Source: Saccharothrix syringae (GTDB lineage Bacteria > Actinomycetota > Actinomycetes > Mycobacteriales > Pseudonocardiaceae). From it: a DNA stretch of 64,000 nt. Positions 1 through 64,000 of this stretch are shown piece by piece. The stretch is from the NCBI RefSeq assembly GCF_009498035.1, contig NZ_CP034550.1, positions 3,162,001-3,226,000 of the forward strand. Direction: 5' to 3'. The position numbers and the translations under genes were made by a program. Numbering within the stretch: position 1 is the stretch's first letter; every line of letters begins with the position of its first letter. A model generated the notes under the pieces. That model ran no database searches. It was not told where the DNA came from and worked only from the letters and a program-made list of their open reading frames with translations.

Positions 1-296
1 GCGGGCAGGGCGACACCGACCGCGCCGACGGTCCAGGCACCGCCCTCGGTACGGGTGAGCAGTACCAGGTGCGCCCACACCGCGTCCCGCACCGCCTGCG
101 GACAGCGCCGGCGCAGCAGCCGGTCGCGCACCTCGTCCAACGGCACCCGCCGCAGCGGGAAACCGGGGAAGAGCCGACCGTCGACCGACACCGGGCGCGG
201 TCCGGTGACCAGCCACTCGAACGCCGACCGGGCGGCGTCCAGCGGCATGTCGTCACGCTCGAAACCCGAGCGCGGAACAGCCTTGCGTGAACTCAT
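1..296 (-). CDS. Conserved actinobacterial hypothetical protein (partial)
   Basis: An open frame on the minus strand starts with ATG at 296 and runs off the window edge after about 98 residues. It begins MSSRKAVPRSGFERDDMPLD and contains the stretch FEWLVTGPRPVSVDGRLFPG, followed by a basic RDRLLRRRCPQ segment and AVWAHLVLLTRTEGGAWTVG. I recognise this pattern from short uncharacterised proteins of Streptomyces and Pseudonocardiaceae, but know of no function. There are no membrane segments or catalytic motifs in the visible part. The C-terminus is outside the window, so length and domain content cannot be judged. Confidence 0.6.
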   Translation of the reverse strand, partial: MSSRKAVPRSGFERDDMPLDAARSAFEWLVTGPRPVSVDGRLFPGFPLRRVPLDEVRDRLLRRRCPQAVRDAVWAHLVLLTRTEGGAWTVGAVGVALP

Positions 297-823
297 GGGA
301 CAACTCCTGCGAGCAGGTCGGAAACAACGACCAGCCCAGGACGCCACAAGGGGTAGCACCAACCACTGACCGAACTGGCACCGCGGAGGCACCGACGATC
401 TTGGCGATGTGCTTCAAAGTCGCTGGAAGATCCATCACGAGCGTGAACATGATCGCCTGGTCGGTGTTGTCAAGATCCGGTCCGCCCAGATGGTAATACC
501 AGGCCACCTGCGGTTACGAGGTCGCGGTGCTAGTTCGGTACCAGTTTGGTCATAGCTGTGTCCGTCCGATGACGGCGCGCGGCCACCATGCCCGGAGAGG
601 TCGCGGTGTCGGACCGGAGAAACCGCGAACCTTTTCCGGCGAGCATGGGTTCTCACGCTCCGCGTGAACGCGCCTGGGCCTCTGTCGCCTTCGAGTCGAC
701 CGTGAAGTTATTCAAAAAATTGGCCGATCGCGTGTCCCCGAAGAGGTCGTATTCCGGAGTTCAGGGGTGTCATCAGCGCCTCGTACCGACGGGCGCACCC
801 AACCCCGGCGAAAGGGGTCACCC
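297..823. other. Intergenic region without a recognisable gene
   Basis: About 530 bases lie between the divergent hypothetical gene and the methyltransferase pair. Short open frames here have no ribosome binding site and no protein-like composition. The stretch is less GC-rich near 690-770 and probably contains the promoters of both flanking transcription units. I see no RNA gene or strong hairpin. Confidence 0.4.
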
Positions 824-1912
824 ATGACTCGGCCCGACCACTCCGCGCGCCGCCCCTCCCGAGTACGCGCCGACGCCATCCACCCCGGTCCCACCCGGCC
901 CGGCGGGCGGCGGTCGGTGGAGCGCCGCCCGTGGCCAACCGCCCCGACCACCACCCGCGTCAGCCCCGCCAAACCCACCGCATCGCGGTCGCGCGATGCG
1001 TCCTCCACACCCACTCCGGCCACCGTCTGGACCGCCGGCTCACACCCGATCGCCCTCGACGCCACCTGGCCCGCAGCACTCGTGGAGCGGATCGTCACCG
1101 CGTTCAGCCAACCCGCCGCGCAGATCGTGCTACTGCCCTGGCCGACCCCGAACCAGGACCGGCCGAAGCCGGTGTCACCGCAAGTCGACAGCGTCATCAA
1201 GCACGCGCCGGGCACCGAACCGAACCCCGAGCTGGCCGACGCCGTACACACTGTCGAACGCCTCAGCCGCCACGCTCGCGTGGAGCACGTGCCGGCCGAT
1301 CCGACCGCGACCAACCCGACCTCCCCGCCTCTTCGGACCGGCCATGTCGGCGGCTGCGATCCGGGTTTCGCGACCATCCCGGCGACACCGGCAGCGGCCG
1401 TCGAGAAGGGCGCGCACCACGACAAGCCGGTAACGTTCGGCGGCGCGGACCTGGTCATCACCAGCCTCCACCCACGCGACCGCGGCGACCGCGGCGCAGA
1501 CCTCGTCGCCCTGTTCGCGGCCCGCCTGCTGCGGGTCGGCGGCATCCTCATCGTGCTCACGCACTGTGACTGGACATCAGGTGAGCTGACCGATCCGACC
1601 GGTGCCGTGGTGACCGCCGGACAGAACGCCGACCTGCTCTACCTCCAGCACATCGTCGCCGTCCACGCACCCCTCCGCGACGGCCGCTTCCACCTCACCG
1701 ACACACACCCTGACCACCACTGCGAGGACACACCGGACGACGAAGACACCAGCGACGCGCGGGCCCGCGCCCGGCATCACGCGCCGGTGCGCGGCCTGCC
1801 CACGCCGCACCGGCGCATCCACTCCGACGTCCTGATCTTCGCCCAACCGCACGACCACCAGCCGCCGCCCCCGTCGACCGGCGCACCGTCCCACGACGGG
1901 GACCTCCGATGA
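824..1912 (+). CDS. Degenerate DNA methyltransferase-like protein
   Basis: The start is placed at ATG 824 because a gaaagggg ribosome binding site lies 6 bases upstream; an earlier in-frame start at 767 has none. The protein has 362 residues. The last ATGA overlaps the start of the methyltransferase gene downstream, so the two are translationally coupled. The C-terminal half follows the plan of that neighbour: GGADLVITSLHPRD (D209 to about 222) matches its VALVVTSPPYG, LLRVGGILIVLTH matches LKPGGHVVITLRP, and RRIHSDVLIFAQP matches AHEDVLVFRRA. The catalytic SPPY tetrapeptide is replaced by S214-L-H-P217 and no glycine-rich SAM loop is visible. It is therefore probably a non-catalytic paralogue, perhaps a partner subunit or target-recognition protein. 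Residues 1-90 are proline/arginine-rich and look disordered. Confidence 0.6.
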   Translation: MTRPDHSARRPSRVRADAIHPGPTRPGGRRSVERRPWPTAPTTTRVSPAKPTASRSRDASSTPTPATVWTAGSHPIALDATWPAALVERIVTAFSQPAAQIVLLPWPTPNQDRPKPVSPQVDSVIKHAPGTEPNPELADAVHTVERLSRHARVEHVPADPTATNPTSPPLRTGHVGGCDPGFATIPATPAAAVEKGAHHDKPVTFGGADLVITSLHPRDRGDRGADLVALFAARLLRVGGILIVLTHCDWTSGELTDPTGAVVTAGQNADLLYLQHIVAVHAPLRDGRFHLTDTHPDHHCEDTPDDEDTSDARARARHHAPVRGLPTPHRRIHSDVLIFAQPHDHQPPPPSTGAPSHDGDLR

Positions 1913-3132
1913 GCGCCACGCGCATTCCCGACCCCGCCCGCTCCGGACCGCGCCACCAGGAAGGCCTGCCCGTGACACACCACCACGCCGTCCAGCCGGT
2001 TGTCGACATCACCGCGAACACCCCGGCCGACAGCACCAGCGCAACCGGTGACGGCCCGACCGTGCGCATTCCGCGCGCGCTCATCGCCGCACTCGACGCC
2101 TCACCCGACTCCGCGGACGGCCCTGTGGACGCCACACCGGGCAGCGACCCGTGCGACGACCGGTCCGAGCCGTCCGCGGTGTCGGTGTGGACCACCGCGC
2201 AGGCCTCCCCGGCCGCCCAGCGCAAGCACACCTACGTCCCGGAGTCGACCGCGCATCCGGCCAAGATGCTGCCCGAGATCGTGCGTCACGCGGTCACCCA
2301 CTACACCCGGCCGGGCGAGTTGGTGCTCGACCCGATGTGCGGCATCGGCACCACCCTCGTCGAAGCCGTCCGCCTCGGCCGCCGCGCCGTCGGCGTGGAG
2401 CATGAACCCCACTGGGTCGACATCGCCCGAGCCAACCTCGACCTCGCCCGCGCACAGGGCGTCGACCACGACGCGCGGGTCTTCCGCGACGACGCCCGCC
2501 AACTCATCACCCTGCTGCGCGACGAATACGTCGGACAGGTCGCGCTGGTGGTGACCTCCCCGCCCTACGGCCCCTCCACCCACGGACAGGTCTCCGTCGC
2601 CCCCGGACAAGGGGTCCAGAAGTACCACCACCTCTACGGCAACACCCTCGACCGCGGCAACCTCGCCAACATCGGCCACCACCGCCTGCTCGCCGGCTTC
2701 ACCCGCATCCTCGCCGCCCTGCGCACCTTCCTCAAACCCGGCGGACACGTCGTCATCACCCTCCGCCCCTGGCGCGAACACACCGAACTGATCGACCTGC
2801 CCTCCCAGATCGCGGCCTGCGGCCGCGCGGCCGGACTGGTCCCCGTGGAGCGCAACGTCGCGCTGCTCGCCCGCGTCACCGACACCGACCTGATCGCCCG
2901 CGGCAGCTTCTTCCAACGCGACTTCATCCGCAAACAACGCGAAGCCGGACTGCCACTGCACCTGATCGCGCACGAGGACGTGCTCGTCTTCCGCAGGGCG
3001 CTGCACAACACCGTCGGGCACCAAGCCGTGCACGTACCCGAAGCGCATGTGGTCGACCTCCGGCAGAGCCACCCGCGGCAGTCCACAGCCGACCGGCACG
3101 GCGACCCGGACTCGGGAAGCAGGGCGGCGTGA
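1909..3132 (+). CDS. Site-specific DNA methyltransferase (N4-cytosine/N6-adenine type)
   Basis: This 407-residue protein starts at an ATG overlapping the stop of the preceding gene. It carries the two hallmarks of amino-methyltransferases. The SAM-binding loop is LDPMCGIGTT (D141, G145, G147), and the catalytic motif IV is T216-S-P-P-Y-G. Motif I is followed by a helix with VGVEHEPHWVDIARANL, whose acidic residues would hold SAM ribose. A region near 245-275 (YGNTLDRGNLANIGHHRL) may contribute to target recognition. SPPY fits N4-cytosine or beta-class N6-adenine enzymes; sequence alone does not decide between them. Residues 1-100 are low-complexity. There is no restriction endonuclease gene beside it, so it may be an orphan or work with the degenerate paralogue upstream. 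Confidence 0.85.
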   Translation: MSATRIPDPARSGPRHQEGLPVTHHHAVQPVVDITANTPADSTSATGDGPTVRIPRALIAALDASPDSADGPVDATPGSDPCDDRSEPSAVSVWTTAQASPAAQRKHTYVPESTAHPAKMLPEIVRHAVTHYTRPGELVLDPMCGIGTTLVEAVRLGRRAVGVEHEPHWVDIARANLDLARAQGVDHDARVFRDDARQLITLLRDEYVGQVALVVTSPPYGPSTHGQVSVAPGQGVQKYHHLYGNTLDRGNLANIGHHRLLAGFTRILAALRTFLKPGGHVVITLRPWREHTELIDLPSQIAACGRAAGLVPVERNVALLARVTDTDLIARGSFFQRDFIRKQREAGLPLHLIAHEDVLVFRRALHNTVGHQAVHVPEAHVVDLRQSHPRQSTADRHGDPDSGSRAA

Positions 3133-3939
3133 CCGGTCATTCACTCCATTCAGCCCACGTGCGAATGGCACGCCGACCGTTCTCGCTTCGGCCCGGCTAG
3201 GTCGACACGCCGGACCGGTTCGACCTCGCCGGGCGCAGTTGTCGTCGACAGCGACAGCCCCGGACACGAGGAACTGCGCGCACCGTGAGCGGACTGGTGA
3301 TCCGTCGATGCCGAAGCAGGTACCGCTACTGCCCATACCGTGCGCCTCGAATGTCGGGGATCGTCTGGCACGAAAGCCGAGCCGGATTCGCGAATCGCTG
3401 ACAGCCGGTGCTCGTCTTCGTGGACGGCCCGGACGTGAATGCTGTAGGGCTGTCGTTGCCGATGCCGCGTGCCACGAAGGGCTGCCCGGTGCTGCGGGAT
3501 CGCGAGAGCGAGTTGACAACTGACCTTCGCGTTCATCCGACTACGTCCCCAGGGCAGGGCGGCCGGCGCCATCCGTAGCGGTACCTCGCTCCAGGAGTCG
3601 TACCGGGGAATCGATCCTCAGGAGGCCGACCTCGGTGGTGAGCCGGGGCGTCTACGAGTTCCCAATCCACCGCCGGGAGGTGCTGTTCGGCGTCCGGTCA
3701 TACCTCCGGCATAGCCTGGCAACTGTGGCCGCTCCCTGCTTCTCCTGCTTTCAACGAGCACCTTGGGCCTGCTATCCAGGGGTTCAGCACGCTGCTCGCC
3801 ACCACGACGCTGCCGACCACGGCGAGCTTCGCTCGCCGTGGTCACCGCGACATCGCGTGGCCGCCTCCGTGGTCCGACAAGCCGGTGTGCAACGGGCAGG
3901 GCGAGCAATGTAATAACTTCAGTGTCAACCGAAATCTTC
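3133..3939. other. Intergenic region, no supported gene
   Basis: About 800 bases between the convergent methyltransferase operon and the HEPN-type gene. The open frames here are short, lack ribosome binding sites and have skewed composition, so I do not call them. The only clear structure is the hairpin at 3815-3843. The lower GC and lack of coding signal may reflect an old insertion or deletion scar. Confidence 0.4.
3815..3843 (-). terminator. Perfect 13-bp hairpin downstream of HEPN-type gene
   Basis: The arms GACCACGGCGAGC and GCTCGCCGTGGTC pair perfectly across a 3-base loop. The hairpin lies about 100 bases after the stop of the minus-strand gene ending at 3940. No long U-tract follows, which is usual for actinobacterial terminators. 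Confidence 0.6.
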
Positions 3940-5283
3940 TCACTTGGACGCAACCACCCAGGGCACGGGACGGGTGTCGCCCGCCCAACCGCCCGGGGCG
4001 AGAACGGTTTGATAGGAGCCGCCGTAGTTCAACCACTTGAGGATCAGCATGTTGAGGTAGTGGCGGGTCAGCAGCCAGATGTCGGTGAGCAGTCCTTTGA
4101 TGTCGTGCACCTCGTCCCTGGGCATTTTCGGGTGCACCAGGCGGTTGCGAATCCTGCTCACCGCAGTGGGGCCGTCGACACCGTCCGGTGCCTGGGCTCG
4201 GGCGAATCGCGCGAGAGCGGGTTGGAGGCTGCTGTCGACTTCCAGCGGTACGCGGGCGGTCGCCAGCAGCCTCCGCAGCCTGCCCTCGGCGCGGAGGTTG
4301 TCGTACCGGCTCTTGCTCATGCCTTCGTCCAGCACGAGGGTGACCCAGGTGAGCAGTTCGATCGCCGAGAACGCGGTCATGATCCGTTGCTCGACGCGGC
4401 CGGTGTGGTTGCTCTCGATGGCCATCGACAGCAGCAGCCTGGTGGTGTGCTCCCGGTCCGGATCGGCGAATGCCGCGTAGGCGCGCGTCAGCAGGTCGTG
4501 CAGGTCGTGTGAACGGGATTCGAACAGCCAGGCCAAGGCGCCCTTGCGGGCGGGATCGCAGAAGGCCGGTACCCAGCGCTGCCAGACGATGGCGTCCCCG
4601 GAGTCGAAACCGACGGGGATCGCGGGTGCCACCCAGCGGCCGAAGCCGAAGGACGCGCCGAAGTGGAGGGCCTGCAGGAGTGGCTCGACATCGCCCGGGG
4701 TGAAGTCGGCCCCGTCGACGCGGGTGATCTCCATGACGTGGGTCATGACGAAGTTGTTCTCCTCCCGTAGCACGGCCCACACGTCGGAGTGGTCGGGACG
4801 GCAGTCCATCGTCAGTTGCCACAGGTCCACGGTGACCTGCCAGCGGCCGGTCCAACGTCGCCGTCCGCCGGCCTCGGGCTGCTCGATGACCCCCGGGCTA
4901 CGGATTGCCGGGAAGTTCATCCAGTGGAGCACGACGCGGCGCAGTCGGGCTTCGCCGTTGCCGAGAGTGGGTGCGTTGAACCGGCCGGTGTCGAGGGTGC
5001 GGCGTGGACCGTCGACCGGGTGCACACCGCTCGGCAGGTGGACCTGCAGGCGGAGGTCCGGCTCGTCGAAGCTGTTCAGCGCCCAGGGCATGGGCGGGAT
5101 GTCGTCCAGTCGCCAGACGATGTCCAGTTCGGAGCCGCACCGCACCCGGACCGAGCCGTTGAACTCACCGCCGTCGACCTCCAGCAGCGGACCGTCGTAC
5201 AGGACGATGTCCTGGCCGGGCCGGTTGAAGGGATAGACGGGAACCAGTGCGGTGGCGTCGCGAGGACTCTCCTGACCGGGCAT
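3940..5283 (-). CDS. HEPN-motif protein, possible RNase/abortive infection factor
   Basis: The start is set at ATG 5283 (447 residues), where MPGQESPRDATALVP begins; the frame is open further upstream but without sensible sequence. The N-terminal 200 residues are rich in beta-type sequence. The C-terminal half is helical and ends with SRIRNRLVHPKM. That segment holds R379-N-x3-H384, the Rx4H signature of HEPN ribonucleases, followed by hydrophobic helices (TDIWLLTRHYLNMLILKWLNY). The layout of an N-terminal beta domain and a C-terminal HEPN domain resembles ApeA-type anti-phage proteins, but I cannot run the profile search that would prove it. The small gene at 5334-5750 lies 50 bases upstream on the same strand and is probably co-transcribed. 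The divergent OLD nuclease supports a defence context. Confidence 0.55.
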   Translation of the reverse strand: MPGQESPRDATALVPVYPFNRPGQDIVLYDGPLLEVDGGEFNGSVRVRCGSELDIVWRLDDIPPMPWALNSFDEPDLRLQVHLPSGVHPVDGPRRTLDTGRFNAPTLGNGEARLRRVVLHWMNFPAIRSPGVIEQPEAGGRRRWTGRWQVTVDLWQLTMDCRPDHSDVWAVLREENNFVMTHVMEITRVDGADFTPGDVEPLLQALHFGASFGFGRWVAPAIPVGFDSGDAIVWQRWVPAFCDPARKGALAWLFESRSHDLHDLLTRAYAAFADPDREHTTRLLLSMAIESNHTGRVEQRIMTAFSAIELLTWVTLVLDEGMSKSRYDNLRAEGRLRRLLATARVPLEVDSSLQPALARFARAQAPDGVDGPTAVSRIRNRLVHPKMPRDEVHDIKGLLTDIWLLTRHYLNMLILKWLNYGGSYQTVLAPGGWAGDTRPVPWVVASK

Positions 5284-5333
5284 CACACCTCGACCTCTTC
5301 TCCGGAGTGCATCGGGCCTCGAGGTGGCCCACA

Positions 5334-5750
5334 TCAACAGCGGCGGACCTGGTCTTCGTCCAGGTGTCCAGCGAAGCGCTCCGCGAGCTCCGTCCAGTCG
5401 GCCGACGGGAGTCCGGTGTTCTCCTCCAGCATCTCTCCCGGGTCGTAGAGGTCGGCGTCGAAGCGCCACGTGGGGATCCACCACGGACCGTCGGGCTGCC
5501 ATTCGGCCACGACCGCACCCCGTCGCCGCGGACTGGCGTGCATGATGCGGACCAACACCTTGTTCGTCATGTCGGGGCGCACAGCGGGGAACCGGACCGC
5601 CGGTGGCCATGACTGCCAGGCGCGCCGAAAGGCCGACTCGAGGTCACCGACGGCCGAGGTGACCGCTGAAATGCCCAGGTTGATGCACCCCGCGGCCAAA
5701 CCGGCGGCCACGGCGGTCTCCTGGTCCGCTTTGCTCGGCTTCCCGTCCAC
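5334..5750 (-). CDS. Hypothetical protein upstream of HEPN-type gene
   Basis: A 138-residue protein starts at GTG 5750 with a strong GAGGAG ribosome binding site 6 bases upstream. Residues 12-35 (AVAAGLAAGCINLGISAVTS) are small and hydrophobic and could form one amphipathic or membrane helix. The rest contains VRIMHASPRRRGAVVAEWQP and a tryptophan-rich PWWIPTWRF segment, then an acidic tail. I recognise no domain. Only 50 bases separate it from the HEPN-type gene, so the two probably form an operon, and it may be a regulator or antitoxin partner. That role is inference from position only. Confidence 0.6.
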   Translation of the reverse strand: MDGKPSKADQETAVAAGLAAGCINLGISAVTSAVGDLESAFRRAWQSWPPAVRFPAVRPDMTNKVLVRIMHASPRRRGAVVAEWQPDGPWWIPTWRFDADLYDPGEMLEENTGLPSADWTELAERFAGHLDEDQVRRC

Positions 5751-5785
5751 TCGTTACTCCTCGTCACAGCTGGTCGACAGGCTCG

Positions 5786-5845
5786 AATGATGGCAGTCAT
5801 CATTATTTCAGTGGACACCGAATAATGCACGGTGAAACACCGTGC
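5786..5845. promoter_or_regulatory. Divergent control region with two inverted repeats
   Basis: The region between the HEPN operon (minus) and the OLD nuclease gene (plus) is AT-rich for this genome. It contains AATGATG-5 nt-CATCATT (5786-5804) and the perfect repeat GCACGGTG-AAA-CACCGTGC (5827-5845). Between them lies TTATTTCAGTGGACACCGAATAA, a looser palindrome. These are plausible operators or promoter elements shared by the two units. No regulator gene is adjacent, so the binding protein is unknown. Confidence 0.45.
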
Positions 5846-5943
5846 GATCTCGAAACAGGACGAGGACTGTCGGACCCTCGACGTACTGTGGAGCCGCTGT
5901 CGGGGCAGCCGCCGTAACCGTCTTGACCGGGAAGAGAACGTCC

Positions 5944-7809
5944 ATGCGTTTGCTGTCCGCCCACATCGCCAAGTTCAAGAGCATCAGCGACTCCACCGAG
6001 TTCACCCTGGCCGACGACGTCACGGCGTTGGTGGGCAAGAACGAGTCGGGCAAGACCGCGGCCCTGGAGGCCCTGTACCGGGTGAACCCGCTGCCCAGCG
6101 GGCACCCGACCGGCTTCGAGGACCTGCGGGACTACCCCCGGCGCTACCGGGCCCGGGACAGGGCTGCGATCTCCGAGGCCGTGCCGGTGAGGGTGGCCTT
6201 CCGGCTCGAACAGGCCGACGTCGATGCGGTGACCGGGCAGTTCGGGCCCGGCGCGCTCACGGGCGACACGCTTGTCGTCAGCCGCAGGTACAACAGCGAC
6301 AAGACGTGGTACGAGGGACAGCGGACCATCGACGGCCTGGCTGCGGCACGTCATCTGGTGGCCAAAGCGGGTCTGGAGGTCGGGCGGTACGCCGATGCCA
6401 AGACCATTGAGGACTTGATCGCCGCTCTGCGCGCCGACGAGGACGCCGACGCGGCGGTCCGGCTGGCCGAGGAGCTCGCCGGACGGGATCTGGACGCCGA
6501 GATCGGAAGGGTCCTGCACCGGCGGCTGCCGAAGTTCCAGTACTTCGACGAGTACAACGTGCTGCCCGGCAGCGTGTCGATCCGCAGGCTCCAGGAGGTC
6601 GCCGAGGACGACCTCAAGCCGGAGGAGCGGACCGCGTTGTCGCTGCTGCGGCTGGCCGGGGTGGAGTCGGAGGAGTTCACCGAGGACTCCTACGAGAGCC
6701 GTAAGGCCGCGCTGGAGGCCGCGGCGAACGAGTTGACCGACCAACTGTTCGACTACTGGACGCAGAACCAGGACCTGTCGGTCGAACTCGACATCGAGTT
6801 CAAGGCCGTGCCCACCCCGCAGGCGCCGCACCGCACGGAGCCGTGGCTGCACATCCGTATCCGCAACCAGCGGCACCGGGTCACGCTGGACGTGTCGGGT
6901 CGTTCGAAGGGCTTCATCTGGTTCTTCTCGTTCCTGGCCGCGTTCTCGGAGTACACCGACGCCGAGCGGCGGATCGTCCTGCTCGACGAGCCGGGGCTGA
7001 ACCTGCACGCCAAGGCCCAGGCCGACCTGCTGCGCTACGTCGAGGAACGCCTCGCCCCGCACCACCAGGTCGTCTACACCACCCACTCGCTGTTCATGAT
7101 CCAACCGACCAGGCTGGAACGCTGCCGCACCGTCGAGGACGTCGACGACAAAGGCACCACGATCAGCCAGGACATCTGGAAGGCACGGGCGGACACGGTG
7201 TTCCCGCTGCTGGGCGCCCTCGGGGTCGACATGACCCAAACCCTGGTCATCGGCCCGCACCAGTTGCTGGTCGAAGGGCCCTCCGACGTCGTGTACCTGA
7301 CCGTCATGAGCGAGGTGGTCCGCCAGGCCGGTGGCACCCCGCTCGACCCGCGCTGGACCATCACCCCCGTCGGCGGCCTGGACAAGGTGCCCTCGTTCGT
7401 CTCCCTGCTCGGCGGCAGCGACCTGAACATCGCCGTGCTGATGGACGTCGCCGCGGGCGGCAACCAGCGCATCGCCCAGCTGGCCACCCGCGGCCTGCTC
7501 GACAACGGTCGCCTGATCTACCTCACCGAGATCACCGGCACCACCGAAGCCGACATCGAGGACCTGTTCGACACCGACTGGTACCTCGAACTGCTCGCCG
7601 ACTCCGAAGTGGGCAGGTTCGCCAAGTCCGAGCTCAACGGCGGTGGTCGCGTCGTCAAGCAGGTCGAAGCCCTCCACGGTGGCCGTTTCGACCACTACCA
7701 GCCCGCCAACCACCTCATGCGCTCTCCCGGCAGCCTGCTCGAACGGATCGACGCCGACACCCGAAACCGCTTCCAGAACCTGTTCACCAGGCTCAACGCA
7801 CTGCTCTAG
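5944..7809 (+). CDS. OLD-family ATP-dependent endonuclease (ABC ATPase plus TOPRIM)
   Basis: The start is ATG 5944, preceded by gggaagag; the frame is open for 34 codons further upstream but without protein-like sequence. The product has 621 residues. Residues 1-420 form an SMC/ABC-type ATPase: Walker A G31-KNESGKT-38, a signature-like SGRSKGF, Walker B LLDEP with D348/E349, and a switch histidine in TTHSL (H381). A TOPRIM nuclease domain follows: LLVEGPSD (E444, D448), then LMDVAAGG (D501) and a late ADIEDLFD acidic patch. The usual second aspartate of the DxD motif is alanine. No UvrD-like helicase (GajB type) is adjacent, so this looks like a stand-alone class 1 OLD rather than Gabija. Such proteins act against phage or nucleic-acid intermediates. 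Confidence 0.85.
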   Translation: MRLLSAHIAKFKSISDSTEFTLADDVTALVGKNESGKTAALEALYRVNPLPSGHPTGFEDLRDYPRRYRARDRAAISEAVPVRVAFRLEQADVDAVTGQFGPGALTGDTLVVSRRYNSDKTWYEGQRTIDGLAAARHLVAKAGLEVGRYADAKTIEDLIAALRADEDADAAVRLAEELAGRDLDAEIGRVLHRRLPKFQYFDEYNVLPGSVSIRRLQEVAEDDLKPEERTALSLLRLAGVESEEFTEDSYESRKAALEAAANELTDQLFDYWTQNQDLSVELDIEFKAVPTPQAPHRTEPWLHIRIRNQRHRVTLDVSGRSKGFIWFFSFLAAFSEYTDAERRIVLLDEPGLNLHAKAQADLLRYVEERLAPHHQVVYTTHSLFMIQPTRLERCRTVEDVDDKGTTISQDIWKARADTVFPLLGALGVDMTQTLVIGPHQLLVEGPSDVVYLTVMSEVVRQAGGTPLDPRWTITPVGGLDKVPSFVSLLGGSDLNIAVLMDVAAGGNQRIAQLATRGLLDNGRLIYLTEITGTTEADIEDLFDTDWYLELLADSEVGRFAKSELNGGGRVVKQVEALHGGRFDHYQPANHLMRSPGSLLERIDADTRNRFQNLFTRLNALL

Positions 7810-7973
7810 GTGTACTGCGCCCCACATGCTCGTGATCGACTTGGGTGTCGACCAGACAGAGGGACGCCCACCTTGTGAGCTCGTCAGTGGACAAACGTGT
7901 CGTGCTGAGCCGGCTCACACGAGGAACGACCAAGCACCCGTTCGACGGGCGCACCGATCGCAGCGCGACTTGT

Positions 7974-8001
7974 GCCGAACCCCCGCGCAGAGGGGTTCGG
8001 C
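7974..8001. terminator. Bidirectional hairpin between convergent genes
   Basis: GCCGAACCCC (7974-7983) pairs perfectly with GGGGTTCGGC (7992-8001) across an 8-base loop. It sits between the end of the OLD gene (plus) and the stop of the GIY-YIG gene (minus, 8003), so it can serve both. Confidence 0.65.
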
Positions 8002-8002
8002 C

Positions 8003-8650
8003 CTAGTGGCGCGCGTAGCCGTACCGCCTGATCACCTCCTTGCGTCGTCGTACGGCGTCGGCGCGGTTGTCGCACGGCCACGCCGTCCACACATGTCCTT
8101 GCCGGTGGAGGCGTTTCGCCTGGACTCGGAACTGGTTGGTCATGCCCACGTAGACCGGTCTGTCGTGCTCGTCGAACAAGGCGTAGACGACGTCCTTCCA
8201 CCGCGGGGGTACCACCGTTCCGTCCAGCCCTTCCCACCCCGTGCTCCCCTTCCAGACGCCGTCCGCGCTCTTCGGCGACGCGTGGGCGAACCGGCGGATC
8301 GCCGGGCGGTCGAAGCCGACGCGTTCTTTCCAGCGGTCGAGGTAACCCTTGACCGCCCATGCTCTGACCTGGTCGTACGCGTCGAGCAGGCCCCACCAGT
8401 CGGGCTTGTCGCCGTCGAGGAGCAGTGCTGCCCGGCGAATGAACTCGCGCTCGGCGGACAGTTGTTCCTCGAGGAGCGCGGCCCGCTGCTCGTGCAGGCG
8501 CTGGGCCACCTCGACGGCCTCTTCGAGTCCGAGGCCGTCGAAGTGGGCCGGCTTCGTCTCGTCGGCCCGGGCCTTCTGCCAGAGGTCGTCGAAGCGGTCC
8601 AACCAGTGGTCGGAATTCCCGTCACGGGTGGAAGCGGCCATCACCTGCAC
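8003..8650 (-). CDS. GIY-YIG nuclease-fold protein
   Basis: This protein of about 216 residues starts at GTG 8650 or ATG 8641; neither has a convincing ribosome binding site. Residues 1-130 are helical and partly charged (LEEAVEVAQRLHEQRAALLE looks coiled-coil). The C-terminal 65 residues hold a compact GIY-YIG fold: VVYALFDEHDRPVYVGMT gives the two beta-strand motifs (VYA and YVG), followed by an arginine-bearing helix and a final helix NRADAVRRRKEVIRRYG. In this family the first motif is often VYA/VYR. GIY-YIG domains cut DNA in repair, restriction and homing proteins. The position next to the OLD nuclease suggests defence or mobile-element use, but no partner is certain. Confidence 0.65.
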   Translation of the reverse strand: MQVMAASTRDGNSDHWLDRFDDLWQKARADETKPAHFDGLGLEEAVEVAQRLHEQRAALLEEQLSAEREFIRRAALLLDGDKPDWWGLLDAYDQVRAWAVKGYLDRWKERVGFDRPAIRRFAHASPKSADGVWKGSTGWEGLDGTVVPPRWKDVVYALFDEHDRPVYVGMTNQFRVQAKRLHRQGHVWTAWPCDNRADAVRRRKEVIRRYGYARH

Positions 8651-8693
8651 GACCGCGATTATCTGCAGTTCGATGCAGGGGGACGATGCTGAT

Positions 8694-8737
8694 CAGGGGC
8701 TTTGCGTCACAGACATGTCCGTGACGCAAAGCCCCTG
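8694..8737 (-). terminator. Perfect 17-bp stem terminator of the sigma-like gene
   Basis: CAGGGGCTTTGCGTCAC and GTGACGCAAAGCCCCTG pair without mismatch around a 10-base loop. The hairpin lies just past the stop of the minus-strand sigma-like gene (8747) and upstream of the GIY-YIG gene. Confidence 0.7.
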
Positions 8738-8746
8738 AGGTGTGTG

Positions 8747-9574
8747 TCAGCTGGCGAGTTGTGCCTCGGTGCGCCAGGCGATCATGCGCACCTCGGCCAG
8801 GATCTCTTCGGTTTCGACCGCTCCGACGTGTGCCCGGATGGTCTTGAGGCTGATGGACTTGTTCACCCGGGCAGCGTTTTGGGTGATCCCGAGGAGCTCT
8901 GCGATCTCGCGGGGCTTGCGCCCTTCGGCCGACAGCCTGAGCACCTCGGCTTGACGCCTGCCGAGCGACTTGAAGACGCTGACGATCGTGTTGTCCTCGT
9001 CCTCCTCAGTGGTCCCCTGGGCAGGAGCGGTGGGGCGGGTGTTGCCGTCGAGCCGGAGCGCGACTTCCCGGAACACGTCGTAGATGCGCTCACGGGGGTG
9101 GCCGGTGATCTCCGCGATCTCGGTGATGGTGTAGCCCTCCAGGAAGTGAGCCATCGCCTCGATCATGTCCGGTGCGGTCTTCGCGACCACTTCCATCAGG
9201 TCGGTCCGCTGCTCGTGCGCCAAGGACGGCTGGTGGAAGAGGGGTGTTCGCCCGAGGCGGTTCAGTTCCGTCGACGATCCAATGGGAACCACTACGGAAC
9301 GCGAGCGCGCCTCGTAGTGGTCGATCACCATGTGCTTGGCGACCTTCACCGCGTAGCCGACAGGCGACTCGACCACGTCGAGCATCTGGTTGCCGAAGCG
9401 CCTGACGACCCGGCTCGTCACGTCCTGGACGAGGTCGTCGACGCAGTCGGCCGGCACCCTCACGCTCAGAAAGGCGGCGACAGCGGCGCGAAGGCCCGTC
9501 CAGTCGAGCTGCCCGTAGCGTTCGTCGGGCAACGCGGCCTTGAAGGCCACTTCAGCGTGGTAGTTGGACGTCAT
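8747..9574 (-). CDS. Sigma-70-like transcription regulator with two HTH segments
   Basis: The start is ATG 9574, one base after the stop of the upstream small gene, giving 275 residues. An earlier in-frame start lies inside that gene and is unlikely. Residues 15-100 resemble sigma region 2: VPADCVDDLVQDVTSRVVRRF, then SPVGYAVKVAKHMVIDHYEA. A first helix-turn-helix is YTITEIAEITGHPRERIYDVF. A second, LGRRQAEVLRLSAEGRKPRE followed by IAELLGITQNAARVNKS, resembles region 4 or LuxR-type DNA binding. Two HTH units are unusual for an ECF factor. It is probably co-transcribed with the small membrane protein, which could sequester it, though no classical anti-sigma motif is visible. An alternative is a phage-type regulator. 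Confidence 0.6.
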   Translation of the reverse strand: MTSNYHAEVAFKAALPDERYGQLDWTGLRAAVAAFLSVRVPADCVDDLVQDVTSRVVRRFGNQMLDVVESPVGYAVKVAKHMVIDHYEARSRSVVVPIGSSTELNRLGRTPLFHQPSLAHEQRTDLMEVVAKTAPDMIEAMAHFLEGYTITEIAEITGHPRERIYDVFREVALRLDGNTRPTAPAQGTTEEDEDNTIVSVFKSLGRRQAEVLRLSAEGRKPREIAELLGITQNAARVNKSISLKTIRAHVGAVETEEILAEVRMIAWRTEAQLAS

Positions 9575-9575
9575 G

Positions 9576-9857
9576 TCAGACGCCCCTCGGGGCGCGACCA
9601 GGCAGGTAGAGGATCGACGCGACGACGGCGGCCAGGGACTGGACGTCGCCCGGATTCCACTTGGCCAGCACGACGAGGCCGATGATCGCGACCAGCGGCA
9701 GGCTGCGGAGAAGGTCGTCGGTGACCCGGGTCGCGCCAGCAACCTGCCAGCGAGCTCCGAGGGTCGGCGTGTTCGCCGACGTCGGCGCCGACCTCTTCTG
9801 AGACGAGCGCGTGGACTTCTTGGCGGGGTCGTTCGACCCCGTGGCGGTATCCGCCAT
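9576..9857 (-). CDS. Small membrane protein coupled to sigma-like gene
   Basis: The start is ATG 9857, with GAGGGA about 6 bases upstream; ATG 9863 is possible but poorly spaced. The 93-residue product has a polar serine/lysine-rich N-terminus (about 45 residues) and then two hydrophobic segments, SLPLVAIIGLVVLAKW and VQSLAAVVASILYL. It ends one base before the start of the sigma-like gene, which implies translational coupling. Its 5' leader contains the structured repeat at 9878-9948. The function is unknown; a membrane tether or anti-sigma role is only inferred from gene order. Confidence 0.55.
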   Translation of the reverse strand: MADTATGSNDPAKKSTRSSQKRSAPTSANTPTLGARWQVAGATRVTDDLLRSLPLVAIIGLVVLAKWNPGDVQSLAAVVASILYLPGRAPRGV

Positions 9858-9877
9858 GGGCATCCCTCGTCTAACAG

Positions 9878-9948
9878 GGATCCGCCGCCCAGCCTCGGGC
9901 CAGGAGATCGAGGCGGCGGATCCGTGACGCGCTCGGCGGTCGCCGAGC
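9878..9948. repeat. Structured repeat, copy 1 (two hairpins)
   Basis: GGATCCGCCGCC (9878-9889) pairs with GGCGGCGGATCC (9912-9923) around a 22-base loop containing CAGCCTCGGGCCAGGAGATC. A second perfect hairpin follows: GCTCGGCG-GT-CGCCGAGC (9931-9948). Copy 2 at 10121-10194 keeps the loop sequence and both hairpins while the stems differ. It lies just upstream of the small membrane gene on the minus strand. It could be a structured leader RNA or a recombination site. Confidence 0.6.
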
Positions 9949-10120
9949 GGTTGACAAAGCATGCCCGAGACCGGCATCGCGACGAAAGTCAAGAGAAGCA
10001 CCCCAGAAGTGATCATCCTCTCACCGGGGGCGTTTAATGTTTTTGGACGACGGGCCCGTCTTCATTGACGAGCCGAGCTAACGCGGCTCACCAAGTGCGA
10101 AGCTGCGCTTCGTTCTTGCA

Positions 10121-10194
10121 GGAGGGTCCTCCGCCCAGCCTCGGGCCATGAGATCGGGGTGGCGGGTCCTCGACGCGCTCGACGGTCGCCGGGC
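10121..10194. repeat. Structured repeat, copy 2
   Basis: This has the same layout as copy 1, 240 bases away. GGGTCCTCCGCCC (10124-10136) pairs with GGGTGGCGGGTCC (10157-10169) using G-U wobbles and one mismatch. The loop again carries AGCCTCGGGCCATGAGATCG. The second hairpin is GCTCGACG-GT-CGCCGGGC. Conserved loop with altered but still paired stems suggests selection on structure. Confidence 0.55.
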
Positions 10195-10239
10195 CTCAGA
10201 TAGAACAGGGGTGACCGGTGATGTCGAAGCGGATCAAGG

Positions 10240-10274
10240 CGGTGGTCGGGCTCCTGCAGGGAGCCCGACCACCG
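10240..10274 (-). terminator. Terminator of the recombinase trio
   Basis: CGGTGGTCGGGCTCC and GGAGCCCGACCACCG form a perfect 15-bp stem with a 5-base loop, followed on the plus side by a T-containing tract. It lies 25 bases past the stop of the last recombinase-trio gene on the minus strand. Confidence 0.7.
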
Positions 10275-10298
10275 TCGCTTTGTCGTGCGCCGATCGGC

Positions 10299-10715
10299 TT
10301 AGTCGCCTTCCCGTCGCGGTGTCGTCGTCTGCAGGCGGCGCAGCTCGGCGTAGACCTGTTCGAGCTGCCGTTGCTGCGCGGCGTTCTGCTCGGTGAGGAC
10401 CTGGACGCGGGCGCGGAGCTTCTCGTTCGCGCTCAGTGACGCCGCCAGGCGGACCTTGAGAGAGCGTTCAGTCGTGGCGGCGGATCGTGGTGCCGGTGGC
10501 CGTCGTCCTGTGAGCTCACGGAGCCCGGAGAGCAGGTCGGGCTGGGTGTAGAGCCATGACCTGGAGACCTCCGCGGCCGTGGCCAGCGCCGCGACCGTGA
10601 CCGGTCGCCCTGATATGCGCAGCTCCAGCAGGGCCTTCTCGGCCCGTTGACGGGCGTCGGCGCTGCGTTTGGCGGTGGCGGCGGCGAGGTGGTGGGTGTT
10701 GTCAGCTCGGGTCAT
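10299..10715 (-). CDS. DUF6262-type accessory protein of a recombinase trio
   Basis: The start is ATG 10715, overlapping the stop of the tyrosine recombinase by ATGA. The 138-residue protein begins MTRADNTHHLAAATAKRSAD and has an HTH-like segment, RPVTVAALATAAEVSRSWLY. It ends in a leucine/glutamine-rich coiled coil (LRARVQVLTEQNAAQQRQLEQ). This is the typical third gene (TnpC/DUF6262) of Tn554-like and RIT elements, where it sits after two tyrosine recombinases and aids transposition or target choice. The gene looks intact. Confidence 0.75.
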   Translation of the reverse strand: MTRADNTHHLAAATAKRSADARQRAEKALLELRISGRPVTVAALATAAEVSRSWLYTQPDLLSGLRELTGRRPPAPRSAATTERSLKVRLAASLSANEKLRARVQVLTEQNAAQQRQLEQVYAELRRLQTTTPRREGD

Positions 10716-12969
10716 CGAGTTGGATGATCTTTCCGCCGAAGACGACTTCGCCGTCGTCGCAGCTCTCGCAGGTGGTTGTCGAGGTTGTCCAGGATCTTGG
10801 TGTTCTTCTCGGCGATGCGGATGTGTCCGGCGGCCTTGGCGGTTTCGATGATCTTCAGGGTGCGGCCTCGCTGTTCCCGGTGGTGTGGCAGGAACTCGGG
10901 GGCGGTGAGGAACATCGGGCAGGTCAGGCAAGGGTTGGCGTGCTCGCAGTTGCGGATCAGCGGCAGACCGCAGTAGCCGTTGGGCAGGGTCTGCTTGGCC
11001 CGGCCGAGGCTGATGCGGGTCCAGGCGGCGTTGCTGAGCGGGTCGCTCTCGGTGACCCGGACGATCTCGCCCTGGGAGTTGACGGTGACGGCCTTCTCCC
11101 ACTTCTCCCGGACGGTCTTGTCGTGCAGGCGGGCGTAGACGGCGGTCATGGCCGGTGACATGTGGTCGAGCAGCTTCTGGACGACGTGTTGCGGGACGTC
11201 GTTGTTGATCAGGCGGGTGCCCAGGGTGTGCCTGAACTGGTGCGGGGTGATGTGGACGCGGTCGCCGAGTTCGTCGACCAGCTCGATGGTCGCCAGCCAG
11301 GTGTTGAGGTGCTCGACCCAGGTGCCGCGGGGCATCGGTTTGCGGCCGTGGGGGTTGTCGGTCCGGCGGGGAACAGCAGCTCGCAGCCTGCGGGGAAGCG
11401 TGCGCGGACCCGGTCCTGCTGGGCGTGGATCAGCGTGACGAGCTTGTCGACGATGGGGAAGAACGCGACGCGCCCCTGCCCTTTGTGGTTGACCCAGGCC
11501 AGGTAGGGGGCTCGCGCGTCGTCGCGGACGACGCAGTCGAACGGGAGCCGGATCGCGTCCTTGGACCGCAGCCCGCAGGCCATGACAATGCGCAGGACGA
11601 GCTCGTCCTGCGGGTCGGGGAACCTGGTCAGGTTGGCGTCGTCCTCGCACTGACTCATGATCACTTCGCTGAGGAAGCGGGGCTTGGACGGCGGCGCCGG
11701 CGGACCGTCGCCGGGGACGATGACCGCAGTGCGGGGCAGTCGTTCCTCCCAGCCCAGGCGGTGGACGGTGGAAAGGAACACGCTGACCGCGCTGATCCGG
11801 TGTTTGCGGGTGGCGACGTGGACCTGTTCCTCGTCCATCGAGGCGAACCACGCCTCCAGCAACTGTCGGGTCAACCGCTCGGGTTCGGTGCAGTCGTCGG
11901 GCCCGCCCGCGGCGAACTCGGCGAACTTGCCCAAGTAGCGCACTTGCGCGACCAGGCTGCCGGTGGCGCTCTTGGTGGTGATCATCCGCCGGGCCCAGCG
12001 CTTGGCCAGCGCCCGTAGCCAGGGCTGCGTAATCGAGGTGAATCGCAGGTAGCGGGGCGTGTTCTCCGGAAGGCGTCCCAGTCTGCGCAGGTCCCAGGTG
12101 TCGCGGTCGTATTCGCGTTCCCAGGCGCCGCCGGCGAGCAGGGCTTCGAGGTGGTAGCGGATGTCGGTGACGAAGGTCAGCGCGCTGTTGGTGCCCCGCT
12201 TGCCCGACGGGCCCTTGGCCTGCTTGCGCCAGGCGTCGTCGTCGAGGTCGAGCATGCTGGCGACCTGGCTTTCCCGGATCCAGGTCACAGCCTGCTGGAT
12301 CGCCCGCAGGCAGGTGCGGCGGTCACCGGCATCGGCGCGGCGTTGCAGCCCCAGGCCCAGCTCCAGCCGGATCTGCTGGGACAGGCCGCGCATGTCCAGC
12401 ATCGGCTCGCCGCGGCCGGTGGCGCAGGTGACGTAGGTCTGCAGGTCGTCGGGCTTGCCCGCCGTCTTCCAGCGGGCGTGGTGGCCCGCGCAGAACCCGG
12501 CCTTGAAGTCGGCGTTGCGCTCGCAGCCGACGAACCGGCAGGGCGCCTCCCCGCGAATCGACGGCGTGTAGGTGATCCCGGCCGCCCACGCGGCCGCGTC
12601 CGGTCGTCCCGCCTTGGCCCAGAAGCCGCGGTGCCGGGCGCAGAGGCCGATGTGCCCCCGTGCCCGGTTGCAGCCCTCGACCAGGCAAGCCGGGAAGCTC
12701 ACGGTGTTGCGTTGCCCCGGCCCCTGCAGCGGCGCCCACTGCTCGATGTCGGGGCTGCCCGCCCTGGTCCAGGCCGTCTGGTGGATCGGGCAGAGCCCGA
12801 CACGGCCGTAGTTCAGCGGGCGGCGGCAGGCCGGCACTCGGCATCGACCTGCGGTGAACACGGGGTCGTCGGGGTCCGGTCGGAACACCTCGACGCGGAA
12901 CTCCATGCGGACGGTCTGCAGCAGCAGCGCCAGCAGACCGGACCGGTGCGCGGGAACGGGGACCGTCAT
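10712..12969 (-). pseudogene. Tyrosine recombinase, second of trio, interrupted by a frameshift
   Basis: The N-terminal frame starts at ATG 12969 (overlapping the upstream recombinase stop) and the C-terminal frame ends at 10712. They meet near 11365, in a CCCC run following GAGCTGCTGTT. One extra C would restore reading from CELLFP into RRTDNPHGRKPMP. The joined product would be about 750 residues. Its N-terminus carries three cysteine/histidine clusters of the form Cx4C...Cx2H (CRVPAC...CPIH, CLVEGC...CARH, CRFVGC...CAGH). The catalytic domain has ACGLRSKDAIRL, HQFRHTLGTRL and LLDHMSPAMTAVY, which supply the R, H-x-x-R, H and Tyr residues. A C-terminal cluster (CGLPLIRNCEHANPCLTC) may bind metal. 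It could be a true defect, a sequencing slip or programmed shifting. Confidence 0.75.
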
Positions 12970-14045
12970 GCCACCGGTCCTCCGTCCAGGACGCCGCTCT
13001 CGGTCAAAATCCGGCGGTAGTCGCCCAGGGTCAGGTGCGAGTAGATCGACTTCGTCGTCTCGGTCGACTCGTGCCCCAGCAGCTCGGCGACCACCTCGAT
13101 CGGGGTGCCGGAGCGCAGCAGCCGGGTGGCGTAGGTGTGCCGCAGGGCGTGCCAGGTCAGGTCGTCGACGCCGGTGCGCTTGCGCAGCCGCAGCTCCAGG
13201 TCGGCGACCGCGCTGTAGGTCATCGCCGCCCCGCGGTGCCCGCGCCAGAGGTTGACGAACACGAAGTCGCTGTCCAGCTCGCCGAACTCGACGTCGAGGT
13301 AGTCGGCGTAGCGCTGGAACAGATAGCCACGGACCGGCACCGACCTGGCCTTCATCTCCTTCACCCGTGCCAGGTTCGGGTTGTCCTCCCGCGGCACGAC
13401 GTGCACGGCCTCCTCGGCCGGGTCCAGGTCGGCGTGCCGCAACCCGAGCGCCTCGCCGATGCGCAGCCCGGACTCATAAAGCAGGGTCACCAGGAACCGG
13501 TCCCTCAACCGCAGGCAGGCGTCCTGCAGCAACGTGACCTCGTCGTCGGACAGCTCCCTCGGCCGTTTCCTCCCGCCCGCGGGCAGGCGCAGCGGACTGT
13601 GCTCGACCGGTCCGCGCATCGTGTGCGCGAGCACCGGCAGGTAATCACCCGTCGCATGCCGCACTCCCGGTGTCGCTCCTCCCAGCACCGCCTTGGCCGA
13701 ACCACGCACGGCGTGGAACCGGTAGAACCCGGCCAACGTCGCCCGCTTGCGCAGCAACGTCGCCGCGTCCAACGCCGACGGGCTGCCGGGCAGCACGAAC
13801 ACGCCCGGCTGCCGCAACTCCACCGGCCGCCGCAACCACGCGACGAACTGCGCCAAGTCCTCCAACTCGACCTCGGCGAAGTCCTGCCCGCGCTGACCAA
13901 GCCAGACGAACAAGTCCTTCAGGTCCTGCGCATACGCCTTCACCGTCGCAGGCGCCTTGCCCGCAGCCACCAGATGCACCAAATACGCCTCGATCGGCGC
14001 CACCGGCAGAGCATCCTCACCGACCACCGTGTACGACACCGACAT
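12966..14045 (-). CDS. Tyrosine recombinase, first of trio
   Basis: The start is placed at ATG 14045 (359 residues); the frame is open to TTG 14090. It has an N-terminal SAM-like core-binding domain (PIEAYLVHLVAAGKAPATVK onward) and a C-terminal catalytic domain. The nucleophile set is present: R in SGLRIGEALGL, H-x-x-R in HALRHTYATRLL, H in LLGHESTETT and Tyr in KSIYSHL. Three overlapping genes (two tyrosine recombinases and a DUF6262 protein) make this a Tn554-like or recombinase-in-trio element. It moves by strand exchange through a phosphotyrosine intermediate. The element lies at the 3' side of a truncated regulator gene, which is probably its insertion target. Confidence 0.85.
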   Translation of the reverse strand: MSVSYTVVGEDALPVAPIEAYLVHLVAAGKAPATVKAYAQDLKDLFVWLGQRGQDFAEVELEDLAQFVAWLRRPVELRQPGVFVLPGSPSALDAATLLRKRATLAGFYRFHAVRGSAKAVLGGATPGVRHATGDYLPVLAHTMRGPVEHSPLRLPAGGRKRPRELSDDEVTLLQDACLRLRDRFLVTLLYESGLRIGEALGLRHADLDPAEEAVHVVPREDNPNLARVKEMKARSVPVRGYLFQRYADYLDVEFGELDSDFVFVNLWRGHRGAAMTYSAVADLELRLRKRTGVDDLTWHALRHTYATRLLRSGTPIEVVAELLGHESTETTKSIYSHLTLGDYRRILTESGVLDGGPVA

Positions 14046-14127
14046 CTCGCCGGCCAACCGCTGTACCCGCACCGCCACCGCTCTCGTCAACGACAGACCG
14101 TCACAGCGTCCAAGACGAACTGTCTAC

Positions 14128-14406
14128 CTAGGACTGGAACACGTGGACTACACCACAGACACCATCGAATGAACTGCAGATAACCGCCATGACATGGCTG
14201 AGCCTGGGCAAGCCCGGGTCGGTGAGCGTCTTGCGGACGGTCGTGTGCGATATCGGGCGGAGACCCGGTCTTTCGGCGATCCGCTCGGCGATGTTCCTGC
14301 TGCTCAGGTAGCCGGATCGGGCATGCAGGGCGTGCAGTTCCTCGTTGAGCGTCCGTAACGGTCCTTCGGGTAACAGCGGCTGTGCCCAGCCTCGCGCAAC
14401 CGGCAT
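14128..14406 (-). pseudogene. Truncated HTH regulator, 5' part only
   Basis: From ATG 14406 the frame reads MPVARGWAQPLLPEGPLRTL and continues with YLSSRNIAERIAERPGLRP and TTVRKTLTDPGLPRLSHVMA. This is the N-terminal HTH module found in large actinobacterial NB-ARC/TPR or XRE regulators. The normal continuation is lost after CSSFDG, where a short unrelated tail ends the frame. The break coincides with the right boundary of the recombinase trio, which suggests the transposon or a linked deletion removed the rest. Confidence 0.5.
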
Positions 14407-14461
14407 GCCTTGAGTGTAATTTTCTGTAAAGATGCAGGTCAGCCGGGTGCAGACTGGCGCC

Positions 14462-14692
14462 ATGACGACTCTGCTGGACCTGCTGCTGGGCAAGTACTTC
14501 TGGCGCCTCTACCTGACCGTCACGACGTTGCTGGTCGCAGTGATCGCCTTGGCGGTGGCGGCGGGTTCGCACGCCCCTCTGTGGATCGGTGCGGCCGCGG
14601 GGTGGACCGCCTTACCCTCGGCCCGGAGGCGCTGGAGCCGAATCGGGCGGAGCACGCGCTCCCAACGTCGTCCGTCTCCCGACCAGTCGTGA
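14462..14692 (+). CDS. Possible small membrane protein
   Basis: A short frame from ATG 14462 (76 residues) has one long hydrophobic stretch, LYLTVTTLLVAVIALAVAAG followed by SHAPLWIGAAAGW, and then a basic arginine/serine-rich tail. It is divergent from the truncated regulator. No good ribosome binding site precedes it and no family is recognised, so it may be a chance frame. Confidence 0.3.
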   Translation: MTTLLDLLLGKYFWRLYLTVTTLLVAVIALAVAAGSHAPLWIGAAAGWTALPSARRRWSRIGRSTRSQRRPSPDQS

Positions 14693-14919
14693 AGGTGATC
14701 GCCCGGAGCCGTTGGCACGGTCCGCATCGCGCCCTCAGCCGTTGGGCTCACCCATTCGGTCGGACGTGACGTGGAGGTCCGGGTGCAGACACGGCTGGTG
14801 CGGGCCGGCAAGGCGAAGGAGCGCGGGTAGTGGTCGCTGACCACCGGTCACACCGGTGGTGGTTCGGCGGTGTGACCGACATGGGTGACGCCACCACCCG
14901 TGACGCGGTGCTGGTCGCC

Positions 14920-15375
14920 GCGGCTACGACGCCGCCAAGAAGATCAACGGCCGCAAGCGCGGAGTGGTGGTCGACCTGGGCGACTGACCGCTGGCCGTGA
15001 TGTTCGTGCCCGCCGAGGTGCCCGACCGGGAGCTGGCCCGCGACCTGCTGTGGCGGCTGCGGCTGACCAACCCGCAGGTCACCCCAGTCTGGGCGGACTC
15101 CGCCTACGCCGGAGCGCTGATGCAGTGGGCCAGGACGTTCCCGAACATCACGATCAAGGTCGTGACCCGGCCGCCCGGCGCACGCGGGTTCATCGTGTTG
15201 CCCCGCCATTGGGTGGTGGAGAGGTCGTTGACTTGGCTGTTGCGCGCCCGCCGCAATGTCAGGGACTGCGAAAGGCTCCCGGCCCACAGCGAGGCCGCTC
15301 TGACCTGGGCCGCGATCACCCTGCTCGCACGCCGCCTCACCCGCCCGACCCGCGCCCGCCGCACCACCACTGCCC
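14920..15375 (+). pseudogene. IS5-family transposase remnant
   Basis: The frame reads GYDAAKKINGRKRGVVVDLG and is then interrupted by TGA at 14985, where a Trp codon is expected. It resumes PLAVMFVPAEVPDRELARDL, then VTPVWADSAYAG and RHWVVERSLTWLLRARRNVR. These are the second Asp (WADSAYAG) and the Glu (VVERS) of the DDE triad of IS5-family transposases. The N-terminus, including the first Asp, is missing or scrambled, and the C-terminus runs on into unrelated sequence. It cannot be active. Confidence 0.75.
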
Positions 15376-15939
15376 GGCGGGCCGCCTGCCCCCGGCCAGG
15401 ACACGACGTTCCCCGTACCTCCCGTTCGGTACCGTGCTGGCCCTTGCGTGCGCCGCAGGACCGGCGGTGCCGATGTGGGTCGATGTATCCAGGTGCTTCC
15501 TTGCGAAGACGTGGCAGGTCTGATCGCGGAGCGTGGTCGAGGCGGTCGGCTCCGCTCCGGAGCCTGCTCACGGCAGCTACGCATCGACACGCCCGGTACC
15601 ACTCACCCGGTGGACAGCGGACGTCGGTGATCGCCACGTCGTCGAGCGAGCCGTGCCGTGGGGTTGACGGGAGCCGAGCCTGACCGCTGCGTTGCGAGAC
15701 CTGGGCGCGAGATCGTCGAGCCCGCACCGGGCGTGATCACCGTCCTCGCCAGGTGGACCGGCGGGGCATCCGCTGGTAGCTGGGCCGGTAGTCTGTCCGG
15801 ATGTGACAAAGTGTGCTGGTCACATCCGCTTGTCCACGGTCAGGTCGAGGCTTGGCGCGGTGTCGCGTGTGTCCGTCGCTCGGTCGGCGGTGACCTCGCA
15901 AAGGGTCGGACTCAGGGGTTCCTTGAGTGGGGAGCAGCC
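15376..15939. other. Intergenic region with an operator-like inverted repeat
   Basis: No gene is supported in this 560-base stretch. At 15798-15828 CGGATGTGAC and GTCACATCCG form a perfect 10-bp inverted repeat with an 11-base spacer, about 110 bases before the truncated PAS gene. It may be its operator or a short terminator. Confidence 0.4.
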
Positions 15940-16079
15940 GTGACCGCACCGGATGGCGCCGACCTGACCGGCCTCGTCGCCGACATGGGGCTCGTGGCGT
16001 GGGAAGTCGACGTGGCGTCCCGGCGTTTCATGTTCGTCTCCGGGCATGCCGAGGTGTTGCTCGGGTACCCGCCTGACCC
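15940..16079 (+). pseudogene. PAS-domain protein, truncated after about 47 residues
   Basis: GTG 15940 has GGGGAG about 6 bases upstream and opens TAPDGADLTGLVADMGLVAW, then EVDVASRRFMFVSGHAEVLLGYPPD. This is the start of a PAS sensory domain, as seen at the N-terminus of actinobacterial GGDEF/EAL or SpoIIE-type signalling proteins. The reading frame leaves recognisable sequence at about 16078, where other mobile-element debris begins. Only the promoter-proximal piece remains. Confidence 0.6.
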
Positions 16080-16499
16080 GTGTGCCGCGCAGCGGTGCTG
16101 GGCGGCTTCGTCGAAGCACAACAGGGTCGCGGTCAGGGCGGGCCGGCCGGGTTCGCCTCGTGCGGTCAGCTCGCCGATGAGCGGCAACAGTTCGGGGGCG
16201 GCTCTCATCGGCGGCTTGTCGGCAGGGGTGGTGCGGATGCCGAGCCGGTGGAGGTACAAGGCGTCGAGGGGGTCGGTGCGGCTGGTGAGCAGTTCCAGGT
16301 GTTGCTCGCGGTGGCGGCGTCGGTTCTCGGTGCGGGGCGTGCCGAGCTGGGGCAGGGCGGAGTGGACTTCGTCCAGGTCGGGCTCGACGTGGAGTCGGGC
16401 GTTGGAGAAGTGCAGGAAGAAGTCGAGTTCGTCGGCGGTGTGGGATCGACGGCGCATCGAGTGGGCATGGAGACGATGGGGATCACCGTGCGGATCGTC
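16080..16499. other. Unidentified gene debris
   Basis: On the minus strand the frame gives protein-like sequence (for example RLGIRTTPADKPPMRAAPEL and LIGELTARGEPGRPALTATL) without a start or domain I recognise. It appears to be an internal fragment of a lost gene caught between the truncated PAS gene and the IS5 fragment. Confidence 0.3.
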
Positions 16500-16730
16500 C
16501 GGCATTCCCGCGGTGACCGGGCCCGGGGTCGGATCGACAGGCCGCCGTCGTCGGTTCCTCGCTTCGAGCTCGTACCGCGCAGGTGGGTGGCTGAGCGGTT
16601 GTTCGCCTGGCTGGGTAAGTATCGCCGACTGTCCAAGGACTACGAGTATGACGTTGACGCCTTGAATAACACGATCCATTCGGTGATGATCATGGTTTTG
16701 CTCCACCGCCTCTGTGAACCCTTCGTATAA
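16500..16730 (+). pseudogene. IS5-family transposase C-terminal fragment
   Basis: The frame contains FELVPRRWVAERLFAWLGKY and RRLSKDYEYDVDALNNTIHS, then MVLLHRLCEPFV and a stop at 16730. WVAERLFAWL carries the catalytic Glu of the DDE triad. Everything upstream of about 16500 is missing. It belongs to a different IS5 subgroup from the remnant at 14.9 kb. Confidence 0.7.
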
Positions 16731-16999
16731 AATTTCTGGACACCTCTGACTGGAGCGACGGGAGTGATCGGCAAGGAGCGTTCGCTTATGGGGCGCACTC
16801 AACGGTGTTGCCACCGTTGACGGAGCTTCAAGGTGGCCCGTCGAGGCCGGTGGGGACAGAGTGCGCCTGGAAGGGTGCCGGCAGAGCTTCGCCGGTACAC
16901 GGCGGGTGGCATGGTTGCGCATCCGCTGAAGACACCGGACGACATGGATGAGACGTTGCTTGAGTTCGCGGCACCCTGCTCTGTCCTCGGTGCCTCTGC

Positions 17000-17854
17000 T
17001 CATTCTGGCAGGCGTTTCTGCTGTTCCTTCGCGTTCAGTGCCGGGAACGAAAGGCGTTCCCAGTTGTCGGAGGCATTCCAGCGCAGGTAGGTTTTCCCGG
17101 AGGTCGGGGTCATCCACAGGTGCGTGACGGCTCCGAGTTGCGGCGCGGTCGTTGGTAGTTCCTCGTCGTCGGCGACCAGCCATGCCACGCCGAAGGTCGC
17201 GCCGGTGAAGTCGACCACGAGGAAGAGGTGCTGCTCGCCAAGGCCGGTTCGTGCAAGTTTGTCGATCTTGCTGCGGAGTTGCCCGTGTTCGGTTGCGGCT
17301 TCGGCGTTCAGCCACTCCGGGATGGCGTCGGCGTGCGGTACGGCCCCGCCTCGTCCGCGAGGTGTGACGGTGACGGCGCCGGCGTGTCGTCCTGGTCGAT
17401 CGGGGTCGGTGGTGACATCGTTCGCGTGTCCCCAGATCTCAATGTCTTGGTCGCTCAGCCAGCGAAGTGCCGGAGAACTTTCCCGTACCGAATGGGGGAG
17501 CCACTGATCGGCTCTGGTGACGCCGTGGGCCTCGTGTACCTGGATGATTTCTTGGATGTGCTGGTCGAACTCCTTGATCCTGACTCGTTCGCCAACGCTC
17601 ACGTGCCACCAGAGGCTTGAGCCGGAAACTTTCCACCGGTAATTGCGCTTTTTGAGCAGCTTCCACAACTGTTGCTCGTCTTTGTCGACCAGCATGGTGA
17701 CTTCCATCGCTGCTTGCCGCCCGTCGGGGTAGTTCAGGATGGCGTCGACATGACCCGGCTCGATCTGCTCTCCTGTCGGGTCCACGTCGACCCCCAGTTC
17801 GGCCTTGACGAGCGCAAAGGCGAATTTCTCGTCGTCAGTCGGCTCTGCGCGCAC
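17000..17854 (-). CDS. Hypothetical protein, possible nuclease-fold N-terminus
   Basis: GTG 17854 has a near-consensus AGGAGGAG ribosome binding site, giving 284 residues. The N-terminal 75 residues include HVDAILNYPDGRQAAMEVTM, whose D...E-x-T spacing loosely recalls PD-(D/E)XK folds, but the lysine is replaced. The middle is rich in charged residues and RGRGGAVPHADAIPEWLN. The C-terminus ends in TPTSGKTYLRWNASDNWERL. I recognise no family. It is divergent from the membrane nuclease gene at 18038, with which it shares a 180-base promoter region. Confidence 0.55.
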   Translation of the reverse strand: MRAEPTDDEKFAFALVKAELGVDVDPTGEQIEPGHVDAILNYPDGRQAAMEVTMLVDKDEQQLWKLLKKRNYRWKVSGSSLWWHVSVGERVRIKEFDQHIQEIIQVHEAHGVTRADQWLPHSVRESSPALRWLSDQDIEIWGHANDVTTDPDRPGRHAGAVTVTPRGRGGAVPHADAIPEWLNAEAATEHGQLRSKIDKLARTGLGEQHLFLVVDFTGATFGVAWLVADDEELPTTAPQLGAVTHLWMTPTSGKTYLRWNASDNWERLSFPALNAKEQQKRLPE

Positions 17855-18037
17855 GTCTCCTCCTTCTTGTTTCTGCTTGTTCCTGTCTAGATCATAGATG
17901 GAGAACCCGGCTTATCGGAGACTGAGGTGAACACCTCTCGAGTCGTTCCATGGTATGGGGCACCGTGGCTCATCTATCGGCGGGTCGGCTGTAACGGAAC
18001 GCAGCCTCCTTGCGACAACGGCCGTGAGGAGGTCTTC

Positions 18038-19369
18038 ATGCGCGGGAAGCCACGATTATCGACCCCGTACTCGGCACTGCTGTGGCCGGCGGTCGGTGCG
18101 CTCGGACTCGGTGGCCTCGGCGTCGTCTGTTACGGACTCGCGCAGGCCGACGTGTTGCAGGCCGTGGCGGTGGGGTTGTTGGTCAGCTTGGCGGCGGCGT
18201 CGGTGGGGGCGCTGGTGGGGTTCGTGTTCGGCATCCCGCGTCGAGTGGAGAACTCGCCGGTCGCGGCGCAGCGGGTGTACGCGGGCAACACCAACCTGGA
18301 GCAGGTCTCCGACTGGATCGTCAAGATCATCATCGCGCTGGGTCTGATCGAGTTGAACAGCCTGGCCACCTGGTTCGGTCGGCTGAGTCGAACGCTGGGC
18401 GCGGCGCTGGGACCGGCCCCCGGCAGTACGGCGGTCGCCGCGGGGGCGATGGCGTTCTTCGCCCCCGCGGGTTTCCTGGTCGGCTACCTGTGGACGCGGA
18501 CGGCGTTCACCGAGGCGCTGGACGCCGGTGAGCGGGTGGTGCCGGTGGCCGCTTCGCTGACCAACGTGCAGGAGATCGTCACCCGCACGGTGCGGCAGGC
18601 CAGCTCCGACGTGGGGATGAGCGCGTTCGAGGACGGGTTGGACCACCGGGAGCCCGTGCACACCGCGCCACCGCACGAGGTGGCCAGCACCTCGGACCTG
18701 GTGGTGCTGTGGAGGGAGATCGAGGACGTCCTGGCCGGGCTGCTGTACCCGCTCGACGGTGCCGACCTGGCGCCGGAAGAGATCATGGAACTGCTTCAGC
18801 GACGAGGGGTGCTGGAGCCGCGGTTGGCCCAGGAGTTGTCCCACATCGCCGAGGCGGCGCGCCAAGCCGCGGCCGGGGGGCGGCCGGCCGAGGAGGACCG
18901 GACCGCCGTCCGCGTGCGGGGTGCGGCGGTCGTGGCCGAACTGGCCAAGCTGCGCCGGGTCGCCCCCCGGCTGTTCGAACGGCATGTCCTGCACACCTTG
19001 AGGGAGACCGCCAGAGCGGGCTGGCGAGTGCTCGCGGACCCGAGCTTCGACGGTGTGGGCGCGGACGCGATGGTCGCCGCGGGTGACAGGACCGTCGTGG
19101 TCGAGGTGAAGGTGCTGACGGGCCGGGTCGGTGGGCGGACGCGCGACCTGTTCGCCTGGTTGAACCGCCTTCCCCCGGACAAGCCCGTCCTGCTCGTACT
19201 GGCAGGCGACCGGTCGACCGCGCCCGACGTGCCGTCGAGGTACCGCCGGGGGGCGGTTCGCGTGCTCATGTGGGACGCGGAGGCGGACCACCTGGCCGAC
19301 GCCGTCGCCGAACTGCTGGCAGACCAGGACCCGGCCACTCTCCCGGCGTCCGGTCCTGCCGCTCCATGA
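18038..19369 (+). CDS. Membrane-anchored PD-(D/E)XK nuclease-like protein
   Basis: The start is ATG 18038 with GAGGAGG upstream (443 residues); the frame is open further 5' without support. The N-terminus has about four membrane segments: SALLWPAVGALGLGGLGVVC, AVGLLVSLAAASVGALVGFV, one following the conserved-looking NTNLEQVSDWIVKIIIALGL, and AMAFFAPAGFLVGYLW. A helical linker of about 170 residues follows. The C-terminal domain has the PD-(D/E)XK pattern D343-AMVAAGDRTVVV-E356-V-K358, with an AWLNRL helix behind it. This suggests a membrane-tethered DNase effector, possibly for phage defence by self-damage. The assignment rests on motif reading, not on a profile match. A strong terminator follows at 19452. 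Confidence 0.6.
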   Translation: MRGKPRLSTPYSALLWPAVGALGLGGLGVVCYGLAQADVLQAVAVGLLVSLAAASVGALVGFVFGIPRRVENSPVAAQRVYAGNTNLEQVSDWIVKIIIALGLIELNSLATWFGRLSRTLGAALGPAPGSTAVAAGAMAFFAPAGFLVGYLWTRTAFTEALDAGERVVPVAASLTNVQEIVTRTVRQASSDVGMSAFEDGLDHREPVHTAPPHEVASTSDLVVLWREIEDVLAGLLYPLDGADLAPEEIMELLQRRGVLEPRLAQELSHIAEAARQAAAGGRPAEEDRTAVRVRGAAVVAELAKLRRVAPRLFERHVLHTLRETARAGWRVLADPSFDGVGADAMVAAGDRTVVVEVKVLTGRVGGRTRDLFAWLNRLPPDKPVLLVLAGDRSTAPDVPSRYRRGAVRVLMWDAEADHLADAVAELLADQDPATLPASGPAAP

Positions 19370-19451
19370 GACGTGGACTTCGGGTCGACGTCCTTGCGGC
19401 CATGTCCCGGATCTGCCCTCAACAGCAGTGGCACGAGTGCCAAGTGCAGAA

Positions 19452-19479
19452 GGCCCCGCCACCTGGAGGTGGCGGGGCC
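19452..19479. terminator. Bidirectional terminator
   Basis: GGCCCCGCCACC and GGTGGCGGGGCC pair perfectly with a 4-base TGGA loop. It lies between the convergent membrane nuclease gene (plus) and the GlsB gene (minus). Confidence 0.75.
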
Positions 19480-19500
19480 GTTGGACGTTGTGGTCGGTGG

Positions 19501-19767
19501 TTACCTCACGCTGGTGCGGTGACGGCCCCCGGCGATGGCCTCCGCCACGCCGATGAGCAGCACCGAGGCGATCACGGCGATGATGAAGCCCAGCACGTTC
19601 AGCTCGAAGATGTCGCCCGTGCCGAGCAGGTTCGCGATGGTGCCGCCGATCACGGACCCGACCAGCCCCAGCAGCAGCGTCGCCACGATACCGAGGTTCT
19701 GCTTGCCGGGCTTGATCAGTCGGGCGAGCGCGCCGATGATCAACCCCGCGACGATGAACCCGATCAC
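19501..19767 (-). CDS. GlsB/YeaQ/YmgE-family stress membrane protein
   Basis: An 88-residue protein with three hydrophobic helices and the glycine-rich repeats of this family: MIGFIVAGLIIGALARLIKP, LGIVATLLLGLVGSVIGGTI and VLGFIIAVIASVLLIGVAEA. The family (also called transglycosylase-associated) is a small inner-membrane protein linked to general stress. Length and helix pattern are typical. The start ATG 19767 follows GGAGGGTGA. It appears unrelated to the Argonaute operon that begins 250 bases away in the opposite direction. Confidence 0.85.
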   Translation of the reverse strand: MIGFIVAGLIIGALARLIKPGKQNLGIVATLLLGLVGSVIGGTIANLLGTGDIFELNVLGFIIAVIASVLLIGVAEAIAGGRHRTSVR

Positions 19768-20020
19768 GTCACCCTCCTGGTGGTCGATGACCTTGCGCTG
19801 CTCGGCTACCCCACCGGATCACCGCTCAACCGCTCCTTCGTGGACCTCGCCGGTCATCAGCGTCCGCTTCGAGCGAAAAGTACCTTTCATGATTATGTGG
19901 TCTCGGTCCATTCCGGAACCGGCGACGCCGACAGGATGTCTCTGTCGCCGATGACATCGCTGCTGGACACGGGGCGTGTAGCGCGTGCGGATTCGCCGAG
20001 CGTCGTCGTAACCTCGGTTG

Positions 20021-22354
20021 ATGCGTAGCTCGGGTGATCGTCCACCCTCGGCGGCGAGTGCCGGCCGAGGGCCTGAGTTGGTGTTCAACTACCTCCCGAT
20101 CCGCTTCGACGGCGAGGCGTTCGAGGCCGGTGTCCTCCCTTACGAGTCGTCCGAGCAGTTGTCCGGGCTCAGGGATCGGCTCAAGTCCACGCACGTGGTC
20201 GTGCGCGACGGCGGGCGGATCGTCTGCGTCCCGCTCCTGCCGGGAGCCGAGTCGGTCGGAGAACGTTCGGTGATCGGCACGGCGGGGCCCGACCTGCGGG
20301 TCGCGACCCGTCTGGTCCACGCCCGGCTGGTGCGGGTGCTGACCGAGAAGTGGGACTACTTGCTGCGCGGGGAGGACCCCGTGCAGCTCATCTCCCGTCT
20401 CCCCGGACGCGACCTCCTGGAAGGAGCGCCGGGCGGGGGTGGTGCCGACGGGCTGCACGTCTACCCCGTGTACGAATTGGACGTCCGTCGTTGTGGACCG
20501 AACAGGTCGCCGGGGATCGTGGTCGGGTTGAAGGCCCGGCGCGAAATCGACTGGTCGGTCCGCGACCTCGTCGGCCTCGGTGTCGAGGTGAAGGGGCGCT
20601 ACGTCCTGGCCGAGTCGCCCACGTTCCGGTGCTGGCCGTCGCAGGACCCGACCGCGCGGCGGAAGCTGCTGGGGCAGGTGTCCGCGGTTTCCGGTGATCG
20701 CCTCGTGGTGCGCACGCGCGACGGCGTGGTGGAGGTCGACTCGGCGGAGACGTGGATCGAGCCGGACCAGGCGAACTTCGACCTGGTGCTGCGGACGCTC
20801 ACCGGGCAGGCGTACCCGCGAGTCGCCACGGTCCTGGAAGAGAAGATGTCCACCCTGATCAGTGCCGAGAACCGCCTGACCGACACCGCGCGCGTCGCCG
20901 AAGCGTTGGTCAAGCTGGGACCGTTGGACATCGCCCAAGGGGTGCGAGCCGTGATCGGCAGGCCTCTTCGGATAACGAACGGCGGGGGGAGGAAGATCCT
21001 CCGGCTGTCCGAACCGACGTTCGCGTTCGACCAGGGCGGCGACAAGACGCACCAGTGGCCGGATCACGGTCTGACCAGGTTCGGCCCCCTGGACTCGGTG
21101 TCCTTCAAGCCCAAGTCGCCGCACATCGCCGTGGTCGTGCCCAGCCGGTTCCGCAAGGTCGTCGAAAGCTTCACGGACAGCTTCCGCGACGGTGTCCGCG
21201 GTTCCAGCGCCTACCCCCAGGGCTTCGTGCGGAAGTTCCGGCTCACCGGCTGCACCTTCAGCTTCACCACCTTCGACGGGGACGTGCGAGACGCCACCGC
21301 GTACCGCCGGGCCTGCCGCCAAGCCCTCGAAGAGAACCGGCGGATCGACCTGGCGATGGTGGTCACCAGTGCCACGCAGGAGCACTTGACCGGCAATCAC
21401 AGTCCTTACCTGGTGTCGAAGTCGACGTTCATGGGGCAGGGAGTGCCGGTCCAGGAGTTCCAGGTGGAGAACATCACGAGCGGGAACATCGCCCACTTGC
21501 TCAGCACCATGGCGTTGGCCTGCTACGCGAAGTTGGGCGGAACACCGTTCGCCATCAACGTGCCGGGGCATTCCACGGTGCAGGAGCTGGTGTTCGGCAT
21601 CGGCAGCGCACACCTCGTCGAGGACCGAATGGGAGACCGCGAACGCTTCGTCGGCATCACCACGGTCTTCAGCTCCGACGGGCGCTACCTGGTGTCCAAC
21701 GCGTCCAGGGAGGCGACCTACGAGCAGTACCCGCGGGAACTGCTGGAGGCGTTGCGTGTCTGCATCACCGAGGTCGGGGAACGCAACGGCTGGCGCGCGG
21801 ACGACGTCATCAGGCTGATCTTCCACGTCTTCAAGCCCTTGAAGAACAGGGAGGTGCAGTCGATCAAGGAGTCGGTCGAGCGACTGGTCGAGGGCATGGC
21901 CGCGGATTACGCGCGCGTCGAGTTCGCCTTCGTGACCGTGAGCGAGCAGCACTCCTGGCTCGTCCTCGACCGGAACTCGGCGGGCATCGGGGAGGGGCCG
22001 CGCGGCAAGGGCAAGTTCGTGCCGGCACGCGGGTACGCAGTGCCCATCAGCCGTTATGAGCTGCTGGTGACGGTCAAGGGGCCCAGGGAGATGAAGAGCA
22101 ATCTCCAAGGAGCGCCGAGGCCGCTCCTGCTCAAGCTGCACCCGGAGTCGACTTTCGCCAACTTCGAGTACCTGGCCGAACAGGTCTTCCGGTTCACGGC
22201 CATGTCGTGGCGCCGCCCCTTCCCGAACACCAGCCCGGTCACCATCCTCTACTCCAGCCTCATCGCCGAACTGCTCGGCAGGCTGCGCCAGGTGACGAAC
22301 TGGAACTCCGACATCATCTTCACCAAGCTGAAGTGGAGCAGGTGGTTCCTGTGA
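20021..22354 (+). CDS. Long prokaryotic Argonaute with degenerate PIWI site
   Basis: The start is ATG 20021 (777 residues). The N-terminus ELVFNYLPIRFDGEAFEAGV matches the N-domain opening of long pAgos. GIVVGLKARREIDWSVRDLV lies in the linker/PAZ region. The MID domain carries the guide 5'-end pocket: Y463-LVS-K467 and PVQ478EF. The PIWI core begins at QELVFGIGSAHL. Here the first catalytic Asp of the DEDX tetrad is Gly528, and the later Asp region reads LIFHVFKPLK (from L599) without an acid. Target cleavage is therefore not expected, as in long-B pAgos. The gene overlaps a PD-(D/E)XK nuclease gene by GTGA, so the pAgo probably senses guide-matched DNA or RNA and triggers that nuclease. The guide and target type are unknown. 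Confidence 0.85.
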   Translation: MRSSGDRPPSAASAGRGPELVFNYLPIRFDGEAFEAGVLPYESSEQLSGLRDRLKSTHVVVRDGGRIVCVPLLPGAESVGERSVIGTAGPDLRVATRLVHARLVRVLTEKWDYLLRGEDPVQLISRLPGRDLLEGAPGGGGADGLHVYPVYELDVRRCGPNRSPGIVVGLKARREIDWSVRDLVGLGVEVKGRYVLAESPTFRCWPSQDPTARRKLLGQVSAVSGDRLVVRTRDGVVEVDSAETWIEPDQANFDLVLRTLTGQAYPRVATVLEEKMSTLISAENRLTDTARVAEALVKLGPLDIAQGVRAVIGRPLRITNGGGRKILRLSEPTFAFDQGGDKTHQWPDHGLTRFGPLDSVSFKPKSPHIAVVVPSRFRKVVESFTDSFRDGVRGSSAYPQGFVRKFRLTGCTFSFTTFDGDVRDATAYRRACRQALEENRRIDLAMVVTSATQEHLTGNHSPYLVSKSTFMGQGVPVQEFQVENITSGNIAHLLSTMALACYAKLGGTPFAINVPGHSTVQELVFGIGSAHLVEDRMGDRERFVGITTVFSSDGRYLVSNASREATYEQYPRELLEALRVCITEVGERNGWRADDVIRLIFHVFKPLKNREVQSIKESVERLVEGMAADYARVEFAFVTVSEQHSWLVLDRNSAGIGEGPRGKGKFVPARGYAVPISRYELLVTVKGPREMKSNLQGAPRPLLLKLHPESTFANFEYLAEQVFRFTAMSWRRPFPNTSPVTILYSSLIAELLGRLRQVTNWNSDIIFTKLKWSRWFL

Positions 22355-23628
22355 GCGCACCGGAACCCGACGCGGTGTCGGTGGCGATCGGCGGGCAGCT
22401 CGCCGCACTCCGCGCCCACGTGCAGCCTGCCAACCGCCCCGGGAACCTCGACGGGCTCTTCGCGCACCACGTCCTGCGCGGTGGAGCCGGGATCGAGTGG
22501 CGCGTCACCTCGGGAATCGACGAGTGGACGGGCGAAAACCCCCACCTGCTCGGCACGCCGGCTGGTCTGGCGGTGCTCGGCTACGCCGTGACGGACGACC
22601 CGTCCGCGGCCGGCCCGCACCGCACCACCATGGCGGAGGGGTTGCACAGGTTGACGGCCCGCAACCCGTTCCCCGGTGATCGCCTGAGCTTCATCTACGA
22701 CGTCCGCGTCCTGCTCGGCGTCCGCCTGGCCGCGGAAGCAGTCCGGGAGGAAGCCCCCGACTTCCCGGCGTGGCTGAGGCGGATGTTGGAGGACCCCCGT
22801 CTCGACCCGGTCGACGCGAGCCAGGACCTGCTGCTGCGACACGTGCTCGCCGACCTGACGGACACCCCGGTGGTCCTCGGTGACCCGAGCGCCGCCGAGG
22901 ACCACGAACTGGCCGTGCGGGTGTGGATGACCGACTCCGGCACCGCCGTGCTCGCGCACCCGGCCGAGCACGCCCACCTGCTGCGGGAACGCGCGGCGGG
23001 AGCACTGCTCCGAGCCGACCCCGGGGAACTCGACGCGCCGCGGGCGGCCTTGCTGCTGCACGTGGCGGAAACGGTGATCGGGGCCACCGCCTCGCGGTTG
23101 GTGCCCCGTCCGTCGCACGTCGGCGCGGTGCTCTCCCGCTTCGAAGCCGCGCTGCTCCGCTGGAGGTGGGACCGGGAGGGCGTGAAACACCCGATCCGGT
23201 GGAAGATCACCGCCGAACGAGAGGTCCAGGACATCCTCTGGATCATGCTGCGGCCCGTCTTCGACGACCTGGTCGACGAGGAAACCCTGCCCAAGATCGG
23301 TCACAGCAGCTACCGGGCGGACTTCGGGATCCCCGGCCTCGGGGTCCTGATCGAGGTGAAGTACGTCCGCCGCGCCGGTGAGTTCAAGGAAGTCGAGCAG
23401 CAGGTGATGGTCGACTCCGTGGCTTACCTCAAGGAGGTCGACCGGTACCGCGAACTCGTCGTGTTCATCTACGACGAATCGGCTTCCGTGGAGCACCACG
23501 ACCGGACGCGACGCGCCCTCCTGGAACTCCCCGGTGTCTCCGAGGTGATCATCGTTTCGCGGCCAGGCATGCTTCCGCTCCCGGAACGGGGAACCCGTCG
23601 CGGACGAGCGCGGTCCGCCTCTGGGTGA
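22351..23628 (+). CDS. PD-(D/E)XK nuclease associated with Argonaute
   Basis: GTG 22351 overlaps the pAgo stop (GTGA), giving 425 residues. Residues 1-290 are helical without a known domain. The C-terminal domain starts at TAEREVQDILWIMLRPVFDD and contains SYRADFGIPGLGVLIEVKYV. This supplies D324, E335 and K337, the classical D-x10-ExK arrangement of restriction-type nucleases. A further helix with VDSVAYLKEVDRYRELVVFI and a strand (VSEVIIVSRP) complete the fold. The N-terminal E in EREVQ may be the first acidic residue of the active site. Translational coupling implies a complex with the pAgo. Nuclease partners are known for inactive long-B pAgos, where activation degrades DNA and aborts infection. 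Confidence 0.8.
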   Translation: MSAPEPDAVSVAIGGQLAALRAHVQPANRPGNLDGLFAHHVLRGGAGIEWRVTSGIDEWTGENPHLLGTPAGLAVLGYAVTDDPSAAGPHRTTMAEGLHRLTARNPFPGDRLSFIYDVRVLLGVRLAAEAVREEAPDFPAWLRRMLEDPRLDPVDASQDLLLRHVLADLTDTPVVLGDPSAAEDHELAVRVWMTDSGTAVLAHPAEHAHLLRERAAGALLRADPGELDAPRAALLLHVAETVIGATASRLVPRPSHVGAVLSRFEAALLRWRWDREGVKHPIRWKITAEREVQDILWIMLRPVFDDLVDEETLPKIGHSSYRADFGIPGLGVLIEVKYVRRAGEFKEVEQQVMVDSVAYLKEVDRYRELVVFIYDESASVEHHDRTRRALLELPGVSEVIIVSRPGMLPLPERGTRRGRARSASG

Positions 23629-23816
23629 TCCGGCCAGGACAGTCGGTTCGCTCGTTGGACGTACCGGTCGCGACGAGCACGAGAACCTCGCGCTCCCGGT
23701 GCTGGGGAAGGGGTACGGGGGAGCTACGTCGAAGTGAGCACCGCGGTGGGACGCCGGTTACCCCGGAGGGCCCATAGCTTTCGCTCGTCCTGATCACCGA
23801 ACGGGCGGAGGACCTG

Positions 23817-24569
23817 ATGACCACGGCACGCAACCCGGGCTCACCGGTGACCGACATCGAAGGTGTCGTCCAGCTGTACACCCGGTACGAGCAGGCATTG
23901 CGGGTGGTGCGAGAGGAGCAGCGGGTCCTGCACGGACGCGGTGCGCGCGCCCAGCTCGACGACGTGGAGGCCGAGTTGACCTACCTGCTGATCCGGTCCA
24001 GGCGCCCGGCGTTCGTGGTGGAGATCGGTGCGCTGGACGGGTGGTCGACCAGTTGGATCCTCCGGGCCCTGCGGGACAACGGCACCGGTCGGCTGCTCAC
24101 CCTGGACCGCGTCGCGAACGCCGCCTCCCTGGTGCCGCCGGACCTCGCAGGTGACCGCTGGGAGTTCCGGGCCGGGGACGCGCGGGCGCTGCCGGCGGAC
24201 TGGGTGGCGGAAGCCGGGTACCTGTTCATCGACGCCGAGCACAGCGCCCGTTTCGCCCGCTGGTACCTGGCGGAGGTGCTGCCCCGGCTGGCGCCGGGTA
24301 CGGCGGTGAGCGTGCACGACGTGTTCCGCCGCTCCGCGTTCGGCCGCCCGCGTCCGTCGCGGGAGGGGAAGGTGGTGCTCGACTGGCTCGCCGCACGGGG
24401 GCTCGGCTGCTTCACCGCGGCGCCGTCGGCCGCGCCGGACGTGCACCAGAGGATCATGCAGTTGCGGGGCCGGTTCGGGTTGACCGATCCGATCCACCGC
24501 GGTGACCGCAACCCGATGATCTTCTTCCGGCTACCGGGCGGTGAAGGGCGGTTGCCTGCGGCAGGATGA
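23817..24569 (+). CDS. Class I SAM-dependent methyltransferase
   Basis: A 250-residue protein starts at ATG 23817, preceded by GGAGG. The SAM fold is clear: motif I FVVEIGALDGWSTSWILRAL, an acidic residue after strand 2 (LLTLDRV), GDARALPADW, and LFIDAEHSARFARWYLAEVL with the metal- or substrate-binding DAEHS. It matches the small-molecule O-methyltransferase-like group (Methyltransf_24/cephalosporin hydroxylase-like). The substrate is unknown. The histidine kinase frame downstream overlaps or abuts its end. I see no biosynthetic cluster around it. Confidence 0.75.
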   Translation: MTTARNPGSPVTDIEGVVQLYTRYEQALRVVREEQRVLHGRGARAQLDDVEAELTYLLIRSRRPAFVVEIGALDGWSTSWILRALRDNGTGRLLTLDRVANAASLVPPDLAGDRWEFRAGDARALPADWVAEAGYLFIDAEHSARFARWYLAEVLPRLAPGTAVSVHDVFRRSAFGRPRPSREGKVVLDWLAARGLGCFTAAPSAAPDVHQRIMQLRGRFGLTDPIHRGDRNPMIFFRLPGGEGRLPAAG

Positions 24570-24600
24570 CCTGGTCACGGCGAGCACGGGAGGGATCGGG

Positions 24601-25872
24601 GTGGGGGGCTCGGCGGAACACCTGCGCAGGGGTGTGGCACGGGTGACCAGGGCCCCGCTGGTGTTGGCGCGGGACCTGGGCCGGTGGCCCGTGGTCCGGT
24701 TGTCGCACCCGCCGGGTGCCTGGCCGTGGTGGTCACCGCACGTCGTGGTGTTTCTGGGGGCGGCGGTGTCCGGGGTCGCCGGCGGCGTGGCCGTGGGACA
24801 GGTGAGCTCGCTGGTCCTCGCGGTGTTCGTCGGTGTGCTGCAAGGTCTGCCGCTGGTGCTGTGCCTGTACCGACCGATGGCCGGGTTGTGGCTGTCGCTG
24901 GTGGTGTCCGTGCTGGTCAGCGAGCTGGTTCGGGATGGTGGGACGGCCCCGGTGTGGGCCGACTCGGCGGTACCGGCCCACTTGGGCGTACTCGGCCTGG
25001 CGGGGTGGCGCGCCGGTCCCCGGGTGCTGGTGGAGATGTGGGGGCTGACCCTCCTGGCCGGTGCGGTCCTGGCGCAGCGCACACCACCGGGCTACGACCA
25101 GCAGGACCTGGTCGAGATGGCCGTGCTGTCGGCCGCGGTGCTGATCGCGGTCGGCGCGTTGCGCGGTCTCGGGCAGGCCCGGCGGCGGCTGGTCGAGCAG
25201 GAGCGCCTGACCGCACGCGAGCAGGACCGGCGGGCCGTGCTGGAGGAACGCAGCCGCATCGCCCGTGAACTGCACGACGTGCTCGCCCACCACATGTCCG
25301 TGATCGCGATCCAGGCCGAGGCCGCACCGCACCGGGTCGCCGACCCGCCCGAACCGCTCACCGCCGGCTTCGCCCTCATCGGGGCCCACGCCCGGGACGC
25401 GCTGACCGAGTTGCGCCGCGTGCTTGGCGTGCTGCGGGCGGACGACGCCGAGGCGGAGCTGGCGCCGCAGCCGACCCTGCGTGACCTCCCGGGCCTCGCC
25501 GCGACCGCCCGCGACACCGGCTTGGACGTGACCACCGAGGTGACCGGCCGACCGCGGCCGCTGCCGCCGGGGGTGGAGGTGTCCGCGTACCGGATCGTCC
25601 AGGAGGCGCTCAACAACGCGATGCGGCACGCCCCCGGTTCACGGGTGCGGATCGAGGTGGACTACCGGCCCGGCGAACTGCGGCTGGCGGTGCGCAACGG
25701 ACCGGCGTCGACGGGGACCACGGTCTCCTCGATCGGCCGCGGTGGCAGTGGTCACGGGCTCCGCGGGATGCGCGAGCGGGTCGAGGTGCTGGGCGGTGAG
25801 CTGGAGGTCGGCGCGACCGGGGACGGCGGTCACCGGGTGACCGCGGTGCTCCCGCTGGAGGAGGAACGATGA
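24601..25872 (+). CDS. Two-component sensor histidine kinase (NarX/LiaS-type, HisKA_3)
   Basis: The start is GTG 24601, chosen for the GGGAGGG site 6 bases before it; GTG 24541 is also in frame but lies inside the previous gene. The 423-residue protein has an N-terminal membrane domain with several helices (VVVFLGAAVSGVAGGVAVGQ, VFVGVLQGLPLVLCLY, LWLSLVVSVLVSELV). A coiled linker leads to the dimerisation box ERSRIARELHDVLAHHMSVI with phospho-acceptor H225. The ATPase domain has EALNNAMRHAP (N box) and GHGLRGMRERVEVLGG (G2 box). It overlaps the response regulator gene by ATGA. The signal is not evident. Confidence 0.9.
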   Translation: MGGSAEHLRRGVARVTRAPLVLARDLGRWPVVRLSHPPGAWPWWSPHVVVFLGAAVSGVAGGVAVGQVSSLVLAVFVGVLQGLPLVLCLYRPMAGLWLSLVVSVLVSELVRDGGTAPVWADSAVPAHLGVLGLAGWRAGPRVLVEMWGLTLLAGAVLAQRTPPGYDQQDLVEMAVLSAAVLIAVGALRGLGQARRRLVEQERLTAREQDRRAVLEERSRIARELHDVLAHHMSVIAIQAEAAPHRVADPPEPLTAGFALIGAHARDALTELRRVLGVLRADDAEAELAPQPTLRDLPGLAATARDTGLDVTTEVTGRPRPLPPGVEVSAYRIVQEALNNAMRHAPGSRVRIEVDYRPGELRLAVRNGPASTGTTVSSIGRGGSGHGLRGMRERVEVLGGELEVGATGDGGHRVTAVLPLEEER

Positions 25873-26546
25873 CGACCATCCGGGTGCTGGTCGCCGACGA
25901 CCAGGCACTGGTGCGCGAAGGACTGGTGGTCCTGCTGGCCATCGACCCCGACATCGAGGTCATCGGCGAGGCGGCCGACGGCCACGACGCCGTCCGCCTC
26001 GCGGCCGAACTGCGCCCGGACGTGGTGCTCATGGACGTGCGGATGCCCGTCCTCGACGGGCTCGAAGCCACCCGGCGGATCATGGAGGCCCCGGCGAACG
26101 AGGGCACCGTACCCGCGAAGGTGCTGGTGCTGACCACCTATGACCTGGACGAGTACGTCTACCGGGCGTTGCGAGCCGGCGCCAGCGGCTTCCTGCTCAA
26201 GGACTCCCCGGCCACGACCCTGCGCCACGCCGTACGCGTGATCGCGGCCGGTGACGCCCTGCTCGCGCCCTCGGTCACCAGGCGCCTCATCACCGAGTTC
26301 GCCCAGCTCGGCACCCATCGGGTCCCGATCGGTGCCGCGCCGAACGGGCTGACCGAACGCGAGACCGAGGTGCTGGTCCTGATCGCCACCGGCCGGTCCA
26401 ACACCGAGATCGCCGAAACCCTGGTGCTCGCGGAACAGACCGTCAAGACGCACGTCAGCCGCATCCTGACCAAGCTCGGTCTCCGCGACCGCGCCCAGGC
26501 GGTCGTCTACGCCTACGAGACCGGGCTGGTCCGCCCGGCGCTGTGA
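25869..26546 (+). CDS. NarL/LuxR-family response regulator
   Basis: A 225-residue protein. The receiver domain has VLVADDQ, the phosphorylation site LMDVRMP (D56), a Thr at VLTTYD and Lys in FLLKDSP. A linker leads to a LuxR HTH, LTERETEVLVLIATGRSNTE followed by IAETLVLAEQTVKTHVSRIL. Length and motifs are complete. It is translationally coupled to the kinase upstream and is its obvious cognate partner. The most likely targets are its own operon or nearby transport genes, but no operator is visible. Confidence 0.92.
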   Translation: MTTIRVLVADDQALVREGLVVLLAIDPDIEVIGEAADGHDAVRLAAELRPDVVLMDVRMPVLDGLEATRRIMEAPANEGTVPAKVLVLTTYDLDEYVYRALRAGASGFLLKDSPATTLRHAVRVIAAGDALLAPSVTRRLITEFAQLGTHRVPIGAAPNGLTERETEVLVLIATGRSNTEIAETLVLAEQTVKTHVSRILTKLGLRDRAQAVVYAYETGLVRPAL

Positions 26547-26637
26547 GAAGCGGTCGGGTCCCGGTGGTGGGGAGCGCCTGCGGTGGAGACCGGTGTCCGG
26601 ACGGGGCGTACGCGGACGGCGCTGGTTGGTCGGCTGC

Positions 26638-26924
26638 TCAGCGTCGTCGGTCGCGCCAGGCACGCGTCGCCACCGCGATGGGGAAGGCGGCGGTGACGAG
26701 GGCGCCGAGCACGATCAGGGTCACCGAGGAGGCGGTCACCCCGGCGATGAGCGCCAGCAGGCCCAGCACGTAGGTGGCGAGCAGGGCCAAGGCGAGCAGC
26801 ACCGGGCGCGGGATGCGGAGCCACGAGCGCGCGCGGCCGAGTCGGGCGACGAAGCGGGATCGTCGTGGGCCAGCTGCCGCTCGATCCGTGCCAGTTCGCG
26901 TTCTTCGTGATCGCGCAGTCCCAT
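26638..26924 (-). pseudogene. DUF3040 membrane protein with a frameshift
   Basis: ATG 26924 opens MGLRDHEERELARIERQLAH, then DDPA, the standard start of DUF3040 proteins. A one-base loss near 26865 (GCTTC) shifts the frame. The next frame gives FVARLGRARSWLRIPRPVLL and two membrane helices (ALALLATYVLGLLALIAGVT, VLGALVTAAFPIAVAT), ending at TGA 26640. DUF3040 proteins are about 100-residue membrane proteins of unknown role common in actinomycetes. Apart from the single shift the gene is normal, so a sequence error is possible. Confidence 0.7.
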
Positions 26925-27021
26925 CCCGAGCACCTCCGCGTCAGGTTCGGGTGGAGCTCTCGTCCCCGGTATTGCCCTCGGGACGACTGGTGCACCAATA
27001 GGGCGATCCCGCCGTGCCCGG

Positions 27022-27939
27022 TCACCCCGCGGGACGGCGCAGGTCCTGTTCGAGGTAGATGAGGTGGGCGATGGGGACGGCGGCGCGGACGCGCCGCTCG
27101 GCGGCGTCGATGGTCCGGGCGACGTCGGCGGCGCTGTCGGTGGCGCCAACGGCGATCTTGGCCGCAACGAGCAGTTCCTCGGGGCCCAGGTGCAAGGTGC
27201 GCAGGTGGATGACCGAGTCGACGCCCTCACCGGTCAGCGCCGCGATGATCGCGGCCTGCTGGTCGCGGCCGGCGCTCTCGCCGATGAGCAGGGACTTCGT
27301 CTCCACGGCCAGGACTGCGGCGATGACGACCAGAGCAGGCCGATCATGGCGGTGCTGGCGGCGTCCCAGCGGCCCTGCCCGGTGATCTGGGGTCATCACG
27401 ACGCCCACCAGGGCGAAACTCAGCCCGAGCAGCGCGCCCAGATCCTCCAGCAGGATGACCGGCAGTTCGGGGGCCTTGGCGGTGCGGACGAACTTCGCCC
27501 ACGAGCGGCTGCCGCGGATGCGGTTGGACTCGGCGACGGCGGTGCGCAGCGCGTAGCCCTCCATGGTCGTGGCCACGAGCAGGACCGCGATCGGCACCCA
27601 CTGCCAGGAGGCGATCGGGTGCGGGTCGTGCCACTTGTGCTACGCCTCGTAGAGGGCGAACAGACCGCCGACGCTGAACAGCACGATGGACACGATGAAG
27701 GCGTGGACGTAGCGCTCGCGACCGTAGCCGAACTGGTGCTCCGGCGTGGGCGCCCGCTTCGCCCGCTTGCCGCCCAGCAGCAACAGGGCCTGGTTGCTGG
27801 TGTCGGCCAGGGAGTGGACCGATTCCGCCAGCATCGACGACGAGGCGGTGAGCAGGAACGCGACGAACTTCGTCGCCGTGATGCCGAGGTTGGCGAACAT
27901 CGCGGTGACGACAGCCCTGGTGCTTCCTTCGGTGGCCAC
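27022..27939 (-). pseudogene. Cation diffusion facilitator transporter, interrupted
   Basis: The gene starts at GTG 27939 (MATEGSTRAVVTAMFANLGI) and shows CDF hallmarks: SSMLAESVHSLADTSNQALL with the metal-site H/D residues, and RERYVHAFIVSIVLFSVGG. An in-frame TAG at 27640-27642 replaces the usual Trp in LYEAxHKW. Downstream, DLGALLGLSFALVGVVM carries the second metal site. The stretch between about 27335 and 27390 is read in the wrong frame: the correct ITGQGRWDAASTAMIGL appears in another frame, so two shifts compensate. The end, with EGVDSVIHLRTLHLGPEELL, is normal. At least three lesions make this a likely true pseudogene. Confidence 0.75.
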
Positions 27940-28070
27940 GCCGGGACTTTAACCGCCGAGGTCGGGACGTGTTGACGGGCCGTACCGAGGTGGTGACTGA
28001 GAGCAACGCGGATCACCCCGTCGGGTGAGCAGCACGGCCTCGGACGGGTTCAAGGGAGTAGGTTCCGCAG

Positions 28071-29870
28071 ATGACCAGGTCTGCGCGCAAGCCCCGGACC
28101 GGGATCGACCGGCCTCGTGAGGCGGCCGGGGACGAAGTCGCGGTGGTCGTCGACTCACCGGAACGGCTGTGGAGCAGGAGTCGTTCCGGTCCCCGGGCGG
28201 TGCGGGGGTTCCACTTCCAGGATCTGGTCGGGGCGTGGCTGTGCGGTCGGGTGTTGACCGGGCAGTTGGCGGTGGACCGGATCGTGCCCGAGGAGTTCGA
28301 GGACCTCTCCTGCGAGGGCGCGCGGAAGTGGCAGGTGAAGTCCCGGCAGGAGAAGGTCGGCGACTTCACGGTCGCGAAGGTGGCCTCGTTCCTGCTGCAC
28401 ATGTTCCGGGCGCACGCGGCGCGGCGGGACGTGGCCGCCGAGGAGCACCGCCTGGCGCTCGTGCTGGAACGGCCGGTCGACGGCCACCGGTCCGCGGACT
28501 GGGGTATGACGTTGGGGGAGTGGCCCGACACCGACCCGTTGCGCCGGTCCCTGCTGGCCGAGCTGCACGTCCTCAAGGTGTCCGAGGCCGACATCGGGTC
28601 GATCTGCGACATCGTCTGCTTCTACGTGTTGCCGTGGCGGCAGGCGGCGGACGAGGTGCGCCGTGCTGTTGCCGACCGCTACCGGCTGCCGACGGCTGCG
28701 GCCGAATCGGTGGTGCTGGCGTTGCGCGATGTGATCGCCGGGTGCGTCGACACCAACGCCGCAGTCGACTGGTCGGACCGCGTCGGCGTGGACCGCACCG
28801 GAATCGAGTCGGTCGTCACCGATGCGGTTGCGCTGATCGATCTCGACGCGCTGGAGCAGGCGTTGACGTCGGGCGCCTGCGAGCCGGTCGACTTCGCCAC
28901 TCCCTGTCCGGTCCGGGCTTCTACGAGGGGCTGGACGTGCAGCCCGGGCACATCGTCGCGGGCCTGCCCGCGCCCCGTCCCCTGCTGACAGGCGATGTGG
29001 TGGACGCGATCGACCGAGGCGAGGCCGTGTTGGTTACCGGGCCGTCTGGGGTGGGCAAGTCCACGGTGATGTGGGCGGCGGCGTACGCGACCCGACATGC
29101 CGTGTGGTACCGCGTCCGGCGCCTCGGTGAGGCCGATGTGGAGGCGTTGGCCAGGCTGATCCTGGCAGCCCGGCCGTCGACCAGGACGCCGGTGGGGCTG
29201 GTCGTGGATGCCGTGGGGCAAGGGGCGGCGCAGGCGTGGGATTCGCTGCAACGCCGGTTGGCGGGCAAGCCGGGGACGGTGTTGCTCGGGTCGGTGCGCA
29301 GTGAAGACCTCGTGTCGCTGGAGACGTTGCCCGGTTGCACCGCCGTGGCCGTCTCCCTGGACGAAGAGGTCGCCGCGGAGATCCACAAAGGACTATTGGA
29401 CGCCGGTAAGACCACCGCGGTGCACTGGCGCGACGCCTACGAGCACGCGCACTGCCTCACGCTGGAGTTCACGCACCTGCTCACCCGCGGGCGCAGGCTG
29501 ACCGACGTGGTGGCCGAGCAGGTCCGCGCCCGTGCTCGCCACGGTCGAGAGACCGAGCTGCGCGTCCTGGCCTTGGCCTCCACTGCGCACCGTTGGGGGG
29601 CCACGCCGGAGCTGCGCGACGTGCAGCGTGCGTTGGAGCTCGCCGACGGCGACTACCGGATAGCGTTGACGCGACTGACCGACGAACACCTCCTGCGCAC
29701 CACCGCCGGGCGCCTGGACGGCCTGCACCAACTGCGTTCCCGGGAGCGGTCGCAGGCGGTGCACGATCAGCCGCCGCCCGCGCTCGCGGAAACCGTCGGC
29801 GCGGTCCTTCCCCTGCTGGCGACATCGGACGTCCTGCCGTTCGTCACGGGCGCGGCGACGGCGGTGCCGG
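28071..29870 (+). pseudogene. STAND-type NTPase with N-terminal nuclease domain, broken
   Basis: ATG 28071 has GGGAG upstream. Residues 45-115 contain AVRGFHFQDLVGAWLCGRVL, EEFEDL (D78) and W-Q88-V-K90, a Cap4/DUF4297-like PD-(D/E)XK signature as found at the N-terminus of Avs and related NTPases. A one-base loss near 28903 shifts the frame. The second frame continues SGPGFYEGLDVQPGHIVAGL and has the P-loop LVTGPSGVGKST, then the Walker B-like VGLVVDAVGQ. The sensor region that should follow is missing. At about 29870 the sequence changes abruptly into the reverse complement of a truncated chrA. It is a dead remnant of an anti-phage sensor. Confidence 0.65.
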
Positions 29871-31034
29871 AACTCGACGTAGAGGGCCAGGTTGGCGATC
29901 ACGCCGACGACGGCGGCGGTGATGCCGGTCAGGGTGGTGGAGACGGCCAGGTTGTGCCGCAGGCGCTCGATGTAGGAGGCGCCGAGCAGGATGAACAGGA
30001 AGCAGGGCACGAAGGTCACCCAGGTGGTCAGCAGTGCCCCGAGTACGCCGGCGCCCCATGGGTCGAGGGTGCCGGGGTGGTGGTAGGCGCCCAGGAACGC
30101 GACGAACTGCACCACCATGATCAGCGGTCCGGGGGTGGACTCGGCCAGCGCGAGGCCGCGCACCATGTCCCGGGCGGAGAGCCAGCCGTAGACCTCGACC
30201 GCGCGTTGGGCGACGTAGGCGAGCACGGCGTAGGCGCCGCCGAAGGTGACCACGGCGGTGCCGGAGAAGAACAGGCCCTGCTGGGTGAGCGTGCTGCCCG
30301 CACCGGTGGACAACGCCACCACGACCACCGGGGCGGCCCGGACGAGCAGGCCGACGCCGAGCACGGCCAGGGCGCGTCGTGCGGAGGGCTGCTCATGGTG
30401 CAGGGTGTCGTCGGGGATCAGCGGTGCCCGCTCGTCGGTGCCGGCCCTGCCGTGGCCGCCACCGGAGCCGGTGGTGGCCGGGGCGAAGCGCCCCAGCGCC
30501 CACCCGATCAGGGCCGCGGCGGCGATGACGACGGGGAAGGGGATCGCGAACAGCGCCAGGGCGGCGAACGCGGCGGCGGCGATTGCGACGAGCGCGGGGT
30601 GGTGCAGGGCCCGCTTGCCGACCCGGACCACGGCCTGGGCGACGATGGCGACCACCGCCGGCGCGAGTCCGGCGAAGACCGCGAGCACGGCGGTGGTGTC
30701 GCCGAAGGCCACGTAGATCGCCGAGAGCGCGAGCAGCGCCAGCATGCCGGGCAGCACGAACAGGCTGCCCGCGATCAGCCCGCCGCGCCGGCCGTTGAGC
30801 AGCCAGCCGACGTAGATGGCCAGTTGCTGGGCCTCCGGGCCGGGTAGCAGCATGCAGTAGTTCAGGGCGTGCAGGAACCCGCTGCTGGCCGATCCAGCGC
30901 TTCTCCTCGACCAGGGTGCGCTGCATGACCGCGATCTGGCCGACCGGGCCGCCGAAGGTCTGCAACGAGATCAGGAACCACGTCCAGGTCGCGGTGCGCA
31001 ACGGGATGACGTCCCGGTTCCTAATATCCGGCAT
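29871..31034 (-). pseudogene. chrA: Chromate transporter ChrA, frameshifted and 3'-truncated
   Basis: ATG 31034 has GGGGAGG upstream and gives MPDIRNRDVIPLRTATWTWF, then LQTFGGPVGQIAVMQRTLVE. An extra G near 30885 shifts the frame after EKRWIG. The second frame reads LLPGPEAQQLAIYVGWLLNG, the conserved ChrA signature, and a second half with TFGGAYAVLAYVAQRAVEVY and ALAESTPGPLIMVVQFVAFL. This is the two-domain, about 10-helix ChrA type that exports chromate. The C-terminus is lost after VIANLALY, exactly where the STAND remnant ends on the opposite strand. Confidence 0.8.
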
Positions 31035-31440
31035 CGACGAACCTCCCCGACCGATGAACACGGCACGACGTGGTGAACGTAACCGTGGTTTCAACGAAAG
31101 GGGAGGGCTTCCACATCCTGGACCGGTCGCGACGGCCGGAGAGGCGTCATCGAGGTGTGCCGGCAGTCCGGCGCGCCGGAGGTTCCAGACTTGTGGTGAC
31201 GAGACTTCGGTGGAATTCGTTCGAGATGAAACAAATGTCGGCTTAAATGTTGACGGACGACTGATGCGCGACTTCGACGCCCGCTCCGTTCGTCAGTCGC
31301 CGCATTCACGGTGCAGTGACCCTGGATCGGTAAAGCTCAACGATCTTGCGGTCGTCTGTCCCCGGAGGGGCCTTTTCTCGGAGTTCAGAAGTGTAGACGG
31401 TGTCGCGCACCGGCGACGCCCGCCACCGGTGGAGGCGCGG
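31035..31440. other. Intergenic region upstream of excisionase
   Basis: This 400-base stretch has no supported gene. Bases 31195-31260 are AT-richer (GTTCGAGATGAAACAAATGT) and may hold the promoter of the xis-int unit. I see no clear inverted repeats. Confidence 0.35.
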
Positions 31441-31800
31441 ATGCACCACGATCCCAACCCGCAGCGGAACGACCTGAACCTGCGACGGAAGACCGAGCTC
31501 ACCGGCAGGATCGACGACTCGGCGGTGGTGTTGCCCGATGGCGCTGGCTCCGTCGAGGAGCAGGAGGATGATGTTGATCGTCTGCTCCACACCCCTGCTC
31601 AGGCGGCGCGGATCCTGGCCGTCCGGGAGTCGTGGTTGCGCCGAATGGCCAGCCGGCAGAACATCCCGTGCACTTTCGTCGGGAAGCATCTGCGCTTTTC
31701 GGGGGCCGACCTCCGTGCGATTGTGCAACGTGGCAGCCGTCCCGCACGGCAGCCTTCGGGGCATGCGCACGTGCGCTCGTTCAGGCGCCAGTGCCGCTGA
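31441..31800 (+). CDS. Excisionase (Xis), MerR-like HTH, for left integrative element
   Basis: ATG 31441 with GGAGG 7 bases upstream gives 119 residues. The C-terminal half is an excisionase HTH: LLHTPAQAARILAVRESWLR followed by NIPCTFVGKHLRFSGADLRA. The N-terminal 55 residues are acidic and lack a domain. Xis bends DNA at the attachment sites so the neighbouring integrase can excise the element. The same HTH, about 65 percent identical by eye, recurs beside the second integrase (37624-37833). It lies 90 bases before int and is probably co-transcribed. Confidence 0.8.
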   Translation: MHHDPNPQRNDLNLRRKTELTGRIDDSAVVLPDGAGSVEEQEDDVDRLLHTPAQAARILAVRESWLRRMASRQNIPCTFVGKHLRFSGADLRAIVQRGSRPARQPSGHAHVRSFRRQCR

Positions 31801-31891
31801 ACACATATCCGTTGCGCTCCTGCGGACATGGAGCGTCAATGTGTCCGTTCGCCCGCTTAGGGGCCGACATTCGAGAAAAGGAGCGGTTGCC

Positions 31892-32995
31892 ATGGCATGG
31901 GTCGAGAAACGCGGGGACGGTTTCCGGGTGCGGTACCGGCTGCCGGACGGGTCGCTGTTCACCGAGACGGGCTTCGCCACGCGCGAGCAGGCGGTCAACC
32001 GGGCCGCGGACGTGGAGTCGGACAAGCGCCGGGGGCAGTTCGTCGACCCCCGGCTGGCGCAGACCACGCTGGGGGAGTGGGTGCGCCAGTGGCTCGACGC
32101 GCACCACGTCAGCAGCGTCACCTGGAACACCTACAACTCACACCTGCGCAACCACATCCTGCCGCGCTTCGCGGAAACCGAGCTGGGCGACCTGTCCAGA
32201 ATGGTGATCAAGACCTGGGCGAAGACGCTGCGCCGGTCACTGGGTGAGCGCAGCGTGGCCGATGTGGTCGGGTTGCTGTCGATGATCCTGGGCGAGGCGG
32301 TCGACGAGGGTCTGATCGGGGCGAACCCGTGCCGGAAGCTCAGGCTCAACACCGGTGATCAACCCGAGCGGCCGCACGCCGACGCCGACGAAGTGGCCGC
32401 GCTGGCCGGCCGCGTCGCGGCCGACAACGCCGTCCTGATCGTCACAGCGGCGTACACGGGCCTGCGCTGGGGTGAACTGGCCGGGCTGCAGTGGGAACGG
32501 GTCGACACGGACAAGGGGGAGATCCGCGTCGACGCCAAGGACGGGGCCCTGCACGAGAACCGCGGCCGGCTGGAACTCGGGCCGCCCAAGACACCGGCCA
32601 GCGTCCGCACGGTGCACCTGCCCAAGTTCCTCGTCGAACTACTTACCGAGCTGCGCCGCCGCAAGCCGGGCGCCCGGTTCGTCTTCACCGGGATCGACGG
32701 CGGCCTGCACCGCCGCTCCAACTTCCGCCGCCGCGTCTGGGTACCGGCGCTGACAGGTGACGAGCAGCTGGATTGGCCGCCGATCAAGCCGGACATGCAC
32801 TTCCATGACCTACGTCACACGCACAAGACGTGGTTGATCGAGGACGGCGTGCCCGAGGTGTTGCAGCACAAGCGCATCGGCCACAAGTTCCGCGGCGTCA
32901 TGGGCGTCTACTCCCATGTCACGCAGCCGATGATCGACATCATGCTGTCCCGGCTCCAGGAGCGTTGGGAGCAGAACGGCCATGAGATCTGGTGA
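31892..32995 (+). CDS. Tyrosine integrase of pSAM2 type, left element
   Basis: ATG 31892 is preceded by AAAGGAG; the frame is open further upstream but belongs to no protein. The 367-residue enzyme has the N-terminal AP2-like arm domain (MAWVEKRGDGFRVRYRLPDG), a core-binding domain, and a catalytic domain with R in AYTGLRWGELAGL, H-x-x-R in FHDLRHTHKTWLI, H in RIGHKFRGVMG and Tyr in VYSHV. It appears intact. It ends 117 bases from the 3' end of tRNA-Val(CAC), the usual layout of actinomycete integrative elements that insert in tRNA 3' ends. It would catalyse integration and, with Xis, excision. Confidence 0.93.
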   Translation: MAWVEKRGDGFRVRYRLPDGSLFTETGFATREQAVNRAADVESDKRRGQFVDPRLAQTTLGEWVRQWLDAHHVSSVTWNTYNSHLRNHILPRFAETELGDLSRMVIKTWAKTLRRSLGERSVADVVGLLSMILGEAVDEGLIGANPCRKLRLNTGDQPERPHADADEVAALAGRVAADNAVLIVTAAYTGLRWGELAGLQWERVDTDKGEIRVDAKDGALHENRGRLELGPPKTPASVRTVHLPKFLVELLTELRRRKPGARFVFTGIDGGLHRRSNFRRRVWVPALTGDEQLDWPPIKPDMHFHDLRHTHKTWLIEDGVPEVLQHKRIGHKFRGVMGVYSHVTQPMIDIMLSRLQERWEQNGHEIW

Positions 32996-33028
32996 CCTCT
33001 TCGGAGTCACGAAGGAGGTCAAGATCTT

Positions 33029-33048
33029 TTGCTCCCCAGTTGCTCCCC
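33029..33048. repeat. Paired TTGCTCCCC sites with 11-bp period near attachment site
   Basis: TTGCTCCCC occurs at 33029-33037 and 33040-33048, one helical turn apart, between int and the tRNA. The same pair in opposite orientation (GGGAGCAA at 36268 and 36279) lies between the second integrase and its tRNA. They look like arm-type integrase binding sites. The short palindrome AGACGAT-G-ATCGTCT follows near 33068. Confidence 0.55.
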
Positions 33049-33111
33049 GGAACGGAAAACGGCCCGCAGACGATGATCGTCTACGAGCCGCTGACCTGGT
33101 AAAACATCCTG

Positions 33112-33183
33112 TGGGCGATACTGGGATCGAACCAGTGACCTCTTCGGTGTGAACGAAGCGCTCTCCCGCTGAGCTAATCGCCC
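33112..33183 (-). tRNA. tRNA-Val (anticodon CAC)
   Basis: A 72-nt cloverleaf on the minus strand. GGGCGAT pairs with ATCGCCC in the acceptor stem, the D-arm contains TTAGCTCAGCGGGAGAGC, and the anticodon arm is CTTCG-TTCACAC-CGAAG, giving CAC. The T-arm is ACTGG-TTCGATC-CCAGT. CCA is not encoded. Its 3' end faces the integrase gene ending at 32995, so it is the probable attB of the left element. Confidence 0.95.
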
Positions 33184-33234
33184 GTATTCGGTTTTCCGTC
33201 CCCCGCTCTCGCGGTGTGGTCATACCCTACAACA

Positions 33235-33663
33235 TCATCCGCGAGAACCAAAAATCGGGCTCCCCAACCAGGCCCAGTCGAGCCCGAACCAGCCGCCGAC
33301 CAGCGAGAACGCGCCGAGCAGCCAGCAGGTCACCGCGACCACCAGGCCGGTGGCGACGAGCACCAGCGCCTTCACCGCGACGTGCTGCCGCTTCAGCCAC
33401 GCCACCCACGCGTCGTAGTAGCGCTTGGCGAACCGCAGCAGCCGGCCGGCCCAGGCGAACTCGGTCGCCAGGATCGCCAGCCCCGCGAACACCACCAGCC
33501 ACCCCGGACCGGGGTAGGGGATCATCACCACGCCCGCGACGAGCACCAGCCCGCCGACGACGCCGACCCCGACGCGGTAGGTCAGGTTCAGCGCGGGGTT
33601 GCGGCGGAACCGGTGCCGGAACCCGGTCGCCTCGACCTCGTCTTCGCGCTGCTGAGTGCTCAT
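33235..33663 (-). CDS. TIGR02611-family membrane protein
   Basis: ATG 33663 starts MSTQQREDEVEATGFRHRFR; an upstream start at 33681 is also possible. The 142-residue protein has three hydrophobic segments. The first ends in the family hallmark MIPYPGPGWLVVFAGLAILA, followed by TEFAWAGRLLRFAKRYYDAW. The family is a short actinobacterial inner-membrane protein of unknown role, often near ssgB. Here the sigma/anti-sigma pair and ssgB are its neighbours, which supports a conserved chromosomal block. Confidence 0.85.
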   Translation of the reverse strand: MSTQQREDEVEATGFRHRFRRNPALNLTYRVGVGVVGGLVLVAGVVMIPYPGPGWLVVFAGLAILATEFAWAGRLLRFAKRYYDAWVAWLKRQHVAVKALVLVATGLVVAVTCWLLGAFSLVGGWFGLDWAWLGSPIFGSRG

Positions 33664-33688
33664 GCGCACATCATGAACCATCGCGCTC

Positions 33689-34465
33689 TCACGCGGAGGC
33701 GACTTGGCCGGCTGCGAGCACGTCGCTCGGCTTGGCGGGCATCGTGCGGCCGGGTTCGACGGACAGGGCGAACAGCGTGTGCTTGTGCGCGTCGGCCGTC
33801 CACCCCTCCAACGGCACGACCACGCCGTTGCCGGTCACGTCGAACGCGGCCAGCGGCACCGGTTCCGGCGTGCTGGCGCCCCACACCACGTAGGTCTGGC
33901 CGGCCCGGTCGTTGTTCTGCAGGTGCGTGGGCACCACCGTCGCGCCGTCCCGGGCCGACAGCAGCACGGCCACCGCCTCGCCGGAGGGGGTGCGCAGCAC
34001 CACCCGGTCCGTCGCCGGGTCGACCGCCCGCCCCAGCGCGCCCTCCAGCCGGTTCGCCCGCTCGGTCTGGGCCGCGACCTCGTCACCGAGCCGGTTCAGC
34101 CGCACACCCACCGCGCCGACCGCCACCAACCCCACGACCACGGCCGCCGCCACGAGCGCGCGTCGCCACCGGCGGTCGGCGCGTCGTGGCGCCAGCGGCA
34201 CCACCTCGGCGACCCTCTCCTGCGGCACGTCCTCGATGGCGGCCATCAACCGGGCCCGCAGCCGCGGCGGCGGGTCGTACTGGGGCACGGTGGCGCCCAC
34301 GGCCGCGGTCACCTCTTCGGTCGCCCGAACCATCTCGCGGCACCGCTCGCACCCGGGCAGGTGGTCGCGCAGCCGCGCCTCCTCGTCCGGTTCGAGCGCG
34401 TGCACCGCGAACCCGACCGCGAGCTCTTCGTGGGGGCACCGGTCGTCCCTCCGTTCCCCGGTCAC
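33689..34465 (-). CDS. Membrane anti-sigma factor (RskA-like, zinc-finger type)
   Basis: GTG 34465 overlaps the sigma factor stop (GTGA), giving 258 residues; an upstream ATG at 34519 lies inside the sigma gene. The cytoplasmic N-terminus has a zinc-binding ASF motif, CPHEELAVGFAVHALEPDEE then HLPGCERC (H-x3-C-x2-C). One membrane helix (ALVAAAVVVGLVAVGAVGV) separates it from an extracytoplasmic RskA domain (GAVAVLLSARDGA-like region and VVPLEGWTADAHKHTLFALS). It would hold the adjacent ECF sigma factor inactive until proteolysis or redox change releases it. Confidence 0.88.
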   Translation of the reverse strand: MTGERRDDRCPHEELAVGFAVHALEPDEEARLRDHLPGCERCREMVRATEEVTAAVGATVPQYDPPPRLRARLMAAIEDVPQERVAEVVPLAPRRADRRWRRALVAAAVVVGLVAVGAVGVRLNRLGDEVAAQTERANRLEGALGRAVDPATDRVVLRTPSGEAVAVLLSARDGATVVPTHLQNNDRAGQTYVVWGASTPEPVPLAAFDVTGNGVVVPLEGWTADAHKHTLFALSVEPGRTMPAKPSDVLAAGQVASA

Positions 34466-35133
34466 CGCTGTGCTCCCGTCGTCCGACCAGGCGCCTCGCC
34501 GCCGGTCTCCCCAACCCATGCCGACCGCAGCGCCGTGCGCAGCCTGCGGATCGCGGCGAACGTGCGCGACTTGACCGTGCCCAGGGGGATGCCGGTCAGC
34601 GCCGCGACCTCGGCCTGCGTGTAGCCGCCGAGGTAGGCCAGGGCGATCACCTGGCGCTGGTCCTCGGGCAGCCCGCGCAGCGCGGCGCGCACCTCCGCGC
34701 CCACCACCCCGGTCAACGCCTCCTCGTCCGCGCCCGAGGCGGGCGGCACGTCCCGCTCGGAGAACTCGTCGGTCAGCGGCACGTTCCTCTTGCGCTGCGT
34801 GTTCTCCCGCCGCACCGCGTCGACCGCGCGGTGGTGCACCACGGTCATCAGCCAGGTGCCGAAGGAGCCGCGCGCCCGGTCGTAGCCGCGGGGGTTGCGC
34901 CAGAGGGAGAGGAATGCCTCCTGGACCACGTCCTCGGCCAGGTCGGCGTCCACGCAGACACGCCGGGCCAGCGAGTACGCCGGTCGCGCGTACCGGTCGT
35001 AGAGTTCACCGAACGCGACCCGGTCGCCGGTCGAGACCCGTTCGACGAGGTCGCCGTCGGACGGCCGGTCGGGGGCGCCGGGTGGTGCCGGTGCGGGTGA
35101 GTCAGCCACCAGAGAGGTCCTCACGTCCAACAT
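34462..35133 (-). CDS. ECF RNA polymerase sigma factor (SigK-like)
   Basis: The start is ATG 35133 (223 residues); the open frame extends upstream to 35229 without support. Region 2 reads FGELYDRYARPAYSLARRVC, DADLAEDVVQEAFLSLWRNP and GSFGTWLMTVVHHRAVDAVR. Region 4 reads LPEDQRQVIALAYLGGYTQA followed by EVAALTGIPLGTVKSRTFAA. Both are complete. It is translationally coupled to the zinc-finger anti-sigma gene, the usual SigK/RskA-type arrangement. Target promoters cannot be read from this window. Confidence 0.92.
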   Translation of the reverse strand: MLDVRTSLVADSPAPAPPGAPDRPSDGDLVERVSTGDRVAFGELYDRYARPAYSLARRVCVDADLAEDVVQEAFLSLWRNPRGYDRARGSFGTWLMTVVHHRAVDAVRRENTQRKRNVPLTDEFSERDVPPASGADEEALTGVVGAEVRAALRGLPEDQRQVIALAYLGGYTQAEVAALTGIPLGTVKSRTFAAIRRLRTALRSAWVGETGGEAPGRTTGAQR

Positions 35134-35354
35134 TCGCGCAACAGCCGGTACCGGGTTCAGGTTAAACCCAGCAAGATGTGGAGCGGACCCATCGACCCGG
35201 ACACGCAGCGCAACAACTTGGTCGCCCACAGGAGCGAAAAGGCCCCGATCGGGTGATAAACCGGCTAGAGTCGAGCGTTCCTCGCCACATAGCCGTCACA
35301 ACGGGACACCTCGGTCGTTCCATTGAACCGGGAAGGGAGAAGAGGTTAACGACG

Positions 35355-35780
35355 ATGCGCAATGACCACGTGACACTCCGCTCAACAGCGGTCTTCGACC
35401 TGCTGGCACCGCGGACTCCGGCCGTTCCGGTCCAGGTGGAGCTTCGGTACGACACGAAAGACCCCTACGCGGTGGTGGCCGCGTTCCGCACCGGCCGCGC
35501 CGGCTGGGTCGAGTGGGTCTTCGCCCGCGACCTCCTCGCCGACGGCCTGATCGCCGACGCGGGCGACGGGGACGTCAGGATCCGCCCGGCCGCCGACGAC
35601 CCCGAGGTCGTCGTGATCGAACTCAGCTCGCCCTCCGGCCACGCCATGTTCGAGGCGTCCGCCCAGGAGCTCGCCGACTTCCTCGACCGCACCTACGACG
35701 TGGTCGTGCCCGGCAACGAGCACCTGTGGGTCGACGTCGACGAGGCCCTGACCCACCTGATCTCCACCGACCTGACGTAA
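35355..35780 (+). CDS. ssgB: SsgB-like sporulation and cell-division regulator
   Basis: ATG 35355 follows GGGAGAAGAGG and yields 141 residues, the normal size for SsgA-like proteins. The sequence VELRYDTKDPYAVVAAFRTG then GWVEWVFARDLLADGLIADA is the family core, with the WVFARDLL segment typical of SsgB. In sporulating actinomycetes SsgB localises FtsZ to septation sites in aerial hyphae. The gene lies between an ECF sigma system and a tRNA cluster. A short hairpin-free tail separates it from tRNA-Gly. Confidence 0.85.
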   Translation: MRNDHVTLRSTAVFDLLAPRTPAVPVQVELRYDTKDPYAVVAAFRTGRAGWVEWVFARDLLADGLIADAGDGDVRIRPAADDPEVVVIELSSPSGHAMFEASAQELADFLDRTYDVVVPGNEHLWVDVDEALTHLISTDLT

Positions 35781-35925
35781 AAGTGCAGGTAGAAGCCCTG
35801 CGGAGGGTCAAGGGGACCCCCGATTTGATTCCGCGGCGGGGCATGTAATAAAGTTCCTCTCGCACCGGGGAAGACAGGAACGACAAGCCCCAAAAGGGAA
35901 AAGTTCCCTGAAATCCACGGAGCAT

Positions 35926-35998
35926 GCGGATGTAGCGCAGTTGGTAGCGCATCACCTTGCCAAGGTGAGGGTCGCGAGTTCGAGTCTCGTCATCCGCT
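35926..35998 (+). tRNA. tRNA-Gly (anticodon GCC)
   Basis: A 73-nt cloverleaf: acceptor GCGGATG/CATCCGC, D-arm with AGCGCAGTTGGTAGCGC, anticodon arm TCACC-TTGCCAA-GGTGA giving GCC, and T-arm GCGAG-TTCGAGT-CTCGT. CCA is not encoded. It is first of three co-oriented tRNA genes. Confidence 0.95.
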
Positions 35999-36057
35999 CG
36001 GCAGAGGCCCCTTGGGCTCAGGCCCAGGCTCCTGAGTGCTAGCCTTCAGGGGATCTT

Positions 36058-36129
36058 GGCGGAGTGGCCGAGTGGCTTAGGCAAGGGCCTGCAAAGCCCT
36101 GTACACGGGTTCGATTCCCGTCTCCGCCT
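36058..36129 (+). tRNA. tRNA-Cys (anticodon GCA)
   Basis: A 72-nt cloverleaf: acceptor GGCGGAG/CTCCGCC, anticodon arm GGGC-CTGCAAA-GCCC giving GCA, and T-arm CGGG-TTCGATT-CCCG. CCA is not encoded. It lies one base before tRNA-Val. Confidence 0.95.
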
Positions 36130-36130
36130 C

Positions 36131-36205
<75 letters not shown>

Positions 36206-36219
36206 GGAATACATGCAGG

Positions 36220-37443
36220 TCAGACGGCCCGCCGGTGATCTTCACCAGCGGGCCGTTCCGCTGTCGTGGGAGCAAATTGGGAGCAAACGATCTTGGTGTG
36301 ATCAACACCACCGTATGTGGTCACCCCCTGCTCCGGGGTGGAGGTAACCACTGATTGCTCCCACCGGCGCTGGAGACCGTCCAGCATGGCATCGACCATG
36401 ATGTGGGTCACATGGGAGTAGGTTCCCCGGATGCCCGGCATCCGGTGGCCCAGTCGCTTGTGCTGGAGAACCTCCGGAACGCCGTCTTCGATGAGCCAAG
36501 TTTTGTGAGTGTGACGTAGGTCATGGAAGTGCAGGCCCGGTAGGACCGGTGCCCAGCCACGGCGCGGGTCGCCGCCGACGGCGGGCAGCCAGACGCGGCG
36601 TCGGAAGTTGGTGCGGCGCAGCAGGCCGCCCTCAACACCGGTGAAGACGTGTTCGTGGAAGTGGTCGTTCTGGTCCGACCGGTGGGTGGTGAGGAGTTCG
36701 GTTAGGAACGGCGGCAGGTGGACGGTGCGGGCGCTGGCCTTGGTCTTGGGCGGGCCGAGCCGTAGGTGACCGCCGATCTCGTGCAAGGCCCCGTCGCCGG
36801 GGGCGATGGTGATGACGCCGCGGGTCAGGTCGACGCGGTTCCAGCGCAGCCCGGCCAGCTCGCCCCAACGCAGGCCGGTGTATGCCGCTGTGACGACCAA
36901 CACGGCCATGGCGGGGTGGCAGCGCTGGACGATGGTGCGCACCTGCCACGGTGAAGCGTGAGGTTACTCCTCGTGGTCGCCGGTGTCCAGGCGTAGTCGT
37001 CGGCAGGGATTGGCGCCGATCAGGCCCTCGTCCACGGCGTCGCCGAGCAGCATCGACAACAACGTCACCACGTCGCCCACGGTCCGCTCGGCCAGCGACC
37101 GCCGCAGGGTCTTGACCCAGCCCTTGACGGTCATGCGGCTGATCTCCTTGAGCGGGGTGTCGCCGAACTTCGGGAGCACGTGGTTGCGCAGGTGCGAGTC
37201 GTACTTCGCGCGCGTGGTCGGGCTCACGTCGTGGGCTTCGTTCCAGGTCTCCACCCACTCCCGCAGCGCGATCCCGCCCAACGACGGGGCGACGAAAGTC
37301 CCGCGCCGTAGATCGGACTCGACGTCGCGGGCCCGGTCGTCGGCGGCGGTGCGGTCGGTGAAGCCGGTCTCGGAGGCCAATGCCCCGTCGGGTGTGCGGT
37401 AGCGGACGCGCCATCCGGGGCCGTGCTTTTCCACCCATGCCAT
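36220..37443 (-). pseudogene. Tyrosine integrase of right element, stopped by TAA
   Basis: ATG 37443 opens MAWVEKHGPGWRVRYRTPDG. The frame is closely related to the intact integrase at 31892 over its whole length. An in-frame TAA at 36964-36966 (after LDTGDHEE) interrupts it, and the sequence continues in the same frame as PHASPWQVRTIVQRC. The catalytic residues are all kept: R in TGLRWGELAGLRW, H-x-x-R in FHDLRHTHKTWLI, H in LGHRMPGI and Tyr in GTYSHV. One C-to-T change of a CAA codon would explain the stop. The element is probably immobile unless served by the sister integrase. Confidence 0.85.
36268..36286. repeat. Paired GGGAGCAA sites with 11-bp period near second attachment site
   Basis: GGGAGCAA at 36268-36275 and 36279-36286 mirrors the pair at the left element (33029-33048). 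The spacing of one helical turn and the position near the tRNA 3' end suggest arm-type integrase binding. They lie inside the last codons of the broken integrase frame. Confidence 0.5.
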
Positions 37444-37586
37444 GTCGAACTCCTCTGCCGGTCATCGTTGCTGTGTTTACTGCTTGGGACAGTGGATATG
37501 GACGCTCCACACAGGACGGATGTCAACCCGTATGTGGTCAGCCCCGGCGAGAGCTATCCGGAGACGACCGGCTCCCGCTGGGTACT

Positions 37587-38906
37587 TCAGGCGCCCGGTG
37601 TGTTCTCGGGCTTGGTCGGCCGGTCATCGAGCCGGGCGATGGCGCGGTGTGCGAACGGCACGGGCGCCTTGGGCGGCGATGACGCGCAGATCGGCTGCGG
37701 AGAACCGCAGGTGCTTGCCCAGGAACGTGCACGGCACCTGCCGCCTGCCCGCCCTGCGGCGCAGCCACGACTCCCGCACCGCCAACAGCTCCGCCGCCTG
37801 CGCCGGGGTGTACAACTGCAACTCCGACTCCACGTCACCTGTCGCGGTGACCGAGGGCTGAGGATGCCGCGGAGTCGTTGTCGTCGATGGATGTCGAGTC
37901 GGGTGACAGCTGCCCGGTCGGTGGCTGGCGGTGGCAGCGGTTGTAGTGGTCGGGCGTTGTCGATGCCTTGGTGGGGTCGGTGGGCGTTGTAGAACTGCTC
38001 GTACTCGCGCAGGGCGTACAGCAGGTGCTGTTGGTTCCAGATGAGGGTGCGGTCGAGTAGTTCGCGGCGGCACGCCTGGATCCAGCGTTCCATGATCGCG
38101 TTCATGCGCGGTATCTGGACGCCGCTGAGGACGACCTGGATGCCGATATCGGCGAGGATGTCGTCGAATAGGGTGGGGAACTTGCCGTCGCGGTCGCGGA
38201 TCAGGAACCGCATGTGTCGGCCCTCGCCTTCGAGATCCATAGCGAGGTTCCTGGCGGCTTGAGTGACCCAGGCTGCGGTGGGGTGTGCGGTGGCGCCGAG
38301 GACGCGGATCCGGCGGTTGACGTGCTCGATGACCGCGAGCACGTAGAGGCGGGTGCCGTTTAGGGTGGTGGTCTCGAAGAAGTCGCAGGCCAGGAGTGTG
38401 TCGGCCTGGGAGCGGAGGAAGGCCGGCCATGTTGTCGTGGTGCGTTCGGGTGCCGGGTCGACCCCGGCTTCTTTGAGGATCTGCCAGACGGTGGATGCGG
38501 CGACCTTGACGCCGAGTACGAGCAGTTCGCCGTGGATGCGACGGTAGCCCCAGATGGGGTTCTCCCGTGCCAGGCGCAGCACCAGGAGGCGGATCGAGCG
38601 GATGGTCCGTGGTCGGCCGGGCCGCTTGGGGCGGGATCTGGCTGCGTGGCGGCGGGCGAGAAGGTCTCGGTGCCAGCGCAGCACCGTGTCCGGACGTACC
38701 GGCAGTCGGAGTCGACGAAGCGCTAGCATCGGGAGTCGGTGCAGCAGGGCGGCGAGGAATGCCCGGTCGGCGGGGGAGGACCGTGGACGGGCGTCTCCGA
38801 GTTGGCGTTGCAGGACCATGATCTGGTGGCGCAGCGCCAGGATTTCCGTGTCCTTGTCCCGGTCGCTCATGGGCAGCAGGCGCAGCGACACGAAGGCGTT
38901 GGTCAC
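37587..38906 (-). CDS. IS3/IS481-like transposase (integrase core)
   Basis: The frame begins at GTG 38906 (or ATG 38870, MSDRDKDTEILALRHQ) and runs to 37587. The last 90 residues or so (below about 37865) are out-of-frame excisionase sequence, so the native stop seems lost. The DDE core is clear: DFFETTTLNGTRLYVLAVIE (first D), LIRDRDGKFPTLFDDILADI (second D), and NAIMERWIQACRRELLD (E). It ends in the usual YEQFYNAHRPHQGIDNARPL. An N-terminal HTH region with GYRRIHGELLVLGVKVAAST is present. It may still be active. Confidence 0.75.
   Translation of the reverse strand: MTNAFVSLRLLPMSDRDKDTEILALRHQIMVLQRQLGDARPRSSPADRAFLAALLHRLPMLALRRLRLPVRPDTVLRWHRDLLARRHAARSRPKRPGRPRTIRSIRLLVLRLARENPIWGYRRIHGELLVLGVKVAASTVWQILKEAGVDPAPERTTTTWPAFLRSQADTLLACDFFETTTLNGTRLYVLAVIEHVNRRIRVLGATAHPTAAWVTQAARNLAMDLEGEGRHMRFLIRDRDGKFPTLFDDILADIGIQVVLSGVQIPRMNAIMERWIQACRRELLDRTLIWNQQHLLYALREYEQFYNAHRPHQGIDNARPLQPLPPPATDRAAVTRLDIHRRQRLRGILSPRSPRQVTWSRSCSCTPRRRRRSCWRCGSRGCAAGRAGGRCRARSWASTCGSPQPICASSPPKAPVPFAHRAIARLDDRPTKPENTPGA
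37624..37833 (-). CDS. Excisionase of right element, perhaps 5'-truncated
   Basis: From GTG 37833 the frame reads VESELQLYTPAQAAELLAVR and continues with ESWLRRRAGRRQVPCTFLGK then HLRFSAADLRVIAAQGA, 69 residues in all. It is the same HTH excisionase as at 31441-31800 but lacks its acidic N-terminal 50 residues. The transposase gene lies directly upstream, so the IS may have removed the original start; a short functional form from GTG is still possible. It belongs with the broken integrase downstream. Confidence 0.65.
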   Translation of the reverse strand: MESELQLYTPAQAAELLAVRESWLRRRAGRRQVPCTFLGKHLRFSAADLRVIAAQGARAVRTPRHRPAR

Positions 38907-39092
38907 GCCGAGGTAGGCCAGTCGGAGCAGCGCAGCCGGTCATCATGCCGTGTTGGTCGATGCCGCAGCGGACGGGAGTCATGCCCAGTGAGCGCTTCGA
39001 GGACCGGGGCTTCATGGGCCCTCTGCCTGCGTGGATGAGGTTATCGGCAGGCACAGGGTTGCGCAGCGCGTACGCCGATGCCGTGGGCCCAG

Positions 39093-39440
39093 GAAAGTGT
39101 GGTCATGCCATCTGTGAGCGACGCGACGGGTATGGCAGTACCGCCGAAGTATTCAATCCCGGTGAAGTCTGATCATGTGACGAGCGCACATGTGTTCGAC
39201 GGCTGTTGCGGTCGACATCGGCCTGCGGTGGGAGGAAGATGGGAGGCGATTAGGAGGATTCAAGGAGGATGAACTGGAGTGGACTGCGATGAAGTGCGTT
39301 CAACTGCATCGTCACCACCTGCCGATTTAGTGTTTCCGCAGCTCAGAGCATTATTTGGGCAATTCTGGGGGTTGAGTCTGCAACATATCGGTTGGTCAAG
39401 TGGTCGCATCTTCGGGCTTGACTGAAGGCGACTTGCGGTG
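39093..39440. repeat. 350-bp dispersed repeat, copy A
   Basis: This stretch matches 56697-57047 in the same orientation at roughly 80-85 percent identity by eye. Both begin at GGGCCCAGG and share GCGACGGGTATGGC, CACATGTGTTCGACGGC, GGTGGGAGGAAGATGGGAGG, CAACTCTGGGGGTTGAGTCT-like blocks and GACTGAAGGCGACT. Stop codons differ between copies in all frames, so it is probably not coding. Both copies lie next to IS3/IS481-like sequence. Confidence 0.7.
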
Positions 39441-39508
39441 TGCTGTATGACTCTACCGCTCTGCTTGGGAGTTGCCGTTCGAGGTGCTTCTTGGAGTCAG
39501 TCGAGGTT

Positions 39509-39892
39509 TCACGGCGCGGCGTCGCGCAGCCAGCAGTACCGGTAGTCCCCGTTGCAGATGCCGCCCACTTCCTCGGGCGGGGAGATGGTGGCGGCGGCCA
39601 TGATCGCGCCGTTGTCGTGGTGGACCAGGCCCTTGAGGGTCAGGGCCGAGCGCGGCACCAGGTCGGGTTCGATGGTGGGCAGTTTGAGTGTGGCGGTCCA
39701 GTCCGACCGGTGCGAGCTGGCGCGGGTCCGCCGCTCGGGCCCGCCGAGGGCGGCCTCGGACAGGTTGTCGGTGCCGCAGTGCAGTTTCAGCAGAATCGGC
39801 GCGCCCTCATATGGCCGGACGACCGCAGTGGCGGTCTCCTGCTGACTGGCGGAGGTGATCTGCCAGTCCACGGCCAGCGAGCGCAGCACCAT
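39509..39892 (-). pseudogene. GH15 (glucoamylase/trehalase-like) gene fragment, copy 1
   Basis: The frame reads [40 protein letters not shown] and RDAAP. This is the start of a GH15 catalytic domain, where [11 protein letters not shown] precedes the active region. About 127 residues remain, and the frame stops right after the signature. A shorter version of the same piece is at 44.79-44.97 kb. GH15 enzymes hydrolyse trehalose or maltodextrins; this piece cannot. Confidence 0.7.
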
Positions 39893-40213
39893 CGGCTCTG
39901 ACGCGTCTACGACGCAGGCCCTCGCGCTCGCACAGCAACCGCACCAGTTCTCTGGTGGTCACCCGGAACGCTGCCATGGCCGAGTGACCTGCGACGATGA
40001 TTTTTCGAGCGGCACACCTGCCCGTCGCCGTCTCGACCGCGCGCCTACGCCACCGTGTTTACCGCGGCTGCCCTGGTGGTCGACGTCGTAGCGGTTGGGG
40101 GTGTTCTCGGCGGCCATGGTGCTCGGTCGCACCCAGGTGTCGACCCGCGGCTGGCGGTCGAGGAGGTGCTGCTTGCCGCGGTGTCGGTGGGCGCGGTGTC
40201 GGTGCCGGAGTGG
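39893..40213. other. Intergenic region with duplicated flank
   Basis: No gene is supported. The segment near 39977-40017 (GTGACCTGCGACGATGAT then TCGAGCG) matches 44964-45004 beside the second GH15 fragment, so the duplication extends past the gene piece. The remainder has no recognisable content. Confidence 0.4.
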
Positions 40214-41425
40214 TCACCCTGTCGTGCCCGACCGCCGTGTTTCATTTGCTCGCCGTGGTGGGCGGGGCCTGGCGGCGGCCGGTTCGGTGTCCGGTTTGTC
40301 GGGCAGGGTGGTCTGCGGGTACGGGAGGAGTAGCTCGGCCGCGAGGCGGGCGGCCCTGTCCCAGCGGCGCAGGATGAGGCGTCGGTTGACGCCGGATAGC
40401 TTGGCGAGCAGGTCGATCCGCTGCGGCATGGTCTCGTGGCCCAGGTCGGTGCGCAGGTTCACGATGGTGGCGAATGTGGTGGCGAGGTTGTGGGGGAGGT
40501 GGTCGAGCACGCTGGTGAGCAGGTGGGCGAGCTTTCTGGTGTCGGAGGCTGTGTTGTCGCCGGGGCGTAGCCCGGCCAGCCTGGACAGCATCGGCCCGAC
40601 CTGGCGGTGGGGGTCTTGTAGTCCGCGGCCTCTCGCGAGGTGCTTGAGCTCCGCCACGAGTGCGAGGTCGTCGGCGAGGCGGCTGGTGGGGCGGTCAGTG
40701 TCGGCTGTGTCGGTCTTGCCCTGGCTGCGAGCCAGGATCCGCCCGACGGTGGCGGGTGGGGTGCGTCGTCGGGCGGTGCGGGCAAGGGGGGTGCCCAGTG
40801 AGGACAGCTCGAAGTCCACGAGCAGGTCGACTAGGGCGGTCATGGCGGTGGTGTCCGTCTCAGTGGCGGGTGCCCAGTCGTCGGCGGCGTGCCGGGAGGG
40901 CTGCTTCAGCAGGGCCGCGGTCAGTTCCGCACGAGCCTGGTCCAGGGCTGCCTCGGCCTTCCGCCGGTATGCGTCGGCCGTGTCGTCGTCCTGCGGAACC
41001 AAAGCGGAAAGGAACCAGGTGGGGGGCACGTTGGACGTGCGGTCCGCTCCTTCGAGAATGGCCGCGCCCCGAGCCGCCGCGCTGGCCACCGGGTCGAAAA
41101 CGGCAAGGGCCGCAGCAGCGGCCTCGCGGCCGCTGGGAGGCACGGCCGGGTCGGTGATGATCGTCGAGAGCAGGTCCACAATGAGGCGGTGCTCCGTGCG
41201 GTCGTGGTCCGTGGCGCGGACCGCGGCCAGGCGGTGGCGCGGGTCCGCAGCGCTGTCGGAGGCGATCTTTTCGAGCAGACTCGCAACACGGTCGGCGCTC
41301 TGCGTGGAGGTGAGGTGGGCGAACGCGTCGGCCAGCCAGGCGGCGTGTTCGAGGGTGCGACGGGCGTCGTTCTCCTCGAACAGCTTCTTGACGCGGCCGG
41401 TGTCGGGGGTCGGTGTGGTGCTCAT
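40214..41425 (-). CDS. Hypothetical helical protein, operon with sigma-like gene
   Basis: ATG 41425 overlaps the stop of the sigma-like gene (ATGA) and follows GGGGA, giving 403 residues. It begins MSTTPTPDTGRVKKLFEEND and is almost entirely helical, with repeated leucine/alanine-rich segments such as AWLADAFAHLTSTQSADRVA and LLDLLVDFELSSLGT-like stretches. The end is proline/arginine-rich. No catalytic motif or membrane helix is visible. HEAT-like repeats are a possible reading. Coupling to the sigma-like gene suggests a regulator or partner, but I do not recognise a family. Confidence 0.6.
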   Translation of the reverse strand: MSTTPTPDTGRVKKLFEENDARRTLEHAAWLADAFAHLTSTQSADRVASLLEKIASDSAADPRHRLAAVRATDHDRTEHRLIVDLLSTIITDPAVPPSGREAAAAALAVFDPVASAAARGAAILEGADRTSNVPPTWFLSALVPQDDDTADAYRRKAEAALDQARAELTAALLKQPSRHAADDWAPATETDTTAMTALVDLLVDFELSSLGTPLARTARRRTPPATVGRILARSQGKTDTADTDRPTSRLADDLALVAELKHLARGRGLQDPHRQVGPMLSRLAGLRPGDNTASDTRKLAHLLTSVLDHLPHNLATTFATIVNLRTDLGHETMPQRIDLLAKLSGVNRRLILRRWDRAARLAAELLLPYPQTTLPDKPDTEPAAARPRPPRRANETRRSGTTG

Positions 41426-42375
41426 CTGTCCCCGCTTCCGATTATGGCGCGGGAAGTCGGGAAGCTGCCCGCGGCGTCCTGTCCGAGTTTTCTGGCCAGT
41501 TGCCTGCGGTAGCGGCGCAGGCGCTGCTCGACGGCCCCGGGGCTGGTGCCCAGGTAGGCGGCGACCTCGGGGAGTTTCCAACCGTGCAGGATCAGCAGTT
41601 CGGCGACCTCGCGGACGGGGCCGGGCATGGCGTCCAGAGCGGTGCGGACGACGTCCCGGGAGGCGGCGATCTCGGCCGGGTCGGTATGGGTGTCCAGGTG
41701 CCGGTCGGTGGTGTCCATCAGTGTGCCCAGGTCGTCCATCAGCAGGTCGGCGCCCTGCTCCTCGGTCCAGCCCTGCTCCTTGATCCAGTGGCGCCACACG
41801 TTGGGGAAGACCTGCACACACGTGCCGACGAAGTAGGTGGTCAGCGCGGTGCCGCCATCGGCCGACCAGCCGCGGCCGGCCACCGCCAACTTGCGGAAGA
41901 GGTTCAGCGCCTTGGCGATCGTCTCGCCGGCCAGTTCCAGGCGGTCGTCGCGGGAGCGGGCCAGCCGTTCGCGCCCCCGGTCCCCGTACGGCAGGCCGCG
42001 CCCTTTGGCTGCGCACTCGGCGAAGATCCGGCCGCGGCGTAACCACGCCAGCATCACCGGCAGGGCGTAGGCGGTGAGGTTGAACGCGAGCGCGTCGTAG
42101 GCGAACCCGGTGAACCCCTGCGCGGCGATCCGCGCGTAGAGCCGGCCGTCGGCGAGGTGCCGGGCCGCCCGCTCCAGCGCCTCGACCAGTTCGGCCCGTT
42201 CGGAGCCGGTGAGGTGCGGGTCGTCGAGCAAGGCCCGCGACGGGTCGTGGACCTGCCAGCGGACAGCGGGCGTGACCGGGGCGTCGCCACGCGGCGGGCT
42301 ACCCACTTCGGGTTGTAAGTGCGCAGGTCGAGGCGCCTCGCACGCTTCGCTCCGCTCGCCGCCCATCCTCGCCAC
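41422..42375 (-). CDS. Sigma-factor-like protein with region 4 HTH
   Basis: The frame opens at GTG 42375 (317 residues); the first 35 residues are low quality, and GTG near 42306 is an alternative. Residues 60-200 have a helical region with LVEALERAARHLADGRLYAR and GFAYDALAFNLTAYALPVML. The C-terminus is a sigma-70 region 4: ALDAMPGPVREVAELLILHG then LPEVAAYLGTSPGAVEQRLR. Similar genes occur in actinomycete mobile regions. It forms an operon with the helical protein downstream and is divergent from a small membrane gene, recalling the sigma/membrane pair at 8.7-9.9 kb. Confidence 0.65.
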   Translation of the reverse strand: MARMGGERSEACEAPRPAHLQPEVGSPPRGDAPVTPAVRWQVHDPSRALLDDPHLTGSERAELVEALERAARHLADGRLYARIAAQGFTGFAYDALAFNLTAYALPVMLAWLRRGRIFAECAAKGRGLPYGDRGRERLARSRDDRLELAGETIAKALNLFRKLAVAGRGWSADGGTALTTYFVGTCVQVFPNVWRHWIKEQGWTEEQGADLLMDDLGTLMDTTDRHLDTHTDPAEIAASRDVVRTALDAMPGPVREVAELLILHGWKLPEVAAYLGTSPGAVEQRLRRYRRQLARKLGQDAAGSFPTSRAIIGSGDR

Positions 42376-42598
42376 CCGTCAGCTCTTCCGCGCCCCGTCA
42401 CGACGACCCGTCTCCTTCAATGACCAGGACACGGCTTCTCGTATGTCGGCCCGGGGCGACGACCCTACGGGCGCGGCGGAACTTTTTTGCCGATCTTCGT
42501 CACGCGTGCCGCGGCGTAGGCGCGGCCGGGCCCGGCGACCTACACCCCCGGTGTCAGCCGGGGCGGCCCCGGACCACCACGACCGACGGGACGAGCGC

Positions 42599-42862
42599 AT
42601 GGCCACCCCGACTCCCGATCCGACCTGGGACGACGAACCCCGCCGCGGCGACCGCGACGGGCGTCGGGAACCCGGCAACCACCATGGCGGCCCGCTGCTG
42701 TCCCAGCGCGCCGCGGTAATCCTGCTGCTGGCCGTGCTGTGCGGGGTCGGCGCGGTGTTGCTGCTGACCTGGGCGGGGCAGCACCCGGGCCTGGCGATCG
42801 TGACCGGCTCGGCCGGGACGGCCGGCGCTGCGGCGCTGTTTAATACCCTGATCGGCGGGTGA
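42599..42862 (+). CDS. Small single- or double-span membrane protein
   Basis: ATG 42599 starts MATPTPDPTWDDEPRRGDRD, 87 residues in total. The N-terminal 38 residues are charged, then AAVILLLAVLCGVGAVLLLT and a second hydrophobic stretch (LAIVTGSAGTAGAAALFNTL) follow. It is divergent from the sigma-like operon. The function is unknown. The frame is open further upstream but without a credible start. Confidence 0.5.
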   Translation: MATPTPDPTWDDEPRRGDRDGRREPGNHHGGPLLSQRAAVILLLAVLCGVGAVLLLTWAGQHPGLAIVTGSAGTAGAAALFNTLIGG

Positions 42863-43304
42863 CCGACCACGGCGTCCCGGTGGGCTCCTCGGCCACCGCG
42901 CCCCTGGCCCTGTCGGCGGCCTGGCCGTGGTAGCCGCTGACAGGGTTACCGCGCACCGTGTGCGTCTGAGGCGTGTCGGCTGCTGGTGCTCGAGGAGGTG
43001 CTTGAGGCTGGCGGTGTTCGGCATGGCCACCTCGGCGGACGGCGGGTGCGTGCGGGAGCGTGATCGGGCCGTTCGGTCCGGTCACCGCAGAGCTTCGTCG
43101 GCGTGGTGACCGGGCCGCCGCGAGCCTGCGTGCCGGTTACGTCCGTGCACGCGTGCCGGTCGGCCGGCTGGGTCGTGTCGTGGTGGGCGTCGTCGTGGGG
43201 GTGGTGGCGATTGTTACCGGCTCGGCCGATGTGGCCAGCGCCGCGTGGAGGGGGTCTATCCAGTTGTCGGCTCTGGCCCGTAGTCGGGATGCTGCTGGTG
43301 ATCT
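42863..43304. other. Intergenic region, no firm gene
   Basis: A plus-strand frame from 43060 gives RVVVGVVVGVVAIVTGSADV, a hydrophobic run with no ribosome binding site that I do not call as a gene. Otherwise the stretch contains nothing recognisable before the transposase end. Confidence 0.35.
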
Positions 43305-44730
43305 TTAGGCCGCGGTTGCCGCCAGGGTCTGGCAGAGTTGCTGGAAGTGCTCCGGTGGTCGAGGTGGTCGATCGGTTGTCGACTGCTGGCTGAGTCGGAT
43401 GATGTTGGTTCCGGCGGCGGTGAGGACGTGCTGCATGTGGGTCGTGGCCAGGCCGCGGTAGCGGCAGTGCCGTAGCCCGTGGGCGCGGACGGTCTCGGAG
43501 ACGGTGGCCTCGCATCCGGCCCGCATCGCGTACTTCGCTTTCCACTCCGGGGTCTTCTGCTCTGCTCTGGCGCGGGTCTGGATCTCCTGCAGAGGTCGGG
43601 GCAGCAGGAGAAGGTGTCGTCCTCTGTCGTCGGCGTTGCCGGTGCAGCGCTTGCGCACAGCGCACTTCCGACAGGCCGATCGTCTGAACAGGACGGATAT
43701 GGTGGGATGCCGATCGGCGAGAGTCGGCTTCCAGGGCGGACTCACGATCCCCTGTGGACACGTGGCCGTCATGGCCTCCCAGTCGATGCTGAAGTCGTCC
43801 TTGGCGAAGCCGGGCCGTTCACCGGCCCGGGAGTCCTCACGGACCGGACCGACCATCGTGACCCCGTGGACGGTCGTGGCCCGGTGGATGCCCCGTGGGG
43901 TCAGGTAACCGGTGTCGACCAGGTGCTCCGCGGGCAGCATGCCCTGTCCTTTCAGCGCGGTGTGCACGCGGTCCAGGGCGTCGACGTCCTGCTCTGGGGC
44001 GGGGGTGGTCAGCACGTGCACGATGACACGCGGCATGAGATCGTCGCAGGTTTCGGTCTGATGATCCTTGTAGCCGATCCACTTCGCCTTGCCCGGCTTG
44101 TGGCTGAAATGCGCCTCGGGATCATAGGGGGACACGATCTCCATTCCCGACCATGGTACCTGCGCCGACTCCGGGTCGGGGCTTCCCGAGGCCGAGGGTG
44201 TGGAGGTCGACCGGCGCGGCACACCGCATCTGCTGTTGCGGTCCTTGGTCTGTTTCGGCTCCCTCCACCGCAATTCGCCGGTGCTGTCGTACCAGTACTG
44301 CCGGACCCAGACCCGCCGCAGGATGTCGACCTGTCCACCCCGGCGTAACCGTTGCGGGGTGGCCGGGTCGGCCAGGGCCCGCAGCACGCTCATCCCGTCC
44401 GCGCCCACCGTCAGGGCGTAGGCCTGCCGGGCATCGGCGCCCTGGGGCAGCCGGTCGTAGCGGACCGGACGACCGTAGCGCCGGGCCCACTCCGGGGCCA
44501 CGATGCCGCCCAGCCAGTCCGGGTCGACGGCCGCCAGTTCCTCCAGTGCCGCCCGCAGCGTCTCCCCGACCAGCTCCAACCGTGACAACGCCCGCACCGC
44601 GGCCAGCACGTGCGTGGAATCGGTACGCTGCCGCCCCCTGGCCTTGACCAGACCGGCCGCGGCCAGCCTGTCCACCATCACCGCCAACAAGCGGCCCGCC
44701 CGGTCCCCCTCGGCCATCCGCCCCCGGAAC
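43305..44730 (-). pseudogene. IS1182-family transposase, 5'-truncated
   Basis: From about 44730 to the stop at 43305 the frame matches an IS1182 transposase: AEGDRAGRLLAVMVDRLAAA, GLVKARGRQRTDSTHVLAAV (first D in TDSTHV), then SPYDPEAHFSHKPGKAKWIG, HLVDTGYLTPRGIHRA and the cysteine cluster SACRKCAVRKRC. The C-terminus with RAHGLRHCRYRGLATTHMQH is complete. The N-terminal 100 residues or so are replaced by GH15-derived sequence, so the copy lacks its start and is unlikely to be mobile. Confidence 0.8.
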
Positions 44731-44759
44731 CCACAAAGCACCGGTATCGCTGTGCTCGT

Positions 44760-45004
44760 GTGGATGCCGTTCGGGCCTTGGGGGCTGCGTGGTGGTGGCC
44801 GTGATGGCGCCCTGTGTCGAGGTGGACGAGGCCCTTGAGCGTGAGCACGGAGCGTGGCACCGGGTCCGGGTCGGCGGTGGGCAGCTTGAGTTTGGTGGCC
44901 CAGTCCGACCGGGACGCGCCCGCTCGGGCTCGCCCAGGGTGGGTTTGGACAGGTCATCGGTGTCGCGATGTGACCTGTGATGATGATCGTCGAGCGATAC
45001 AGGT
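44760..45004 (-). pseudogene. GH15 gene fragment, copy 2
   Basis: The minus strand carries [14 protein letters not shown] and upstream LSKPTLGEPERA, which correspond to [14 protein letters not shown] and [12 protein letters not shown] in copy 1 (39509-39892). Shifts break the frame. The two copies, and a 35-base flank, match in nucleotide sequence. They bracket the 40.0-44.8 kb segment. Confidence 0.6.
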
Positions 45005-45151
45005 TGTGAGGCTCTGATCACAGAGCCTCCCTAACGGTGTTAGGCCGTTTGGCTGCTGCGCCGGGGTGGTTGAACCATCATGCTTCCTCCTTGGGTCGGG
45101 GGACCAGGCACAAAGCCGCGCTGGGCGCGGTGACGGGGGGATTTCTCTTTC

Positions 45152-48100
45152 ATGGGACGCGCGCGTGCGCGCGCGGGGTCACCCCTGCGCGCTTTCGCCC
45201 TGGGGCTGGTGGCCTCCGTGGCGCTTGGTGTGGTGGTGCCGCAGCAGGCGGTGGCCGAGACGCCGGGGGTGGAGGCGGACGAGGCGACGGCGTCGCGGTA
45301 TGCACAGGCGCGTGGTGAGTCGGTGGTGGTGGAGTCGGCGACCACGGAGACCGATGAGCTGAGGGCCAATCCGGATGGTTCGTTCACCTTCACGCAGCAC
45401 CTGCAGCCGGTGCGGGTGCGGCGTGATGGCGGGTGGGTGCCGGTGGATTTGGCGTTGGAGCGTCGGGCGGACGGGATGTTCGGGCCGAAGGCGGCTCCGG
45501 TGGACGTGGTGTTCTCGCCGGGTGGCGTGGGGTCGGCCGACGACGCGGTGGCGCGGGTGGCGCGTGATGGGCACGCGGTGGGTCTGGGCTGGGGCGAGGA
45601 TCTGCCTCCGGCGGTGGTGGACGGGGCGTCGTTGACCTACCCGGAGGTGCTGCCGGGCGTGGACCTGAAGGTCGAGGCCACGCTCGGCGGGTTCAGCGAG
45701 GTGTTGGTGGTCAAGACGCCGCAGGCGGGGCAGAGCGAGGAGTTGGAGCGGATCGCGTTCCGCACGCACGCCGAGGGGGTGCGGGTGGAGGAGCGGTCGG
45801 ACGAGAGCGGCGCTTTGGTGGTCAAGGACGCGGCGGGGACGCCGGTGCTGTCCGGTGACGCCTCGTCGATGTGGGACTCCTCCGGCGGCAGCCCGGACAA
45901 CCACACCGAGGGCCCGGCCGAGGGGGACCGCCGGGCGGAGATGGACGTGGAGGTCGGCGCGGACACGGTGGCGGTGCTGCCGGACCGGGAGTTCCTGGCC
46001 GCGCGGGACACCACCTACCCGGTGCTGATCGACCCCGGGTACTACTGCCCCAACTGCGGCAAGGTGCACCACGTGGTGGTGCAGGAGCCGTGGCCCGACG
46101 CCCGCAACTTCGACCGCACCGATGGCGCGTTGGGTGACCTGAAGGCGGGTTTCCTCAACGCGGCGTCGCTGAACGCCGGCCGCAACGGCCGGTCCAGGAC
46201 CTATCTGCAGATGCACACCGCGCCGATCGTGGGCAAGTACATCGATCAGGCGACGCTGCGCACCACGGTGGTCGGCACCTACTCGTGTTCGCCGTCGGCG
46301 ACGCAGCTGTACCTGAGCCCGAACATCGACGGCAACACCACGTGGGCCAACCAGCCGGGCTGGTACTACCTGCTCTCGGAGAGCAACGTGGCCAACAACC
46401 CGACCTACTGCCCGGGGCCCAGTGGGGCGGACTTCGACGCGACCCGCGCGGTGCGGCAGGCGTCCAACGAGGGCTGGAACTGGACGACGTTTCTGTTGCA
46501 GGCCAAGAACGAGGGGGAGCTGGACACCTCGTGGCGGCGGTTCGACTTGAACCCGTACCTGGAGGTCGTCTACAACAGTTGGCCGTTCATGCCCACCGCA
46601 TTGGGCATGGAGGGCTGGGGTCCGGGTGGGTCGGATGCGATCCCGTGTGTGACGGGTGTGGGGCGGTCGGCGGTGTTCACGCGGACGCCGCGGTTGCGGG
46701 CGCGGATGAACGATCCGGACGGCGGGATCATGGATGCGATGTTCCGGGTGTTCGACGGGGTGGCGCCGAACCTGTCGGCTGGCTACACCGACCACTACAC
46801 CAACGGGATTCCGGCGGGGTCGTTCGCCGAGGTGACGGTGCCGTCGGGCCGGATCACCCATGACGGGTTGTTCACGTGGCGGGTGTGGGGCAGTGACCAC
46901 GGGTTGTTCACCGGCACGGTGGACTGCGAGTTCGAGGTGGACAGCGTCGCCCCGAGTGCGCCGGTGGTGTCCTCGTCAGACTATCTGGCTGTTGATGGTC
47001 CGCACGGCAGTGTGGGGCGGACCGGCACGTTCACGTTCAACCCCGGCGTGCTGACCGGGTTGGGCGGGACGATGGACGTGCGTCGTTACGGGTGGTCGCT
47101 CAACGACGACACCGCCATCACCCACTCGGCGGCGGTGCAGTCGGCCGATGGCACGGTGACGGTGCCGATCACGCCGACGAAGGTCGGGACGAACGTGTTG
47201 TACGTGACGGCGTTCGACCGGGCGGGCAACCGGCCGGCGGCCAACGCGGTGTACGTGTTCGACGTCGCCGGGCCGGCCGATGTGAAGGCCGGGTGGACCT
47301 TTGACGAGACCGGGGGCTCGGTCGCGCAGGACAGCGCGGGCAACAAGCCCCTGACGGTGACGGGTGGCTCGTTCGCCGCGGGGTACTCGGGTAACGGTCT
47401 GTCGTTCTCCAGTGGCGCGGCGGTCTCGTCGGGTCCGGTGGTGGACACTTCTCGGGCGTTCTCGGTGTCGACGTGGGTGAAGTTGGATCGCGTGGACGGC
47501 TACTTCACTGCGGTGAGTCAGGATGGTGGCAGCGCCAGTTCGTTCTTCCTGGGGTACAGCCAGGACGTCAATCGCTGGACGATGGCCGCGCCGGGTGCGG
47601 ATTCGAATACCGCCGGGACCGCGCGGGCGTCGTCGACGAGTGTGCCGCAGACGGGGGTGTGGACCAACCTGGTGGGGACTTACGACCCGGACAGCGACAG
47701 TCTGAAGCTCTATGTCGATGGCAGGTACCAGGGTGCTGCGACGGTGGCGACGTGGAATGCGACGGGTGCGTTCGTCGTGGGTGCGGCGAAGTGGGGCGGG
47801 GCGCGGGTCAACCGGTTTCCGGGCTCGGTCGACCACACCCTGGTCTGGGACCGGGTGCTGGCAGCCGAGGAGGTCGCGACGCAGGCCAACCTGGCGGTGC
47901 TGCGGGCCCGGTACACACTCGACGAGCGGACCGGCACGACGACCGTTGACCGGGTATCGGGCCAGAACGCCTCGTTGACCGGCGAACTGCTGTGGGGTGG
48001 GTACCCGAGCGCGGCGGCTCCGACCGAGGAGAAGTGGCTGAACTTCGGTTCGGCGGGCACCGGGGAGGTCGCCGCGCCGCAGCCAGTGTTGTTCTCCTCG

Positions 48101-48577
48101 GCCCGCTCGTACACGGTCAGCGCGTGGGTGCAGCTCAGTGGGGACACCGGTGTGCGGCGCGTGGCGGTCAGTGGCCAGGATGGCGCGTACTCCCCGTTCA
48201 CGCTGGGCTACAACGGAACGCGGTGGGAGTTCTCGGTGTCCCAGTCGGCGTCCGGTCCGGTGGCGGCGGTCGCGTTGTCCGACTTCGAGGCGATGCCGGG
48301 CCAGTGGGTCCACCTGGTGGCGACCTTCGACGCGACCACCGGGCGCATCGCCCTCTTCGCGAACGGTTTCCGCCAGAGCACGTTCTCCGGCACGACGGCG
48401 GACGGCAGCGGTGTTACGAGCCGGTCGACGACGGGCGGTCTGCGGTTCGGGCGGGCCACGGTCGCCGGTGCTGCTACCGACCGGTGGACCGGTGACCTCG
48501 ACGACGTCCACGTCTACTCGGGTCTGCTGGCGGACGACGACATCCTCGATCTCTGCAACACCACCTTCCACTTCTGA
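45152..48577 (+). CDS. Secreted LamG-domain protein of RHS locus
   Basis: ATG 45152 follows GGGGGGA, giving 1141 residues. A signal peptide is evident: LRAFALGLVASVALGVVVPQ then QAVAETPG. Residues 40-330 are a beta-rich region typical of these loci (FTFTQHLQPVRVRRDGGWVP; YPVLIDPGYYCPNCGKVHHV with paired Cys). Ig-like and spacer segments follow. Two LamG/concanavalin-like domains close the protein, at about 711-915 and 919-1138, each with a WVKL/WVQLS strand and a YVDGRYQ- or FANGFRQ-type core. Such proteins precede RHS toxin genes in actinomycetes and probably bind surface glycans or present the toxin. The RHS gene starts 14 bases after its stop. Confidence 0.8.
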   Translation: MGRARARAGSPLRAFALGLVASVALGVVVPQQAVAETPGVEADEATASRYAQARGESVVVESATTETDELRANPDGSFTFTQHLQPVRVRRDGGWVPVDLALERRADGMFGPKAAPVDVVFSPGGVGSADDAVARVARDGHAVGLGWGEDLPPAVVDGASLTYPEVLPGVDLKVEATLGGFSEVLVVKTPQAGQSEELERIAFRTHAEGVRVEERSDESGALVVKDAAGTPVLSGDASSMWDSSGGSPDNHTEGPAEGDRRAEMDVEVGADTVAVLPDREFLAARDTTYPVLIDPGYYCPNCGKVHHVVVQEPWPDARNFDRTDGALGDLKAGFLNAASLNAGRNGRSRTYLQMHTAPIVGKYIDQATLRTTVVGTYSCSPSATQLYLSPNIDGNTTWANQPGWYYLLSESNVANNPTYCPGPSGADFDATRAVRQASNEGWNWTTFLLQAKNEGELDTSWRRFDLNPYLEVVYNSWPFMPTALGMEGWGPGGSDAIPCVTGVGRSAVFTRTPRLRARMNDPDGGIMDAMFRVFDGVAPNLSAGYTDHYTNGIPAGSFAEVTVPSGRITHDGLFTWRVWGSDHGLFTGTVDCEFEVDSVAPSAPVVSSSDYLAVDGPHGSVGRTGTFTFNPGVLTGLGGTMDVRRYGWSLNDDTAITHSAAVQSADGTVTVPITPTKVGTNVLYVTAFDRAGNRPAANAVYVFDVAGPADVKAGWTFDETGGSVAQDSAGNKPLTVTGGSFAAGYSGNGLSFSSGAAVSSGPVVDTSRAFSVSTWVKLDRVDGYFTAVSQDGGSASSFFLGYSQDVNRWTMAAPGADSNTAGTARASSTSVPQTGVWTNLVGTYDPDSDSLKLYVDGRYQGAATVATWNATGAFVVGAAKWGGARVNRFPGSVDHTLVWDRVLAAEEVATQANLAVLRARYTLDERTGTTTVDRVSGQNASLTGELLWGGYPSAAAPTEEKWLNFGSAGTGEVAAPQPVLFSSARSYTVSAWVQLSGDTGVRRVAVSGQDGAYSPFTLGYNGTRWEFSVSQSASGPVAAVALSDFEAMPGQWVHLVATFDATTGRIALFANGFRQSTFSGTTADGSGVTSRSTTGGLRFGRATVAGAATDRWTGDLDDVHVYSGLLADDDILDLCNTTFHF

Positions 48578-48591
48578 CCGTCACCACGAGA

Positions 48592-51500
48592 ATGTCGAGA
48601 GGTCGCGCTGTGAGCGTTTCCCCGCGTGAGTGGGCCAGGAAGGCCGTCGCGTTCGGTGTGGTGGTGGTGCTGACCACGTCGATCACGCAAGCCGTGGCCG
48701 TTGCCGCCGAGTCTGATTGGCGGGTGGGGCTGCAGGAGGAGGTGTCCTCCCCGGCCTATCCGGTGGAAGTCAGGCAGCTCCCGCGGGACCCGGCGGCTGG
48801 TGCGGTGGTCACGGCACCGGCGGCGGGTGTGGTGTGGCCTCGGGCGATGGTCGGCGAGGTGGACTTCGCGGCGGCCGGTGGTACGCCCGCGCAGGCGGCG
48901 GCGCGTGCGACGGGTCGTCCGGTGCGGGCTGCCGGGACGCCGGTCGCGGTGGGGTTGAGGGGCCAGGCGGGGGCGCGGCTGGCGAAGTCGGGCAAGGTGC
49001 GCGTCCGGGTGCACGAGCGGAAGTTCGACGCGGTGGTGTTCAGCGTGTCCGACGCCGGGGGCGTCAAGGACAAGCCGTTGGATGTGGTGTTCGATTACTC
49101 GTCGTTCGGGTCGGCGTTCGGTGGTGACTACGCGTCCCGACTGCGCCTGGTGCGGTTGCCGTCGTGTGCGACGACCGCGCCGGAGAAGGCTGAGTGCCAG
49201 GCCGCCACGTCGGTGGAGGGTGCGGCGAACGACACGACTGCGGGTGTGCTGTCGGCTTCGGTGACGGTGAGTTCGGAGCCGGTGGTGTTCGCGGCGACGG
49301 CTGCAGCGTCGGGTCCGGCTGGTTCCTATTCGGCGACGTCGCTGGCCCCGGCCGGCTCGTGGAACGCCGGCGGCTCGTCGGGTGACTTCACCTACAGCTA
49401 CCCGATGCGGGTGCCGCCTGCTGTGGGTGGTGGGGCGCCGTCGGTGTCGTTGGGGTACTCGGCGCAGAGTTTGGACGGGCGGACGTCGTCGACGAACAAC
49501 CAGGCGTCGTGGGCCGGTGACGGGTGGGACCTGTCGCCCGCAGGGTTTATCGAGCGGCAGTACAAGCCGTGCTCGTTGGACCTGGGCGGCAACAACGGTC
49601 AGACCAAGACCGGTGACCAGTGCTGGGCCATCGACAACGCCACGATCAGCCTGGTCGGGGTGTCGGGCAAGTTGGTGCGCGTCGGCACGAGCAACCAGTG
49701 GCGGACCGAGTCCGATGACGGTGCGCGGATCGAGCGGTTGTTCAACGCCGCCAACGGTGACAACAACGGTGAGCACTGGAAGGTCACCACGCCGGATGGC
49801 ACGCAGTACTTCCTGGGGCTCAACCGGTTGCCGGGGTGGTCGGAGGGCAGGCCGGAGACGCAGTCGGCGTGGACCGTGCCGGTATACGGCAACCACGCCG
49901 GTGAGGAGTGCCACCAGGCCGCGTTCGACGCCTCGTGGTGCCAGCAGGCGTACCGGTGGAACCTGGACTACTCGGTCGATCCGCACGGCAACGTCACCAC
50001 GTACTACTACCAGCGCGAGTTCAACCGCTACGGCCGCAACGCCGACCCGGCCAAGGGCACCGACTACGTGCGCGGCGGCTGGCTGGACCGGATCGACTAC
50101 GGCCTGCGCAGTGACAACGTCTTCGGCCACCCCGGTGCCCGGGTCGGTTTCGAGACCGCCGAACGCTGCCTGCCCTCCGGCACGGTCACCTGCGACCCGT
50201 CGCAGCTCAACGCTTCGACGGCGGCGTCGTGGCCGGATGTGCCGTTCGACCAGATCTGCGGCGCGGGTGAGTCGTGCACCAACCGGCTGACCCCGTCGTT
50301 CTTCACCCGCAAGAAGCTGACCAAGGTGGTCACGCGGGTCTCGGACGGTGGCAGCGGGTTCCGGGACGTGGACTCCTGGGCATTGGAGCACCAGTTCCTG
50401 GGCACCGGTGACGGGTTGGCGCCGGCGCTGAACCTGCACAAGGTGACCCACACGGGTCTGGTGGGTGGCAGTGTGGCGTTGCCGGCGACGGTGTTCGCGC
50501 ACAAGGCGTTGCCCAACCGGGTGGACACCGGCAGTGACAACCGGCCGCCGATCACTCGGTACCGGGTCGTGGGGATCACCGGTGAGGCGGGTTCTCACAC
50601 GCAGGTCGAGTACAGCGGCGCGGACTGCGTGGCGGGTTCGCGGATGCCCGCGGCGGCGGAGTCGAACGCGCTGCGGTGCTATCCGTCGTGGTGGACTCCG
50701 GACGGTGGTCGGGAGCCCGAGCTGCACTGGTTCCACAAGTACGTGGTCACGACTGTGGTCGACGACGACCGCACCGGCGCGTCGAGCCTGGTCAAGACCA
50801 ACTACACCTATCTGGGCGACCCGGCGTGGCATTTCGACGAGGCCGAGTTCGCCGAGCCCGACCGTCGTACCTGGTCCCAGTGGCGCGGCTACGGCACGGT
50901 GCGCATGACCAAGGGAGATCCGTCGGGTCCGCAGTCGGTCACCGAGACGGTCTTCGGCCGGGGCATGGACGGCGACCGGCTCCCGTCGGGCACGCGTGAG
51001 GCGTGGATCACCACGTCCGAGGGCGAGCCGGTCCGGGATGTGGAGCGGTTGCGCGGGTTCGTGCGCGAGACGCGGCAGTACAACGCCGGCCGGCTGGTGT
51101 CGGCGTCGGTCAACGACCCGTACCTGCCCGACACCCCGACCGCGACGGACGCGGCGGGTAACAAGGCGTACGTGACCGGGAACGCCTCGGTGCGCGGCCG
51201 GACCCTGCTGGAGAGCGGTGCGTGGCGGCGTACGCGGGTGGACAAGGGCGACTTCACGCCCGAGGGGGTGGCCCGGCGTACCGAGGATCACGGCGATCTC
51301 GCGGTGACCGGGGACGAGACCTGCACCCGTTCGACGTTCGCCCGCAACGAGACCGCCTGGCTGCTCACGTTGGCCTCACAGGTGGAGACGGTGGTGGGTA
51401 CCTGTGCGGTGACGGCGTCGCCGACCACGATCCAGTCGTTGGCCCGCTCGTACTACGACGACCAGGCATTCGGTGTCGCACCGACGCGCGGTCTGATCAC

Positions 51501-54500
51501 CAAGGCCGAGGTGCTCGACAAGTGGGACGCCTCCGGCCAGACCTGGGTGACCGCCTCGCGCGCCACCTACGACGCGATCGGCCGTCCCCTGGACGTGTGG
51601 GATGCGCGGGGTGAGAAGACCACCACCGACTACACCCCCGACACCGGCCCGCTGACCGAGATCTCCAGCACCAACCCGCTCGGGCACGTCACCCGCGAAT
51701 ACCTCGACCCGGCGTGGGGCCTGTCGACCGCGTCGGTGGACGCCAACAACCGCCGCGCCGACCTCACCTACGACCCACTCGGCCGGCTGACCGCCGCGTG
51801 GACGCCGGGGCGGAGCAAGGCCGAGGGACACACCGCCAACGCGGCATTCGAGTACCAGTACAACAACGACAAGCCCAGCGTCGTCGTCACCAAGCAGCTC
51901 CAAGACAACAACCGCTACCTGGCGGCGTACACGCTCTACGACGGCCTGCTGCGCGAACGCCAGACCCAGACCCCCTCACCGGGCGCCAGCGGCGGCCGAC
52001 TGGTCACCGACACCTTCTACGACTCCCGCGGCCTGCCCTACAAGACCAACAGCCTGCGGTGGAACGCCGAGGCTCCCAACGGCACGCTGGCGGGCAGCCT
52101 GGACAACGAGGTGCACAGCCAGACCGTCACCGAGTACGACGGCATGGGGCGACCGACCGCGGCGATCTTCAAGAAGCTCGGGATCGAGCAGTGGCGCACC
52201 ACCACCTCCTACGGCGGCGACCGCGTCAAGACCACCCCGCCCCAGGGCGCCGCGGCCACCACGATCATCAGCGACGCCCAGGGCCGCACGGTCGAGAAGC
52301 GCCAGCACACCGCCGGCGTGGACAGCCCGTTCGACGCGACCAGGTACGCCTACAACGCCGCCGGCCTGCTCACCACCCTGACCGACCCGGTGGGCAACCA
52401 GTGGCGCTACACCTACGACCTGCGCGGCCGCGTGATCGCCACCGACGACCCGGACACCGGCCACAGCAGCGTCACCTACAACGCCGCAGGTCAGGTTCTG
52501 TCCAGCACCGACGCCCAGGGCCGCACGGTCGCCAACGCCTACGACAAGCTCGGCCGCCTGACCGCCAAGCACCAGGACTCCCTCACCGGCACCACGCTCT
52601 CCTCCTGGGAGTACGACACCCTGCCCGGCGGCACCGGCCTGCTGACCTCCTCCACCCGCTTCACGGACGGGCAGGCATACAAGCGTCAGGTCCACGGCTA
52701 CGACATCGCCGGACGCCCGACCGGCGAACTGGTCACAATCCCCTCCACCGAGGGCGTGCTCGGCACCACGTACCAGGTGCGGCAGACCTACCACCCGCTC
52801 ACCGGCAAACCGGCCACCACTGGCTACATGTCCGTCTTCTCCGGAGATCGGGAGATCGTCTCCAAAGAAGCCGTCACCTCGGCGTACAACACGACGAACG
52901 GTGTGCTGGAGAAGACGGTCGGAAACCAGGTTTACGTCGACAGCACCATCTACTCCAGCTTCGGGGAAGTCCTGGAGCTCACCTACGACAACGCCGCCCC
53001 GAACGCGGCCAAGAACCTCCAAGTCACCAACTTCTACGAACTCGGCACCCGCCGGCTGGAACGCACCATCGCCAGCCGCGAGACCACGACCGACAACCGC
53101 CTGGCCGACCGCACCTACACCTACGACCCGGCCGGCAACATCACCAAGGTCGCCGACACCCCCGGGAGCCGGGTGCCAGACACCCAGTGCTTCGCCTACG
53201 ACCACCTGCAGCGCATGACCGAGGCATGGACCCCGGGTTCCGGTGACTGCACCGCCACCCGGTCGGCCACCGCCCTGGGCGGCCCGGCCCCGTACTGGCA
53301 CTCGTGGACCTTCGACAAGACCGGCAACCGCCTGACCGAGACCCAGCACGCGGCGGCCGGCGACACGGTGCGGACGACCACCTACCCGGCCGCCGGGGCG
53401 GCACAACCGCACACCGCCCGCTCGGTGACCACCACGAGCCCCAACGGGACGTCACTGGACACGTTCGACTACGACAGCACCGGCCGCACCAAGACGCGCA
53501 AGATCGGTGGCGACACCCAAACCTTGGAGTACGACGCCGAGGGCCGGGTGTCCCGGATCGTCAACGCGGACGGCAAGGAGTCGAAGTACCTCTACGACGC
53601 CGACGGCTCGCGGCTGATCAGTCGTGAGCCGTCCGCGACCACGTTGTACGTGTTCGGCCAGGAGATCCGCCTGGAAACCGGCACCAGCATCCCGTCGTGG
53701 ACCCGCTGGTACTCCCACGGCGGCCAGACCGTGGCGGTGCGCAACAGCGTGACGGGCCTGAAGTGGCTGATCCCGGACCACCAGGGCACCAACCAGATCA
53801 CCGTCGCCAAGGACGCCAACCTCACCGTCACCCAACGTCGTCAGACGCCCTATGGCGCCCAGCGCGGTCCGACGCCTGGTGCGTGGCCGGATCGCCTGGG
53901 CTTCGTGGGTGGTCGCAACGACGAGTCGGGTCTGACCAGTGTCGGTGCGCGGTTGTACGACAACGCCTCGGGCCGGTTCCTCTCCGCCGACCCGGTGATC
54001 GACAACAATGATCCGCAGCAGCTCAACGGTTACGCCTACGCCAACAACAGCCCGGTGACGTTCAGCGACCCGACCGGCCTGATCCGCGACTGCGGTCCCG
54101 ACGGCGTGTTCTGCGGGATCGACAAGCGGCTGCACGCAACCGGCACTACCGACAAGTCGCCGCAGTTCAGGGCCGAGAGGCAGGCCGCCCAGAACTACAA
54201 GCGCGCGGTCCAGCAGTACACCAAGGCCGTTGCGGACGAGACCGCCAAGGCGATGGCCAGTCAGGGCATCAGCAAGGAGGACTACGAGCGGGCCCTGGCC
54301 GATGCCCACAAGACCAAGTGGGATGTGATCAAGGAAGTCGCCTGGGACGTCCTGAAGGAGATCTCGGGCTGGAACGACATTGTCGACTGCTTCACCAAGG
54401 GGGACATCTGGGGTTGCGCCGGCATGGTCGCGGGCCTGGTGCCGTGGGGCAAGGTCGGCAAGATCCTCGAAGCCGGCTGGAACGCCATCAAGGCCGTTGA

Positions 54501-55455
54501 TCGCCTGGCCTCGATCGTCAGCAAGGCCCAGGGCGTGCTGCGCCGCGTGCAGGGTATCGCCGAGCAGGCGACCCGGGCCGTCACCGAGAAGTTCCAGAAG
54601 CTCATCTCCGGAGGCGGTGGGAGCTGCCCGGTTAAGCACAGCTTCGTCGGCACGACCTTGGTGCTGATGGCCGACGGCTCGACCAAGCCGATCTCCGAGG
54701 TTGGGATCGGCGACAGGGTCAAGGCCACCGACCCGGCCACGGGTGAGACCACCGACCGCGAGGTCGTCGCCACCATCGTCCACGACGACGAAGGCGACAT
54801 GACCCGCCTAACCGTGGCCGGCCAGGACGGCACCACGGGCAGTGTGGAGGCGACCTCCTGGCACCCGGTCTGGGTGAACGCCGAAGGCCGCTTCGTCAAG
54901 ATCAGTGATCTCAGGCCGGGGCAGGTCCTCACCTCCGCCGACGGCACCTCGCCCCAGGTCACCGATGTCGACCGGTACACGCACTACGAACCGGTCTACG
55001 ACCTGACCGTCGAAGGTGTCCACACCTACTATGTGGTGGCAGGTGCGGACGATCTCCTGGTCCACAACAACAACGGGTGCGGAGTCACCCCGCACGATGG
55101 TGGAACGCATGACGAGCACGACAACTTCATCTCGGGCTCGGCTGAGGGGCAGAAGCTCGCGGACCAGTTGCGGGAGGAGTCGGCCAACTCCCTCTTCGCC
55201 GGCGACGGCACCCTGGTGCCCGAAGTCCTCGGGGATTCGCCTCAGGTCATGGCCGGGGAACAAATGGGGAACACGGCGCTGCAGGTGAGGTTCGCGCAAA
55301 GTGGGGGTGCGGCGGAGTGGGGCAAGTACTCCACGCCCACGCACCAGAGCCCGTACGGCCCGTTCCAGGTGCACTTCTACCACAATCCCGGGTCCGGGGA
55401 AGTGATGTACGATTTCGACTACAAGGTGGTCATGAACCGGAGGAAGTCGGGATGA
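48592..55455 (+). CDS. RHS-repeat polymorphic toxin with Hint domain
   Basis: ATG 48592 (or GTG 48610, which has GAGAGG upstream) starts a 2287-residue secreted protein with the signal ARKAVAFGVVVVLTTSITQA. Residues 230-450 form an SpvB-like N-domain (FTYSYPMRVPPAVGGGAPSV). A long array of YD repeats follows (for example YDPLGRLTAAW, YDLRGRVIATDDPDTGH), then the RHS core FVGGRNDESGLTSVGARLYD ending YANNSPVTFSDPTGL. A Hint autoprocessing domain spans about 2012-2160: C2012, FVGTTLVLMADGSTKPISEV, a TSWHPVW block and terminal LLVHNN. The last 127 residues are the toxin, which I do not recognise; the tail has QVHFYHNPGSGEVMYDFDYK. The immunity gene overlaps by ATGA. Confidence 0.88.
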   Translation: MSRGRAVSVSPREWARKAVAFGVVVVLTTSITQAVAVAAESDWRVGLQEEVSSPAYPVEVRQLPRDPAAGAVVTAPAAGVVWPRAMVGEVDFAAAGGTPAQAAARATGRPVRAAGTPVAVGLRGQAGARLAKSGKVRVRVHERKFDAVVFSVSDAGGVKDKPLDVVFDYSSFGSAFGGDYASRLRLVRLPSCATTAPEKAECQAATSVEGAANDTTAGVLSASVTVSSEPVVFAATAAASGPAGSYSATSLAPAGSWNAGGSSGDFTYSYPMRVPPAVGGGAPSVSLGYSAQSLDGRTSSTNNQASWAGDGWDLSPAGFIERQYKPCSLDLGGNNGQTKTGDQCWAIDNATISLVGVSGKLVRVGTSNQWRTESDDGARIERLFNAANGDNNGEHWKVTTPDGTQYFLGLNRLPGWSEGRPETQSAWTVPVYGNHAGEECHQAAFDASWCQQAYRWNLDYSVDPHGNVTTYYYQREFNRYGRNADPAKGTDYVRGGWLDRIDYGLRSDNVFGHPGARVGFETAERCLPSGTVTCDPSQLNASTAASWPDVPFDQICGAGESCTNRLTPSFFTRKKLTKVVTRVSDGGSGFRDVDSWALEHQFLGTGDGLAPALNLHKVTHTGLVGGSVALPATVFAHKALPNRVDTGSDNRPPITRYRVVGITGEAGSHTQVEYSGADCVAGSRMPAAAESNALRCYPSWWTPDGGREPELHWFHKYVVTTVVDDDRTGASSLVKTNYTYLGDPAWHFDEAEFAEPDRRTWSQWRGYGTVRMTKGDPSGPQSVTETVFGRGMDGDRLPSGTREAWITTSEGEPVRDVERLRGFVRETRQYNAGRLVSASVNDPYLPDTPTATDAAGNKAYVTGNASVRGRTLLESGAWRRTRVDKGDFTPEGVARRTEDHGDLAVTGDETCTRSTFARNETAWLLTLASQVETVVGTCAVTASPTTIQSLARSYYDDQAFGVAPTRGLITKAEVLDKWDASGQTWVTASRATYDAIGRPLDVWDARGEKTTTDYTPDTGPLTEISSTNPLGHVTREYLDPAWGLSTASVDANNRRADLTYDPLGRLTAAWTPGRSKAEGHTANAAFEYQYNNDKPSVVVTKQLQDNNRYLAAYTLYDGLLRERQTQTPSPGASGGRLVTDTFYDSRGLPYKTNSLRWNAEAPNGTLAGSLDNEVHSQTVTEYDGMGRPTAAIFKKLGIEQWRTTTSYGGDRVKTTPPQGAAATTIISDAQGRTVEKRQHTAGVDSPFDATRYAYNAAGLLTTLTDPVGNQWRYTYDLRGRVIATDDPDTGHSSVTYNAAGQVLSSTDAQGRTVANAYDKLGRLTAKHQDSLTGTTLSSWEYDTLPGGTGLLTSSTRFTDGQAYKRQVHGYDIAGRPTGELVTIPSTEGVLGTTYQVRQTYHPLTGKPATTGYMSVFSGDREIVSKEAVTSAYNTTNGVLEKTVGNQVYVDSTIYSSFGEVLELTYDNAAPNAAKNLQVTNFYELGTRRLERTIASRETTTDNRLADRTYTYDPAGNITKVADTPGSRVPDTQCFAYDHLQRMTEAWTPGSGDCTATRSATALGGPAPYWHSWTFDKTGNRLTETQHAAAGDTVRTTTYPAAGAAQPHTARSVTTTSPNGTSLDTFDYDSTGRTKTRKIGGDTQTLEYDAEGRVSRIVNADGKESKYLYDADGSRLISREPSATTLYVFGQEIRLETGTSIPSWTRWYSHGGQTVAVRNSVTGLKWLIPDHQGTNQITVAKDANLTVTQRRQTPYGAQRGPTPGAWPDRLGFVGGRNDESGLTSVGARLYDNASGRFLSADPVIDNNDPQQLNGYAYANNSPVTFSDPTGLIRDCGPDGVFCGIDKRLHATGTTDKSPQFRAERQAAQNYKRAVQQYTKAVADETAKAMASQGISKEDYERALADAHKTKWDVIKEVAWDVLKEISGWNDIVDCFTKGDIWGCAGMVAGLVPWGKVGKILEAGWNAIKAVDRLASIVSKAQGVLRRVQGIAEQATRAVTEKFQKLISGGGGSCPVKHSFVGTTLVLMADGSTKPISEVGIGDRVKATDPATGETTDREVVATIVHDDEGDMTRLTVAGQDGTTGSVEATSWHPVWVNAEGRFVKISDLRPGQVLTSADGTSPQVTDVDRYTHYEPVYDLTVEGVHTYYVVAGADDLLVHNNNGCGVTPHDGGTHDEHDNFISGSAEGQKLADQLREESANSLFAGDGTLVPEVLGDSPQVMAGEQMGNTALQVRFAQSGGAAEWGKYSTPTHQSPYGPFQVHFYHNPGSGEVMYDFDYKVVMNRRKSG

Positions 55456-55808
55456 AGGTCAGGTTCACGGGCTCCGACGGCTTCGAACGGCGGGTTTCGC
55501 AGGGGGCGGCCTCCCTTCGGGAGGGAGCGGAGTACGTGGTGCTTGAGATCTTCGCGCAGGCCGACGGTGCCAACAAGTTCCGCATCGAGTACTCGGATTC
55601 GGAACTTCCGGCCCTTTTCGACTCAAGGCTCTTCGAGGTGTCGTCGGATGAGATCCCGAAGGGGTGGACCATCACCCGTAACTGGAACGGGTCCCTGACC
55701 CTGGGGCCGAAGGAGTGGGCTCGGCCGGAATTCTGGGAGGCGTTCATCGATCATCAGAGCTGGGCTGTCGAGCTGTACGCGGTAGGTCGCTCGAAGGCTC
55801 TGGGGTGA
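55452..55808 (+). CDS. Probable immunity protein to RHS toxin
   Basis: ATG 55452 overlaps the toxin stop, giving 118 residues. It is a small soluble protein (MKVRFTGSDGFERRVSQGAA; VVLEIFAQADGANKFRIEYS; RPEFWEAFIDHQSWAVELYA) with alternating beta-type segments and no signal peptide. In polymorphic toxin loci the gene directly after the toxin tip encodes its cognate immunity protein, and coupling of translation fits that. I recognise no named immunity family. A strong terminator follows at 55869, closing the three-gene unit. Confidence 0.7.
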   Translation: MKVRFTGSDGFERRVSQGAASLREGAEYVVLEIFAQADGANKFRIEYSDSELPALFDSRLFEVSSDEIPKGWTITRNWNGSLTLGPKEWARPEFWEAFIDHQSWAVELYAVGRSKALG

Positions 55809-55868
55809 TTCCCGCGCGCTTCGTCGACCACTCCTGAAGGTTCCTGACTTGGAAACCCGATGAACGAT

Positions 55869-55910
55869 CACGGCGGCCCCACCGGAAATCCATCCGGTGG
55901 GGCCGCCGTG
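55869..55910. terminator. Perfect 18-bp stem terminator of RHS locus
   Basis: CACGGCGGCCCCACCGGA pairs with TCCGGTGGGGCCGCCGTG around a 6-base loop. It lies between the immunity gene (plus) and the cysQ fragment (minus), and can serve both. Confidence 0.75.
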
Positions 55911-55939
55911 GTATGTCGTGGGGAGGAATGTGCACGGCA

Positions 55940-56285
55940 TCACGCCGGAACGCCGCGTGCCCGCAGCTCCGCCAGCGCCCCCAGCAGCCGGTCCCGCAAC
56001 TCCGGTCGGCAGATCACCAGATCCGGGATCAGAGGATCGCGGTTGCCGTACACCATCGGCCCACCGTCCACTCGGGACGCCTGCGCCCCGGCCGCCAAAG
56101 CCACCGCAACCGGTGCCGCGCTGTCCCACTCGTACTGCCCACCGGCGTGCACGTAGGCATCAACCTCCCCGGCGTACACCGCCATCGCCTTGACCCCGGC
56201 CGACCCCATGGGCACCAGCTCCACGTCCGCCACCTCGGCCAACCCGTCCACCAACGCCGGCCGGTGGCTGCGGCTCACCGCCACC
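55940..56285 (-). pseudogene. cysQ: CysQ-type phosphatase, C-terminal fragment
   Basis: The frame reads VAVSRSHRPALVDGLAEVAD, VELVPMGSAGVKAMAVYAGE and YVHAGGQYEWDSAAPVAVAL, and ends ELRARGVPA. These match the last 115 residues of 3'(2'),5'-bisphosphate nucleotidase CysQ, including the WDSAAPVAV metal/substrate motif of the inositol monophosphatase fold. The 5' two-thirds are gone, replaced at about 56285 by IS sequence. CysQ recycles PAP in sulfate assimilation; this fragment is not functional. Confidence 0.8.
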
Positions 56286-56680
56286 TGTGGGGTGCCAGAA
56301 GTCGGCCGTATGGTCTGACCTGCGGTTAAGCGGCTGTGGGTTCGTACTCGTTGATCAGGCCACCGAGAACCGGCTGGCGGCGTATCGAGGTACAGCCCGG
56401 CTCTGCGATCGGCTGGTCTGGTCGTGGTGGTGTGAGTTGTAGAGCTTGGTGTGGTCTGCGGTGGTTGTAGTGGGTCGCGTAGCGGTCCAGGACCGCACGT
56501 AGGTGGTGTTCGTTGAGGATGAGCAGTCGGTCGGTGGCTTCGCGTCGGACGGTGCTGACGAACCGCTCGACGTAGGCGTTGGCTCGCGGACACCGTGTGG
56601 GGTGCCAATAGTCGGCCACATGGTCTGACCTGCGGTTAGGCGGCAGTGGGTTCGTACTCGTTGATCAGGCCGCCAAGGAC
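56285..56680 (-). pseudogene. IS3/IS481-like transposase fragment with duplicated end
   Basis: The frame from 56619 reads ADYWHPTRCPRANAYVERFV and STVRREATDRLLILNEHHLR, then YATHYNHRRPHQALQLTPPR and LGGLINEYEPTAA. It is the last third of an integrase-core transposase with the catalytic Glu (VERF). The terminal 80 bases occur twice, at about 56287-56362 and 56602-56680, each carrying GGTTCGTACTCGTTGATCAG. The internal fragment therefore sits between two copies of the same IS end. The 5' part of the gene is absent. Confidence 0.7.
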
Positions 56681-56696
56681 TGCCGGTGCCTCGGGC

Positions 56697-57047
56697 CCAG
56701 GGCGGCGTAGTTACGCGGTCTGCGAGCGGCGCGACGGGTATGGCCGTACCGCCGAAGTGCCCAGCTCCAGTGAAGGCCAACTACTTGACGAGTGCACATG
56801 TGTTCGACGGCCGTAGCGGTCGACATAAGACCGTGGTGGGAGGAAGATGGGAGGCGATTGGGAGGATTCAAGGAGAATGAACCGGAGTGAATCGTGATGA
56901 AGTGCATTCAACTGCACCGTCGCCACCTGCCAATTTAGTGTTTTCGCAGGTCAGGCCATGATTTGGGCAACTCTGGGGGTTGAGTCTGCAACATATGGGT
57001 TGGTCAAGGGGTCGTCTCTTCAAGCTGGACTGAAGGCGACTCGTGAT
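56697..57047. repeat. 350-bp dispersed repeat, copy B
   Basis: This matches 39093-39440 in the same orientation. Shared blocks include GGGCCCAGG, GGCGCGACGGGTATGGC, CACATGTGTTCGACGGC, GTGGGAGGAAGATGGGAGGC and TTGAGTCTGCAACATATG. The copy ends at about GACTGAAGGCGACT. It lies upstream of the NB-ARC gene and directly beside the IS fragment. No frame is conserved between the copies. Confidence 0.7.
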
Positions 57048-57362
57048 GTGCGACAACACTGTATCGCGTTGCCTGTAGCCGCGTCGGGTGCGGTGCTTGC
57101 TTTCTTCAGTGATAGTCCTTGTCTATCCGTACTGACGGTGTCTTGAGCTGTACAGGTCCGGATCGGTCCTGTTCGGTTGCCTCGAGGTTGCGGGTTCTGT
57201 GCTCTGGACAAGGTTGGCGCCGTTCTGCCGGTTGACCGCGGGGCGCCCTCGTGCTGTCGCGTCACCTGGTGCTTCGACCTGCTCTCCGTCCTTCGCGACC
57301 GGTAGGCGCTTGCACTACCGTCGTCGGATGACGGACTGTGGCGCCGGGCTTCGGGAGGCTGC
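57048..57362. promoter_or_regulatory. Upstream region of NB-ARC gene
   Basis: A 310-base gene-free region follows the repeat. It includes an AT-richer stretch near 57100-57145 (CTTTCTTCAGTGATAGTCCT) that could hold a promoter. I see no clear operator. Confidence 0.3.
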
Positions 57363-60300
57363 TTGACCGGGGAGGTCGCGGAGCACCGGAACGTGGTCAC
57401 GGGCGACGGCGGTAAGTGCGTTGTGGTGCAGGGCCGCGACATCAGGGGCGGTGTCGCGGTCACGGTCGAGTCGCCCGGTTCCTCGTGGCGGGCGCCTCGG
57501 CAGTTGCCCCTGCCCGTAGCCGGATTCGTCGGACGCATCCAGGAACAGGAAGCCCTGGACGGGATGCTCGAGGACGGGAGCGGTGCCGCGGTCATCTCCG
57601 CCTTGGCAGGAACGGCGGGGGTCGGCAAGACGGCGCTCGCCGTCCGCTGGGCCCACGACGTGCGGGACCGGTTCCCCGATGGGCAGCTGTACGTGGACCT
57701 GCGGGGGTACGACGCGCAGCCGCCCGTGTCGGCTGGCGAGGCCCTTGCCGGGTTCCTCCGCGCGTTGGGCGTCACCGCGGTGCCGGCCGACCTCGACGAA
57801 CGAGCCGCGCTGTACCGGTCGTCGTTGGCCGGACGTCGCGTGCTGGTGCTGCTGGACAACGCCCGCGACGCCGCCCAGGTGCTGCCGCTGCTGCCGGCGA
57901 GCCCAAGCTGCTTCGTCCTTGTGACCAGTCGGGACAGCCTGCCCGAACTGCGCGTCCGCTACCGCGCCCGCAAGGTCGACCTGGGGGTCCTGACCTTGGA
58001 GGAGTCGCTGACCATGCTGAGCGACTCGCTCGGGGACCGGGTGCGGCAGCACCCCGCGGACGCCGTCGAACTCGTCAACCGGTGCGCCAACCTGCCGCTC
58101 GCCCTGCGGGTGGTCGCGGAGACGGCCGTTGCCCGCCCGCGCAGCACGCTGCGCCAGTTGGCGGGGGAGCTGGGGGACGGGGGCGAGAGCGACGTGGCGG
58201 CGGTCATCTCCTGGTCCGTCCGCCAGTTGGACGAGCACCGCGCCGCCGCGTTCCGATTGCTGGGCCTGCACCCCGGGCGGGACTTCGACGCGACCGCGCT
58301 GGCCGCGCTCGCCGGGGTGACCGTCGGGGAAGCCGAGGACCTGGTGGACGGCTTGGCGCGGGTGCACCTGATCGAAGAGGTACACGACCAGCGCTTCCGC
58401 ATGCACGACCTGCTGCGCAACCACGCGCGGCGACTGGCCGCCGACATGGACCCGAGCGCCGCGCACATCGCGTTCTCCCGGCTGTTCGACCACTACCTGC
58501 ACCTCAGCGGCCTGGCGGTGGAGGCCATGGTCGGACCGGAGGTGACCTGGTCGTCGCTCGACTGGCTGCCGGCGACCGCCACGCGGCCGCATGAACCCGA
58601 CGTGGCACGCGAGTGGATTGAGGACGAGATCGTCAACCTCGCCACCGTCGCGGCCGAGGGGATGAGGAGAGGTGAGTACGACCTCACCCTGGGGCGCATG
58701 CTGCGCAACCTCGGCACCGCGTATCGGCTCGTCGGCGACCTGCCCTCGGCGCTGCGCCAGTTCGGGCACGCCGCGGACCTTCTGGGACGGCGGCTGCCCG
58801 GCACCACCAACGGGATAGCGCTGGATCGCGCCGCGACCTTGCTCGCCGCAGGGCTGGCCTCCCAGGCGGAAGCCGTGCTCGCCCTCCACCGCCCCGACTT
58901 CACGCACCTGGAGGCCGCGGAGGCCGATCACCAGCTCGCGATCGCCGCCCTGGTCAAAAGCAATCACAACCAGGCCCTCCGGCTCGCCGGTCGGGCACGA
59001 CACGTGTTCTCGACCCACGGCCGCGGCGAACCCGCCGCCGTCAGCGCACTGGTTCGGCTGACGGCTGCCGCGGCTGCCGCGGCTGCCGCGGCAGCCGCGG
59101 CAGGGCACCGGTGGATCCCGGGGAGCGAGGAGCTGTCGGTCGCCGCCGAACTGGACCGCTGCGGGTTCCACGACGCCGCGGTCGTGGCCCGCCTGCTCGT
59201 CGTGCGGTTGCGGATCGCGGGAGGCGATCTGCGCGCGGCGACCGAAGCCCTCGACGAGCACGAGCGCGAGGAGGGCGCGCCGATCGACATCGTGATACTC
59301 CGCGCGCTGTGTCGCATCGAACTCTTCGTAGCCCGGGGAGAGCCGTCACGGGCGCTGGCCGAGGCGCGGGCGGCTCTGGAGGGGATCGACCGGTCTGCGG
59401 GGCCGGTGCTCTGCCGTCCCCTGCTGGACGTGCACGACCGCCGCTTGACAGCTCTCACCTCGCGATTGGTGTCCAGCGCCCTCGATCCCTGGCAGGTCCT
59501 GGACGTCACCGAGCGGACCCGCGCCGGCGTGGCGCGCCAAGTGCCGACGCGTGCCGCGCTGCACCCCGCGCTCACCGACAGGCTCACCCAAATCCGTTTC
59601 CTGACCCGTGCCATCGGCACGACATCGCGCGCCGACCCGACATGGGACGCCCTGCATCGGCGATTGGCGCGGATGCGGCGCGAAGCCGCTCTCCTCGGCT
59701 GGGTGGAGCAGGCCCACGACCCGGTCGCACCGCAGCACCTCGCGACGCGTCTCGGCGCACGAGCGCTGGTCGCCTTCACCGAGGCGTGGGACGGTCTGCT
59801 CGCCGTCGTCCTTGTCGACCACACCGCGACCGTCATACGCCTCGGCGACGCCGCCCGGTCGTTCGAAGACGTCCGGGGGCTGCACGCCGACCTCGACGCC
59901 ATCGCACCCGATGACCTGCCCGGATACCTGGTCGACGTCATCGCCGCCTCGGCCCGTCGCCGGGCGGCCCGGTTGGACGAGGTGCTGCTCGAACCCCTGG
60001 CGGACCGGATCGCCGACCGGGACCTCGTCGTTCTGCCCACCGGCGTGCTCCACGTCCTGCCCTGGTCGACGCTGCCTTCACTACAAGGGCGGGCGGTGGT
60101 GGTGGCGCCCTCCGCGACGGCCTGGGTGGAGCGGCACGACGACGGTCGACGCGGGGGCGGCCGGGTGGTCGTCGTCGCTGGCCCGAAGTCGACACCGGAC
60201 GTGACACGACCACTGCGACACCACCACCGGGTCGACCTGCTCGCGAACGAACGCGCCATCGCGGACGACGTGCTCTCCGCGATGGACAACGCGGCGCTGG

Positions 60301-60680
60301 TCCACCTCGCCGCGTCCAGCGAGCACCAGCCCGAGAACACGGCCTTCTCCACCGTGCGGCTCCACGACCGCGCGGTCCACGCCCACGAGATCGGCGACCT
60401 CAAACAACCGCCGGACATCGTCCTGTTGGACGGTGCCGACCTCCAGGGCGGACAAGCCGGGACCGGCGCCGAGATGCTCGGCTTCGCCGGCGGCTTGATC
60501 AAGGCCGGCGTGCGCACCGTCGTGGTCGCGGCGGCACGCACCGGCATCGACACCGGCGCCGACGCGGTGCGCGAGTTCCACGTGGCCATCGCCAGGGGCG
60601 AGTCCCCGGCCCGAGCGGTCGCCACCATCAATGCTGGAAACCCGCTACGCCGGACCTTCCTCTGCATCGGGCACGGATGA
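57363..60680 (+). CDS. NB-ARC STAND ATPase fused to a degenerate CHAT domain
   Basis: The frame starts at TTG 57363, with GGGAGG 4 bases upstream (1105 residues); GTG 57393 is an alternative. The NB-ARC core has the P-loop G83-TAGVGKT-90, Walker B VLVLLDNARDAAQ, a sensor LVTSRD and the NLPLALRVVAE (GxP-type) segment, then a winged helix with HDLLRNHARRL. Helical TPR-like repeats follow, broken by a run of 14 alanines near residue 567. The last 230 residues have the fold landmarks of CHAT proteases: LVVLPTGVLHVLPWSTL, LVHLAASSEHQPENTAFSTV and IVLLDGADLQGGQAGTGAEM. The catalytic His of HLACHG is missing (H981-LAASS), and the Cys of SACE is replaced (D1023-G-A-D), so it is probably not a protease. 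Confidence 0.82.
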   Translation: MTGEVAEHRNVVTGDGGKCVVVQGRDIRGGVAVTVESPGSSWRAPRQLPLPVAGFVGRIQEQEALDGMLEDGSGAAVISALAGTAGVGKTALAVRWAHDVRDRFPDGQLYVDLRGYDAQPPVSAGEALAGFLRALGVTAVPADLDERAALYRSSLAGRRVLVLLDNARDAAQVLPLLPASPSCFVLVTSRDSLPELRVRYRARKVDLGVLTLEESLTMLSDSLGDRVRQHPADAVELVNRCANLPLALRVVAETAVARPRSTLRQLAGELGDGGESDVAAVISWSVRQLDEHRAAAFRLLGLHPGRDFDATALAALAGVTVGEAEDLVDGLARVHLIEEVHDQRFRMHDLLRNHARRLAADMDPSAAHIAFSRLFDHYLHLSGLAVEAMVGPEVTWSSLDWLPATATRPHEPDVAREWIEDEIVNLATVAAEGMRRGEYDLTLGRMLRNLGTAYRLVGDLPSALRQFGHAADLLGRRLPGTTNGIALDRAATLLAAGLASQAEAVLALHRPDFTHLEAAEADHQLAIAALVKSNHNQALRLAGRARHVFSTHGRGEPAAVSALVRLTAAAAAAAAAAAAAGHRWIPGSEELSVAAELDRCGFHDAAVVARLLVVRLRIAGGDLRAATEALDEHEREEGAPIDIVILRALCRIELFVARGEPSRALAEARAALEGIDRSAGPVLCRPLLDVHDRRLTALTSRLVSSALDPWQVLDVTERTRAGVARQVPTRAALHPALTDRLTQIRFLTRAIGTTSRADPTWDALHRRLARMRREAALLGWVEQAHDPVAPQHLATRLGARALVAFTEAWDGLLAVVLVDHTATVIRLGDAARSFEDVRGLHADLDAIAPDDLPGYLVDVIAASARRRAARLDEVLLEPLADRIADRDLVVLPTGVLHVLPWSTLPSLQGRAVVVAPSATAWVERHDDGRRGGGRVVVVAGPKSTPDVTRPLRHHHRVDLLANERAIADDVLSAMDNAALVHLAASSEHQPENTAFSTVRLHDRAVHAHEIGDLKQPPDIVLLDGADLQGGQAGTGAEMLGFAGGLIKAGVRTVVVAAARTGIDTGADAVREFHVAIARGESPARAVATINAGNPLRRTFLCIGHG
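59059..59104. repeat. Palindromic GCTGCCGCG repeat coding polyalanine
   Basis: Three units of GGCTGCCGC are followed by inverse units GGCAGCCGC, forming a near-perfect hairpin within the NB-ARC gene. It encodes 14 consecutive alanines between the TPR-like segments. Such a tract can slip during replication and change linker length in steps of three residues. Confidence 0.7.
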
Positions 60681-60864
60681 CACAGCGACTGCTCCCCGCC
60701 GAATCCGGCACCGTATGCAGGCTGCGAATCAAATCCACCTGTCGGGAGGTTCGAGCGATACGGGTCAGGTGATCAGGTGGCACGGCCAACTGCCGCACGA
60801 GGCATCGCCCGCGGCCTACATACGCGTCAAGAGCATTGGATGCCGCTCGTAGTGGCTGAACGAC

Positions 60865-60901
60865 AGGTGTGGTTCCCGGTGCACAACCGGGAACCACACC
60901 T
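60865..60901 (-). terminator. Perfect 16-bp stem terminator
   Basis: AGGTGTGGTTCCCGGT pairs with ACCGGGAACCACACCT around a 5-base loop. It lies 23 bases past the stop of the six-cysteine secreted protein gene (minus) and also follows the NB-ARC gene (plus). Confidence 0.75.
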
Positions 60902-60923
60902 GGTTTCTCAGATCACCGTGGTG

Positions 60924-61403
60924 CTACGGGTACCACTGGGAGCAACGGATGAGAGTGCCCGCCGAGGCGTCGTAGACGCATGCGGACCAGCGCAGACCGC
61001 TGTCCTCGTAGTAGTTCTTGTTGCACACGCCCCACTTGCCGTTGCCGAGGCTGTTGCGGCAGACACCGGTGCGGTAGAGGGAACCACCGCGGTAGTTCTC
61101 CCAGAACGCTTCCGCCGACGCGCTGTCCGCCGCTGTGTCACGCACCCACCACTTGTCGCCGTTCGCTTCGAAGCAGGCCGTGGCGCCGGTCGTGGAGACG
61201 CACGGCAGGCCGGACGGGGGCGTGCCCGCCACCGCCTGGTTGAACTCGGCGTCGACTGCGGTGGTGGCCGGCCCGCCCGCATAGCGGTCGGCCGGCGCGT
61301 CCGACGCGGAACTGCTGGCGGACGCGGGTGCGGACAGCGTCATCGTCAACAGCGCCGCGACTGCAGCAGCCGATGCGAACAGCGCGAATTTCCTCTTCGC
61401 CAT
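60924..61403 (-). CDS. Secreted six-cysteine protein
   Basis: ATG 61403 follows AAAGGGG and gives 159 residues. A clear Sec signal peptide is present: MAKRKFALFASAAAVAALLT then MTLSAPASA with the usual AxA cleavage site. The mature part has six cysteines (LPCVS, ACFEA, VCRNS, VCNKN, ACVYD, RCSQW), which suggests three disulfides, and several Trp/Tyr residues (NGDKWWVRDTA, GKWGVCNKNYYEDSGLRWSA). I recognise no named domain. Similar small secreted proteins occur in actinomycetes. It may be an extracellular inhibitor, binding protein or antimicrobial; the sequence does not say which. Confidence 0.7.
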   Translation of the reverse strand: MAKRKFALFASAAAVAALLTMTLSAPASASSSASDAPADRYAGGPATTAVDAEFNQAVAGTPPSGLPCVSTTGATACFEANGDKWWVRDTAADSASAEAFWENYRGGSLYRTGVCRNSLGNGKWGVCNKNYYEDSGLRWSACVYDASAGTLIRCSQWYP

Positions 61404-61645
61404 TTTTCCCCTTTATGTCGGCACAAGAACACGTTGTGGATACGGCTATCGTGCTCGCCAGGTGATCCTGACAGTCGGAACGGCTCACGGTGGCGTGATT
61501 CGAACATGGTCAAATATCGTCCTCCGGCTGCGCTGATCGGGTGATCCACAATCGTGTTGTGTATCTCCGGCGCAGGTTTTATGTCGATAGGAGAGGGGGC
61601 GTTGATCCGGGCGCCGCGAGGACGGGCGACGATCCGGGGGACGCT

Positions 61646-62640
61646 GTGCCTGTTTTACGCATCCACTTCACCGGCACCGACCTCGGGCGTACGAGGGTGG
61701 AGACGGAGACGAACCTGATGTGGGAGGTGGTGAGCAGCGTCCAGTTGCTCCGGCACGACGAGGGCGCAGTGCACTTCAGCTGGTAGCGCGGGTACGTGCG
61801 CGATTTGGTGGCGATGGACAGGAAGGTGTTCGAGGCTGTTCGGGCGTTGACGGCGATGGCCCCGTTCGCGGCCCGCTTGCCCGACTTGCTCACGCCGGGG
61901 CTCGACCTGCCGGATCCCGACACCGGCGCGGACGTCGTCCCGTTCACCTCGCCGGCACGACTGCTGGATGAGATCGACCGGTTGTGGGAGACGACCGGAG
62001 CGACGGCCTGGCTCGACGACCTGGCACGCGGGGATCGCCGGGCGCTGAGGTGGCTGCGGACGGCGCTGCACACCTACGTCACGGAGGTCGTCGAGCCGCA
62101 TCGGCGGACCATCGAGCAGGCTCTCGGTGACGAACGCGCCGATCGCCTGCACACCTACTTGAGGTACGGAGCGGATGGCCTGCTGGCGGGTTCGAGCCAC
62201 TGATGCGATGGCGTCCACCGGTGCTCACCGTCGACCGCGAAGTGCACCTGGACGGCCGCGGCCTGCTGGTCGTCCCCTGCTACTTCGGCTCCCACCACCC
62301 GGTCGCCTCGACGGACTCGGCGATGCGCCTGGTCCTCGTCTTCCCCGTCCGCCCCGAGTTCCGCTTCGCCGCCCACCACAACACCAGCGGCGACCTGGGT
62401 GCCCTGCTGGGCCCCACCAGGGCCGCCATCCTGCGCTCCACGCTGGCCGCCAACACCACGGCAGGGCTGGCGAAGCTCAACGACATCTCACCGGCTACGG
62501 TCAGCCACCACACCAGCGTGCTCCGCAACGCCGGCTTGACCACCACGCACCGCCGCGCCAATGCTGCGAGCCACCTCATCACTCCGTTGGGTCTGCGCCT
62601 GCTCGACAGGTGCCGCGCAGTACCCGCACGTCCTGCAGGG
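61646..62640 (+). pseudogene. ArsR-like winged-helix regulator, interrupted twice
   Basis: GTG 61646 opens PVLRIHFTGTDLGRTRVETE and VVSSVQLLRHDEGAVHFSW. A TAG at 61784-61786 replaces the second Trp of a WW pair, and the frame continues RGYVRDLVAMDRKVFEAVRA. A one-base loss near 62193 shifts it again; the next frame reads FEPLMRWRPPVLTVDREVHL. The C-terminus is an ArsR-type winged helix, ALLGPTRAAILRSTLAANTT then ISPATVSHHTSVLRNAGLTT, ending LGLRLLDR. The intact gene would give about 330 residues, the usual size of actinobacterial ArsR-like regulators with an N-terminal DUF5937-like region. It cannot be translated as one protein. Confidence 0.75.
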
Positions 62641-62854
62641 CGCAGAAGCGGATGGTCGCCGCAGTGCGGTTCGACGGGACGATCATGAGCATCGGATCAC
62701 CGGTGCTCCGTTGTTGCGGCCCTGGGGACACCGAAAGTCGGCATTACGGCTCTGACCTGCGAATTCACCGTACAGTCCGGCCTTGGCGATCAAACTGTGC
62801 CGGTGCGGGAGTTGTCGCGACCACAGAACTCTTGCTGCCGGTGAGAACTCTGGT

Positions 62855-62930
62855 CACTTGACGCAGGTTCGAATCCTGATGTTCTGACGACCACAAGGGT
62901 TTTCGCAGGTCAGATACTGCGAAAACCCTT
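62855..62930. repeat. Attachment-site-like scar with T-arm sequence and 14-bp inverted repeat
   Basis: GCAGGTTCGAATCCTG at about 62861-62876 has the form of a tRNA T-arm and 3' half, but no cloverleaf lies upstream. It is followed by the perfect inverted repeat AAGGGTTTTCGCAG / CTGCGAAAACCCTT (62895-62908 and 62917-62930). This arrangement is common where an integrative element has carried a tRNA 3' end and left an att duplicate. The rest of 62641-63136 has no gene. Confidence 0.45.
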
Positions 62931-63136
62931 TGGTCTCGGGACGTTCTTCGAGGTCGACCACGCCGCTCAAAGACACCTTGACTCGTCGTTTCATGGATCC
63001 TCTGGCCGGTGTTCGGATCCATCCACCTGGCCAAACACGGGGTTGATCAACGTGAGGACGGTGGAGTGACCCCTGGACCGAGTGCTGGTTCGAGCAAAGC
63101 GGTCGGTTGGTCGAGCCGCAGCCGGAGCTGCAGCGC

Positions 63137-63952
63137 CTACTCACCCTTGGTGAACCGATCGTTGATCCGCGCGGCCAGGTCGCGGGTCAGGCCCGTTGCT
63201 GGCAGGGGGGCGCCGAGGGAGGTGGTGAGTACGTCAAGGTGAGTGTCGACGGTTGCTTCGATCAGTTCGGTGAGCGCGGCAGCTCCGGCACGGGACCGGC
63301 GCCAGCCGACCACGGCCACGGCGAAACCGATGACCGCCGCTGGGTACCAGCTCGGACCCAGCGCCCCGTAGAGCACCCCCCAGCCGGTGAGTGTTGTGGA
63401 CGAGTGGAACCTGATCTCGGCGGTCTGCACCGGCAGTCGGGCCGATTCTGGCACCAGCAGCCACAGTCGCGGCCACAGCGGGCCCAGGCGCAGGCCCTGG
63501 TACTGCGCCGCAACGCGGGTGTCGAGCAGGCGGAACCGCTCGCCGATCCAGGTGGCTCGCTGCGGGCGGTATGCGGGTACCGGGTCCACTCCTGCCTTGG
63601 CGGCGGCTCGGTCGAACCGCCACCCGCGTACCGCGACCACCAGGCGGGCCAGCCAGGCCGCTGGTCCCCGCCACGGCTTCACCCACACCGCCTGCACGAG
63701 CGTACCCAGCGCCTGCGCTGTGAACGCCGCGGCCGCCGCGCCGAGCAGCATGCCGACGGCGGCGACCGCGAGAGGCAGTCGGGGGAACGCCGAGACGATG
63801 TCGTTGCCGACTCGTACGACGTCCAGTGCGTTGTGGTGGCCGAGCCGGATCGCACACACGACCGCGACGACGAACAGCGCGCCAGGCAGGACGAGTGCGG
63901 TGACCCACCGTTCGGCGAGCTTTCCGCCCAGTCCCTGCAGGAACGGGTTCAC
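63137..63952 (-). CDS. Membrane protein of unknown function
   Basis: GTG 63952 overlaps the apparent stop of an upstream gene (GTGA), giving 271 residues. It has at least three membrane helices: ALVLPGALFVVAVVCAIRLG, LPLAVAAVGMLLGAAAAAFT and SWYPAAVIGFAVAVVGW. Between them is a cytoplasmic region with RPQRATWIGERFRLLDTRVA and PESARLPVQTAEIRFHSSTT. The C-terminal 45 residues are soluble (LIEATVDTHLDVLTTSLGAP). I recognise no family. Coupled translation with the gene beyond the window edge suggests a two-gene unit, which often occurs in defence or signalling modules, but that is only a possibility. Confidence 0.6.
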   Translation of the reverse strand: MNPFLQGLGGKLAERWVTALVLPGALFVVAVVCAIRLGHHNALDVVRVGNDIVSAFPRLPLAVAAVGMLLGAAAAAFTAQALGTLVQAVWVKPWRGPAAWLARLVVAVRGWRFDRAAAKAGVDPVPAYRPQRATWIGERFRLLDTRVAAQYQGLRLGPLWPRLWLLVPESARLPVQTAEIRFHSSTTLTGWGVLYGALGPSWYPAAVIGFAVAVVGWRRSRAGAAALTELIEATVDTHLDVLTTSLGAPLPATGLTRDLAARINDRFTKGE

Positions 63953-64000
63953 CGCGGTGAACCCGTGGGCAGCATCGGCGAGTTGTCGAACAGGGCGCAG
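63949..64000 (-). CDS. 3' end of an upstream gene (partial)
   Basis: One minus-strand frame enters at the window edge and ends at TGA 63949-63951, reading CALFDNSPMLPTGSPR. The stop overlaps the GTG start of the membrane protein gene, as expected for a coupled operon. Only 16 codons are visible, so no product can be named. Confidence 0.35.
   Translation of the reverse strand, partial: CALFDNSPMLPTGSPR

Follow-up and report, generated by a model that had tools for sequence, protein, structure and literature searches.

The two overlapping genes at 20021-23628 of the window (the whole analysed stretch of 64,000 nucleotides, G000:C1:3162001-3226000, in the 10.93-Mb single-contig genome of what we take to be a soil actinobacterium belonging to the Pseudonocardiaceae) are, judged by their sequences, a member of BPAN, the combination of a long-B prokaryotic Argonaute (pAgo) with a bAgaN nuclease. 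By analogy with the characterised system from Escherichia coli, it is very probable that they act as a defence module, in which RNA-guided sensing of an invader would activate bAgaN and lead to suicidal DNA degradation. Alignments and predicted models show an intact guide pocket, a PIWI domain that appears to be dead, an intact nuclease motif and a pair that is inherited as a unit, and an intact BPAN module is thereby placed in an actinobacterial branch. According to the initial annotation, the pair consists of an inactive Argonaute of the long-B type, which senses through its guide, and of a DNase as a second protein that it sets off; this reading is supported by PADLOC, by sequence matches to the PDB, by the fold, by the gene pairing and by co-inheritance. 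Since the BPAN type has been described in 2023 (Song et al. 2023, PMC10620215), the pair is a new member and not a new system. The system type is also covered by orthogroup og_15 in PMC6299218 and represented in PADLOC 2.0.0.

Table 1. Features of the pAgo-bAgaN pair and of the nearby tRNA-Val end (window positions)
Feature	Position	Strand	Remarks
pAgo gene	20021-22354	+	ATG start; 777 aa; long-B prokaryotic Argonaute, predicted catalytically inactive
MID 5'-phosphate pocket Y463/K467/Q478/K504	21407-21532	+	RsAgo equivalents Y463/K467/Q478/K506 (alignment; PMC6299218)
Gly528 replacing first catalytic Asp (TtAgo D478)	21602-21604	+	alignment
His602, beside aligned position of third catalytic Asp (TtAgo D546)	21824-21826	+	
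GTGA stop/start overlap of both genes	22351-22354	+	
bAgaN nuclease gene	22351-23628	+	GTG start; 425 aa; PADLOC PDLC02407 (Aga_Helical-REase), 604 bits
bAgaN N-terminal helical domain	22372-23100	+	residues 8-250; ~11 helices; alpha/alpha-toroid-like in model
bAgaN PD-(D/E)XK (DpnII-MboI-like) domain	23116-23565	+	residues 256-405; Pfam DpnII-MboI 130.6 bits
Nuclease motif D324/E335/K337	23320-23322, 23353-23355, 23359-23361	+	V336 = V of D-EVK motif
Tyrosine integrase	31538-32995	+	Pfam Phage_integrase 56.9 bits; ends beside tRNA-Val; likely the island's own
Candidate att repeat, 68 bp	33092-33159	+	includes the 3' part of tRNA-Val and a further 19 bp
tRNA-Val	33111-33183	minus	adjoins integrase end

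The Argonaute and its nuclease partner

Both open reading frames lie where they had initially been placed, and their overlap was confirmed. The pAgo might alternatively start with the TTG at 20018, one codon earlier. The third-position GC is like that of the other window genes chosen (0.90; 0.84 where the extended frame 22207-23628 was taken). The pAgo comprises the four domains of the long-B type (N, PAZ, MID and PIWI), matches its PADLOC model with 800 bits and has an RsAgo-like fold overall, the PAZ part being covered by the whole-fold comparison only. Among the structures listed, the closest fold is that of RsAgo from Rhodobacter sphaeroides (5awh, 6d8a), which has a predicted nuclease downstream. 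The pAgo differs from RsAgo, with approximately 32% identity and a match of 427 bits, below the curated cutoff of 700, to the equivalog NF052569 (ProtArgonAgoRhdb) of NCBIfam, which we take to represent RsAgo.

As had been proposed in the initial annotation, Y463, K467 and Q478 of the MID domain are kept; together with a lysine, K504, as the fourth residue (K506 in RsAgo) they form a canonical YK-type pocket for 5'-phosphorylated guides as defined in PMC6299218. These four residues as well as G528 and H602 are identical in all 36 aligned pAgos (the query and 35 others, taken from 45 further homologues after removal of shorter pieces and of one fusion). The alignment with TtAgo, whose catalytic tetrad in the fetched sequence is D478, E512, D546 and D660, indicates an inactivated PIWI domain: D478 pairs with G528, E512 with E568 and D660 with S746. 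Since D546 falls into a gap and H602 into the neighbouring column, H602 probably takes the place of D546. The assumed losses of the first aspartate and of a later acid were thus borne out, and no intact tetrad is evident in the pAgo. The fourth tetrad position holds aspartate in 29 and glutamate in three of the 36 pAgos (an acid in 32) and serine in the query, which we counted against the BPAN reading. Since this position is mostly acidic in the relatives, the family-wide losses are those of positions one and three.

The nuclease consists of two domains with a D-EVK motif, and the predicted model accordingly shows two parts, with a weaker linker. D324, E335 and K337, which had already been recognised as the nuclease motif, are conserved in all 53 aligned nucleases (the query and 52 of 119 others among the matches listed, from 427 found). 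For the pAgo residues and for the nuclease motif, the conservation in these alignments is far above chance. The N-terminal part of the nuclease had been regarded as unnameable and the pair as a possible new subtype. Neither view could be upheld, because the bAgaN family is known and its helical domain makes up this part: all three PADLOC Aga_Helical-REase models match the nuclease, PDLC02407 best, and so does the EcbAgaN structure 23wq. We therefore rejected a new effector subtype.

The solved EcAgo/EcbAgaN pair from Escherichia coli (23wq, an entry with eight chains of each protein) was recovered by sequence. The two systems agree in the order of the genes, with the pAgo upstream and the nuclease downstream, in an inactive long-B pAgo with an intact 5'-phosphate pocket, and in a nuclease of two domains, one of which carries D-E-x-K. 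EcAgo is matched nearly end to end by the pAgo profile, whereas phmmer aligns the query bAgaN with EcbAgaN over the nuclease domain only (residues 261-409). Moreover, the query bAgaN is nearest to PDLC02407, whereas the best model of an EcbAgaN-like protein from Shewanella is PDLC02404, with which residues 69 to 408 of the query align, and long branches lie between these two proteins in the tree. This distance of the query bAgaN from EcbAgaN, the only one tested, was also counted against the BPAN reading. The query pair further differs from EcBPAN in belonging to an actinobacterial branch.

There are also likenesses to other Argonaute systems. In BPAS (Sir2 effector) and BPAM (membrane effector), too, an effector gene follows that of an inactive long-B pAgo, whereas the effector of the query pair is a PD-(D/E)XK nuclease. 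A pAgo from Leptolyngbya that has Aga_SIR2 next to it lies outside the BPAN pAgo group, which has 81% support in the tree. RNA-guided DNA sensing and collateral nuclease activity, both predicted for the query, are known from SPARDA (PMC12205087). However, SPARDA consists of a short pAgo with a DNase/RNase-APAZ partner, whereas the pAgo presented here has four domains and the Pfam and PADLOC scans gave no match to APAZ. The words "actinobacteria" and "Streptomyces" are absent from the main text of PMC10620215. A search of the open-access literature by titles and the beginnings of abstracts, a scope outside which subscription papers, preprints and any paper on 23wq lie, yielded no further experimental BPAN study. 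PMC11096173, considered as a second report, concerns ApsAB, another Argonaute-like system, and was rejected.

Pairing and distribution

A contig scan with patterns from the query nuclease family returned 17 loci. In all 15 loci with a near-full-length bAgaN, a pAgo match lies directly upstream (split by a frame change in L025 and L031, cut by the contig end in L033), which agrees with the pairing initially proposed. Since the scan patterns were drawn from relatives of the query nuclease, this pairing speaks for the query nuclease family only. The two other loci, L036 and L037, contain short nuclease fragments and stand outside this count; no pAgo match was found in the available DNA of either. 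In 14 of these 15 loci the nuclease could start within a four-base RTGA overlap, the exception being one locus from the Acidobacteriaceae. Because the constant C-terminal leucine codon before the TGA partly causes the overlap, it is weaker evidence of coupling than its frequency implies.

The trees of pAgo and bAgaN agree well (Mantel r 0.94, p 0.0001, 9,999 permutations, 17 pairs; r 0.95 for the 13 closer pairs). The trees were built without L025, L031 and L033, without the interrupted or truncated plasmid pairs from Roseomonas and Alicycliphilus, and without two duplicates, namely G031, which is the same genome as L026 (Actinophytocola gossypii; identical over 13,191 bp), and G106, whose identities equal those of L027 (Prauserella flavalba). 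At the level of the sequences, the agreement shows joint inheritance of the upstream pAgo with bAgaN, not interaction as such.

Within the family sample of 200 genomes, including the source genome, a full-length pAgo occurs in four, and a full-length nuclease adjoins it in the same four; the remaining matches are partial or weak (five genomes for each protein). Phylum-wide, one of 395 other genomes contains a partial bAgaN match (396 searched with the source genome). Some pAgos of the family are broken and lack a nuclease match (G190; fragments in other genomes). Of 12 plasmid records that contain a pAgo match, six show no bAgaN match, among them the Leptolyngbya plasmid, whose pAgo has a neighbour of the Sir2 type. 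Both observations were counted against the BPAN reading. Eight records contain a nuclease match, six of them together with a pAgo match and two, from Klebsiella and with matches of 90 residues, without one. In Roseomonas gilardii, transposase genes lie between pAgo and nuclease. The weak DpnII-MboI matches L007-L010 were treated as other nucleases and not as bAgaN relatives, since their identity is 29-34% and their 3.3-kb loci contain no pAgo match.

Predicted mode of action

In EcBPAN, where the trigger is specific for the origin of CloDF13, RNA-guided recognition of single-stranded DNA activates the nuclease, which results in indiscriminate DNA degradation and abortive infection (PMC10620215). 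By analogy with this system and with RsAgo, the pAgo would load short 5'-phosphorylated RNA guides from transcripts and find matching single-stranded DNA of an invader, exposed for instance by plasmid or phage replication. The pAgo bound to guide and target would then activate bAgaN, which would cut the DNA of both the invader and the host irrespective of sequence. The infected cell would stop or die, and the invader would be removed from the population. The helical N-terminal domain might take up the signal of the pAgo, or might keep the nuclease inactive until then.

One could also assume targeted interference instead of suicide, with the pAgo bringing the nuclease to the invader and the target molecule alone being degraded. 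DNA binding by RsAgo, the closest fold among the structures listed, is reported to lead to silencing or degradation of plasmids (PMC10620215), and effects of RsAgo on plasmids in a foreign host would fit such a scheme. However, with the one BPAN tested, genomic DNA is degraded and the cell dies; moreover, Song et al. did not find a stable EcAgo-EcbAgaN complex, and the two proteins did not co-purify (PMC10620215), so that we consider targeted interference unlikely. The long branches and the different best PADLOC models that part the query bAgaN from its counterpart in Shewanella might also reflect the same architecture with another trigger or outcome in the actinobacterial branch, for instance a phage replication intermediate as target, or dormancy instead of death. 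Yet the motifs of guide pocket and nuclease are all kept and no sequence feature points to another output, which makes such a divergence very improbable. That the pair is non-functional or decaying in its island is hardly credible: relatives are indeed interrupted or fragmentary (L025, L031, L036, L037, G190 and G140), and transposase and gene fragments lie around the pair, but both query reading frames are of full length and every invariant motif is present.

The suicidal BPAN module remains our preferred reading, although the lack of a stable EcAgo-EcbAgaN complex and the origin-specific trigger of EcBPAN were counted against it. The helical domain of actinobacterial bAgaN might form a docking ring for the guide-target-bound pAgo and drive a higher-order assembly of the nuclease (compare the eight chains of each protein in 23wq), with trigger and output unlike those of EcBPAN; we regard this as doubtful. 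As the nuclease of this branch is distant from the tested EcbAgaN, the pair would allow guide choice, trigger and collateral cutting to be compared across the family.

Cassette and putative genomic island

A genome of the same genus as the window (G172) and one of another actinobacterial genus (G031) share a block of ~3,725 bp that is 97% identical; it begins ~160 bp ahead of the pAgo gene and reaches as far as the nuclease's C-terminal tail. Of 770 pAgo codons, 32 differ synonymously and 18 non-synonymously between the two genomes, and of the 401 nuclease codons compared, 23 and 20, respectively. A blastn comparison of the 19.5-kb stretches (E 1e-5) found nothing further outside the shared block. 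The occurrence of this 3.7-kb cassette in two genera with unrelated flanks is a new observation and suggests that the pair is a complete transferable unit for which no third gene is needed. A mutual comparison of 716 flanking ORFs from 14 loci, in which the window was included, revealed no conserved third gene (L026, the same genome as L070, as well as L033 and G172 being omitted); the most widespread of these ORFs matched three other sources.

The flanks 23800-26600 and 16900-19800 have no common neighbourhood within the genus (25 genomes each), and their matches, among those listed, are at paralogue level or short. The tRNA block at 33090-36210 is present in all 25 genomes compared. A candidate att copy, identical in 64 of 68 bases, lies 96 kb upstream (G000:C1:3098633-3098700), and fragments resembling the repeat occur in several members of the genus. 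We infer that the pair belongs to a putative island, ~96 kb in size, for which tRNA-Val would be a hot spot; this location is likewise newly observed. Six of the seven tRNA-Val flanks fetched from the genus carry related sequence, with 470 to 1,635 bases that align with the window's integrase end (none in G607). No integrase relative was found within 17 kb around the left att copy. Since this copy is preceded by ~60 bp that resemble the right end of such elements, elements in tandem are possible. The surroundings of the pair contain transposase and gene fragments.

pAgo-bAgaN cassette and related loci

A 3.7-kb block that contains only the pAgo-bAgaN pair is 97% identical between two loci from different genera, one in the genus of the window (L069) and one in Actinophytocola gossypii (L070); the sequences flanking this block are unrelated. 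The block terminates within the C-terminal tail of the nuclease.

On the Alicycliphilus denitrificans plasmid pDP3, a full bAgaN gene is preceded only by a short gene matching the last 145 residues of pAgo. The Shewanella putrefaciens plasmid pSA70-2 carries a pAgo resembling EcAgo, with a second bAgaN-like nuclease domain upstream and a full bAgaN downstream. In Nocardia amamiensis and Phytohabitans maris, a change of reading frame splits the pAgo match, in the former where the inactivated catalytic site has its GIG motif; these split pAgos are either pseudogenes or assembly errors.

Putative islands at tRNA-Val

The candidate att repeats at the tRNA-Val hot spot imply an island of about 96 kb that includes the integrase, and related sequence is present at the same tRNA-Val in six of the seven genus members examined. 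Next to a second tRNA-Val, a relative of the first integrase is encoded on the minus strand (approximately 60% identity over 36352-37560), with an apparently broken frame. This region probably forms the border of another island.

Coordinates of the features discussed
Feature	Sequence	Positions	Strand
Cassette copy 1	L069 (G172:C1:3289000-3308500)	8366-12088	
Cassette copy 2	L070 (G031:C8:47000-66500)	8899-12622	
L040 (bAgaN gene with the short pAgo-matching gene before it)	A. denitrificans pDP3	3552-5239	
L039 (second bAgaN-like nuclease domain)	S. putrefaciens pSA70-2	2846-3586	
Candidate att repeat	Window	33092-33159	
Candidate att repeat	G000:C1 (contig of the window)	3098633-3098700	
Integrase of the putative island	Window	31538-32995	
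Second tRNA-Val and adjoining integrase relative	Window	36131-37560	
Upstream gene 1	Window	17000-17854	minus
Upstream gene 2	Window	17927-19369	plus
ATPase gene (AAA_15, AAA_21) and N6/N4 DNA-methylase-like gene, listed jointly in this order	Window	5842-7809 and 1909-3132	
ORFs of 1141, 2287 and 1105 aa	Window	45152-60680	

Other genes in the window

Two genes without a name, upstream genes 1 and 2, precede the pAgo-bAgaN pair. Upstream gene 2 appears to contain hydrophobic stretches, and its matches to NERD nuclease (E 0.028) and Death_2 (E 0.0028) are weak and fall short of the cutoff; the PADLOC scan matched neither this gene nor the three very long ORFs at 45152-60680. The ATPase with matches to AAA_15 and AAA_21 (AbiEii-like going by the family name) and the DNA-methylase-like gene both lie on the island side and are possible further defence or modification genes. 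Another ATPase gene is fragmented (28071-30847). Its first piece (ORF 28071-28988) is followed in a different frame by nSTAND_NTPase5/AAA_16-like sequence, below the Pfam cutoffs, and this sequence extends into the gene of a chromate transporter encoded on the opposite strand. The fragmented ATPase gene is possibly a decayed defence gene.
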